The notes below the pieces were generated by a model that ran no database searches, had not been told where the DNA came from, and saw only the letters and a program-made list of their open reading frames with translations. A program made the translations under genes and the position numbers. A DNA stretch of 32,647 bases from a virus, in IMG/VR virus record IMGVR_UViG_3300008448_012240, positions 1 through 32,647 of that record, one strand, 5' to 3'. This document shows positions 1-32,647 of the stretch, piece by piece (within the stretch, counting starts at the first letter, position 1; each line of letters opens with the position of its first letter).

Positions 1-345
1 ATCCTGATTTGTTTTAATTAAATTAATGAACTCTTCTTTAGTATAAGATGCTTCGTGTTGGGTTTCGTTTAAGTAATTCTTATAAGCATCACCATCCCAA
101 ATATGACAATCATTGTCTACAAGGTATTTGATATTTGTATCACCACGTAGAAACCAAAGCAGCTCTGTTACTATTGACTTCCAAGCCATCTTCTTTGTTG
201 TTAGGAGTGGGAAACCCTCAACCATATTGTGCCTTATTTGGTGACTGAATATTGATAGCACCTCACCGTTTCTGGTTTGCTTTCTTACTCCTTCGTTAAG
301 TATCTTCTGTAGTAGTACTTTGTACCTCTGGTCTATGCTGTTCAT
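1..345 (-). CDS. thyA: Thymidylate synthase, N-terminal part (runs off the left edge)
   Basis: Converts dUMP to dTMP with methylene-tetrahydrofolate, supplying dTTP for phage DNA synthesis in the cytoplasm. Only the first 115 residues are in the window; the reading frame is open to base 1. The match to ThyA is clear: an early Arg-Asn-Gly (RTG loop position, phosphate binding), FPLLTTKK near residue 46, ELLWFLRGDTNIKYL near residue 60, then IWD. The catalytic PPC cysteine lies outside. The start at 345 is set by the N-terminal MNSIDQRYKVLLQKIL and an A-rich leader ending AGTT before ATG. It follows the 80-aa gene upstream by 9 bases, so they are probably co-transcribed. Confidence 0.93.
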   Translation of the reverse strand, partial: MNSIDQRYKVLLQKILNEGVRKQTRNGEVLSIFSHQIRHNMVEGFPLLTTKKMAWKSIVTELLWFLRGDTNIKYLVDNDCHIWDGDAYKNYLNETQHEASYTKEEFINLIKTNQD

Positions 346-354
346 AACTATTGT

Positions 355-597
355 TTAATCAAATATATTTAGTCTTGTAGCGCCTTCTAATAATTCATCT
401 AGCGTTTTATCAACAACTTTATCTTCTACACTTCGTAGCTTCGGGATATGTTCGTACATCCCTTCTTGCAACATGTAGTTCATAAATTTGTCATAATACC
501 CCTTTGGCAAAGCTAGTATCTTTTCTGGTTTAGCTAGTATTGTATCAAATATAACTTGTTCAGAATATGGTTCTAATTTTATTTTGTTATTATTCAT
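355..597 (-). CDS. Hypothetical 80-aa protein upstream of thyA
   Basis: Function not recognised. It is a soluble, charged, mostly helical sequence with no cysteines, no membrane segment and an acidic C-terminal third (VEDKVVDKTLDELLEGA). The leader is A-rich and lacks a Shine-Dalgarno site. It sits 9 bases before thyA and 11 bases after the upstream membrane protein gene. Confidence 0.7.
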   Translation of the reverse strand: MNNNKIKLEPYSEQVIFDTILAKPEKILALPKGYYDKFMNYMLQEGMYEHIPKLRSVEDKVVDKTLDELLEGATRLNIFD

Positions 598-608
598 AAA
601 CTTCTATT

Positions 609-953
609 TTATTTCCACCAAACTTGTATTGCTAATATTGCTACCGATAAGGTTAAACAGACGATTGTCTTAGTTGTTATAGGTTCCTTAAACATTAACC
701 AACTCATAAAGCCAAATACTATTATCCCAATCCCAAACCCAATCAATCTGCTTGGCCATATCTCTCCGTCGTATGCCTTCACTATGTGATCAACAGATTT
801 TATAAAGAAGTGCGATATCGGAATTGAAGCTAAAAGCATTGGAATTGGATACTTCTCGTACCAACCGTACTTTATGTTTCCTTGCAATTGCAAATACGTT
901 ATAACTTGCGCAGCTAATCCATACAGCATTCCAAGTGCTAAGTTATTGTTCAT
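609..953 (-). CDS. Polytopic membrane protein, 114 aa
   Basis: A small integral membrane protein of unknown function with about four hydrophobic segments (roughly residues 5-22, 37-54, 68-87 and 95-113) and a WYEKYPIP loop between the first two. The C-terminal half vaguely resembles a small multidrug-resistance half-transporter (FGFMSWLMFKEPITTK), but this is not enough to assign transport. Its start lies inside the end of the preceding 94-aa gene with an 11-base overlap, which suggests translational coupling. Confidence 0.72.
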   Translation of the reverse strand: MNNNLALGMLYGLAAQVITYLQLQGNIKYGWYEKYPIPMLLASIPISHFFIKSVDHIVKAYDGEIWPSRLIGFGIGIIVFGFMSWLMFKEPITTKTIVCLTLSVAILAIQVWWK

Positions 954-1227
954 TATCCTTTTCTTTTTTGTGATTTACTATGTCTCCGTTTAATTGTAGT
1001 AGCATCCTCCCATTTACTCGTATTACCGGAGATTGTTGCCCTTCTCTAAACACAATTCGATCGCAATCTATCGTAATGCTTGGCATCTTATTGAAGGTAA
1101 GTAACCATTGCCATTTATCGATAAACCAGTCTTTGATCTTTTTAGTTGTAATTTTATTAGGATTTTCGCTAGTAATAAAGATCTTCCCGTATTTGTTAAC
1201 GTCGTAGTAATAGTCTCGGTGCCCCAT
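943..1227 (-). CDS. Hypothetical 94-aa protein
   Basis: Function not recognised. The N-terminus is rich in Tyr and Asp (GHRDYYYDVNKYGK). The middle has a basic/aromatic helix (KIKDWFIDKWQWL) and the rest looks beta-rich, which fits a small nucleic-acid or protein-binding domain, but nothing diagnostic is seen. It begins one base after the stop of the 62-aa gene and overlaps the next membrane protein gene. Confidence 0.65.
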   Translation of the reverse strand: MGHRDYYYDVNKYGKIFITSENPNKITTKKIKDWFIDKWQWLLTFNKMPSITIDCDRIVFREGQQSPVIRVNGRMLLQLNGDIVNHKKEKDNEQ

Positions 1228-1228
1228 A

Positions 1229-1417
1229 TTATTCAGCTACTTTTGTTGATACTAGGTAATACGTTATTCCGTTGTGGACTATGAACTGCTTTGAATTAAG
1301 ATCTTCTCTACCTGTTGCAGCTATCCACGTTTCTGTTAAACCTGGCTCGCCCTTGGCTGGATACATTACTACTTTTGTGTTGCTGATGCTGATAAATCTT
1401 GGGTTGTTTTGTTCCAT
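1229..1417 (-). CDS. Hypothetical 62-aa protein
   Basis: Function not recognised. Short, probably all-beta, with a TWIAATGRED segment. The 7875-8201 protein carries a similar GWIAATGG segment, perhaps a small shared motif among these phage proteins. Leader is A-rich (AAACAAACAGTTAT before ATG). Confidence 0.6.
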   Translation of the reverse strand: MEQNNPRFISISNTKVVMYPAKGEPGLTETWIAATGREDLNSKQFIVHNGITYYLVSTKVAE

Positions 1418-1436
1418 ATAACTGTTTGTTTTGTTT

Positions 1437-1556
1437 TTATCTTATTACACCTCTTCCGCACTTCATCCGTTTATTTGCTGTTTGGTACGGCGTGTATTGT
1501 CTTGCGCAAGATTGTAGTAGCGCGAGTAGTATTATTGCTATTGCTATCTTTTTCAT
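1437..1556 (-). CDS. Small lipoprotein, 39 aa
   Basis: A tiny ORF with a typical lipoprotein signal: MKK, a hydrophobic stretch IAIAIILLALLQS, then a lipobox ending in Cys17. After cleavage a 23-residue basic peptide (RQYTPYQTANKRMKCGRG) would be anchored in the envelope. Its ATG overlaps the TGA of the secreted nuclease gene (ATGA), so the two are translationally coupled. It may act with the nuclease, as an inhibitor or anchor, or have a lysis-related role such as an outer spanin part. All three are inference. Confidence 0.7.
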   Translation of the reverse strand: MKKIAIAIILLALLQSCARQYTPYQTANKRMKCGRGVIR

Positions 1557-2137
1557 TTAATTAAATATTTTGAGTAGTCAAGTGTTGTGGGTTTCTCGTT
1601 TCTAAAGTAATACTTTTCTATGACATTTGAATATTTTATTGTCTTGTAGTATCCATCTGGGACTGTTGCACCTGTGGTGAGTTTGACCGAAGTCTTTGAA
1701 AATACGCACTCTATAGTTACTTCTACTTTTGGGTGCTCGTTAGCTAACAATCTTTCTCGTGCTTCTAATAACCTCCAAGTTGTTCTGTTCAAATCTTGGT
1801 TTTGAAGAGAGCAATTCAAATAGCTAAACGTCTTATACAACATTTCCTTGCTACAATTAAACGCTGCGGCTGGAGCCATGTGACCCTTATCGTATATGTT
1901 GTTAACGTAATCTAGATTGTCTGATGTTTTTATGCTGTCTACAGTATAAAAGTCCATGCCTTGTCTAGAAGCGGTACCGTTTGGGCATTTAATAGTGTAT
2001 CTAATCCACGTGGGTTGCTGTAATATCTCAGAATACACTACTTCGTATATGTCTGTTTTGATTTGAACTTTGTCTCTTAATTGTTGAGATAATCCAAAAA
2101 ATGGTAAGAATAACAGTAAGAACACTATTTTTTTCAT
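1553..2137 (-). CDS. Secreted DNA/RNA non-specific endonuclease
   Basis: A NUC1/EndA-type beta-beta-alpha metal nuclease that would cleave DNA and RNA without strong sequence preference. An N-terminal signal peptide (MKKIVFLLLFLPFFGLSQ) implies export. The catalytic motif appears as YDKGHMAPAA near residue 102 (DRGH in most homologues, with the general-base His kept), followed by SYLNCSLQNQDLNRTTW near residue 125, which matches the metal-binding Asn segment and the LN..W..LE helix. At 194 aa it is short for the family but complete. It is coupled to the lipoprotein gene downstream. In a phage it could digest host or competitor DNA in the envelope, or extracellular DNA during exit. Confidence 0.88.
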   Translation of the reverse strand: MKKIVFLLLFLPFFGLSQQLRDKVQIKTDIYEVVYSEILQQPTWIRYTIKCPNGTASRQGMDFYTVDSIKTSDNLDYVNNIYDKGHMAPAAAFNCSKEMLYKTFSYLNCSLQNQDLNRTTWRLLEARERLLANEHPKVEVTIECVFSKTSVKLTTGATVPDGYYKTIKYSNVIEKYYFRNEKPTTLDYSKYLIK

Positions 2138-2367
2138 AAGCTAAATTGTGACATGTTAAAAGTTATAAACTTCTCTGACTCTTTTATCTTCTTTATGATC
2201 AATTCTACTGTCTCCATTACGTAGTGTTCCTTTGCGTCTATGGTCCTAACTATTGATAAGGAAACTCCGGAAGCGTTTAGTCTAGTTTCTATGGAAGATA
2301 TAAACACTGGGTTTATGAACAAAGCCTCCTCTTTTTTGGTTGTGAGTTGAATAAATTTACTGTTCAT
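2134..2367 (-). CDS. Hypothetical 77-aa protein, FlbD-like fold possible
   Basis: The pattern FIQLTTKKEEALFINPVFI, then alternating beta strands and a terminal helix containing ETVELIIKKIKE, resembles the small FlbD-like domain (ligand 'F+NP..I..I' and 'V.ET..E+I.KI'). Real function in phages is unknown. The stop overlaps the nuclease start by 4 bases (ATGA). Confidence 0.65.
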   Translation of the reverse strand: MNSKFIQLTTKKEEALFINPVFISSIETRLNASGVSLSIVRTIDAKEHYVMETVELIIKKIKESEKFITFNMSQFSL

Positions 2368-2373
2368 GCTTGT

Positions 2374-2478
2374 TTATTTGTCTTTTTTAATGAATGATTT
2401 GTAAAAGTCTATTGCGCCAAATACGCATACGACTAAAAATAAGGCTGTGAATCCGATCACGAATAAATCTGATAACAT
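2374..2478 (-). CDS. 34-aa single-pass membrane peptide (copy A)
   Basis: A short ORF: MLSD, then one hydrophobic helix of about 20 residues, then a basic tail ending in KKDK. It contains VCVFGAID, nearly identical to ICVFGIID in the 32-aa peptide at 3139-3237, so the two look like paralogues. They flank the T9SS-type protein gene at 2484-3125. Topology is probably N-out/C-in by the positive-inside rule. Function unknown. Confidence 0.65.
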   Translation of the reverse strand: MLSDLFVIGFTALFLVVCVFGAIDFYKSFIKKDK

Positions 2479-2483
2479 GGTTT

Positions 2484-3125
2484 TTATTTTGTGTATTTGA
2501 ATATGAATCTTTCAGGTGCAATATTATCAACGATTACAACTTCAATTATATTCAAACCCGTTTTAAGATAGTTATTTAGATTAGTTGTGTTTGATCTTCT
2601 AGCAAATGTAACTTCGTTATACTTAACTTCACCTAAAATAGAATACACTCGTATATGTTCAATATAGTTTAGTGACCCATAACTGCTTTTAATTATTCCT
2701 CCATCAATAGATATATCTAATTTGTAAGGACCTTTAACAACTATTATAGTATTTCCTTCAACTAAATTAAGAGCAAAATTAGAAGTATTGAGTTCAAGCC
2801 AACCCATATCGGGGTTTGTAAAGCTAGGACACGATGTTTCTGCTTTTACTCTAAATTTTATATTAGCTGGATTCGACCTAAATACACTGACGATGACGCA
2901 ACTATCGGGTCTCACTTGTATATCAATTGCCGGATCCTGATCGGCTTTTGTTCTAATTCTTGCTTCACAGTTTTGTTTATTACACACTCTAAAGGTGTGT
3001 TCACCAAATGAGTATCCTAAATAGAATATCTTAATGACGTTGTTCTCAAAGAACTGTCCTCCGTTTTGTGCTAACGATGCCGTATAAATAAGCATCAGTA
3101 AAAGCGTTGTGATAACTGTTTTCAT
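2484..3125 (-). CDS. Exported protein with T9SS-like C-terminal sorting domain, 213 aa
   Basis: Begins with a signal peptide (MKTVITTLLLMLIYTASLAQ). The central part is beta-rich with two Cys pairs (VCNKQNCEA and DSCVI...SCPS), which fits an Ig-like or adhesion fold. The last 60 residues read IRVYSILGEVKYNEVTF, then LKTGLNIIEVVIVDN, then FIFKYTK. This matches the layout of type IX secretion type-A sorting domains (YD..GR ... L..G.Y.V.V ... K..K). The 4141-5274 protein has the same end. The protein is therefore probably sent to the surface of the infected cell or the medium. Its target is unknown. Confidence 0.75.
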   Translation of the reverse strand: MKTVITTLLLMLIYTASLAQNGGQFFENNVIKIFYLGYSFGEHTFRVCNKQNCEARIRTKADQDPAIDIQVRPDSCVIVSVFRSNPANIKFRVKAETSCPSFTNPDMGWLELNTSNFALNLVEGNTIIVVKGPYKLDISIDGGIIKSSYGSLNYIEHIRVYSILGEVKYNEVTFARRSNTTNLNNYLKTGLNIIEVVIVDNIAPERFIFKYTK

Positions 3126-3138
3126 TTTTAGGTAGGGT

Positions 3139-3237
3139 TTATTTTATTTTTCTTATCTGTTTTTCTACGTCTATTATTCCAAATACGCATATTCCTATTA
3201 ATATACCAAATATGCTACCTATTATTAAGTCTTGCAT
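3139..3237 (-). CDS. 32-aa single-pass membrane peptide (copy B)
   Basis: A short ORF: MQDL, a hydrophobic Gly/Ile-rich helix, then VEKQIRKIK. Shares the CVFG(I/A)ID segment and charge layout with the 34-aa peptide at 2374-2478. It lies between the 86-aa gene (2-base gap) and the exported protein gene. Function unknown; a small envelope or export-associated peptide is possible. Confidence 0.62.
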   Translation of the reverse strand: MQDLIIGSIFGILIGICVFGIIDVEKQIRKIK

Positions 3238-3239
3238 AG

Positions 3240-3500
3240 TTATACTATTAAATCGTCAATAACTATATTATATTCGCTGATTAAATCATTTATCTTTTCA
3301 AACACTTTATCCAATAAATCGTAATCGTGATCAACTCCACCCCTAATTTCCTCAGCCTCCAATTCTCTTAGTATATCTTTCTTAGTGTTGTACACCAGTT
3401 GCCATATCATTAGAGCCATATCAGTTGACTTGATAGCTCTTAGGTGTTCCATCCTATCATCACCGTCTGTTAAATCAAATTCTAAAATTGCTTTTGCCAT
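3240..3500 (-). CDS. Conserved phage-type hypothetical, 86 aa
   Basis: The opening AKAILEFDLTDGDDRMEHLR followed by a helix with DMALMIWQL matches a small soluble protein often seen in phages of many hosts, of unknown role. The rest is helical and acidic and ends hydrophobic (IVIDDLIV). The gene follows a 77-base non-coding stretch carrying a candidate promoter, so it probably heads the transcript that runs down to the nuclease and thyA. Confidence 0.75.
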   Translation of the reverse strand: MAKAILEFDLTDGDDRMEHLRAIKSTDMALMIWQLVYNTKKDILRELEAEEIRGGVDHDYDLLDKVFEKINDLISEYNIVIDDLIV

Positions 3501-3577
3501 AACATATTTTTATAAAAGTAATAATATTTTTTATTATAACGTAAAATATATTTTTGGTTATAAGAACCAAATTTTTA
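3501..3577 (-). promoter_or_regulatory. AT-rich intergenic region with hairpin and candidate promoter
   Basis: Just after the stop of the 188-aa gene there is a perfect 7-bp stem (3553-3559 with 3565-3571, 5-base loop). Next, on the minus strand, comes TATATTTTACGTTATA, which shares TATATTTT and GTTATA with the 32012-32065 region and resembles the Bacteroidota -7 element TAnnTTTG. A further imperfect dyad (GTTATAATA/TATTATTAC) follows. This looks like the end of one transcript and the start of the next, though the hairpin is A/T-rich and weak. Confidence 0.4.
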
Positions 3578-4144
3578 TCAATCCCACCAAGATTCTATAT
3601 GTCTTTCCATTAATTTAAACAACAACTTTCTTGCTCTCTCGTGATTCTCTCTAGAAATTTGCATAGCTATATAACATTTATCTCTTAGTCTACTCTTAAC
3701 TTTTGGTTGCCTTATTATTTTTTTATAAACTAATGGATACTTCTTGAAGTAATTATCGAAGTTTTCTGATAACTCCTCTATGCGAAGCTGTTTAACATCA
3801 TCACGGCCTGGAACATCATCCCAGTGATATTCGCTTTTGTGATAGTCCATGTATTCCATATGATAATATTCTTCTCTCACTTTTTTAATAAGACGAGCAC
3901 ACGTCATCATGCGTTCAGCATCTCTATTAGCGTTTAGGTGAATACCTCTACGACCAATATACTCTGCTTGATGAGTGAGTTTTTTCTCTAACAGTATCCA
4001 AATATAGTGGTCGTCCCAATCTCTGTCTTTCCAAATTAAAGGAAACCACCTCCATAGATTCTTGATCCCTGTTATAAAGTCTTTATGATAATATCTCGCC
4101 TCGTGAAGGAGCCAATACTCTAATCTATTCAATAACTTTTTCAT
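3578..4144 (-). CDS. Conserved phage-type hypothetical, 188 aa
   Basis: A basic, Trp- and Tyr-rich protein with no known fold. The run LWRWFPLIWKDRDWDDHYIW (about residues 29-48) is typical of a family widespread in phages and without assigned function. The rest is helical with many His/Arg/Glu residues (RRGIHLNANRDAERM, SRENHERARKLLFKLM). It overlaps the upstream exported protein gene by 4 bases (ATGA). Confidence 0.75.
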   Translation of the reverse strand: MKKLLNRLEYWLLHEARYYHKDFITGIKNLWRWFPLIWKDRDWDDHYIWILLEKKLTHQAEYIGRRGIHLNANRDAERMMTCARLIKKVREEYYHMEYMDYHKSEYHWDDVPGRDDVKQLRIEELSENFDNYFKKYPLVYKKIIRQPKVKSRLRDKCYIAMQISRENHERARKLLFKLMERHIESWWD

Positions 4145-5274
4145 TTTATGTATTTTATAGTTTTACTAGAATAAAAATTATCGTGTATAATCACTCGTAT
4201 ATAGTTCATTCCGCTCTTTAACGCGGTAGCTATATCTAATCTATTTTCATTACTCGGTTTGGTGATTCTACGCCTATACTGCAATCTACCAAAATTATCG
4301 TAAATTATTACGTCGTATATATACTTTTCTCTGTACTTAAAATTAACAATTAGCTGTTCATTTATCAAATTTATTTCTGTAGTTTTACGATAATTTGAAA
4401 CATATAAATCTTCTTCTTTAATGGGTAATATTTTGTTACATGTACAACTCCCTCTGAGTGTGTCGAATATATAGGTTTCATTTGTGGCACTATTGTACGC
4501 ACCGGGAGTTGCTACTGTCGCAGATTGTATTGTCCACTTTGTCGCATCAAAATACTCAGCATCAGATGTTCCTACAAATGCTGCTGAAGTTCCCGACATA
4601 GCCACATTTGATATAAGAGGAGCAACCGCATTACCTACCATATCAACAGTAGTAGTGCAGCCTGAAACGTTCGTTGATTTGCCGTACACCACTCCATGTA
4701 TTAAATTAAACGATGGATCTCGAACCTGAATGCCATCTCCAGCGTTAGCTAACCCGATATTTGCCCAAGTGCCTGTTGATACATAAGTACACGCTGCGTA
4801 ATTGGTTCTCACAATACAACTTGAAGCAGCGGGTAGTGTCGTGCAATATTCAAGAGACAGGTGATTGCTTGGCACTATATAAACGCAATCATTATTTACC
4901 CAGTCATAAGGATCATCTGCAGGCAGTATTAAGTCCCTGTCCGCTGCGTTGTAAATAACAATAATAGCTCCTACTGGTAAATTGTTCCATGGAAGTTCAT
5001 TTTTAAATCTCATATGACCAGTGGCCATTCCAGATCCTGTGAAGTGATTAAGCGGTGAGAAGTCTCCATTATTGTCATCCAATACCCAACCGGCTATGTT
5101 TACTTTAGCTAATACACAATTTGAATTGGTTATTGTTGTGGCAGAAGACACTACTAGTTCTACCCACTCTTTAGCGCCACTGGCACCCTGTGAGAATTCG
5201 TTGATACGAATAGATTGAGCCGTTGTAGAGATGCATATCAATACATTAAACACTAAATACAATATGTTTTTCAT
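4141..5274 (-). CDS. Exported lamin-tail-domain protein with T9SS-like C-terminus, 377 aa
   Basis: A signal peptide (MKNILYLVFNVLICISTTAQ) is followed at once by IRINEFSQGASGAKEWVEL, the signature start of a lamin-tail domain, an Ig-like beta sandwich common in Bacteroidota secreted proteins and extracellular nucleases. The domain spans roughly residues 20-255, with several Cys pairs. The C-terminal 75 residues (VIIYDNFGRLQYRRRI ... LKSGMNYIRVIIHDN ... IKYIK) match a type-A T9SS sorting domain and align with the end of the 213-aa protein. Probably displayed on or released from the infected cell. Substrate unknown; no nuclease domain is seen. Slightly richer in small residues than neighbours, as usual for secreted proteins. 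Confidence 0.82.
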   Translation of the reverse strand: MKNILYLVFNVLICISTTAQSIRINEFSQGASGAKEWVELVVSSATTITNSNCVLAKVNIAGWVLDDNNGDFSPLNHFTGSGMATGHMRFKNELPWNNLPVGAIIVIYNAADRDLILPADDPYDWVNNDCVYIVPSNHLSLEYCTTLPAASSCIVRTNYAACTYVSTGTWANIGLANAGDGIQVRDPSFNLIHGVVYGKSTNVSGCTTTVDMVGNAVAPLISNVAMSGTSAAFVGTSDAEYFDATKWTIQSATVATPGAYNSATNETYIFDTLRGSCTCNKILPIKEEDLYVSNYRKTTEINLINEQLIVNFKYREKYIYDVIIYDNFGRLQYRRRITKPSNENRLDIATALKSGMNYIRVIIHDNFYSSKTIKYIK

Positions 5275-5498
5275 GCTTTTATTATTACGCCTTTGACTAC
5301 TTTTTTTCCTTTAGGGGGATTTTGTCCATCTTCCAATACTTCATTACTGCCATAGTACCACTCTTTATTGGCATCTAATATCATTTGAACTTCGAATATC
5401 TCATTAACTTCATCCCATCCGCCTTCGTAACCTCTAACAAATAGTTCAGTGTCTTGATCGCAGTTGTTTAATCTCTCTATCAATTCTTTTACTTTCAT
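5271..5498 (-). CDS. Conserved phage-type hypothetical, 75 aa
   Basis: Begins MKVKELIERLNNCDQDTELF and continues VRGYEGGWDEV. This resembles a small protein family frequent in phages and prophages ('V.ELI..L...D....V.+.GYEGG+D++'), function unknown. Stops overlap starts on both sides by 4 bases, placing it in a tight operon with the lamin-tail protein gene. Confidence 0.75.
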   Translation of the reverse strand: MKVKELIERLNNCDQDTELFVRGYEGGWDEVNEIFEVQMILDANKEWYYGSNEVLEDGQNPPKGKKVVKGVIIKA

Positions 5499-5830
5499 AA
5501 ACTATCATTTTTTTTATATAAAATCTTTCCATGCTTATTTATCTCTGCAACAATTTGATCCCCGTCTATTAGATTATCCAAAATTTGTTCTGAGTACTTC
5601 AACCCTGCTTCATCGAATATCTCTTCATACTCTTCGACTGACATTTGGTAATGCTCCCTTTTACCGATTAGGTAGTGTTCGTACATTCTCTCACAAGATT
5701 CTTCTATCTCTTTTATCCAAGTTAATAAGAACGTGTTATCCATTCTTTCAGACTCTGGCTTAGAGTATTCTACTTTATATATTTCGAACACTATCTCTTC
5801 TATGTAAGCGTCTATTATTTGATCTCTCAT
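5495..5830 (-). CDS. Hypothetical acidic 111-aa protein
   Basis: Function not recognised. A soluble, helical, strongly acidic sequence (many Glu, for example VEEYEEIFDEAGLKYSEQ), with no motif identified. Acidic small phage proteins can be DNA mimics or host-enzyme inhibitors, but nothing here singles that out. Leader ATAAAAGTT precedes ATG. Confidence 0.65.
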   Translation of the reverse strand: MRDQIIDAYIEEIVFEIYKVEYSKPESERMDNTFLLTWIKEIEESCERMYEHYLIGKREHYQMSVEEYEEIFDEAGLKYSEQILDNLIDGDQIVAEINKHGKILYKKNDSL

Positions 5831-5835
5831 AACTT

Positions 5836-6093
5836 TTATTTATATTCCGCTAACAAAGACTGCAACTGAGGCTTTGGTATAGCTCCCTTAGTCTTGAACA
5901 ATAACTGATCTCCCTTAAAAATCATAGTTGTCGGTACGCTTGAAATTGAATGAGTATGCACGAACTCTGGGTTTGTATCAGCGTCAATCTCTTGCAAGCC
6001 TATAGAATTTTCATTACAGAATTGTTGTAATACTGGTTTGTATGCTTTGCATGGGCCGCACCATGCTGCAGATACTAATTTAATTGATAGCAT
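5836..6093 (-). CDS. Thioredoxin, 85 aa
   Basis: A compact thioredoxin-fold thiol-disulfide oxidoreductase. Active site is WCGPC at residues 11-15, with the cis-proline in SVPTT near residue 54 and the buried Asp in the EIDADTNPEF strand. It lacks the first beta-alpha unit of E. coli TrxA (about 108 aa), typical of minimal phage thioredoxins. Likely roles are electron supply to a ribonucleotide reductase or redox upkeep during infection. No reductase gene is in view. It starts 32 bases from the divergent plus-strand gene. Confidence 0.9.
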   Translation of the reverse strand: MLSIKLVSAAWCGPCKAYKPVLQQFCNENSIGLQEIDADTNPEFVHTHSISSVPTTMIFKGDQLLFKTKGAIPKPQLQSLLAEYK

Positions 6094-6125
6094 AAGCGTG
6101 TTTTTGATATTTATTAATAAAGTGA

Positions 6126-6380
6126 ATGAAAAGTTTTTTACTAAAGATGTTGGGATCTGGGACTGGTATTAGTTCCAAAAGATTCATAGGATTCATGGCT
6201 TCTTTAACGATGGTTTTCATAGCTATCGTTGATTTATTTACAGATAAAACTGTTTCAGAATACGTATTTGATGGCCTCATGTGGTTGGCCATTTCAGGTT
6301 TAGGATTCGTTGCTAGCGAAAGATTTGCAAACGTATTGAGTGCTAGATATACCAAAAAAAACGATAACGAAAATCTTTAA
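6126..6380 (+). CDS. Two-helix membrane protein, holin-like (only plus-strand gene)
   Basis: 84 aa with a short N-terminal amphipathic region, a GTGISSKRFIGF motif, two hydrophobic helices (about residues 20-37 and 47-65) joined by DLFTDKTVSEYVFDG, and a charged C-tail. The size and layout fit class II holins and match a small membrane protein family I associate with Bacteroidota phages. The true coding strand is plus: the membrane pattern is coherent there, while the opposing 91-aa minus frame is not. It diverges from the thioredoxin gene, and its stop overlaps the stop of the DUF4494-like gene. It could control lysis, but no endolysin is nearby. Confidence 0.75.
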   Translation: MKSFLLKMLGSGTGISSKRFIGFMASLTMVFIAIVDLFTDKTVSEYVFDGLMWLAISGLGFVASERFANVLSARYTKKNDNENL

Positions 6381-6598
6381 TCGTTTAATATAACACCCGC
6401 AATAGGAGATTCAGATACTGATTTAACTTCGAAGTCATTCAATCCACCAAGCCATGATGTGACTTTTGCTTCTGCTTCTGTACAACTCATTGCATCAATC
6501 AAGTATTGAACCATAACTTTCTTTATTTTACCAGACTTCTCGTCTTCTGTGATAAACTGAACTTTTGCTAGAAAGTACTTATTTAGTTTATTTTCCAT
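6377..6598 (-). CDS. DUF4494-like protein, 73 aa
   Basis: The pattern YFLAKVQFITEDEKSGKIKK, then VQYLIDAMSCTEAEAKV, resembles DUF4494, a family known mainly from Bacteroidota and their mobile elements. Function unknown. It ends in overlap with the convergent plus-strand holin-like gene, so transcripts from both sides meet here. Confidence 0.72.
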   Translation of the reverse strand: MENKLNKYFLAKVQFITEDEKSGKIKKVMVQYLIDAMSCTEAEAKVTSWLGGLNDFEVKSVSESPIAGVILND

Positions 6599-6599
6599 A

Positions 6600-6776
6600 T
6601 TATACGTTTAAATGAAGGCCAGAAGACATATTTCCACCCTCTTCTGATATTCCTTCAACATTTTTTATTTGAGCTTTTTCTAGTAACTCTTTTATTTCTT
6701 TTTTTATTTCTTTTAAGCTTGTGATATACTCTTTAAGCTTTTTTTGTTCTTCGGGAGATAGGTTCTCTAGTTTCAT
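6600..6776 (-). CDS. Small coiled-coil protein, 58 aa
   Basis: A Lys/Glu-rich helix (LSPEEQKKLKEYITSLKEIK and onward) with heptad-like hydrophobic spacing, then a short tail ending LHLNV. The start at 6776 is preferred over the longer in-frame 6809 because it has an A-rich leader (GATAAAAGACAA) and avoids overlapping the zinc-binding protein gene. Function unknown. Confidence 0.6.
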   Translation of the reverse strand: MKLENLSPEEQKKLKEYITSLKEIKKEIKELLEKAQIKNVEGISEEGGNMSSGLHLNV

Positions 6777-6786
6777 TTGTCTTTTA

Positions 6787-6993
6787 TCAATAAATATTTG
6801 ACATTTCAACTATGTGTTTCGCTTGTTCTTGATCTTTAATTATTGCTATCTCGTAATCTGACTTACCACTAGCTGCGATTATTCCTGTATATCGCTGAGC
6901 GGAACTGTGATTAACGCAGGTGTCTCTATATCCAAGTTCTACGCGTTTCTGAGGAATTTCTGATTGACAAACTTTACAGTAATTTTTGTTCAT
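6787..6993 (-). CDS. Small zinc-binding protein, 68 aa
   Basis: Contains CKVCQSEIPQKRVELGYRDT followed by CVNHSSAQR, a CxxC...CxxH arrangement that suggests one zinc site, as in DksA/TraR-type and other phage zinc-finger proteins. The C-terminal half (SGKSDYEIAIIKDQEQAKHI) is conserved in similar phage proteins I know of. It could bind nucleic acid or RNA polymerase, which is not shown by the sequence. Leader is AAATAAAAGTT before ATG. Confidence 0.68.
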   Translation of the reverse strand: MNKNYCKVCQSEIPQKRVELGYRDTCVNHSSAQRYTGIIAASGKSDYEIAIIKDQEQAKHIVEMSNIY

Positions 6994-7014
6994 AACTTTT
7001 ATTTTGTTTTTGGT

Positions 7015-7158
7015 TTAGAATTGTTTATTCCAGTGGGATGGCGGTATGTCTTTTATAAATTTATGCCTAAGTTTCTCATTATGTTTGAGTATCCTTTTCA
7101 AATTTAACAAACATTTGTCAAGTTTTTTAATTTTCTTTTTGAGTTTCTTCTTGCTCAT
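7015..7158 (-). CDS. Very basic 47-aa peptide
   Basis: A short ORF beginning MSKKKLKKKIKKLDKC and ending PPSHWNKQF. Extremely Lys-rich with a helical N-terminus, so it may bind nucleic acid or act on membranes. It fills the space between two genes in the same orientation and has an A/T-rich leader. No homology recognised. Confidence 0.55.
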   Translation of the reverse strand: MSKKKLKKKIKKLDKCLLNLKRILKHNEKLRHKFIKDIPPSHWNKQF

Positions 7159-7170
7159 AAGATTGTGTTT

Positions 7171-7386
7171 TTAGTGTGTTCCGTTTGTTAATGATACACC
7201 GTGCTTGAAACCGATTATAAATAATTGTATCTCGTCTTCGGTCATATTTTCATAGTGTTTTCCCAACCAAAATCCAACTTCGTTTCCAAAATCGGATAGA
7301 TCTCCGGTATATTTTATTACATCTGCTGCAGCTTTAAGGTTGCTAGCTACGGTGTTTAAATCTTCGCTTTTAAATTCCCTGTCCAT
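7171..7386 (-). CDS. Hypothetical 71-aa protein
   Basis: Function not recognised. Soluble and helical, with EVGFWLGKHYENMTEDEIQL followed by FIIGFKHGVSL, a pattern seen in small phage proteins of unknown role. Starts inside the end of the upstream 96-aa gene (17-base overlap); its own A-rich leader (AAAAATAAAGAAG) supports the start. Confidence 0.65.
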   Translation of the reverse strand: MDREFKSEDLNTVASNLKAAADVIKYTGDLSDFGNEVGFWLGKHYENMTEDEIQLFIIGFKHGVSLTNGTH

Positions 7387-7660
7387 CTTCTTTATTTTTA
7401 AATGCTATGTCACCCATCATTAAATATGCTTCGCCTAAAGCATCTTGAGCGTTCTCAATTGTGTCTCTGAGATTGCTGTGTTGCTCAGAGACTGGATGAG
7501 AGATTAGATAGTTCTCTATCATGTCGTTAATTAATGCTAATCGATCTAGCATTTCGTGATAATAGAATTGATCTAATTCTTCTGTATGTTCATAAGCACC
7601 ATGAGGCCCTATTTGGAAATCATCGGAGACGTAGGGTGGTGTTTGTTTTTTATTTTCCAT
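7370..7660 (-). CDS. Hypothetical 96-aa protein
   Basis: Function not recognised. A polar N-terminus with His and Asp (GPHGAYEHTEELDQFYYHEM) is followed by two long helices. No membrane segment or cysteine. Overlaps the neighbours on both sides. Confidence 0.6.
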   Translation of the reverse strand: MENKKQTPPYVSDDFQIGPHGAYEHTEELDQFYYHEMLDRLALINDMIENYLISHPVSEQHSNLRDTIENAQDALGEAYLMMGDIAFKNKEDGQGI

Positions 7661-7871
7661 ATAATTCGTTATGATTAGATTTTTCTATTATTGTTTTTAC
7701 TTCACTCCAAAACTCGTATCCTCTATCCGCACCCATATCACCTAACACTTCCCTACAGATATACGAACAAATATCTTTAGCTATTGTAACATTCTTATCG
7801 TGTGACAATTCATAACACCATCTTGTGTATGCGTCTGTGTACAGTTTGCTTGCTTTTTCTTTTGGTGTCAT
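7650..7871 (-). CDS. Hypothetical 73-aa protein, MTPKEKA family
   Basis: Starts MTPKEKASKLYTDAYTRWCY and ends with a YEFWSEVKTIIEK helix. This is the layout of a small helical protein that recurs in Bacteroidota phages and prophages (MTPKEKA...L...Y ... +W.EVK..I). Its role is unknown. The family supports the host assignment. Confidence 0.7.
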   Translation of the reverse strand: MTPKEKASKLYTDAYTRWCYELSHDKNVTIAKDICSYICREVLGDMGADRGYEFWSEVKTIIEKSNHNELYGK

Positions 7872-7874
7872 ACG

Positions 7875-8201
7875 TTATTCATTTTCAGCATCCCACTCGG
7901 ATACAATAAACTCGAGTTGTACTCTTGCTAGTTTACCTTTCTTTGTTTTCCACGCCATTGCTTTGAACCCGCCTGTTGCAGCTATCCATCCAACTTCATG
8001 CCTTTCTTCATTTTTTGGAGACAGCACTTGGTCTATTGCATTGTTCAAAAGCCTTTCAGCCGCCTCTTTTAATTCTTGTGTGGTTGGGGTTTCTTTGCTA
8101 CCTCTCCACGTCCAATCCAAAGCATCCATCGTTTGTTTTACTTTATCAAAATCGAAGTGAGCAAGCACCTCATTAATCATGTCGTACTTTTTTCTTACCA
8201 T
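7875..8201 (-). CDS. Conserved phage-type hypothetical, 108 aa
   Basis: The N-terminal half reads VLAHFDFDKVKQTMDALDWT followed by W, then ETPTTQELKEAAERLL, matching a small phage protein family of unknown function. The C-terminal half is beta-rich with GWIAATGGFKA. Gene follows a typical AAATAAAAGTT leader and is separated by 3 bases from the next gene. Confidence 0.72.
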   Translation of the reverse strand: MVRKKYDMINEVLAHFDFDKVKQTMDALDWTWRGSKETPTTQELKEAAERLLNNAIDQVLSPKNEERHEVGWIAATGGFKAMAWKTKKGKLARVQLEFIVSEWDAENE

Positions 8202-8206
8202 AACTT

Positions 8207-8359
8207 TTATTTATTGGGTTCGTTGTATAATATGTTTTGTCTCCACCACTTGGTGAACTTTGAATTTGGGTAACTCATAGCGAATATCTCACCTATCGAA
8301 ATTACTGAAATAATTACGGCTGGTAAAATTATCAATGCGCGTAGGATTGTGTATACCAT
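8207..8359 (-). CDS. 50-aa single-pass membrane protein
   Basis: The start at 8359 (MVYTILRALIILPAVIISVI) puts a hydrophobic helix at the N-terminus, followed by a polar tail with WWRQNILYNEPNK. A longer in-frame start at 8416 would overlap the preceding gene by 53 bases and is less likely. Function unknown. Confidence 0.6.
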   Translation of the reverse strand: MVYTILRALIILPAVIISVISIGEIFAMSYPNSKFTKWWRQNILYNEPNK

Positions 8360-8363
8360 AAGA

Positions 8364-8984
8364 TTATTTTTTATCCAACAATTCATCCACTTCATCTTGT
8401 AAGGATGATAAACCATAAAGACCGTAGTCTTTGCTTGGGTTTAATTCTTTAAGTTTGTCGAGTAGATCTTGTCTCCTACCATCTTGGTAGAATTTGTCTT
8501 CTATGGCATCAGCTAACCAGTTCATTTGCTTGTCACCGTAGATGCTAATTCTAAGATCATACCATTCCCATTTAGTTTTATAGTCAACCATCATAATTCC
8601 TTTGGTTAACTTATCACTGAGATTGGCAAGTGTTCTATTTCTAACTCTTACAATACTATTGTCGTTTCCAAACAAATGTAAGAACCTAAGAAACCATCTC
8701 GGACACCACCACGGTTTTGCTTTGTGATCCATAAAAATAATTAGTGGCTCTAATGCTTTAAACATGCTATGATCTTCTTTCCATGGTATAGATCCTAAAT
8801 AATGATACTTTTCATGAAAGTTTTTAGGAAAAAACACTGCTCTTACATGGTCCCACGTAATGTTCATAGTGTGAATTATTCCTTTCTTTCTACCTTTCCA
8901 AAATAGCATCGATTTGAAAAAGTCTATAGCTCTTTCTTTAAACGGCTTTGGAAAATAAAATTTGCTTTTTTTATCTATTTTCAT
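8364..8984 (-). CDS. Hypothetical 206-aa protein, Trp/Lys-rich
   Basis: Function not recognised. A basic N-terminal half (KKSKFYFPKPFKERAIDFFK; WWCPRWFLRFLHLFG near residue 92) is followed by an acidic helical C-terminus ending SLQDEVDELLDKK. No clear transmembrane helix despite the aromatic content. Leader AATAAAAGAGTT before ATG. Confidence 0.68.
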   Translation of the reverse strand: MKIDKKSKFYFPKPFKERAIDFFKSMLFWKGRKKGIIHTMNITWDHVRAVFFPKNFHEKYHYLGSIPWKEDHSMFKALEPLIIFMDHKAKPWWCPRWFLRFLHLFGNDNSIVRVRNRTLANLSDKLTKGIMMVDYKTKWEWYDLRISIYGDKQMNWLADAIEDKFYQDGRRQDLLDKLKELNPSKDYGLYGLSSLQDEVDELLDKK

Positions 8985-8991
8985 AACTCTT

Positions 8992-9276
8992 TTATTTTAA
9001 TTGTACTCCTTTAAATTTGAATAAATACATGATAACTCCTTTATATATGCACAAGTACGCCATCCACTTAGGCATCCAACCAGCCCCAATTTTCTTTTTA
9101 TCTTCAAATAGTATGTATCGCTTTATGATGTTATTCTTTTCCCACTCTGTTTCAGAGTCAGCGAACTCTATTGATGCTGTACTCCATCTACTTCTGAAGT
9201 AAAAGTATTTACCCATGAAATGACCTTCTGCTTGTACTGGGCAGTTGCCGCTCGGTCTGTATATCCATTTAATCAT
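8992..9276 (-). CDS. Conserved phage-type hypothetical, 94 aa
   Basis: Contains WIYRPSGNCPVQAEGHFMGK then YFYFRSRW and IEFADSE. This resembles a small phage protein pattern (PSG.CPVQAEG...G.YFYFR.R...A.IEF) with no assigned role. The C-terminal third is hydrophobic and basic, perhaps membrane-associated. Confidence 0.72.
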   Translation of the reverse strand: MIKWIYRPSGNCPVQAEGHFMGKYFYFRSRWSTASIEFADSETEWEKNNIIKRYILFEDKKKIGAGWMPKWMAYLCIYKGVIMYLFKFKGVQLK

Positions 9277-9279
9277 ATC

Positions 9280-9390
9280 TTATCGTGTTACAATGTGATA
9301 CAACGCTACCGTTAACAATACCCAAATCGCGAAGTATATTCCCAATTTGATGATTTCCTTTTTTTCTTGTTTTTTTGTTGTTGTGTTCAT
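9280..9390 (-). CDS. 36-aa single-pass membrane peptide
   Basis: A short ORF: MNTTTKKQEKKEIIK, a hydrophobic helix (LGIYFAIWVLLTVALYHIV) and TR. A basic N-terminus followed by one helix predicts an N-in inner membrane peptide. The start has the common AGTT-type leader (AACAGTT before ATG). The stop is 3 bases from the next start. Function unknown. Confidence 0.58.
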   Translation of the reverse strand: MNTTTKKQEKKEIIKLGIYFAIWVLLTVALYHIVTR

Positions 9391-9408
9391 AACTGTTTGT
9401 TTTTATTT

Positions 9409-10140
9409 TTATCTAATAGATCCTTTGCTTATTTTGTCTCCTTCTATTATAAGATATTCTCCACTGGTTTCCAAACAATCTACGTTGATATACTTACCAC
9501 CGGCAGCTTTCTTAATATGATTGAAGCTTATACCATCGTTTTGTGTGTGACCGAATATCTGAATGTATTGCTTCTTTAATTCGCTCTTTTTGTTTGCTCT
9601 CATCAACGCAGTTGGTCGAATCCATATAGGTGTCTGCTTATCGTCGTTACCGTATGGGTCCCAACCAGTAAATTCAAATGCGTGCGGTTTATATCTGAAT
9701 AATTCGTTAAGGTCTACTGATACGTTGTCCACCGACCATCCTCCTTTTCCAAATATGTTATCCATGAATACGGTACTAACTCCAGCGTGGGTGAATAAGT
9801 AATTCCTAAACGAGTATGCGATTTGTAGATGCTCTCGATTAGCGTCGATAACTGGTTCGATTTGAAACTTACCTACCTGTTGGTAACCCGATGTACCAGT
9901 GTATCCAATTTCAGGAAAATAATGGTGATCGTGATTGCCTATGAGTAGTATAGTTTCAATGCCGCTTGTTTTTTTAAATTCAATAATGTCTAAGAAGTTA
10001 TTAACCTGGGTTTCGGTGTTTATTTGAAACGAGTCAAAGTAATCTCCGATGAATATAACTTTATCGGGATTTTCTATGTTAACGGCAAGTTTCCAAAAAG
10101 ATCTTCCGTGCGTGTCACCTAAAACTAATACTTTTTCCAT
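9409..10140 (-). CDS. Calcineurin-like metallophosphatase
   Basis: A two-metal phosphoesterase of the PPP/calcineurin-like superfamily, 243 aa. All core motifs are present: GDTHG (8-12), GDYFDS (32-37), GNHDHH (68-73), a THAG motif near the middle and GHTQ near residue 196. The substrate could be a phosphoprotein, a diadenosine polyphosphate (ApaH-like), RNA 2',3'-cyclic phosphate, or a DNA end, as phage lambda phosphatase is broad-range. It lies directly downstream of the RadA-like ATPase gene (41-base gap), so a link to nucleic-acid processing is plausible but unproven. Confidence 0.88.
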   Translation of the reverse strand: MEKVLVLGDTHGRSFWKLAVNIENPDKVIFIGDYFDSFQINTETQVNNFLDIIEFKKTSGIETILLIGNHDHHYFPEIGYTGTSGYQQVGKFQIEPVIDANREHLQIAYSFRNYLFTHAGVSTVFMDNIFGKGGWSVDNVSVDLNELFRYKPHAFEFTGWDPYGNDDKQTPIWIRPTALMRANKKSELKKQYIQIFGHTQNDGISFNHIKKAAGGKYINVDCLETSGEYLIIEGDKISKGSIR

Positions 10141-10181
10141 ATATAAATGTATTAAACAATTCTTAAACTTAAAAATAAATG

Positions 10182-11120
10182 TTATTGGTTCGAACCGTTT
10201 TCCAAAGCAAAAGATCTTGGTTCGCTTTCGTCTTCGGTAACCAATGTACCGTAATCGATCTCGTTGTTTGAAAGTTGATAATTGAATCGAATACCCGCTT
10301 GACCGTTCCTATTTTTAGAGAACATGATATACGTTGCTCCTCCGTCCCTTTCAGACTCGCGTTTCATTTCCATGTGTGCGTCCGTAATATGTTTAAGCTT
10401 ATTGCTACCGACAAACACCCCGTTCTTGGTCACCTGTTGCACAAGCATAAAAGTTGTATAAGCCTTTCTTTTATTGTTTGCTTCGTTGTTCTTTACGCAA
10501 AGGTCTATCAACCACTTTTCAGCAGTCACTTGAGACATGCCGTTATCTTCTTTTACAGATTCCAAAACTTCAACTATCGAATCCACAAGTACATAATCGT
10601 AGCCTTCGTTCATGAGCTTTTCCATAACGTCTTTGAAGTTATAGTTCATGTAGTCTGAAGAAAAGACCGTAGTAACTTCGCCAAACACCGGGAATCTGCG
10701 CATGTATTTGAACATCTGTATTTTTGACATTTCTGCGCAGACAAAAAGGCACTTCAAATGCGGGTTCTTCTTCTGTAAATTTGCCAATGTGTGAAGCAAC
10801 AGCGTAGTCTTACCCACACCTGGGTCACCGGTACACATAATATTTGTACCAACCGGTATACCGCCTTCGTGAGAGTATATTGTATCTACAATCAGGCCTG
10901 TAGAATTACACTTCAACATGCTATCGCTAACATTCAAATCACTCAATCTAACCACCTTATCCAAAGATACTTCCTCGGCTTTGGCTACTTTAGTGCTTTT
11001 CTTAATTGTCATTCCACGTTTACCTTTATTAGCCAGATATTGGTCTACGGTAATACCCAATTCTTTAGCTTTTAATTTCGCATAATACATTTGCCCGTAG
11101 GATAATTTACTTTTTTGCAT
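10182..11120 (-). CDS. RadA-like RecA-fold ATPase
   Basis: A 312-aa ATPase related to bacterial RadA/Sms and phage Sak4-type recombinases, which promote strand exchange or branch migration. Walker A is GDPGVGKTT (98-106), CAEMS follows at 128-132 as in RadA, Walker B is YVLVDS (176-181), and KNRNG (269-273) matches the RadA KNRFG motif that links ATP to DNA binding. GGIP (86-89) just before Walker A is also RadA-like. The N-terminal zinc finger and the C-terminal Lon-like domain of RadA are missing; instead there is a basic 60-residue N-terminus. Probably acts in phage recombination or replication. A helicase loader or DnaB-like role is less likely. Confidence 0.85.
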   Translation of the reverse strand: MQKSKLSYGQMYYAKLKAKELGITVDQYLANKGKRGMTIKKSTKVAKAEEVSLDKVVRLSDLNVSDSMLKCNSTGLIVDTIYSHEGGIPVGTNIMCTGDPGVGKTTLLLHTLANLQKKNPHLKCLFVCAEMSKIQMFKYMRRFPVFGEVTTVFSSDYMNYNFKDVMEKLMNEGYDYVLVDSIVEVLESVKEDNGMSQVTAEKWLIDLCVKNNEANNKRKAYTTFMLVQQVTKNGVFVGSNKLKHITDAHMEMKRESERDGGATYIMFSKNRNGQAGIRFNYQLSNNEIDYGTLVTEDESEPRSFALENGSNQ

Positions 11121-11147
11121 AACTATATATTTTCGCTGTTTTGTCAG

Positions 11148-11192
11148 TGATGAAATGTAAAATTACGAAAAGCTTTTGATACTTTAAAATTT
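11148..11192 (-). promoter_or_regulatory. Candidate phage promoter upstream of the RadA-like gene
   Basis: This 45-base block aligns without gaps with 13301-13345 (37 of 45 identical). The two ends are the best conserved: the minus-strand AAATTTTAWAGTATC at the far end and TAWWTTTACATTTCATCA at the near end. TAWWTTTAC resembles the Bacteroidota -7 box TAnnTTTG. It ends 27 bases before the ATPase start codon. Conservation in non-coding DNA upstream of two genes argues for a promoter or activator site. Confidence 0.6.
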
Positions 11193-11195
11193 TGG

Positions 11196-11223
11196 TAAAA
11201 ATAGTCTATTGGTTTCCAATCAA
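11196..11223 (-). promoter_or_regulatory. Second candidate promoter with embedded dyad
   Basis: On the minus strand TTG, 17 bases, then TATTTTTA fits the Bacteroidota promoter pattern TTG-N17-TAnnTTTG with one mismatch. The spacer contains ATTGGAAACCAAT, a perfect 5+5 dyad, so a protein bound there would cover the promoter. Operator function is inference. Confidence 0.35.
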
Positions 11224-11276
11224 GAATTTACAACTGATTGGTTTTCAACCTGTTAATAACGCATTGGTTATCAACC
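11208..11276. repeat. Three spaced dyads (consensus ATTGGTTNYCAAYC)
   Basis: Near-identical 14-mers at 11208, 11237 and 11263 (spacing 29 and 26), each with inverted half-sites around a 3-base centre; ATTGGTT is invariant. A reverse-oriented half-site (ACCAAT) is at 11335-11340. The arrangement is that of iterons or a multi-site operator and lies in the largest non-coding stretch of the window, 11121-11389, next to the RadA-like gene. Confidence 0.65.
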
Positions 11277-11286
11277 ACTTGCACCC

Positions 11287-11316
11287 GGAGCTGTTTGGGA
11301 GCTCATTGGGAGCGTG
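11287..11316. repeat. Three 11-bp tandem repeats (core GGAGC)
   Basis: GGAGC recurs at 11287, 11298 and 11309, exactly 11 bases apart, within GGAGCTGTTTG, GGAGCTCATTG and GGAGCGTG. One-turn spacing would put a bound protein on the same face of the helix. The patch is GC-richer than its surroundings and is followed by a T-run (11317-11323). No ORF or tRNA is seen here. Confidence 0.55.
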
Positions 11317-11389
11317 TTTTTTTGACTAATATATACCAATCCTCGTAGATTTGGGACTGGTGGTGAGCTTTGGGTGAATTATACCGCTA

Positions 11390-11665
11390 TTAATGGTTAG
11401 GCCTTGCTATATACTCCAATATGATTCTGGATAGCTCTTGAATGGCTTTTGTATTGTCCTGAACTAAACTTGCCATCCTATCGCGTTCTTCGCTCATTAA
11501 TTCAAGCATCTCATCCTGTAGTCTATCTACTTTTTTCTCAAGATCTTGATTTTTCTTTTCTAGTCTTTGCCATTGGCTGTATGCAAAGTAACCCAAAAGA
11601 AGAGCTACAACTCCTAAAATGCCATACTGTAAAAATTCTGTAGATACAAATGCCGTGTTGTTCAT
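11390..11665 (-). CDS. Membrane-anchored coiled-coil protein, BhlA/UviB-holin-like
   Basis: 91 aa: one N-terminal transmembrane helix (about residues 12-29, YGILGVVALLLGYFAYS) followed by a long charged coiled coil (LEKKNQDLEKKVDRLQDEML and on). This layout is that of BhlA/UviB-type holin-like proteins found beside phage lysis genes. No endolysin is adjacent, so a different membrane role is possible. It overlaps the stop of the 77-aa gene by one base and precedes the non-coding 11121-11389 stretch. Confidence 0.65.
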   Translation of the reverse strand: MNNTAFVSTEFLQYGILGVVALLLGYFAYSQWQRLEKKNQDLEKKVDRLQDEMLELMSEERDRMASLVQDNTKAIQELSRIILEYIARPNH

Positions 11666-11898
11666 TAGTTCAATAAGCTAATTTTGTTACATAATATAGT
11701 TTCCCAATTTTTTGCCAAATGGTGAATTATTTTTTTATTTGGCTTTACTATCCCCGAATCTATAACTGATGCAACTAAATTTATCCAATACTCTCTAGAA
11801 TTTACATGAAGCAAGCTATGTTTCTTGTCAGGTATTTTATATGCTTCTGCTATTTCGTCAAGAGTATCGATTAGCATATTTTTTGTTTTTATATACAA
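11665..11898 (-). CDS. Hypothetical 77-aa protein
   Basis: Function not recognised; helical, with EYWINLVASVIDSG and HHLAKNWETIL. An in-frame start at 11877 has the more A-rich leader (TAAAAACAAAAAAT) and may be the real one, which would give 70 aa. TATATTTATAC lies upstream around 11911-11921 on the minus strand and could be a -7 box. Confidence 0.58.
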   Translation of the reverse strand: MYIKTKNMLIDTLDEIAEAYKIPDKKHSLLHVNSREYWINLVASVIDSGIVKPNKKIIHHLAKNWETILCNKISLLN

Positions 11899-11932
11899 CT
11901 TATTATCTGTGTATAAATATAAGCTGTATGTG

Positions 11933-12322
11933 TTAAACGAAGTTTTTATATAACAATTTTAAATATTTGATGCAGATTTTTTTATCGGTACGAGAGATCC
12001 TTTTTGCTTGTATTTCAAAGGGATGATCATCGTAATTGTGTACCTCTGCAAGCTTTTGATATTGATGATCAGATTGCGTGTAATGTAGGTATTCCTCTAT
12101 GATAGTTTCAACGAGGTATTCTAAATCTTGGTTAAATAATATATCGCTGTTGATGTACAAACAATTCTCTAAAGGCTCGTAGTAACCATCAAGTCCTTCT
12201 TCGTCGTAGTCTTTAAATTTCTTTACACATAGAAATGGGTATGTTTTTGCGTATTTTGATCTACCATATTTTTGTTTACACCAATCGAATATTCGTTTAG
12301 CGTGTCCTTTGTTTAGTTTCAT
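11933..12322 (-). CDS. Zincin-like protein with EExxH motif, 129 aa
   Basis: Resembles a small metallopeptidase: a helix IIEEYLHYTQSDH near residues 74-86 corresponds to HExxH, but the first His is Glu (E76-E77-Y-L-H80). This may be an inactive or altered-metal relative. A later Asp/His pair (NYDDHPFE, 95-102) and E(I)QAKR could provide a further ligand, as in phage proteins of the 'E...HY.Q...E.EA' type. Its start overlaps the stop of the canonical HEYAH protein gene by 4 bases, so the two are probably made together. Confidence 0.68.
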   Translation of the reverse strand: MKLNKGHAKRIFDWCKQKYGRSKYAKTYPFLCVKKFKDYDEEGLDGYYEPLENCLYINSDILFNQDLEYLVETIIEEYLHYTQSDHQYQKLAEVHNYDDHPFEIQAKRISRTDKKICIKYLKLLYKNFV

Positions 12323-12918
12323 ATCTTAGCTTTTTCAAATGCTGCATGTACTCTCTTGCTTAATTTATCATAATTCATTCTAAACCCGTCTGACATTACT
12401 GATATTACTATTTTACTTCTATACGGAGAATTTTTTGGAGAAGACCACCGTCTAGTCAATTTCATGTAGTTATAGAATAGCAAATAAGCATTTGCTTTCT
12501 TAGTATAGTCTTTGTGGTCTCCGAGTCCAAACTTCTTAATCAGTTTTACAGTGCGCTTTTCGTTATCCAGTTCGAGATCTCTTACTAAGTTTATGTGTTT
12601 TTCTGGCTCTCTTACATAGCGACCATTCAACCAGCGATCAACGAAATCAATAGAATAGTTATCAGATACCAACTTCCAAGGTTCGCAATTATCCACCCAC
12701 TGAGTTAAATGCGCGTATTCGTGAACCAATATATGAAACCAATCCTTAGCTTTTGTGGCACACGCTAGTATTTTATTTGTCTCATCAAAATAACCTGAAC
12801 ACTTGATATTTCCGGATAATCTCAGATATTTCACTGGCCTTAGATCGCACTTGATTCCGTATTTCTTACATTCAGCTTTAACGAATTCGATGAATTGTTT
12901 TTTTGTTTTACTTGTCAT
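12319..12918 (-). CDS. Zincin-like metallopeptidase with HEYAH motif, 199 aa
   Basis: Contains WFHILVHEYAHLTQW, a canonical HExxH zinc-binding helix at H66-E67-Y-A-H70, and a downstream acidic helix (HINLVRDLELDNEKR) that could supply the third ligand. Substrate unknown; phage relatives may process structural or host proteins. The start at 12918 is chosen because the longer frame would run through most of the membrane protein gene and because ATGA couples it to that gene's stop. The basic C-terminal part (KLTRRWSSPKNSPYRSK) may bind nucleic acid. Confidence 0.75.
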   Translation of the reverse strand: MTSKTKKQFIEFVKAECKKYGIKCDLRPVKYLRLSGNIKCSGYFDETNKILACATKAKDWFHILVHEYAHLTQWVDNCEPWKLVSDNYSIDFVDRWLNGRYVREPEKHINLVRDLELDNEKRTVKLIKKFGLGDHKDYTKKANAYLLFYNYMKLTRRWSSPKNSPYRSKIVISVMSDGFRMNYDKLSKRVHAAFEKAKI

Positions 12919-13289
12919 GATTTTATTAAGTTTTTTATAGAGTTTAGTGTAATTGCAAATAAGCCAAATGGCATTAAAAATATACCTACTACGCACGCAA
13001 AACCTGCGAATAATCCCATCGCTATCAAGAATTTTAAGTAAAATACCAACCAAAAAGTTGTTGATATGCTACTCACAAAAATACTCAAGAATATTACGCA
13101 AAAACAAAATAGGTGAAATGCTACGTATAGCAGTAAAATTAATACGTTTGCTTTTTCTAAAGAAGTTTTAAATCTCTCTAGCTTTTTTATCCTTGAAATA
13201 CCAAAGATAAAAACCATTAAAAAAATTAGAATTGGGTGCAATAAAAAGAAAGCCACTATGGGCTCCATTCCGAGTATGGAATAATACAT
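12915..13289 (-). CDS. Polytopic membrane protein, 124 aa
   Basis: Three to four hydrophobic helices (about residues 10-30, 47-72 and 78-118) with one basic loop (RIKKLERFKTSLEK). No family recognised. The gene begins 11 bases after a 45-bp block also found upstream of the RadA-like gene, so it probably heads a transcript containing the two zincin-like genes. Confidence 0.65.
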   Translation of the reverse strand: MYYSILGMEPIVAFFLLHPILIFLMVFIFGISRIKKLERFKTSLEKANVLILLLYVAFHLFCFCVIFLSIFVSSISTTFWLVFYLKFLIAMGLFAGFACVVGIFLMPFGLFAITLNSIKNLIKS

Positions 13290-13300
13290 AACCTTAATTT

Positions 13301-13345
13301 TGATGAAATGTAAATATACTAAATCCTTGGGATACTATAAAATTT
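13301..13345 (-). promoter_or_regulatory. Candidate phage promoter, same motif as 11148-11192
   Basis: Gapless alignment with 11148-11192: 37 of 45 bases identical, including a 14-base run (minus strand TTTACATTTCATCA) and AGTATC. The TATATTTAC element fits a -7 box, placing initiation close to the start codon at 13289. A second copy upstream of an unrelated gene makes a chance match unlikely. Confidence 0.6.
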
Positions 13346-13364
13346 AAGTTTCTAGTGAAATTCC

Positions 13365-14102
13365 CTATATGTAATCTACAAAGTCTGAGAAGTCTTCGGT
13401 GGGTTTTAAATTCTTGTCGGCCTTTTCTACGCTCTCTTTATTTAGGTGATCAACTTCCATACCCAATTTTTTAATGTGACTAACGTAGAAGTCGTCTAGC
13501 TGGTAAAACTCTTTCTTTTCTTTTTTACCTTGTTCTGCTATCATAGCTATTGTTTCTACTTTCTCAACAACCGAGTCTTCAAAGAAATCCAAACAGTGCA
13601 GGAAGGCGCAGTTATAACAAACATATTCTATGTTCTGTATTCTCCAATCGGATTTATCTCCGTTCTTAAAGTTCATCATCAAAGGTACCTTTGCGTCTTC
13701 TACTCGCTTTGTTTGAAACTCGCAACGATAACACTTCTCTTCAAGCTTGTTGTACTCTAATAAACTCTTCTTTAGCTTAGTCAATCTCTCTGGAGTTGCC
13801 TTCTGTCCCTCTCTGAGTATGTTTTCCCAGTTCATCCTTTGTTTACCGCCAACCCAAGATCTGCCTAATACGCCTTTCATGGCTTGGTTCTTGTGTATTT
13901 CAAAGAGACTTTTACCAGTTTCTAGATCTTTGTATGCTTTAGCGTACTTCTTATATGTTGGATAAGTTACTTCCAAAAAGTCAGCGGCTTTCTGGTTTGA
14001 CGTTGTATTTGCCATCGCTCTACGAATCTCTTCTTCTGTGATTTCGTAGCCTTTATATACCCAATTTCCTACTTGGTTTTCAAAATACTTTTCTTCACTC
14101 AT
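13365..14102 (-). CDS. HTH plus HNH-fold zinc protein lacking catalytic His
   Basis: Residues about 20-57 form a helix-turn-helix (EEEIRRAMANTTSNQKAADF, then TYPTYKKYAKAY). Residues about 123-170 follow the HNH layout: CYRC, then VPLMMNFKNGDKSDWRIQNI, then CYNC. Two CxxC pairs for structural zinc and the Asn of the motif are kept, but the DH of a normal 'LDHINGD' is NF and the final His after CxxC is Ala. Cleavage is therefore unlikely, and a sequence-specific DNA-binding or transcription-control role is more probable. The C-terminal 60 residues are acidic (EKADKNLKPTEDFSDFVDYI). Overlaps the upstream gene by 4 bases. Confidence 0.72.
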   Translation of the reverse strand: MSEEKYFENQVGNWVYKGYEITEEEIRRAMANTTSNQKAADFLEVTYPTYKKYAKAYKDLETGKSLFEIHKNQAMKGVLGRSWVGGKQRMNWENILREGQKATPERLTKLKKSLLEYNKLEEKCYRCEFQTKRVEDAKVPLMMNFKNGDKSDWRIQNIEYVCYNCAFLHCLDFFEDSVVEKVETIAMIAEQGKKEKKEFYQLDDFYVSHIKKLGMEVDHLNKESVEKADKNLKPTEDFSDFVDYI

Positions 14103-14506
14103 TCTATCGAGGTGTTTATTCTCTTCATTAGATTGTAAAGGTCGTAAGGATCGTTTAAGTATACTTGTTCTCCGCTATCCTCTATAGTTACTGGATTAAC
14201 TGTGCCGTCTTCGGGGTTAATTCTTTCGAATAAATAAAACGATATAAGTTCGTAGCAATCCTTTCCGTAATTCATGTATAATAAAGCATCTATCACTTCC
14301 AAAAACTTCTCGTCGTAGTTATTCATATCCAAATTCAATTCGTAAGAAGCTATGAAAGATCTCGCTTGTATCTCTTCAAGAGTGTTTATAACTTGGCGGA
14401 ACATTTCCATTTTCTTCTCTGCGTCTGTCCTTTTTTTCCTCTTGATGGAAGAACTCACATTCAGTATGGAGTCTACAGCCACCCTTAGTTGGTTATACTG
14501 TTCCAT
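14099..14506 (-). CDS. Conserved phage-type hypothetical, 135 aa
   Basis: Contains ELNLDMNNYDEKFLEVIDAL, then YGKDCYELISFYLFERINPE and DPYDLYNLM. This pattern resembles a protein I associate with large aquatic phages, of unknown function. The N-terminal 45 residues are basic (SSIKRKKRTDAEKK). Located between the HTH-HNH-fold gene and a 112-aa gene with overlaps on both sides, so all three are co-translated. Confidence 0.7.
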   Translation of the reverse strand: MEQYNQLRVAVDSILNVSSSIKRKKRTDAEKKMEMFRQVINTLEEIQARSFIASYELNLDMNNYDEKFLEVIDALLYMNYGKDCYELISFYLFERINPEDGTVNPVTIEDSGEQVYLNDPYDLYNLMKRINTSIE

Positions 14507-14831
14507 TGCCTTTTGGTTTTTGTTTTGATTGTATTTTTTGTATCAATTCGTTCAATCTTGCACACTCTTTGTAGTCTTCCTTAGTAACCAATTCAGTTAT
14601 ACAAGAATTTAGTGCACCTACCCAATCTTTTTTGTGTATTTCGACGAAGTGTCCGCTATTATTTATTTCGAATATTGTAGCGTATTGGCTCTTGTGCTTT
14701 ATGGCCTCTTCGATGGCGGCAGGCGTTTCTTTATATACGAGCTCTTTCAGTTGTTCTGAGGAGATGAGCTCTGAGTAAGAGTAGGACTCTACGTGATCTA
14801 TTATTGCTCTGATCCTTCTTTGCTTTGGCAT
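14493..14831 (-). CDS. Hypothetical 112-aa protein
   Basis: Function not recognised. Basic N-terminus (MPKQRRIRAIIDHVESYSYS), a central hydrophobic beta region (YATIFEINNSGHFVEIHKKD), and a C-terminal helix with YKECARLNELIQKIQ, which recalls UvrB/UVR-type helices ('D...A..L...I..L'). The resemblance is weak. Ends KPKGNGTV and overlaps the next gene by 14 bases. Confidence 0.62.
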   Translation of the reverse strand: MPKQRRIRAIIDHVESYSYSELISSEQLKELVYKETPAAIEEAIKHKSQYATIFEINNSGHFVEIHKKDWVGALNSCITELVTKEDYKECARLNELIQKIQSKQKPKGNGTV

Positions 14832-14850
14832 AACTCTTGATTTATTGTTA

Positions 14851-15156
14851 TTATTGTCCCTTTAACATACCCATCATAATGCTAGATATAGCGCTCAATG
14901 GAACTATGTAGCTTATTACATTTTTATATGGGTTTCTTTCGTTGTAGTCTATAGCTATTCCTGCGCCGCCAAACTTCTTCTGTAATACTACGCTAAGTTT
15001 ATTTGCGAGATCTTGTTTATCTCTTTCATCTGCAAATCCCTCTTTGCTAACGAATTGCATATTCACGCCTAGTTTTGTTGGTGCGTCTGATATATCGAAT
15101 TGAAGCACTAGATTTTTTCCAGCTATTGTTATCGGATATTGTGGTTTAACGGGCAT
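14851..15156 (-). CDS. Hypothetical 101-aa protein
   Basis: Function not recognised. Starts MPVKPQYPITIAGKNLVLQF, beta-rich, with FGGAGIAIDYNERNPYKNVI and a C-terminal hydrophobic helix (IVPLSAISSIMMGML) that may sit in or on a membrane or in a coat. A candidate -7 box (TATATTTATA) lies about 25 bases before the start, in the 31-base gap that separates it from the glycan island. Confidence 0.62.
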   Translation of the reverse strand: MPVKPQYPITIAGKNLVLQFDISDAPTKLGVNMQFVSKEGFADERDKQDLANKLSVVLQKKFGGAGIAIDYNERNPYKNVISYIVPLSAISSIMMGMLKGQ

Positions 15157-15187
15157 TTGTTATTGTTTTTCTTATAAATATATTAAT

Positions 15188-16474
15188 TTACTCGATTGTT
15201 AATAGACTCATGTCAAATTCTGGGTTGTTGACGCGCAAATCGTTTCGTATCAATGCTTTGTTTTTTATAGAAAGCACCGCTGATCCAAATTCGTAATCAC
15301 CGAATTCCTCCACTTGATCTATTAACTTGTGTAAATGCTGTATGTTTTGGTAGATATACTCTAAATTTTCTGTTGAATGTACATACAAACATGCGTTATA
15401 GTTATTTTTACTGTCTGCTAATTTATATATTTTATTGTAGTCCGTTTGATTATAGAATTTTTTAGATACTTCCCAATCTTCATTTGAAAATCCATAAAGT
15501 ATATTTGAGTAGCTATGTTCTGATATAATTTCTTGTCTATTTTTAACTTTATCTAATAGTTCAGGTTTAATTAAATAAATTCTACTAAAATACGGTTCTA
15601 AATTAATAGCTAAGTCTAGAAGTAAATCGTGTTCGGAGTCTATTAATAGATCTATATCATACTTAGATAGTTTAGATTCTCCGTGATTAAAAGATCCCCA
15701 TTTTCTAACGAATCTTCTGAGCTCTACCATGTCTGCTTTATTTTGCATTGCGACTCTAGTTTGAGCTTCTTTATTTTCTGAATCGAACCAATTTTTTCCT
15801 CTTGAAGATACACAAGTGAAGTGGTATACGTTAGATGCAAAGGTTTGTTTCAATTTTATTCCTAATTGCATACATCTTTGTACCAAATCTGAATCGCACC
15901 TTGATCTTCTGAACAACGTGTCATATCCTCCCATTTTGTTCCATGTATCTTTATGAAAAGTATAAGGAGCAAAGAAATAGTCTATGCTTTTATTTGACTT
16001 TACTTTTTCTGAATATAGTAAAAAGTCTTGCATATTGAACTCTTCGGGAGTCAAACCAAAATTAGCGGTAAACGTTTTATCAGATTGCCCATGGAGGGGT
16101 GGTTCTATTCTTGTAGAACTCATTATGGTATTTTCTTCTAAACTATTTAGTACATTTGTATCATAATGTTTTGATACAATCATATCGCTTTGTAGATAAC
16201 TAACTATGTCATATTTAGCGAGTTCTACTATTAAATTGCAGTTTCTTTCTGGTCCGACTACTGGTTTAACTTTGTGAGTAACGATCTTTAAATCGTGAAA
16301 ATCTTTTTTAATGGATTTTAAATAGTCTAAAGTGCCATCGTTGTCTGAATCTATAAAAACTAGAATTTCATGTTCTTTATTGTCTAAATTGTCTCTTAGA
16401 GACTTTAATAGCAGCTTTGTGTATTCTAAAGTATTTGGCCCAGTATTAGTAGCAAATGTTATCTTTTTGCTCAT
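15188..16474 (-). CDS. Glycosyltransferase, GT2-like GT-A fold, two-part, 428 aa
   Basis: Transfers a sugar from a nucleotide-sugar to an unknown glycan acceptor. The N-terminal half is GT2-like: ITFATNTGPNTLEYTKLLLK, ILVFIDSDNDGT near residue 37, a metal-site region SYLQSDMIV near residue 93, and FRRSRCDSDLVQRC near residue 192, resembling the GT2 acceptor region. The C-terminal 170 residues are not recognised and look like an extra alpha/beta domain (SNILYGFSNEDWEVSKKFYN). The start at 16474 is preferred over 16510: it lies one base after the FkbM-type stop with an A-rich leader. This is the last gene of the island. Confidence 0.82.
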   Translation of the reverse strand: MSKKITFATNTGPNTLEYTKLLLKSLRDNLDNKEHEILVFIDSDNDGTLDYLKSIKKDFHDLKIVTHKVKPVVGPERNCNLIVELAKYDIVSYLQSDMIVSKHYDTNVLNSLEENTIMSSTRIEPPLHGQSDKTFTANFGLTPEEFNMQDFLLYSEKVKSNKSIDYFFAPYTFHKDTWNKMGGYDTLFRRSRCDSDLVQRCMQLGIKLKQTFASNVYHFTCVSSRGKNWFDSENKEAQTRVAMQNKADMVELRRFVRKWGSFNHGESKLSKYDIDLLIDSEHDLLLDLAINLEPYFSRIYLIKPELLDKVKNRQEIISEHSYSNILYGFSNEDWEVSKKFYNQTDYNKIYKLADSKNNYNACLYVHSTENLEYIYQNIQHLHKLIDQVEEFGDYEFGSAVLSIKNKALIRNDLRVNNPEFDMSLLTIE

Positions 16475-16475
16475 T

Positions 16476-17123
16476 TTATAAATTTTCTTTATGTACAAAA
16501 ATCTTATCAACGCGTACGCTAGATACTTCTACGTATCCCAAATCTTTCATAAAATTAAGTACATTCTCCGTATTAGCATCGTATCTATTCAACCACTTTT
16601 CACAAAACTCTAAACACACGGTTGGTTTATATTTTTTTATAGTTTCTACTGTGCCTAATAAAGCTTCTAATTCATAACCTTCTACATCGTATTGTATTAA
16701 ATCGCACGCTGGTAAATTAAGATCATCTATTCTAACAGTGGGCGTGTAACCTTGTCCGGAAATATGAACACCTCCTGTATCTATTGGTTTATCTTCTCTA
16801 ATCAATTGTTGCGTTTGTACAGTTTTTTTGCTATTGCCTACGCAAGCTTGCATCTTTATAACATTAGGAGAAGTTACATTTTGATTCAAACAGTAAAAAT
16901 TAACCGGGTCTGGCTCAAAGGTGTACACAGCTTTAAAGTGAGATACAAATTGACTTAGTATGAATCCGCAATTACCTCCCGCTTGTACCATAACGTTTTT
17001 ATTTTTGACATGCGGTAAAACATAATCTACTAAATCTATACTATCATTTTGACCCGGCCAACTAGTTACATCATTCTTTGGCCACACCCATTTGTTATCC
17101 TTTATTATAACTAGATCTTTCAT
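16476..17123 (-). CDS. FkbM-family methyltransferase, 215 aa
   Basis: An S-adenosylmethionine-dependent methyltransferase, FkbM-type, likely methylating a sugar hydroxyl on the island's glycan. The SAM site is VMVQAGGNCGFILS (44-57) and VYTFEPDPVNFYCL (67-80). Other family signatures are IDDLNLPACDLIQYDVEGYE near residue 133, which includes the catalytic-region Asp/Glu, and ALLGT..TI. The gene overlaps the SDR gene by 29 bases and runs one base from the GT gene downstream. Confidence 0.88.
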   Translation of the reverse strand: MKDLVIIKDNKWVWPKNDVTSWPGQNDSIDLVDYVLPHVKNKNVMVQAGGNCGFILSQFVSHFKAVYTFEPDPVNFYCLNQNVTSPNVIKMQACVGNSKKTVQTQQLIREDKPIDTGGVHISGQGYTPTVRIDDLNLPACDLIQYDVEGYELEALLGTVETIKKYKPTVCLEFCEKWLNRYDANTENVLNFMKDLGYVEVSSVRVDKIFVHKENL

Positions 17124-18015
17124 AATTTATAGTTTTTGTTAATCCTTCAACCAAATCTACATTATTTTTTATATCTAAAGCGTTTTTTAGTTTCTTGTTA
17201 TTTCCACACACATAATCAAATGTGGAGTCTCTGTTCTTATTTTCATCAAAAACTAATTTACTGTTGCTATTAGTTAACTTTTTAATCAGCTCTATTATTT
17301 CTCTTATCTTATATTGATTTCCTGAACAAAGGTGATAAACTCCTAGCCTGTTTGTTGTTATTAGTTGGTAAACATAATTTGCAAAATCATCGATGTATAG
17401 ATAATCTACCGTCGATTTACACTCGTCTAAAATTACTTCTTCATTTTTTATAAACTTACTAACCAATCTCGGTATAAGTCTAGTTTTAACATCGTTTGGT
17501 CCGTATATGTAACATGGTTTTATCCAAATCCAAGCTATTCCATACGCTTCACAAAGCATTTTACTATAATTCTTAAAAGTTAATTTTGAAAGTCCATATA
17601 AATTAGTTGGATTTTCTAAATCTTCTTCGCTTATGGGATAATTTATTTTTCCATTTTCTGCGAAACTTCCAAAACCAACAAACATAGGTTTACTTTCCAA
17701 TTCATTTATAATTTCTATTAATTTTATGCTCGAAGGTAAATTATGATAAAATTGTCCCGGATCGTTAATATCTGCATGACTGTTTCCACCAAACCATCCA
17801 CAGTGTATTACAATATGCGGTTTAAAAGCTCTTATTGATTCCTTGTGTAATATCAAATCATCATTATCTGATTTTATATATTGTACTCTATCCAATACAT
17901 CTGTTATATTGTTACAGTTTTTAGAAAACACAAGAATGCTATGATTATCTTTTAAAAACCGCCTAACTACATTTGATCCTAAAAATCCATTCCCACCAGT
18001 AACAATTACATTCAT
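17095..18015 (-). CDS. NAD(P)-dependent SDR epimerase/dehydratase/reductase, 306 aa
   Basis: An extended short-chain dehydrogenase acting on a nucleotide-sugar. Rossmann motif is TGGNGFLGS (G7, G10, G13); catalytic residues are S117 in GFGSF and Y140-xxx-K144 in LYGLSKLTFK; a substrate-binding KPCYIYGPND follows. The reaction cannot be told from sequence: C4-keto reduction, C3/C5 epimerisation or reduction of a branched side chain (YerF-like) are possible. It sits between the FkbM and HAD genes with overlaps, in the run that also contains the ThDP enzyme. Confidence 0.87.
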   Translation of the reverse strand: MNVIVTGGNGFLGSNVVRRFLKDNHSILVFSKNCNNITDVLDRVQYIKSDNDDLILHKESIRAFKPHIVIHCGWFGGNSHADINDPGQFYHNLPSSIKLIEIINELESKPMFVGFGSFAENGKINYPISEEDLENPTNLYGLSKLTFKNYSKMLCEAYGIAWIWIKPCYIYGPNDVKTRLIPRLVSKFIKNEEVILDECKSTVDYLYIDDFANYVYQLITTNRLGVYHLCSGNQYKIREIIELIKKLTNSNSKLVFDENKNRDSTFDYVCGNNKKLKNALDIKNNVDLVEGLTKTINYERSSYNKG

Positions 18016-18389
18016 AGATTGAGCAGCGTTTTTATAGTATTTGATTGTGTTTCTATATCGCTGAACTGTAAAGCTCTGTCATCTATATAATAATCAGCCA
18101 TTATTTTTGGACTCGGTCCTGATAACTTAATTTGATCGGGTAAATTCTGGTTGACTGCATCAAACTCTAACCCTTTTTCTTTACACCATTGTATTGCCTC
18201 CGTTAAAACAGGGTATTGTTCGTTGTCGCCTCTGTTTGTCCACAGTATTAACTTGTGCCCAGCTTTTCTTAGATCTATTAGAATTTTCATTAACTGTTTG
18301 TGTTGTTCATTCTGCTCTCCTATTTTTGGAAAAGCGTATTCACACAGCGTACCGTCAAAGTCTACTGCAATTTTATATATTTTATTCAT
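18012..18389 (-). CDS. HAD-family phosphatase, 125 aa
   Basis: A minimal HAD hydrolase without a large cap. Motif I is AVDFDGTLCE (D10 nucleophile, D12 acid), motif II ILWTNRG (48-54), and the terminal acidic motif is ADYYIDDRA (98-106). Lys near KIMADYY is the likely motif III Lys. The closest known kin are small Bacteroidota HADs of BT0820 type. In the island it could remove a phosphate from a sugar-phosphate or an aldolase product; this is inference. Overlaps the SDR gene by 4 bases and the Fe-S gene by 8. Confidence 0.85.
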   Translation of the reverse strand: MNKIYKIAVDFDGTLCEYAFPKIGEQNEQHKQLMKILIDLRKAGHKLILWTNRGDNEQYPVLTEAIQWCKEKGLEFDAVNQNLPDQIKLSGPSPKIMADYYIDDRALQFSDIETQSNTIKTLLNL

Positions 18390-19542
18390 GTATTTCTCCT
18401 ATGTTTTCTGTTACTAAATTTTTTGCTATTTGATAAGCGCTTTTTATTAAATTATCATCCTCATAAAAGTTCTCTTCGTCTATATACTTTTCTATAATGT
18501 TTCTCGCAAAAGTACCGATAGCTATACCATTGCATCTAACACCTACAAGTTCAGATAGTTTCTTACTGTGCGAATTTGTACCACCTGATAAAACTATATA
18601 CACGCCTTGATGATGTCCATGAGCCCTATATACTTTATTTGTAATAACTTTATCTCCATCCTTTTTCACTGATTTTTTATCTAGTCTGATATTGAATTTT
18701 TTATTTATGACGTCTGCTGTTGATATCGCTTGCAGTGTCGTGTTATAATCGTCTGCTCCTCCACTCATTGGATAACCGTCTGCCTGAATTATAATTTTGT
18801 TATTAGATATTCTCTTTGCGTTTTCTATTCTATGTTCCAAGTTTAAATTTCCCAAATTCAATCTATCTAAACACATAGAGTTAAAATTATTTGGGTTTAT
18901 TTCGTTTATTAATTCCCACTCCTTTAAAGTAATTTCTTCCTCACCAACTGCAGCATGTAATTCAAAAGTCTCTGCTCCTGCTTCCATACACAAAGGTAGC
19001 AATTCTCTTAACTGTCTTTCGTTATGTCGATATGATATGATGTCGTCTTTGGGGCATATGTTGCTACATTTTCCGCAACCTATACAAAGATCTTTTATCA
19101 CTATCTCTTTACTAGGATCTTCTACTTCGTAGCTACCTCCAAGATTTATATAGTGTTCTAAATTCTTTTCAAATCCAAACGGTATAGCGTTTGTGGGACA
19201 CACAGGAGCGCACAGGCCACACGATACACACGTGTTGGGGTTTATATAAGACTTTCTAACGTGATGATCTCCAGGCATTCCTATGCTAACCATGATGAAT
19301 GGTCTTGTTGTTAAGGTAATACCAAGTTTGCTTGCATATTGAAATGCCATGTCTATACCTTGACCAGCGTATTTAACTACTTCAACATTAGCTGATACGT
19401 CTAATACCTTTGCACCCGCTAAAGTGTAAACGAAAGCCAATTTTTTAACGTGATGCTTATCTTCGTTTCCTGCTCCACAAATAAGCTTAAAACATTTCTC
19501 TTGATTCAGGAGTCTCTGAAGTGTACTATACCTTTCTTGCAT
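18382..19542 (-). CDS. LdpA-like protein with two [4Fe-4S] ferredoxin motifs
   Basis: 386 aa. The first 95 residues (CFKLICGAGNEDKHHVKKLA, TLAGAKVLDVSANVEVVK) resemble LdpA of cyanobacteria, a TIM-barrel-like Fe-S protein. Two complete ferredoxin motifs follow: C105-x2-C108-x2-C111-x3-C115 and C153-x2-C156-x2-C159-x3-C163. The last 220 residues look like an LdpA/dihydropyrimidine-dehydrogenase-type alpha/beta barrel (IIIQADGYPMSGGADDYN, YIVLSGGTNSHSKKLSEL). LdpA senses redox state in cyanobacteria; here it lies between HAD and aldolase genes in a sugar operon. It might carry electrons to the [2Fe-2S] dehydrase, which otherwise lacks a reductase partner. This is inference, and a direct radical or reductive step is also possible. 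Confidence 0.75.
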   Translation of the reverse strand: MQERYSTLQRLLNQEKCFKLICGAGNEDKHHVKKLAFVYTLAGAKVLDVSANVEVVKYAGQGIDMAFQYASKLGITLTTRPFIMVSIGMPGDHHVRKSYINPNTCVSCGLCAPVCPTNAIPFGFEKNLEHYINLGGSYEVEDPSKEIVIKDLCIGCGKCSNICPKDDIISYRHNERQLRELLPLCMEAGAETFELHAAVGEEEITLKEWELINEINPNNFNSMCLDRLNLGNLNLEHRIENAKRISNNKIIIQADGYPMSGGADDYNTTLQAISTADVINKKFNIRLDKKSVKKDGDKVITNKVYRAHGHHQGVYIVLSGGTNSHSKKLSELVGVRCNGIAIGTFARNIIEKYIDEENFYEDDNLIKSAYQIAKNLVTENIGEIHE

Positions 19543-19543
19543 T

Positions 19544-20299
19544 TTATTTTCTATTTTTTAATAAGCCTATTCTTTCTGAGTAATCTGCGCTTAGCTTTGA
19601 AGATATAGATAACTTATACTGTAACCACTCTATCTCAAAGTCAAGAGCTTTTTGTATATTATTGTCTATATTAACTATATTTGATTTGTTTAAACCAACT
19701 ACAACATTTCTTGTTTCTATTCTATCTAACAAGCCTTTTGCGAAAACGTCTTTTACAAATTTGGTACTCCTTGTAGATACGTTTCCTCCCATAGTAGTAA
19801 CATAATTGTATTTTTTAGCCTTTGTTAGTATGTCTTCAACCTTATCATAAATAAAGCTGCTATCTACTTCTGACTTATTTAGATTGTAGGACTTAGAAAA
19901 GTCTGATCTACCTACGATTATGCCTTTCAAATGACCGTGACCATTTTCTAATATGCTATCTATGTTTTCATAAGACGTCTTACTTTCTATAACTACATAA
20001 GAATCTGCTCTATTCGGATAGTCTTTCATCATAGTTATAAACTTATCTAAGGCGAATGGTGTTTCTACCATAGGCGCGATTACGCCGTTTATTCCCATTC
20101 TTATACAATTGTACAAATCGCTCTTGGCTTCGCATCCACCTATCTTCACGAAAGATTGTAGTCCGCATATCTCTGTTACTCTTTTAAATGCAACAACATC
20201 ATTTAATAAAACTCCTTCGTCTTCGAAAGATTGTTTCATACCTATGACACCCCAATTTTTACCCAGGTTATCTAAGCTCTGTTTAAGATCAATTACCAT
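19544..20299 (-). CDS. HpcH/HpaI or CitE-like aldolase, 251 aa (first of two)
   Basis: A TIM-barrel aldolase/lyase related to the phosphoenolpyruvate/pyruvate superfamily. Signature elements are GINGVIAPMVETPFALDKF (near residue 78), SYVVIESKTSYENIDSILEN and GIIVGRSDFSKSY. The VIES Glu and VGRSD Asp are the expected Mg ligands. Such enzymes make or cleave 2-keto acid bonds, typically using pyruvate. Substrate unknown. The gene overlaps the second aldolase by 11 bases; the pair shares fold but not close sequence. Confidence 0.78.
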   Translation of the reverse strand: MVIDLKQSLDNLGKNWGVIGMKQSFEDEGVLLNDVVAFKRVTEICGLQSFVKIGGCEAKSDLYNCIRMGINGVIAPMVETPFALDKFITMMKDYPNRADSYVVIESKTSYENIDSILENGHGHLKGIIVGRSDFSKSYNLNKSEVDSSFIYDKVEDILTKAKKYNYVTTMGGNVSTRSTKFVKDVFAKGLLDRIETRNVVVGLNKSNIVNIDNNIQKALDFEIEWLQYKLSISSKLSADYSERIGLLKNRK

Positions 20300-20993
20300 T
20301 TTCTATATCTTTTAATGATTGTAAAATAAAATCTGTATCCATTCCCCAAATTAATAAATTGGGTCTATCTTTTTTTTGTTTTCTAAACCTTTCTATATCT
20401 TGTTTGGTTGGTAAAAATAAACCTAATTTATGTATTGGAACACATTTATAAATCAAGTCCATTTTATTTACGAAATTATCATCTTCAAATTCACCGGGTT
20501 TCAATAAACTCGAAGATATATCGTAAGGACCTATCAAATAATAATCTACTTTTGAAGCTAGCTCTAATAATTTATCTAAATTATTTATTGCTTGTGATGT
20601 TTCTACTTGTATTATTATTGTAGGTTTATTGCTACCCAGCTTGTGTTTGCCCCATCCGTTTTCTCTCACCAATCCTATTCCTCTATTTCCTCCTTTAATT
20701 GGATAATTGCAGTATTCTATTATTTCTTTGGCGTAAGACTCATCGTTTACTGTAGAAAACACAACGCCGTCTATTCCAGCGTCTAAGCACATTCTTACCA
20801 ACTGCTTATTTAGATCAGTAAATCTTACAAAGCACTTCTTACCACTCAACGTAATTACCTGTATGCACGAGTAAAGAGTTTCATTGTTGAAATGTCCGTG
20901 CTCTGTGTCTATCAACACTCCGTCTAAAGTAGAGTAAGTAAGTAGCTCTGATATTAGGGGAGATGGTATGGTTTGTAGTGTTAAATCTATCAT
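20289..20993 (-). CDS. HpcH/HpaI-family aldolase, 234 aa (second of two)
   Basis: A class II pyruvate aldolase. DGVLIDTEHGHFNNETL (24-40) matches the family's 'D...D.EH' segment, followed by FVRFTDL, GIDGVVFSTVND, GIGLVRENGWG, then IIQVETSQAINNLD (metal Glu) and YLIGPYDISSS (metal Asp). All catalytic positions look intact. Retro-aldol use would yield pyruvate, the donor used by the ThDP enzyme encoded next door; a forward use would extend a sugar or aldehyde. Overlaps the ThDP gene by 4 bases. Confidence 0.86.
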   Translation of the reverse strand: MIDLTLQTIPSPLISELLTYSTLDGVLIDTEHGHFNNETLYSCIQVITLSGKKCFVRFTDLNKQLVRMCLDAGIDGVVFSTVNDESYAKEIIEYCNYPIKGGNRGIGLVRENGWGKHKLGSNKPTIIIQVETSQAINNLDKLLELASKVDYYLIGPYDISSSLLKPGEFEDDNFVNKMDLIYKCVPIHKLGLFLPTKQDIERFRKQKKDRPNLLIWGMDTDFILQSLKDIENGN

Positions 20994-22765
20994 CTTAGTT
21001 TGTAAGAAAGTTCATTAACGGTTATCATATTTGATTCTATCTGCTCTATTGACAGAAGTGGAGACATCTCTTCCAAAGGTGGCGCAAGTATTGCGTCTGC
21101 TACTGGAACTCCTTTAACTTTTGGCACTAAATCCTGTTCTGGATTCATGTGACACTCGTAGATAGCGTAGCCGTCTTGATTGAAAAAATCCTCTAAAGAT
21201 GACGACTTTGAATCGAAGTACGGTATGCCAAAAGCTGTTGCTATTTTCTCAAAACTGGGTAACGTAACGCCAGTATTTGGATCTACTCCCGTATACCTAC
21301 CGTTAAAAAGCATTTTTTGTGTATGCTTAATGAATAGATAGCCTTCGTTGTTGAATACTACTATTTTTATTGGAAGGTTATATCCGACCACCGTTTGTAG
21401 TTCTTGTAGATTCATCATCATGCTTCCGTCTCCGTCTAACAATACTGCTTTCTTTCCGCTTAAAGCTGCGCCTACTGCAGATGGCAACCCGTGTCCCATT
21501 TCTCCCAAACCGTTTGATGCAAAAGCTATTTGATTCTCTTTTATCTTGAAAGCTTGATGAGCGCAAGGTAACGGAGTTCCTTGGCCGATGACTAATATAT
21601 CATCTTTGTGCATCAAGTCAGACAATCTGTTGATCAAGACGTATGAATTATCAAACTCTTTGTCGTCCTCTTTGTGTGTGTCTTCTATTATTGGAAAGTC
21701 TGAATTGTATTTTACGCACCTATCATACCACTCGGAAATATCGTTGTTGTAACTGTGTTCTTGTAGAAGATATGTAATTATGTGTTTTACGTCGGTATGA
21801 ATCTTTACATTGTATCTAATTGGGTGTTTGTTTAATTCATTCTCATCATTGTTCACCATAACTATCTTTGCATTTGGAGCAAAGTTATCTATGTTGTACC
21901 CAGTTTGGGGTAAAGCCAATCTACTTCCGAGTACTATTAATAGATCACAATTCTGTAGTATGAAGTTTGCTCTTCTCTGTCCGTAAAGACCTGGTGTTCC
22001 GAAGTTGTAAGGATGATCATGAGACAACACGTCTATAGCCGACCAAGACAGGAGTACTGGCATTTTGTATGATCTTACTAAATCATCAAATACCTTTTGG
22101 CTTTTTGATGCTTTTATTCCATATCCTCCCAATATCACGGGCCTCTTGGCAGTTTTTAATAAATCTAGCAATTCTCCAACGCTTACAGCTGCTAAATCTG
22201 GTTTTGGTTCTTTAAATACAGTTAGTTCGGATTCGTTGACTGTCGCACTTTGAACGTCGAAAGGCACATCTATCCAAGCAGGTCCATGTCTATCATTTAA
22301 AGCGGTGCTGTACGCTTCATTAAGATCTTTTAGTATATCGTTCTTGTCTAAAACAGTCTTAGCATACTTCGTCACTTTTTTTACCATATCAACCACATCA
22401 AAGCCTTGAGTACCCATCATTCTAAGATCTGCGTGTTCTTTTATATACTTAGTAGATTCTTGTCCAGATATTACTAAGCAGGGAATGGAATCTGCCCAAT
22501 TACTAATGACTCCAGTTATCGCATTGGCAGATCCTGCTCCAGCTGTAACTATAGCAGCAGACAAATTTCCAGTTGCTCTATAATAAGAGCCAGCAGCCAT
22601 GACTGCGGCCTGTTCGTGATGAACATACACGAGTTTTATAAAATCCCCGCCTAGATTTGATATAGAGTCAAATATGTGGGAGTTAGCAGACCCTATTATT
22701 CCAAAGACCACTCTTATATCCCTTTGTATTAGAAAATGTGCTATTAGATCACTAACTTTTACCAT
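20990..22765 (-). CDS. ThDP-dependent enzyme, acetolactate-synthase/YerE type, 591 aa
   Basis: A thiamine-diphosphate enzyme that probably decarboxylates a 2-keto acid and transfers the resulting acyl unit. Three domains: PYR (1-170) with the catalytic Glu E51 in HHEQAA, a central domain (190-340) with the FAD/nucleotide-like LLIVLGSRL, and the PP domain with GDGSMMM at 445-451 and NN at 472-473 (GDG-x25-NN ThDP motif). Full length and intact. Related enzymes in surface-polysaccharide loci (YerE) add acetaldehyde from pyruvate to a 4-keto-3,6-dideoxysugar. The presence of a DdhC-type dehydrase and a 4,6-dehydratase in the same operon makes that role plausible. Acetolactate synthesis for amino acids is less likely here. 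Confidence 0.88.
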   Translation of the reverse strand: MVKVSDLIAHFLIQRDIRVVFGIIGSANSHIFDSISNLGGDFIKLVYVHHEQAAVMAAGSYYRATGNLSAAIVTAGAGSANAITGVISNWADSIPCLVISGQESTKYIKEHADLRMMGTQGFDVVDMVKKVTKYAKTVLDKNDILKDLNEAYSTALNDRHGPAWIDVPFDVQSATVNESELTVFKEPKPDLAAVSVGELLDLLKTAKRPVILGGYGIKASKSQKVFDDLVRSYKMPVLLSWSAIDVLSHDHPYNFGTPGLYGQRRANFILQNCDLLIVLGSRLALPQTGYNIDNFAPNAKIVMVNNDENELNKHPIRYNVKIHTDVKHIITYLLQEHSYNNDISEWYDRCVKYNSDFPIIEDTHKEDDKEFDNSYVLINRLSDLMHKDDILVIGQGTPLPCAHQAFKIKENQIAFASNGLGEMGHGLPSAVGAALSGKKAVLLDGDGSMMMNLQELQTVVGYNLPIKIVVFNNEGYLFIKHTQKMLFNGRYTGVDPNTGVTLPSFEKIATAFGIPYFDSKSSSLEDFFNQDGYAIYECHMNPEQDLVPKVKGVPVADAILAPPLEEMSPLLSIEQIESNMITVNELSYKLR

Positions 22766-23721
22766 ACGAATTTGTTCTTATAGTAATTTACAATATCTTT
22801 TAATTCTGTATCAAATTGTTTTTTGGGTGACCAACCTAAAGATCTGAGTTTATCATCATTTAATGCGTATCTTATGTCTTGTCCTGGTCTATTACAAGAA
22901 AAGTCGATGTACTTTGTATAGTAACTTTCATCTAGTTTCATTTGTTCAAACTCTTCTATAATTTTTACCACAGTATCCATGTTCTTTTGCTCAAACCCGC
23001 CGGCCACGTTATATATCTCTCCAACTTTTCCCCTTTCGATTAACGTAATTACGGCAGCAGCAGTATCTTCAGCGTGTAACCAATTTCTATAGGGTTCTCC
23101 GTTATTATGTAAAGGTATTTTTCTACCTATATTCAAAAACTTTATTGCTTTTGGTATTAGTTTCTCAACATATTGACCCATTCCGTAATTATTTGTGGGT
23201 CTAACAATAATATAAGGAATGTTATGAGTTCTTCCCCAAGCCATAACCAGCATGTCAGCTGCCGCTTTTGTAGCCGAATACGGGTTACTGGGTTTTAGTA
23301 TGTCTGTTTCGTAGTGATCGCCACTTTCTATGTCTCCGTAAACTTCGTCAGTGCTAAAGTGTATCAATACAGGTTTTTTTCCGTTTTCGCTTCTATAGTT
23401 TTTTATTAACTCGAGAAGATTGTGTACACCATCTATGTTTGATTTCACAAACTCTAAGCTGCTCATTATTGAATTTCCTACGTGCGTTTCAGCCGCTGTG
23501 TTTATTATGTAATCGCAATCGTAAAGAAACGTTAATTCATTTATATCACAATGCACAAAAGAAAAGTTTTTGTTTTTCTTAAATTCAGTTAGCAAATCTC
23601 TATTCGCAGCGTAAGTTATTTTATCAACGCCTTTAACGTACCAACCAAGCTCTAAACACTTCCTCGTTACGTAAGATCCGATGAAACCCAAACAACCTGT
23701 AACATATACTATTTTTTTCAT
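22759..23721 (-). CDS. NDP-glucose 4,6-dehydratase (RmlB/RfbG type), 320 aa
   Basis: Converts NDP-glucose to NDP-4-keto-6-deoxyglucose, the branch point for deoxysugars. Rossmann motif G9-CLGFIG; catalytic region HFSTDEVYG (T124, D125, E126) and Y148-xxx-K152 in NPYSATKAAADM. RPTNNYGMGQYVEKLIPKAI and PYRNWLHAEDTAAAV are typical RmlB segments, and the C-terminus NRPGQDIRYALNDDKLRSLG matches too. Sequence is nearer RmlB (dTDP) than CDP-glucose dehydratase, so the nucleotide is uncertain. No RmlA, RmlC or RmlD is visible. Overlaps both neighbours by 4-7 bases. Confidence 0.92.
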   Translation of the reverse strand: MKKIVYVTGCLGFIGSYVTRKCLELGWYVKGVDKITYAANRDLLTEFKKNKNFSFVHCDINELTFLYDCDYIINTAAETHVGNSIMSSLEFVKSNIDGVHNLLELIKNYRSENGKKPVLIHFSTDEVYGDIESGDHYETDILKPSNPYSATKAAADMLVMAWGRTHNIPYIIVRPTNNYGMGQYVEKLIPKAIKFLNIGRKIPLHNNGEPYRNWLHAEDTAAAVITLIERGKVGEIYNVAGGFEQKNMDTVVKIIEEFEQMKLDESYYTKYIDFSCNRPGQDIRYALNDDKLRSLGWSPKKQFDTELKDIVNYYKNKFVW

Positions 23722-25367
23722 ATTAAGTCTTTTATGTATTTATTATATATCTTATCATTATCGTATCTATATTTTAAAGCCAATTCGTAGTTCTCCTCTA
23801 TAATTGTTTTGTCTATATCATAACCTCTGTTTCTTATTGTTTTTAATACTTCTAAAAGCTCTTCATGCGTATCAAAAGTAATTATTCCTTTTTCATTAAA
23901 AAAATCTGAAATGTTTGTACATCCTCTATAGATTGGAATAGTGCCTGTTAAAAAGCAATCCAATATCTTTTCAGTAAAATAGTTTTTATATATACCATTT
24001 TCTATAGCAATAGAATACTTATAATCTTTTAAACCAATTAATTTTCCATTTATTGGGTTATAGCCCATTCCATACACATCTACAGTAGAATCGTTTGCTA
24101 ATATTAACTCAACACAAGAAACTCGAAATCTGTGACCTTCTGTAAAAGTTTTGTTTGAACTTATTATAGATACGCCTTTACTTTTATCATATATTGAATA
24201 TAGACTTGTGTCTGAAAGTGTAGGATATTCTCTCGTATGTACGCTTTTGTTTAACACACACTCGTATCCTCCATTTCTAAATACTGCATTTGGTAATGTC
24301 AGCAGTATTTCGTCATAAGTGAGTATACGATCAAACATCTTATAATTTTTGTATACAATATCGTAAACTCTCTGTTGTTCGAACAAGTATGGAGGCTCGT
24401 GTATGTCAGCTATCACCGGACACTTCTTATCTATGCTTATTTGCCCTTCGACATACTTAATAATCTCCATATCTGGGATTATTACCGCATCAAACTCTCC
24501 TTCGTGAAGATTATATACGTAGGTAAAGTCTTTTGGTATGTCGTTATTTTCTCTACTTCCACCAATAGCGTTTATCTGAGGTAATTTTTCTCCAGTTAGG
24601 CCTTCTTTGTAGTGTTTTTTGTTTCTGATTTCAATTTCATATTTCATGTTATCTTCAGACTCTCTGTGCCTAGTTCTTATTTGACACTGTTCGCTTGCGT
24701 TCCAAACGTAGGTTGGAAAATCAACAACGCCTATCTTTTCTTTTGGACACATTTCTAAACAGGGATAAGCAACCGCTAAATCTGGCGCATGATAGAACCA
24801 CTTGTTATTGTATGTTGATTTTATGTCATTAAGATCTATACTTTTTGGTAAAAATCCTCTAAAAGTTAGTAAGTGACTAGCTCTCCACACATCTCTCCTA
24901 TATAGTTTAAACTGATGCACAAAGTCTGGATATGGTGTGTTTTGTGGATTAGCTTTTGTAACATTTTCCGATCCATCATATACATAAAACTCTCCGTATG
25001 TCATCCAAACATCGTGTTTATTGTAGTAGTTGTTTAAATTTTCTAACACGTGTTCATCTATTAACCAATCATCTCCACACATAGATACGCATATTTCATC
25101 GTCTTCTAGTGATTCGTAAAACCTAACGTAATTATATATCGCTCCTCCATCAGCTCCAAGATTTATTTCATTTCTTATGAGATTAAACCTATTATCATTT
25201 TTTATAAGATCAGAAACTATTGAATTTGTGTTGTCTGTAGAGCAGTCGTCTACATAAACTACACTAAAATTTTTATAAGTTTGATTAAGCACACTAGCTA
25301 TATTGTAATACGCCCAATCTTCGTTGTTATAAGATGCAATTATTATTTTGAACTTATTTTGTTTCAT
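23718..25367 (-). CDS. Bifunctional glycosyltransferase: GT2 fused to GT10-like
   Basis: 549 aa with two catalytic domains. Residues about 1-250 are GT2: IIIASYNNEDWAYYNIASVL, VVYVDDCSTDNT, VSMCGDDWLID, then a CPKEKIGVVDFPTYVWNAS segment. Residues about 300-549 resemble GT10 (fucosyltransferase-like): RVSCVELILANDSTVDVYGM, then YKYSIAIENGIYKNYFTEKI (about 455-475), CFLTGTIPIYRG and a DTHEELLEVL tail. GT10 enzymes usually use GDP-fucose or related sugars. A GT2-GT10 fusion would add two sugars in succession. I do not recall it as a standard pair. Located directly downstream of the GT34-like gene. Confidence 0.83.
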   Translation of the reverse strand: MKQNKFKIIIASYNNEDWAYYNIASVLNQTYKNFSVVYVDDCSTDNTNSIVSDLIKNDNRFNLIRNEINLGADGGAIYNYVRFYESLEDDEICVSMCGDDWLIDEHVLENLNNYYNKHDVWMTYGEFYVYDGSENVTKANPQNTPYPDFVHQFKLYRRDVWRASHLLTFRGFLPKSIDLNDIKSTYNNKWFYHAPDLAVAYPCLEMCPKEKIGVVDFPTYVWNASEQCQIRTRHRESEDNMKYEIEIRNKKHYKEGLTGEKLPQINAIGGSRENNDIPKDFTYVYNLHEGEFDAVIIPDMEIIKYVEGQISIDKKCPVIADIHEPPYLFEQQRVYDIVYKNYKMFDRILTYDEILLTLPNAVFRNGGYECVLNKSVHTREYPTLSDTSLYSIYDKSKGVSIISSNKTFTEGHRFRVSCVELILANDSTVDVYGMGYNPINGKLIGLKDYKYSIAIENGIYKNYFTEKILDCFLTGTIPIYRGCTNISDFFNEKGIITFDTHEELLEVLKTIRNRGYDIDKTIIEENYELALKYRYDNDKIYNKYIKDLI

Positions 25368-25368
25368 A

Positions 25369-26100
25369 TTACAAATAATCTTTAAACTCGTTTTGCAGTA
25401 AATCTATTCTGTCAGCAGTGTTACATCCAGTTAAGTGAGCAAGAAAGCAATCTTTATTCCATGGAGAAGGTATACTGAATCGTCTATTTGGGCCAGTTCT
25501 ATTCGGATCTGCTTGCCATACGCTAGTTCTTGTTATAAACTCGGGTACTGCGTTTAAGTATTTGTGTTCTAATAGTCCATAATGTCTTCTAAGTGGGGTG
25601 TTATTGTGTATTACATTTAAACACGTTTGATCAGCACCATGATCATTTAAGAAGTGTTTACTATATTCTATAAACGTACTATACAACTCTTGAACGTGTT
25701 CTGTTGATTTTATTATAAAATTACCGGCACTGAATCCAACATGACCAGTACTACCGTCCATAGCTACTGGCCAATCATAAGAAAAATATATGGTATGTTC
25801 ATCATTTATAAAATCATCTATTGTAAAATTATCGTTTGTTATAACAGAATCTCCATCAATCCACATGACTACGTCGTAGTGCTCTAGCATTTGAAATGCG
25901 TGTATGGTACGAGCAAATCCTAAACCAATCGGGTTTTTACTATCTACTCCTATATCTGGAAATGATCTAAAGGATCTAAGCACATTAAAATCGTATCCGT
26001 GTTTTTGAGTATACCTTAATTTAGAAGGTATCGTAAGATCTAGCACGGAGTGCATTGCTTCGTCACAACCGGTAATTACCAATACGTGTTTGTTATTCAT
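25369..26100 (-). CDS. Glycosyltransferase, GMA12/MNN10 (GT34)-like, 243 aa
   Basis: A GT-A enzyme likely using a nucleotide-activated hexose. HVLVITGCDEAMHSVLDLTI at the N-terminus, VVMWIDGDSVITND near residue 78 (the D-G-D metal motif), SAGNFIIKS, HGADQTCLNVIH and LAHLTGCN near residue 224 match the GMA12/MNN10 layout known from fungi and plants and from some phages and bacteria. Overlaps the upstream GT gene by 8 bases. Confidence 0.8.
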   Translation of the reverse strand: MNNKHVLVITGCDEAMHSVLDLTIPSKLRYTQKHGYDFNVLRSFRSFPDIGVDSKNPIGLGFARTIHAFQMLEHYDVVMWIDGDSVITNDNFTIDDFINDEHTIYFSYDWPVAMDGSTGHVGFSAGNFIIKSTEHVQELYSTFIEYSKHFLNDHGADQTCLNVIHNNTPLRRHYGLLEHKYLNAVPEFITRTSVWQADPNRTGPNRRFSIPSPWNKDCFLAHLTGCNTADRIDLLQNEFKDYL

Positions 26101-27076
26101 ATAATATATCTTTAAGTCTGTTATTAAAATGTTCTAAACTATAGTGTCTTTCATAGTTAGTTCTAGCTAAATTAGAACAGTACTCATAGAATGCACTGTC
26201 TTGTTTTAATTTATTTGCCAAAGATCTAGCTTTTTGTACATCGTTGACATTTACAGCTAAATCTGGGTGGCATAATCTCTGTGTATCTACCTCTTCGTTT
26301 CCTATGCATGGTATACCAAAGTACGCACAGTTTAACCCGAACGTACCTGCTGCTGCTGTAGGCATCAGGTGTACTGCATATTTAAAAGAACTTAATTGCG
26401 TCATCCAGTCAGTCCACATCACTCTTGGGAGCAGATTTACTAATTGACTCTCTCCGTCCCTAGTTGCGTGGGAAGTTTGACCCCAAATTGGCAATTCAAA
26501 TTCTTGTGCTACTATATAACTTTCGAATCCACCGTACCATCTAGCAAAGTTTCCTCCTATTATTACTTTGTCTTCTTTTGTTGGATTGATATTCTTGATT
26601 GTGTCGTGAATCATTAATGAAGGTAGTACATTCACGGATTTATCATGAGAAAACAAACCTTTATAGTAGGCTATGTCTGATTCATTATGTGCAAATATGG
26701 AATCGCACTCTAAAAGCATATTGTAAAAAGCTATCTGATCTGCTAATTCATAATCGTCGAATAACCAGTGTGGGCCCTCTTGAACATAGTGAACTTTCTT
26801 ATTGTTAGATTTTAATATCTCTATAAAGTTGGATTGTAAAATAGCACTTATTGGATTTTGTTTATCTACTAACTTTCCGCCTACAGCATTAAGATATACT
26901 TCCCCTTTTGGGAATATCACTAAAACATGATCGTATCCTTTAATCTCTTGATAATACCCCAAATACCTGTGGTCTGCGTTAAGCGCAAACATCCAAGCGA
27001 ACTCGGTTCTCATGTTTGAATGATTAGAAGGCACTTTACCTTCAAATCCCATTTCAGTTACAAAAGCTATTTTCAT
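26093..27076 (-). CDS. Glycosyltransferase, GT-B-like, 327 aa
   Basis: The C-terminal half has the GT-B nucleotide-sugar region: VIIGGNFARWYGG near residue 172, YAVHLMPTAAAGTFGLNCAY then FGIPCIGNEEVDTQRL, and LAVNVNDVQKARSLANKLKQ. The N-terminal half (KIAFVTEMGFEGK ... HYVQEGPHWLFDDYELADQI) is the acceptor-side Rossmann domain. Donor and acceptor unknown. Starts 4 bases into the stop of the dehydrase gene (ATGA), so the two are coupled. Confidence 0.78.
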   Translation of the reverse strand: MKIAFVTEMGFEGKVPSNHSNMRTEFAWMFALNADHRYLGYYQEIKGYDHVLVIFPKGEVYLNAVGGKLVDKQNPISAILQSNFIEILKSNNKKVHYVQEGPHWLFDDYELADQIAFYNMLLECDSIFAHNESDIAYYKGLFSHDKSVNVLPSLMIHDTIKNINPTKEDKVIIGGNFARWYGGFESYIVAQEFELPIWGQTSHATRDGESQLVNLLPRVMWTDWMTQLSSFKYAVHLMPTAAAGTFGLNCAYFGIPCIGNEEVDTQRLCHPDLAVNVNDVQKARSLANKLKQDSAFYEYCSNLARTNYERHYSLEHFNNRLKDILYE

Positions 27077-28395
27077 AGTTGAGACACAAACTTGTCTAAT
27101 ATCGTTTCAATGTAATCTGTTTTCTCTTTATTTATAACAGGACTCGTTCCTAAAAAGAATGTATCTGTTGTAACTTTTCTAGCTATTGGAAAGTTTTCAA
27201 CAACTTCTTTAGGGTCCATAAGACCTTGATAAGCGGGTTGTAGCATTATGTTTCCAGCAAAGTAAGGTCGTGTCTGTATTTTATTAGCTTCAAAGAACTG
27301 ACATATGTCTGACCTTTTGAAAGGCGCATCGTCTCTCAGAGTTATTGGAAATGCAAACCAATCTACATCTGCTCCAGGCTGTGCTTCGTGCAAATGAAAA
27401 AACTGTTCGTACTTCTTAAATGCTTTGAACAGGTTTTTATAGTTCTCTCTACGCTTCTGTCCAATCTCTTCTAACTTATCCATCTGAACCAAACCCATGG
27501 CAGCTTGTAGTTCTATGGGCTTTAAGTTATAACCGATCTCTTCGTAAACATACTTGTGATCAAATAAATCGTTTGGTAAAGAGGGTAGCCAATTATTGAA
27601 TCTACACCCACAAGATCCTTTTTCCAATAGGTTTTGTTTACCGATACAGTAACACCCTCTTCCCCATTCTCTAAAACTACGTATAATCCTTTCTGTATTT
27701 TGATCTTTACATGCTACGAATCCGCCTTCGGCCATTGTGATGTGGTGAGCTGGATAGAAGGAACAACTTGCTAATTCTCCAAAAGATCCTAAGGGTTTTC
27801 CTTCATAATAAGATCCTAAAGCATCGCAACAGTCTTCTAGTAAAATTAGCTGATGCTTTTCTACAATCTCCATAAGCCTCTTCATGTTGGGCGGATTTCC
27901 CAAAACATGGGCAAAAGTTATGACCTTTGCATCTGGATTTTCTTCACAGATCTTTTCTACGTGATCCAGATCGAGGTTTAGTGTGTCTAATTCAATATCT
28001 ACGAATAGCGGTGTAAACCCAACTTGAAGTATAGGGTTGATTGTGGTTGGGAATCCAGCTATAGGTGTAATTACCTTTGTGCCTTTGGGTAGATTTAAGC
28101 CTCTTTTTGAAGTTAAAGCCAACATCATAAGAAGATTAGCACTTGAGCCTGAATTAGCTAGTAAACCGTAATCTTTACCGAACTTTCTTGGAAACTTTGT
28201 TTCGAACTTATTTGCTTCTGCACCCAATACCAACCATTCAGTTAATAAGCTTTTAACAGCAGCTACGTACTCTTGAGAATCAAAGTACGGACCAGCGTAT
28301 TGAACCCAATCTTGACCAGCTTTCCAAGTTTTATCAGAGTGTTTTTGTTTTATGTACTCTGCAACTAATTCAAGTATTTGTTTTTCTGTAACCAT
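27073..28395 (-). CDS. [2Fe-2S] PLP-dependent 3-dehydrase (E1, DdhC/RfbH type), 440 aa
   Basis: Removes the C3 hydroxyl of an NDP-4-keto-6-deoxyhexose in 3,6-dideoxysugar synthesis. Fold type I aminotransferase-like, with EDCCDALGSYYEGKPLGSFG and FYPAHHITMAEGG, where His (217/218) replaces the PLP lysine, the hallmark of E1. Cysteines C190-x57-C248-x1-C250 reproduce the cluster spacing published for Yersinia E1; the fourth is C262 or C264, a few residues later than usual. EIGYNLKPIELQAAMGLVQM is also conserved. E1 needs an E3 ferredoxin-type reductase, which is not seen in the window; the LdpA-like protein or a host reductase may serve. Confidence 0.92.
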   Translation of the reverse strand: MVTEKQILELVAEYIKQKHSDKTWKAGQDWVQYAGPYFDSQEYVAAVKSLLTEWLVLGAEANKFETKFPRKFGKDYGLLANSGSSANLLMMLALTSKRGLNLPKGTKVITPIAGFPTTINPILQVGFTPLFVDIELDTLNLDLDHVEKICEENPDAKVITFAHVLGNPPNMKRLMEIVEKHQLILLEDCCDALGSYYEGKPLGSFGELASCSFYPAHHITMAEGGFVACKDQNTERIIRSFREWGRGCYCIGKQNLLEKGSCGCRFNNWLPSLPNDLFDHKYVYEEIGYNLKPIELQAAMGLVQMDKLEEIGQKRRENYKNLFKAFKKYEQFFHLHEAQPGADVDWFAFPITLRDDAPFKRSDICQFFEANKIQTRPYFAGNIMLQPAYQGLMDPKEVVENFPIARKVTTDTFFLGTSPVINKEKTDYIETILDKFVSQL

Positions 28396-28404
28396 TTTCT
28401 TTTT

Positions 28405-28659
28405 TTATAGACTGTTTAAATCTAAATCAGAATTATTCATTTTAACAATTAAATCTACGAGTGTAGATATTTGCGTACTTTTTATGATGCTGTTATCTTC
28501 AGTATTATCCCAATACTGATTATATTTGTCTCTGTGTATGGCATTCCAAAGATTATTCATTGGATTGTAGTGAAATACCCAATTAAATAAACACTCATTG
28601 GTTTTTGACTCAGGGTATACACCTTCGTAATCTTGGTATGTTTCTTGATTTTTTTTCAT
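28405..28659 (-). CDS. Hypothetical 84-aa protein in the glycan island
   Basis: Function not recognised. Rich in Asn, Tyr and Trp (FNWVFHYNPMNNLWNAIHRD, YNQYWDNTED), acidic and soluble. The NPMNNLWNAIHRD segment recalls small phage proteins that accompany glycosyltransferases. It lies between the GT2 and the E1 dehydrase, coupled by ATGA to the GT2 gene, and may be a cofactor or specificity subunit. Confidence 0.6.
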   Translation of the reverse strand: MKKNQETYQDYEGVYPESKTNECLFNWVFHYNPMNNLWNAIHRDKYNQYWDNTEDNSIIKSTQISTLVDLIVKMNNSDLDLNSL

Positions 28660-29297
28660 ATAGTGCTATATAACTGATTTTGTTTTTCTTGCGTTATTAT
28701 GTCTTTATCGTGATGTAAACACCAATCTAAATTATCTATGGGTAATTGAGTTATAGTTTCAAAACCGACTATTTTTTCGTGTACTTTACCTTGCCATTTT
28801 ATAGCCTCTTTGTTCTTTACTATCCTACCTTGGAAATCTGGCCAGTTTATTAGTCCGCTTTCTAATCTCCAACCCCATTTTATAATGTGCTCTTGTGTGA
28901 TTCCTTTTACTGTGTTAGCCCTAGGAACTACTATTAAATCTATTTCATTTTCCTCTAATATAGAAGGTAAATACTCGAGTAAATTTTCTGAAACTGTTTC
29001 ATCTGCATCTAAAAAAAAGATATAGTTCTTTGTGCAGTGATTTTTTATGTTATTTTTGAACTGAGCAAAATCACCGGATAAAGAGTGCTTTATCACTTTT
29101 ATGACACCTTTATGTTCTTTTTCGTAGAACTCTAATAGCTTTTGGGTAGATTTGTATTCTTGACTTTCGTCTCCTGGAGTATCTTGTTGCACAATTATCT
29201 CGTCCTCGTATCTAATGCATAGAAGCAGTTGGTCAAGCAATCTCCTGAGCTCATTCAGTTCGTTATGGCACGTTATGGCATAAGATATTGTTTTCAT
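28656..29297 (-). CDS. Glycosyltransferase GT2, 213 aa
   Basis: A compact GT2 enzyme: SYAITCHNELNELRRLLDQL at the N-terminus, DEIIVQQDTPGDES, IKNHCTKNYIFFLDADETVS with the DAD metal motif at about residue 97, and a C-terminal WGWRLESGLINWPDFQGRIV then WQGKVHEKIVG, which is typical of SunS/WaaE-like transferases. WaaE and relatives add glucose or heptose to LPS core. Donor here unknown. Confidence 0.85.
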   Translation of the reverse strand: MKTISYAITCHNELNELRRLLDQLLLCIRYEDEIIVQQDTPGDESQEYKSTQKLLEFYEKEHKGVIKVIKHSLSGDFAQFKNNIKNHCTKNYIFFLDADETVSENLLEYLPSILEENEIDLIVVPRANTVKGITQEHIIKWGWRLESGLINWPDFQGRIVKNKEAIKWQGKVHEKIVGFETITQLPIDNLDWCLHHDKDIITQEKQNQLYSTI

Positions 29298-29306
29298 ATA
29301 GCGTAA

Positions 29307-29759
29307 TTAAAATTCAATCCCCACATACTCAAGAGCGCTAAGGTAATCATTTCCGAAATCTGTTAAACTGCTGGCATCAGACTTATGCGTTTTTCCTTTA
29401 AACACGGGTTTTTGCTTTTCTTCTTCGGTTAAAAGAACATTCTTTATAGCGGACCACCTTGCGTTTTCTTTACTAGAACCGTTCATGAAAACTGTACCAC
29501 GCTCTTGAATATTTACTACAGAAGGGTACCAAACTCTGCCTTCAGCATCCAGTCTTTTCATGTCTTTATACAATTCAGGCAGTTGTTCTTCGTAACCTTC
29601 AAAGTCAAATTCTCCATCTTTCATAAGATCGTTAGTCTGGTATCCGCATCCTAAACATAGATACGTGTTGTGATATTCGTTTATCTTTATAGAATAACAA
29701 CCAGCTTTTTCTCCGCAAAGTGGGCAATCTATCAAATTATCGTTATTTGGATTAGTCAT
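29307..29759 (-). CDS. Zinc-ribbon protein, 150 aa
   Basis: N-terminal CPLCGEKAGCYSI...TYLCLGCGYQTND gives a CxxC/CxxC zinc ribbon over residues about 12-41. The rest (WYPSVVNIQERGTVFMNGSS, SALEYVGIEF) matches phage proteins of unknown function I have seen in large aquatic phages. It is unlike the enzyme genes around it and may be a conserved phage gene into whose neighbourhood the glycan genes were inserted. Confidence 0.7.
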   Translation of the reverse strand: MTNPNNDNLIDCPLCGEKAGCYSIKINEYHNTYLCLGCGYQTNDLMKDGEFDFEGYEEQLPELYKDMKRLDAEGRVWYPSVVNIQERGTVFMNGSSKENARWSAIKNVLLTEEEKQKPVFKGKTHKSDASSLTDFGNDYLSALEYVGIEF

Positions 29760-29997
29760 TCAATAATTGTTTTTCTTTGTTATCGTTGTTTGTTGTCCAA
29801 TAGTCTTTAGGCATATTAACTGTTCCTAAGTCAAATATGCTTTTCTTCTCTGAATCAAATATACTACTTTTTTTAGCAGTTATATCAACCTCGTTTAGGG
29901 TTTCTATAAGTTCGTCCCATTGTGCAGGAGTGGGCAGATATGAATTGCATGCTGTTACGAAACCTCTAAGCCATATTATATATTCTCTACTTGTCAT
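29752..29997 (-). CDS. Conserved phage-type hypothetical, 81 aa
   Basis: Starts MTSREYIIWLRGFVTACN followed by PTPAQWDELIETLNEV, a small phage/prophage protein pattern ('EYI.WL.GF...... T..QW..I...L..+'). The C-terminal half is polar and Lys/Asn-rich. Overlaps the zinc-ribbon gene by 8 bases. Function unknown. Confidence 0.75.
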   Translation of the reverse strand: MTSREYIIWLRGFVTACNSYLPTPAQWDELIETLNEVDITAKKSSIFDSEKKSIFDLGTVNMPKDYWTTNNDNKEKQLLND

Positions 29998-30001
29998 ACT
30001 G

Positions 30002-31309
30002 TTAAACTTTTTTAAGTTGAGGGAGTTGTATCTTTTTTAGTGTAGGTAACTTGAGTTCTACCGGTTTTGGAAAACTGCTTAGAAAACCTTCAAGTTTTTC
30101 TTTCATTTTATCTAATGAAAAGTTTGTTTTTGCGTAGTGACTTTGTCTTTTAGCATTATCTGTATATTTGCTATAGTTTTCGTACACGTCTTCTAAAGCT
30201 TTTTTAGCAGCTTGTTGATCTACTTTAAACCATTGTGATTCTGCTAACAGCATGTTTTCTACAACTGCAGATCGATGAAGATTTTGAAGAATACCTGGTA
30301 AAAGCACAGTAAATTCTGAATTTAAAAAATCAACATGTCCTGACCAGCCTGAAGCTATGATTGGCTTTTTAGCGGTACAGAATTCTAACAACGGTCGACC
30401 ATATCCCTCTCCATGACCCAAATACACCATCGACTTTACTTTTGGGTGATTGTACATGTAGTTGATTTCCTCTTCAGAAATGTCTCCATGAAGGAAGTAA
30501 ATATTGGGTAAATCGTTTCCTCCAACGTATTTTCTTATTTCATCTATTTTTTCTAGTATTTCCTCTCTGTCAATGATACTATTCGCAACTTTTGTTGTTT
30601 TTAATATCAAAGCAGGTTTCTTCTTTCTATACTTAAAAGTCTCTAAGAAAATTTTAATTAAGCCCGAAACATTTTTTCTGTCTTCACCAAGATCTCCTTG
30701 CAACCAATGTCCAACGAATAAATAACAAAACTCTTCTTTTATTTCATCTAAAGATGTTATCAAATCATTTTTAGGTAAATCTTTTGGTTCTACGTAAAAG
30801 AACTTATTTAGATCAACACCTTCAAAAAGCACCTCAATAGGTTTCTCCAGTTTAATCTGTCTTCTAACATTGCCTTGTTGATCTCTTTCTTCAAATTGAG
30901 AACTTTGAAACACTTGCTTGGCGTGCTCTGAAGACACCAATGTCAAATTCATTCTGTTAACTCCGTCTACCCAACCAGCGTGACAAATTGTCGTCTCAAT
31001 CCCAGCTGTTACTCCTACGCTCATTAATTTACCAACGGGTTGAAACTCGTTAGGCACAGTAACTTGAAACCAATAATCTGGTTGTCGTGTTAATTGGTTG
31101 TTGGGTAAGAGAAGGCTATTTAAGAATCCCCATTCGGATTCATGTTGTTTGATATATCCCCACTCTGTAGCTCCCCAACGTTGAGACAGAATTTTTATTT
31201 CCCACTCTTCGTTCTTTAATTCATACAACGCTTTTACTACGTCTCTTGCTCGAGCGCCATAGCCTGAATGTGTGTCTATAGGACAACTAATTACGCATAA
31301 GGGTTTCAT
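30002..31309 (-). CDS. Glycosyltransferase GT4-like (GT-B), 435 aa
   Basis: A GT-B enzyme similar to ones encoded by many large aquatic phages. N-terminal VISCPIDTHSGYGARARDVV, CYLFVGHWLQGDLGEDRKNV near residue 193, GHGEGYGRPLLEFCTAKKPI at the E-x7-E region (about residues 298-317), and SGWSGHVDFLNSE. The C-terminus is a Lys/Pro/Leu tail with near repeats (LPTLKK, LPQLKK) that may act as a docking peptide. Likely glycosylates a virion or host glycan. Overlaps the endonuclease gene by 4 bases. Confidence 0.87.
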   Translation of the reverse strand: MKPLCVISCPIDTHSGYGARARDVVKALYELKNEEWEIKILSQRWGATEWGYIKQHESEWGFLNSLLLPNNQLTRQPDYWFQVTVPNEFQPVGKLMSVGVTAGIETTICHAGWVDGVNRMNLTLVSSEHAKQVFQSSQFEERDQQGNVRRQIKLEKPIEVLFEGVDLNKFFYVEPKDLPKNDLITSLDEIKEEFCYLFVGHWLQGDLGEDRKNVSGLIKIFLETFKYRKKKPALILKTTKVANSIIDREEILEKIDEIRKYVGGNDLPNIYFLHGDISEEEINYMYNHPKVKSMVYLGHGEGYGRPLLEFCTAKKPIIASGWSGHVDFLNSEFTVLLPGILQNLHRSAVVENMLLAESQWFKVDQQAAKKALEDVYENYSKYTDNAKRQSHYAKTNFSLDKMKEKLEGFLSSFPKPVELKLPTLKKIQLPQLKKV

Positions 31310-31881
31310 ATATTATTATTGTTTTTTTGTTTTTTTATTTCCCAAGCTTTTTTTAATTTTATTTTTGTTTCTTCAGAGTGTTTTTTGCCTTTATGTGCTT
31401 CTGATTGTTTTTTTCTTGTCTCTGCGCTAACACTCTTATCTTTATGTATTTTAGATATTATTTTTTTGGTTTCTTCTGAGTGTTTCTTATCTTTATGCGC
31501 TTCAGAGATACGTTTCTTTGTTTCTTCGGAGTGCTTTTTGCCTTTACGGTTATTTCTACCTTTGCTAGTTTGAGATATGCGTTTTCTAATGTCTTCAGAA
31601 GGGTTAGATATGCCTTCTCCGCCGTCTGTCACATTAACTAAAGTACCCAATCCAAGATCTCGTCTTCCATAAAAAGATATAAGATACTTCTCTATTGAAC
31701 ATGCTTCTTCCCAACAAATATCTTTATGTGTAATCATAACCAAATATTCGGTTTTTGCTGTATAACGTCTCCAAAATTTAGATCTACTATTTTTAGAATA
31801 TGCTCTTTTTTCTATTTTTCCAATTCCAATATAAAAAACTACTCCATCAATCTTTCTTATGTGTTGATATACTATTGCCAT
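31306..31881 (-). CDS. GIY-YIG endonuclease with NUMOD3 repeats, 191 aa
   Basis: A free-standing homing-type endonuclease. The GIY-YIG domain (about 1-90) shows VYQHI at 4-8, YIGIG at 17-21, catalytic Arg in KRAY (R26), Glu in CSIEKYL (E64) and the Asn of LVNVTDGGEG (N83). From residue 100, four to five NUMOD3 DNA-binding repeats follow (GKKHSEETKKRISEAHKD, then KKHSEETKKIISKIHKD and so on). It is probably an intron-less mobile element. It lies between an RHH gene and a GT gene, and its start is nested in the end of the RHH gene. Confidence 0.9.
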   Translation of the reverse strand: MAIVYQHIRKIDGVVFYIGIGKIEKRAYSKNSRSKFWRRYTAKTEYLVMITHKDICWEEACSIEKYLISFYGRRDLGLGTLVNVTDGGEGISNPSEDIRKRISQTSKGRNNRKGKKHSEETKKRISEAHKDKKHSEETKKIISKIHKDKSVSAETRKKQSEAHKGKKHSEETKIKLKKAWEIKKQKNNNNI

Positions 31882-32011
31882 TTTTATTTAATTCTTGTTT
31901 TATTAATTTTTCAACGAGAGACTTAATGACATATCCGTTCTCTTTGCAATAGATCTTCAGATCTGTGTGCAACTTTTCGTCTATCGGTATGACTTTTTTC
32001 TCTTGTTTCAT
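31847..32011 (-). CDS. Small ribbon-helix-helix-like DNA-binding protein, 54 aa
   Basis: A short ORF beginning MKQEKKVIPIDEKLHTDLKI. A beta strand (KVIPID) followed by two helices (EKLHTDLKIYCKEN and KSLVEKLIKQELN) is the CopG/Arc ribbon-helix-helix layout. Likely a small repressor. It begins right after a candidate promoter, and its last 11 codons overlap the GIY-YIG gene in another frame, perhaps because the endonuclease gene inserted there. It may regulate the island operon. Confidence 0.7.
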   Translation of the reverse strand: MKQEKKVIPIDEKLHTDLKIYCKENGYVIKSLVEKLIKQELNKNGNSISTHKKD

Positions 32012-32065
32012 ATATTAATAAATATGTAGAACTATAACAAAAATATACTTTTATACACTTTTGTT
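32012..32065 (-). promoter_or_regulatory. Candidate promoter of the glycan-island operon
   Basis: A 54-base AT-rich gap between the upstream GT gene and the RHH gene. On the minus strand it contains TATATTTTTGTTATAG, where TATTTTTG is a perfect TAnnTTTG -7 box. A TTG -33 box is not well placed (the nearest is 29 bases away). It resembles the 3501-3577 region (TATATTTT..GTTATA). Confidence 0.4.
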
Positions 32066-32647
32066 TTAATACACCAACTTGTGTTTTATACTTTTTCTTG
32101 GTAATTTTTGTATCTTAATCAATTCGAATCTTTCTTTTGGCTTCCACTTATCGAAGGTTTTTTCTATAGAAGAAACAACATTACTACACATATTTTTTGC
32201 ACTCATCATAGATTCATTAGAAGTAACCCACTCTCTACCAGCCATGCCTCTTTCGTATCTTTCTTCTGGCGTTAGGTTATATACCTCTTCTATGGCTTTA
32301 GCGACATCTCTAAAATCGCAACGATCATCAAAAATGTATGGTGTTGGTATAGATCCAACTATACTTAAATTGTTAGGAAACACTGGAATTGCCCATTTAC
32401 CAGACTTTCTATATCTGCCGTAATGGTTAGAAGGAAAATCTTTGGTTAGATCTACCCACTTACCATTTTCATCTTCAAATCTCATCTGGTCTTGCATTCC
32501 CCCGGTTACGTTTCCAATAATCATTCTACCAGTCATCATAGATTCAGTTAACGATAGTCCCCAACCTTCGTTAGAACTAATCAAAGCCGTTACGTCTGCG
32601 ATATTGTAGAGTCTATTGATAGCGTCAGTTGGTAGCATTTGTTGCAC
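32066..32647 (-). CDS. Glycosyltransferase GT4-like, C-terminal part (runs off the right edge)
   Basis: About 193 residues of the C-terminal half of a GT-B enzyme. AINRLYNIADVTALISSNEG, then WGLSLTESMMTGRMIIGNVT, is the GT4 E-x7-E donor-binding region. Later elements are CDFRDVAKAIEEVYNLTPEE and GREWVTSNESMMSAKNMCSN. The frame is open to the right edge, so the true start is outside; the GTG at 32647 is only where the window ends. The C-terminus is basic (KIQKLPRKSIKHKLVY). Confidence 0.85.
   Translation of the reverse strand: MQQMLPTDAINRLYNIADVTALISSNEGWGLSLTESMMTGRMIIGNVTGGMQDQMRFEDENGKWVDLTKDFPSNHYGRYRKSGKWAIPVFPNNLSIVGSIPTPYIFDDRCDFRDVAKAIEEVYNLTPEERYERGMAGREWVTSNESMMSAKNMCSNVVSSIEKTFDKWKPKERFELIKIQKLPRKSIKHKLVY

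Follow-up and report, generated by a model that had tools for sequence, protein, structure and literature searches.

Two phage proteins with divergent C-terminal tails as candidate cargo of the host type IX secretion system

Sequence comparisons make it very probable that two phage genes, referred to as A and B, encode cargo of the type IX secretion system of their host, and we strongly infer export by that system. The evidence supports a kinship between the C-terminal tails of A and B, a divergent phage subfamily, and the type A sorting domains; it does not make these tails textbook or proven members. The divergent tail, direct evidence of exchange, and the spread over phage groups are new here.

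Organization of the locus

The window, i.e., the whole stretch of DNA that was analysed, is an entire IMG/VR record of 32,647 bases, and its minus strand holds nearly all of its genes. Two open reading frames that had been placed at 2484-3125 and 4141-5274 exist at these coordinates, both on the minus strand. The features of the locus are as follows.

2484..3125, minus strand: gene A, 213-aa exported protein (NGGQFFEN family); open reading frame with homologues in further viral contigs
3069..3125, minus strand: signal peptide of A, residues 1-19, cleavage between SLA and Q; sequence rule, Q at +1
2778..3068, minus strand: payload of A, residues 20-116, all-beta, strongly conserved; alignment, dN/dS, AlphaFold2 model
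2487..2771, minus strand: type IX-like C-terminal sorting domain of A, residues 119-213; tail-family comparisons
4141..5274, minus strand: gene B, 377-aa exported lamin-tail-domain protein; open reading frame, LTD PF00932 E 7e-7
5218..5274, minus strand: signal peptide of B, residues 1-19, cleavage between TTA and Q; sequence rule, Q at +1
4426..5217, minus strand: payload of B, residues 20-283, lamin-tail domain reaching residue 198; PF00932 match, homologues
4144..4425, minus strand: type IX-like C-terminal sorting domain of B, residues 284-377; TIGR04183 13.3 bits (sub-threshold), tail family
1553..2137, minus strand: exported DNA/RNA non-specific nuclease with a signal peptide (Q at +1) and without a sorting tail; PF01223 79.9 bits

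Read along the minus strand, the genes are B, one of 188 aa, one of 86 aa, A, one of 77 aa, and the nuclease. The 188-aa gene and B overlap by 4 bases, as do the nuclease and the 77-aa gene. The sole clear plus-strand gene seen in the window (6126-6380) encodes a small membrane protein that is possibly holin-like. An Rfam search found no RNA.

Signal peptides

Among the window's open reading frames of at least 80 aa, only the products of A, B, and the nuclease gene pass a simple signal-peptide rule, and all three are cleavable before a glutamine. In A and B, a charged n-region and a hydrophobic core lead to small residues before the cleavage site. The N-terminal signal peptides originally predicted for A and B fit the Sec type by the rule. 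Both obey the Q-rule of Bacteroidetes signal peptides (PMC5837995). The Q-rule also holds in the homologues of A and B and in most exported proteins of the Flavobacterium phage immuto. Nearly all homologues of A and B have a signal-like N-terminus, the sequence of which diverges among the homologues of A. Because the Q-rule applies at all three cleavage sites of the window, the signal peptides point, independently of other evidence, to a Bacteroidota host for the phage. Phages of Porphyromonas gingivalis likewise encode Q-rule secreted proteins, i.e., proteins adapted to Bacteroidota Sec export, but the paper on them describes no type IX tails (PMC10367356).

The signal peptides also bear on whether A and B are instead virion proteins or Ig-like structural decorations that are not secreted. 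Phage virions often contain Ig-like domains, and PF18962-like repeats occur in a fibre protein of the contig G015. However, the signal peptides of A, B, and nearly all homologues would take these proteins out of the cytoplasm, the site of virion assembly, and the fibre repeats are internal to a protein without a signal peptide. A virion role for A and B is highly improbable.

C-terminal tails

Similarity between the ends of A and B had been noticed from short motifs. Each motif occurs once per protein, in the pairs YSILGEVKY / YDNFGRLQY, LKTGLNIIEVVIVDN / LKSGMNYIRVIIHDN, and FKYTK / IKYIK. The last 61 aa of A and B are 33% identical (E = 3e-5 in a single BLASTP comparison), and the two C-termini are homologous ~95-aa domains of one HMM family. 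A search of all loci for this family gave 19 tails, present in 16 of 16 phage records; 14 of the 19 were taken as distinct.

Are these tails type IX sorting domains, as originally predicted? The curated profiles place them below threshold. With TIGR04183, B scores 13.3 bits against a cut-off of 23 and A gives no match, while relatives score 22.8, 20.8, and 20.6 bits. Neither A nor B reaches the curated cut-off of PF18962. The type C domain of F. johnsoniae ChiA (NF033708) matches some relatives about as well as type A does, but the best of them (24.7 bits) is far under the cut-off of 40, and A and B give no match. Type A tails share a common fold at low sequence identity (PMC12618676). Because they diverge in sequence under one fold, the sub-threshold scores of the A and B tails are unsurprising. 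TIGR04183 also found no match in the cultured phages FpV4, phi14:2, and phi38:1 or in a 484-kb metagenome phage.

More sensitive evidence came from comparing profiles. A profile of the phage tails aligned with 30 bacterial TIGR04183 domains, taken as type A references from Persicobacter and Tenacibaculum plasmids, over 84 columns through to the C-terminus (hhalign probability 95.9, E 5e-9, score 47). None of 200 column shuffles scored above 16.6, and the controls with the reversed alignment and with the A payload gave 11.9 and 19.8. In the reverse search, the phage-tail profile was run against six frames of 2.9 Mb of Bacteroidota plasmids and phage immuto; it found five matches, and the best four were all on TIGR04183 domains. 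Furthermore, an HMM of the bacterial tails ranked the cargo proteins first among 680 phage open reading frames (E 0.0013 for B, 0.0099 for A), and its match in A and B falls within the C-terminal domain.

The alignment of 14 phage tails has an invariant glycine column and a nearly invariant terminal lysine. These columns were equated by alignment with published motifs, namely the glycine of the beta3-beta4 loop and the lysine of the last strand, both important in known tails (PMC11285876). A PNP-type motif near the domain start is absent in all 14 aligned phage tails; it is present in L121 and the immuto family.

Thus, the tails are like the type A domain (TIGR04183 / PF18962) in position, length, profile-profile homology, glycine, terminal lysine, and the signal peptide that precedes them, and are unlike it in falling below the curated cut-offs and in lacking the PNP motif. 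The original claim survives as one of relatedness, backed by the controlled profile-profile comparison, the reciprocal search, and a B homologue with a canonical type A tail (described below); as a claim of standard membership it fails at the TIGR04183 cut-off and at the PNP motif. Since sorting tails can be species-specific (PMC11285876), homology of the tails does not ensure their recognition.

Structure prediction was less specific. The AlphaFold2 model of A (pLDDT 81) contains two all-beta domains, the C-terminal one included, while the model of B, built from two sequences, has a pLDDT of 34. A fold search returned unspecific matches of the Ig/FN3 type, a common kind. DUF3244 proteins of Bacteroides thetaiotaomicron slightly stand out for the tail (Z 8.8), and no type IX tail structures were among the fold matches listed. 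When solved structures were searched by sequence with the tail profile, only chance-level matches appeared, RemZ (E 5.1) among them.

In a rival model, Sec exports A and B to the periplasm or outer membrane but the type IX system makes no use of the tail, which would be an Ig-like domain of a degenerate or ordinary kind. Such a model would account for the sub-threshold scores of single sequences, and Ig-like folds are common enough for fold matches to be unspecific. However, the tail matches type A domains from one end to the other at a score well beyond those of shuffles, and its functional glycine and lysine are conserved. It is always found at the extreme C-terminus, and it stands in place of the canonical type A tail that a homologous payload carries. 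An unused tail is unlikely.

PF18962 matches at 66 kb of G015 were dropped, being internal repeats of a fibre-like protein that mimic the sorting-domain motif and give false matches. This 1000-aa protein (L088, G015:C1:64000-72000) has SprB-type-like repeats and adjoins a baseplate-like protein.

Payloads

The payload of B is a lamin-tail domain that spans the full PF00932 profile (30 bits against a gathering threshold of 34.3, E 7e-7). Homologues of this payload (38% identity over 196 aa, E 5e-35) occur in three viral contigs of 75-128 kb (L121-L123) and end in a canonical type A tail, which scores 46 bits against the TIGR04183 cut-off of 23. By this comparison, the divergent tail of B occupies the position of a canonical type IX signal on a homologous protein, which is the strongest link between the phage tails and the type IX system. 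A third payload of 548-621 aa bears the phage tail in L017 and L023, and in L023 the genes for A, B, and the third payload lie in a row.

The payload of A is better conserved than its tail (mean identity of 66.6% versus 34-40%) and is under purifying selection; between L012 and L014, for example, dN is 0.034 and dS is 0.329. These two observations argue that the payload is not mere ballast. They also make it very unlikely that the tails act as decoys, jamming the type IX system and reducing the export of surface adhesins used as phage receptors, with the payload as ballast, even though type IX-linked gliding proteins matter for the adsorption of some flavophages (PMC13288928).

Weak matches of A-payload homologues to the archaeal fusexin Fsx1 (E 0.003-0.008) were disbelieved as probably due to chance. 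Neither A nor B nor the third payload gave a match when compared directly with the GenBank phage collection.

Exchange of payloads, tails, and signal peptides

Direct evidence of exchange comes from two cases. In L002, a fusion gene joins a B payload (78% identical) to an A-type tail, which is 68% identical to the tail of A (66% over a 97-aa alignment) and 29% identical to that of B. In L012 and L014, which are otherwise unrelated phages, the A payloads are 95% identical as protein and about 93-100% identical as DNA, whereas the identity outside the payload is 26% in the signal peptide, 34% in the tail, and about 45% in the flanking DNA. The similarity has sharp borders at both domain edges. 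In these phages, payloads and tails recombine, with the tails as interchangeable modules. The tail of the B homologue in L023 is too divergent for placement.

Why would tails be exchanged? Since tails are incompatible between some species, a payload could be re-addressed by a tail swap, and we infer that signal peptide and tail were swapped to suit another host. A wider and tentative reading, held at somewhat under even confidence, is that the conserved payloads form a shared secretome of Bacteroidota phages, re-addressed for each new host by swapping the signal peptide and type IX tail. Under that reading, the L012/L014 pair and the B payload with its four different tails would be snapshots of re-addressing.

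Phage context and host

The closest contig, G010 (L017; 180 kb), has several genes in common with the window at 65-77% identity. A T4-type capsid protein and a terminase are both encoded on G010, and likewise on G009, G017, G019, and the L123 contig. By terminase, portal, and head protein, L002, L009, and L018-L021 form a crAss-like group, and distant relatives of its terminase are found in phages on Flavobacterium, Cellulophaga, and Bacteroides. The L002 fusion gene lies directly upstream of an 81-aa-family gene, the terminase, the portal, and further head genes, and the A-type genes of L009 and L018-L021 occupy the same place. The gene families cross two unrelated phage groups because T4-type and crAss-like contigs both carry them. 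The relatives swap tags and payloads, which suggests, at the level of sequence, that several kinds of phage use the host secretion machine.

Two further observations concern the contigs themselves. The ~80-aa family found directly upstream of the terminase in crAss-like contigs (L002:1151-1384; L009:7962-8207) also occurs in the window (28405-28659), beside glycosyltransferases. Contigs of 78-287 kb from four metagenomes (L014, L015, L016, and L022) have an identical A gene and neighbours; they represent a single large phage that is widespread and encodes a T4-type capsid protein.

From 15188 to 32647, sugar and surface-glycan genes form a long series in the window, the extent of which is unusual for a phage. 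The series includes two epimerase-like genes, several glycosyltransferases, and the following:

27073-28395: DegT aminotransferase
20990-22765: thiamine-diphosphate enzyme
18382-19542: iron-sulfur protein

Genes resembling homing endonucleases (NUMOD3, HNH) are located at 31306-31881 and 13365-14102.

Could the contig be a bacterial fragment, with A and B as ordinary type IX cargo of a bacterium? Misassignment can occur among IMG/VR fragments, and sugar-metabolism genes are present at 15-32 kb. However, G010 has its T4-type capsid protein and terminase, and in L002 and L020 related genes are adjacent to those for terminase, portal, and capsid. A pattern search of 84,980 bacterial and archaeal genomes found no relatives, although the patterns catch near relatives only, so this absence is weak evidence. 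A bacterial origin of the fragment is extremely improbable. The predicted phage origin and Bacteroidota host are supported by the Q-rule, the phage relatives, and the structural genes in related contigs.

Comparison with known systems

Flavobacterium phage immuto (NC_055915) encodes a protein, gp012, with 56% identity to the window nuclease. Three genes away, immuto gp015 combines a cohesin domain with a canonical TIGR04183 tail (44.8 bits), and a further 26 viral contigs contain gp015 relatives. The immuto gp012-gp015 region is thus like the window in that a homologous secreted nuclease precedes a series of exported proteins, of which one has a canonical type A tail. It is unlike the window in that its payloads are C-type lectin and cohesin domains and its tail is canonical. 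The gp012-gp019 region as a whole (L043:9935-16409) mostly has Q-rule signal peptides and encodes a nuclease, a C-type lectin, a cohesin protein with a type IX tail, and others without known domains. The paper found on phages of strain LMO8 mentions neither immuto nor type IX secretion.

Among the open-access papers searched, the only description of phage-encoded type IX cargo is that of Cryophage (PMC7468147). As here, its genes with type A sorting domains vary among relatives and are thought to use the host type IX system. As payloads, Cryophage carries an endoglucanase, a GH39 hydrolase, and a PA14 protein, whereas the window has small beta domains and lamin-tail domains joined to a divergent tail. 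Beyond Cryophage, the exchange of payloads and tails is seen directly here, and both T4-type and crAss-like phages are involved.

Proposed mechanism and implications

How might A and B reach their destination? Guided by its signal peptide, each protein would enter the periplasm by way of Sec, and signal peptidase I would there expose the N-terminal glutamine. The presumed C-terminal beta-sandwich would then be recognised by the host type IX machine (SprA translocon, PorV shuttle), which would deliver the payload to the cell surface or into the medium. Phages may carry these genes as accessory cargo in otherwise unrelated genomes, recombining payloads and tails. The payloads, small Ig-like beta and lamin-tail domains, would most likely bind the surface of the infected cell or the surrounding matrix. 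Such binding, aided by the exported nuclease, may for instance hide receptors from rival phages. A role of this kind outside the cell, in surface masking or superinfection exclusion, is a conjecture and, while a reasonable guess, doubtful.

The question is directly testable in immuto on Flavobacterium sp. LMO8, a cultured phage with canonical cargo. Since curated profiles miss the divergent tails described here, such phage cargo is probably under-counted. If the proposed export is correct, large Bacteroidota phages would routinely use the host secretion machine that produces surface adhesins and enzymes, and infection would alter what the cell displays outside.

Follow-up and report, generated by a model that had tools for sequence, protein, structure and literature searches.

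The synthesis of yersiniose A, carried out by DdhA-D, YerE and YerF, attaches a branch that is an acetyl group from pyruvate. In the erwiniose pathway of Pectobacterium atrosepticum, a YerE-like enzyme, ErwE, joins a 4-keto-3,6-dideoxy sugar to a donor that is a hydroxylated 2-oxo acid. ErwE favours 4-hydroxy-2-oxo acids as donors, and the related JanthE also takes 4-hydroxy-2-oxovalerate (PMC12247030, PMC12188165). A review of the YerE-like class mentions viruses merely as a possible source of new members (PMC12247030), and we found no report of viral erwiniose or yersiniose pathways in the open literature searched. The window analysed here, the whole 32,647-nucleotide stretch of IMG/VR record IMGVR_UViG_3300008448_012240, has on its minus strand an operon (28395 to 15188) whose product is very probably a rare sugar bearing an additional carbon side chain. 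We put at about two in three the probability that this is a C-4-branched 3,6-dideoxy sugar of the erwiniose/caryophyllose type, both made and transferred by the operon, with the 2-oxo acid supplied by a self-contained cassette.

The source is an uncultivated Bacteroidota-type phage fragment; two of the window's proteins resembled carriers of a T9SS sorting domain, but Pfam recognised none in them. An earlier note on this DNA had called the pathway phage-carried, in agreement with the window being an IMG/VR record and with a near-identical locus, L003, on a 70.5 kb contig that also encodes phage SSB, UvsX, DnaB helicase, DNA polymerase, RNR and GroEL; on the same grounds host contamination was rejected. 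The genes mostly overlap, with junctions of 4-35 bp overlap or a 1 bp gap, and all the reading frames named in that note lie where it had placed them, on the minus strand. Its homology calls proved mostly right in profile and PDB comparisons.

In common with yersiniose A, the window encodes a 4,6-dehydratase, an E1 dehydrase, a YerE-like enzyme and an SDR. The PMP/[2Fe-2S] 3-dehydrase of E1/DdhC (RfbH) type (27073-28395) was correctly recognised: it passes the NCBI RfbH/DdhC cut-off (463 versus 423 bits), H217 replaces the Schiff-base Lys of aminotransferases, and the cluster cysteines are kept (C190-X57-C248-X1-C250-X11-C262), with X11 rather than X7 owing to a 4-residue insertion. It is followed by a glycosyltransferase-like protein (26093-27076) that has no Pfam family and is present in L003 (80%), a GT34-like glycosyltransferase (25369-26100) and a two-domain GT2 + GT10 glycosyltransferase (23718-25367). 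The 4,6-dehydratase (22759-23721), which adjoins the ThDP gene in most viral loci, holds as a family assignment, and its substrate type appears dTDP-glucose-like: RmlB is its best model by far and its best PDB match, at 304 bits, below the 365-bit cut-off of TIGR01181, whereas the CDP-glucose model (DdhB, TIGR02622), which cellular relatives pass (489), gives 82 bits against a cut-off of 278. The ThDP carboligase (20990-22765) has by far its closest solved structure in JanthE of Janthinobacterium (8rph; 42% identity, 1e-139 in a PDB search). It keeps the catalytic E51, GDG at 445-447, and Y261, P286, Y290, H481 and K549, equivalents of the FAD/active-site residues Y268, P293, Y297, H494 and K567 of JanthE, and so has the motif, Glu and FAD-site residues of a YerE-like enzyme. 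The proposed branched 3,6-dideoxysugar pathway gains support from the co-occurrence of these genes, since E1 and the dehydratase are both present in 44 of 59 viral ThDP loci (some of them near-duplicates) and also co-occur with YerE-like ThDP enzymes in cellular clusters.

The window departs from yersiniose A in three respects. DdhA and DdhD are absent from it, as the earlier note had remarked, which leaves its yersiniose gene set incomplete; the dehydratase is not of the CDP type; and the window has a donor module, which makes plain pyruvate an improbable donor. This module lies beside the ThDP gene and comprises ald1 (20289-20993), ald2 (19544-20299), an LdpA-like protein (18382-19542) and a small HAD phosphatase (18012-18389), the third member of the ald2-LdpA-HAD cassette. 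The earlier note saw no place for the aldolases and the LdpA-like protein, a view that the related viral loci contradict. In 33 of the 59, an acetaldehyde dehydrogenase (AcDH) and a 4-hydroxy-2-oxovalerate aldolase (HOA), both above NCBIfam equivalog cut-offs (322 > 282 and 342 > 286), are present, mostly straight after the ThDP gene; the pair makes 4-hydroxy-2-oxovalerate, a donor of the kind that ErwE uses for erwiniose. Gene order in these loci is [dehydratase-ThDP]-[AcDH-HOA]-[SDR-FkbM-GT2]; in the window and its close relatives, which have no AcDH+HOA pair, it is [dehydratase-ThDP]-[ald1-ald2-LdpA-HAD]-[SDR-FkbM-GT2]. LdpA occurs in 14 of the 59 loci and together with AcDH+HOA in none. 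The best reading is that ald1-ald2-LdpA-HAD is an alternative 2-oxo-acid supply module, interchangeable with AcDH+HOA. Because the cassette sits in the donor-supply slot, erwiniose or caryophyllose, with a long functionalised branch, is a closer model than yersiniose. Compared with erwiniose at the level of the pathway rather than the gene cluster, the window differs in having the aldolase/LdpA/HAD cassette instead of AcDH+HOA and a dTDP-type instead of a CDP-type dehydratase, and in being phage-borne.

Furthermore, the ThDP tree divides by donor module, with SH-aLRT of 99 for the LdpA set and 96 for the HOA set, and the two sets show fixed differences around the ThDP motifs. The window enzyme has a canonical GDG, in contrast to the unusual CDG of JanthE, which is common to the AcDH/HOA-type viral enzymes; Thr121, Met498 and Leu564 of JanthE are further points of difference. 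Many of the ThDP loci are not independent, since within the main ThDP clade the tree shows the donor module changing once.

The cassette proteins differ in how closely they resemble described enzymes. The earlier note had both aldolases as pyruvate-type, which is borne out for ald1, an HpcH/HpaI class II aldolase with the full active site (H32, R57, E131, D158). ald2 shares the predicted fold of HpaI aldolases and SbnG (Z 19-20) and the metal ligands E105 and D133, although it departs from the HpaI class II active site, having no catalytic His and K52 at the position of the pyruvate-binding Arg, so it may be no pyruvate aldolase; a sequence search against the PDB gave no match for it. As a conserved partner, ald2 accompanies LdpA in every viral locus, whereas about half of the LdpA loci have no ald1, which counts against our explanation. 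The HAD call is weak yet consistent (BT0820-like, 89 against a cut-off of 165).

One alternative is that the operon serves two separate sugars, with the ThDP enzyme adding a plain acetyl group from pyruvate, as in yersiniose, and ald1-ald2-LdpA-HAD making an unrelated ulosonic acid. Indeed, in 8 viral loci ald2-LdpA-HAD occurs without ThDP or E1 beside KdsB/PseF-like CMP-sugar synthetases, as in Kdo/nonulosonic-acid activation modules; a single capsule locus of Chloroflexi also has the cassette next to a CMP-sugar synthetase. However, none of the genes in the window operon encodes a CMP-sugar synthetase, the cassette lies exactly in the AcDH+HOA slot of relatives and never accompanies that pair, and ThDP lineage and donor module go together, all of which make two sugars unlikely. 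A cassette product that is a 2-oxo (ulosonic-type) acid would also fit the CMP-sugar synthetase neighbours, and on the LdpA tree the ThDP and CMP-synthetase contexts switch about 10 times. In line with our explanation, 10 of the 13 fetched loci with cellular relatives of ald2 are ThDP/E1 clusters, where the partners are a radical-SAM protein, an AroB-related phospholyase or HAD.

With its two ferredoxin-type [4Fe-4S] motifs, in an operon that has no DdhD, LdpA might instead pass electrons to E1 in place of DdhD. We rejected this role as very improbable from co-occurrence among viral loci: 27 ThDP loci have E1, the dehydratase and AcDH+HOA without LdpA, and LdpA is present without E1 in the CMP-synthetase loci; conservation at the barrel mouth, moreover, suggests an enzyme. 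The earlier note named as its own refutation a ThDP enzyme that is a plain acetolactate synthase or an E1-like enzyme that is an ordinary aminotransferase, in which case there would be no branched sugar. In NCBIfam the best-scoring models for the ThDP protein are those of acetolactate synthases, but all these matches fall far below cut-off (best 322 versus 738) and JanthE, at 468 bits, stands well above PpYerE (264) and AHAS I (222). With the retained FAD/active-site residues, and the His, Cys set and RfbH score of E1, homology leaves this explanation scarcely credible, and it was rejected.

The enzyme families, key residues, gene order and module replacement are read from the sequence; every substrate, the order of steps within the cassette, the reaction of LdpA and the destination of the sugar, for which host surface and virion are both candidates, we infer. 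In the branched-sugar pathway that we favour, the 4,6-dehydratase would produce NDP-4-keto-6-deoxyglucose, probably dTDP-linked, from host stock, and E1 would remove the 3-OH with electrons from a host ferredoxin/flavodoxin reductase. A hydroxylated 2-oxo acid would be supplied by ald1 and ald2, which have the fold of class II pyruvate aldolases, by LdpA, whose substrate would be a phosphorylated intermediate, and by HAD, which would strip the phosphate. The YerE-like enzyme would decarboxylate this acid and attach its acyl group at the C-4 ketone. Reduction of the new branch ketone would fall to the SDR (17095-18015), a candidate branch ketoreductase (YerF role) in the same slot after either donor module. 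The GT2, GT10, GT34 and FkbM proteins, including an FkbM-type methyltransferase (16476-17123) and a GT2-type glycosyltransferase at the operon end (15188-16510), presumably transfer and methylate the sugar. These loci indicate that the genomes of uncultivated viruses hold almost all of the genes needed for C-branched higher sugars, in two versions that differ in an exchangeable donor module, and they offer new YerE-like carboligases with differing predicted donor preferences.

Cyanobacterial LdpA is a circadian clock input protein, and to our knowledge this iron-sulfur family has so far been known solely from that clock. The window protein, rightly linked to LdpA in the earlier note, shares its barrel and Cys motifs but lies in a sugar operon; judged by its score against the clock LdpA model NF045992 (142 bits, cut-off 450), it is a homologue but a different equivalog. 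Its predicted structure, of moderate quality (pLDDT 73, under 50 in the Fe-S insert), is an 8-strand TIM barrel into which a ferredoxin segment with two clusters is inserted. Fold searches matched generic phosphate-sugar barrels alone (KDPG aldolase, RPE, TrpA, DERA; Z 16-17) and thus point to no specific reaction. Barrel-mouth residues are common to the viral proteins and cyanobacterial LdpA, and about 65 positions invariant among the viral proteins are also conserved in cellular ones. We tentatively suggest that members of the family may be TIM-barrel enzymes that carry Fe-S clusters, perhaps depend on flavin and have phosphorylated sugars as substrates. Together with ald2 and HAD they could provide a pathway to 2-oxo sugar acids not described before, on which viruses would draw for either ThDP sugar branching or CMP-activated glycans. 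In that case the clock-input protein may itself be a metabolic enzyme. Beyond the clock, the long-unexplained family gains a definite biochemical context, in which its reaction becomes testable. LdpA had no match among 50,697 records of cultured phages, and Flavobacteriales, Pseudomonadota-level and Chloroflexota-level samples each gave one positive genome, the search's own centre genome, the Flavobacteriales gene being on a phage-like contig. In the Cyanobacteriota-type phylum sample, 105 of 117 genomes were positive.

In this 32,647-base IMG/VR virus record, a minus-strand gene run extends from 28395 to 15188, its neighbours overlapping by 4-35 bases or lying 1 base apart, in the order E1 dehydrase, GT-like, GT34-like, GT2+GT10, 4,6-dehydratase, ThDP enzyme, ald1, ald2, LdpA-like, HAD, SDR, FkbM methyltransferase and GT2. 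The full order is kept in a close viral relative, L003 (77-97% per protein), whose 70.5 kb contig also encodes phage SSB, UvsX, DnaB helicase, RNR, DNA polymerase and GroEL (L132:18878-19999, phrog_5725, 343 bits). A further product of that contig (L132:13603-15855), large and secreted, resembles a TonB-receptor fragment by eye.

The earlier note had called 27073-28395 an E1/DdhC-type dehydrase and 20990-22765 a YerE/ALS-type ThDP enzyme, and both calls hold. E1 exceeds the NCBI RfbH cut-off (463 versus 423), has DdhC as its nearest PDB match and carries H217 and C190-X57-C248-X1-C250-X11-C262. With 42% identity to JanthE (8rph), the ThDP enzyme retains the residues singled out in JanthE at positions 268, 293, 297, 494 and 567; every acetolactate synthase model falls far under its cut-off. 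The 4,6-dehydratase (22759-23721) is RmlB-like (304 bits) and not of the CDP-glucose type (82 versus a cut-off of 278), whereas cellular relatives of this system have a true CDP-glucose 4,6-dehydratase (489 bits). The pathway would presumably use a dTDP-linked sugar, with the SDR as putative branch ketoreductase and electrons for E1 probably drawn from the host, and the product could be destined for the host surface or the virion.

The genes downstream of the ThDP enzyme are replaced as a module. Scanning viral contigs for this enzyme gave 49 loci, in most of which the next two genes encode acetylating acetaldehyde dehydrogenase (AcDH) and 4-hydroxy-2-oxovalerate aldolase (HOA); the copies tested exceed the NCBIfam equivalog cut-off for each. 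This pair, as known for the DmpF/DmpG families, converts acetyl-CoA and pyruvate to 4-hydroxy-2-oxopentanoate. The erwiniose enzyme ErwE refuses pyruvate and prefers hydroxylated donors of this kind, and JanthE likewise accepts 4-hydroxy-2-oxovalerate (PMC12247030, PMC12188165). In the window, L003, L005, L058 and L059, ald1 (20289-20993), ald2 (19544-20299), LdpA (18382-19542) and HAD (18012-18389) occupy exactly this slot, and either module is followed by an SDR, in many cases together with FkbM and GT2. Among 59 ThDP loci, some of them near-duplicates, 33 have AcDH and HOA, 14 have LdpA and none has both. On the ThDP tree the two types form sister sets (support 99 for LdpA, 96 for HOA); this change of donor type in the main clade is a single split rather than many independent events, and was weighed accordingly. 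The unusual CDG motif is common to JanthE and the 34 AcDH/HOA-type viral enzymes, LdpA-type enzymes of the window's clade have GDG, and fixed differences between the types concentrate near the ThDP motifs. A second, distant ThDP lineage also has the cassette, ald2-LdpA-HAD (L006, L009, L020, L022, L023).

Relatives of LdpA were detected in 18 viral loci and in a small number of cells. An ald2-type gene and HAD accompany LdpA in every viral locus, contiguously except in L009 and L020, where the ThDP gene intervenes. Apart from L002, ended by a contig edge, two contexts occur: ThDP/E1/dehydratase genes, and a PseF/NeuA-like or KdsB-like CMP-sugar synthetase, the latter often with an MptE/Maf-like gene. 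These contexts interleave on the LdpA tree, requiring ~10 changes: pathways have exchanged the cassette. The common factor of its two fates is a 2-oxo acid, since ThDP enzymes decarboxylate and CMP-sugar synthetases activate such acids. Sequence establishes the enzyme families, their residues, the order of the genes and the module replacement; all substrates and the sequence of steps within the cassette are inferred. A Chloroflexi MAG capsule locus holds a cellular copy (L011:816-4649, ald2-LdpA-HAD-ald1-KdsB) near aconitase B and CpsB genes.

The AlphaFold model of LdpA (pLDDT 73, pTM 0.76) is an 8-strand TIM barrel with a two-cluster ferredoxin segment, itself unreliably modelled, inserted after strand 3. 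Its closest folds (KDPG aldolase, ribulose-phosphate epimerase, TrpA, DERA; Z 16-17) are generic for phosphate-binding barrels. Viral and cyanobacterial-type members keep the strand-end residues K19, C22, N26, D48, S86, E194, H196, S222, C224, R227, Q253, D255, S319-G-G-T-N323, G343 and R347 as well as all eight cluster Cys, which suggests that both groups carry out one reaction, acting on a phosphorylated substrate or using FMN. The ald2 model has a high-confidence HpaI/SbnG fold (pLDDT 93, Z 19-20) with metal residues Glu105 and Asp133, and the HpaI catalytic His and Arg are absent from ald2, which may perform variant aldol or other enolate chemistry. Judged by its residues, ald1 is a canonical HpaI-type enzyme.

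Phylum-level samples contained ald2 relatives in 5 of 299 genomes around G002 and 9 of 296 around G003, and 10 of 13 loci fetched place them within ThDP/E1 clusters. Their partners are radical-SAM/SPASM plus HAD-IIA, an AroB-related sugar-phosphate phospholyase, or HAD alone, and LdpA-HAD is therefore one of several partner modules. In cellular branched-sugar clusters, ald2 pairs with a radical SAM/SPASM protein in L119-L121, with a further radical SAM protein plus HAD-IIA and NUDIX genes in L120 and L121; the phospholyase adjoins ald2 in L124, L125 and L127-L129, is above the TIGR04425 cut-off in L129 (425 versus 400) and is possibly another donor-supply variant.

Elsewhere in the window, all on the minus strand, 31306-31881 encodes a NUMOD3-containing protein, likely a homing endonuclease, flanked by glycosyltransferase genes, and 1553-2137 a DNA/RNA non-specific endonuclease that looks secreted (Endonuclease_NS, 80 bits). 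Two signal-peptide proteins, 4141-5274 (with a weak lamin-tail match) and 2484-3125, are alike in their C-terminal ~60 aa, a region not recognized by Pfam as a sorting domain; by eye it resembles type IX secretion sorting domains, which would point to the phage supplying cargo to the type IX secretion system of its host.
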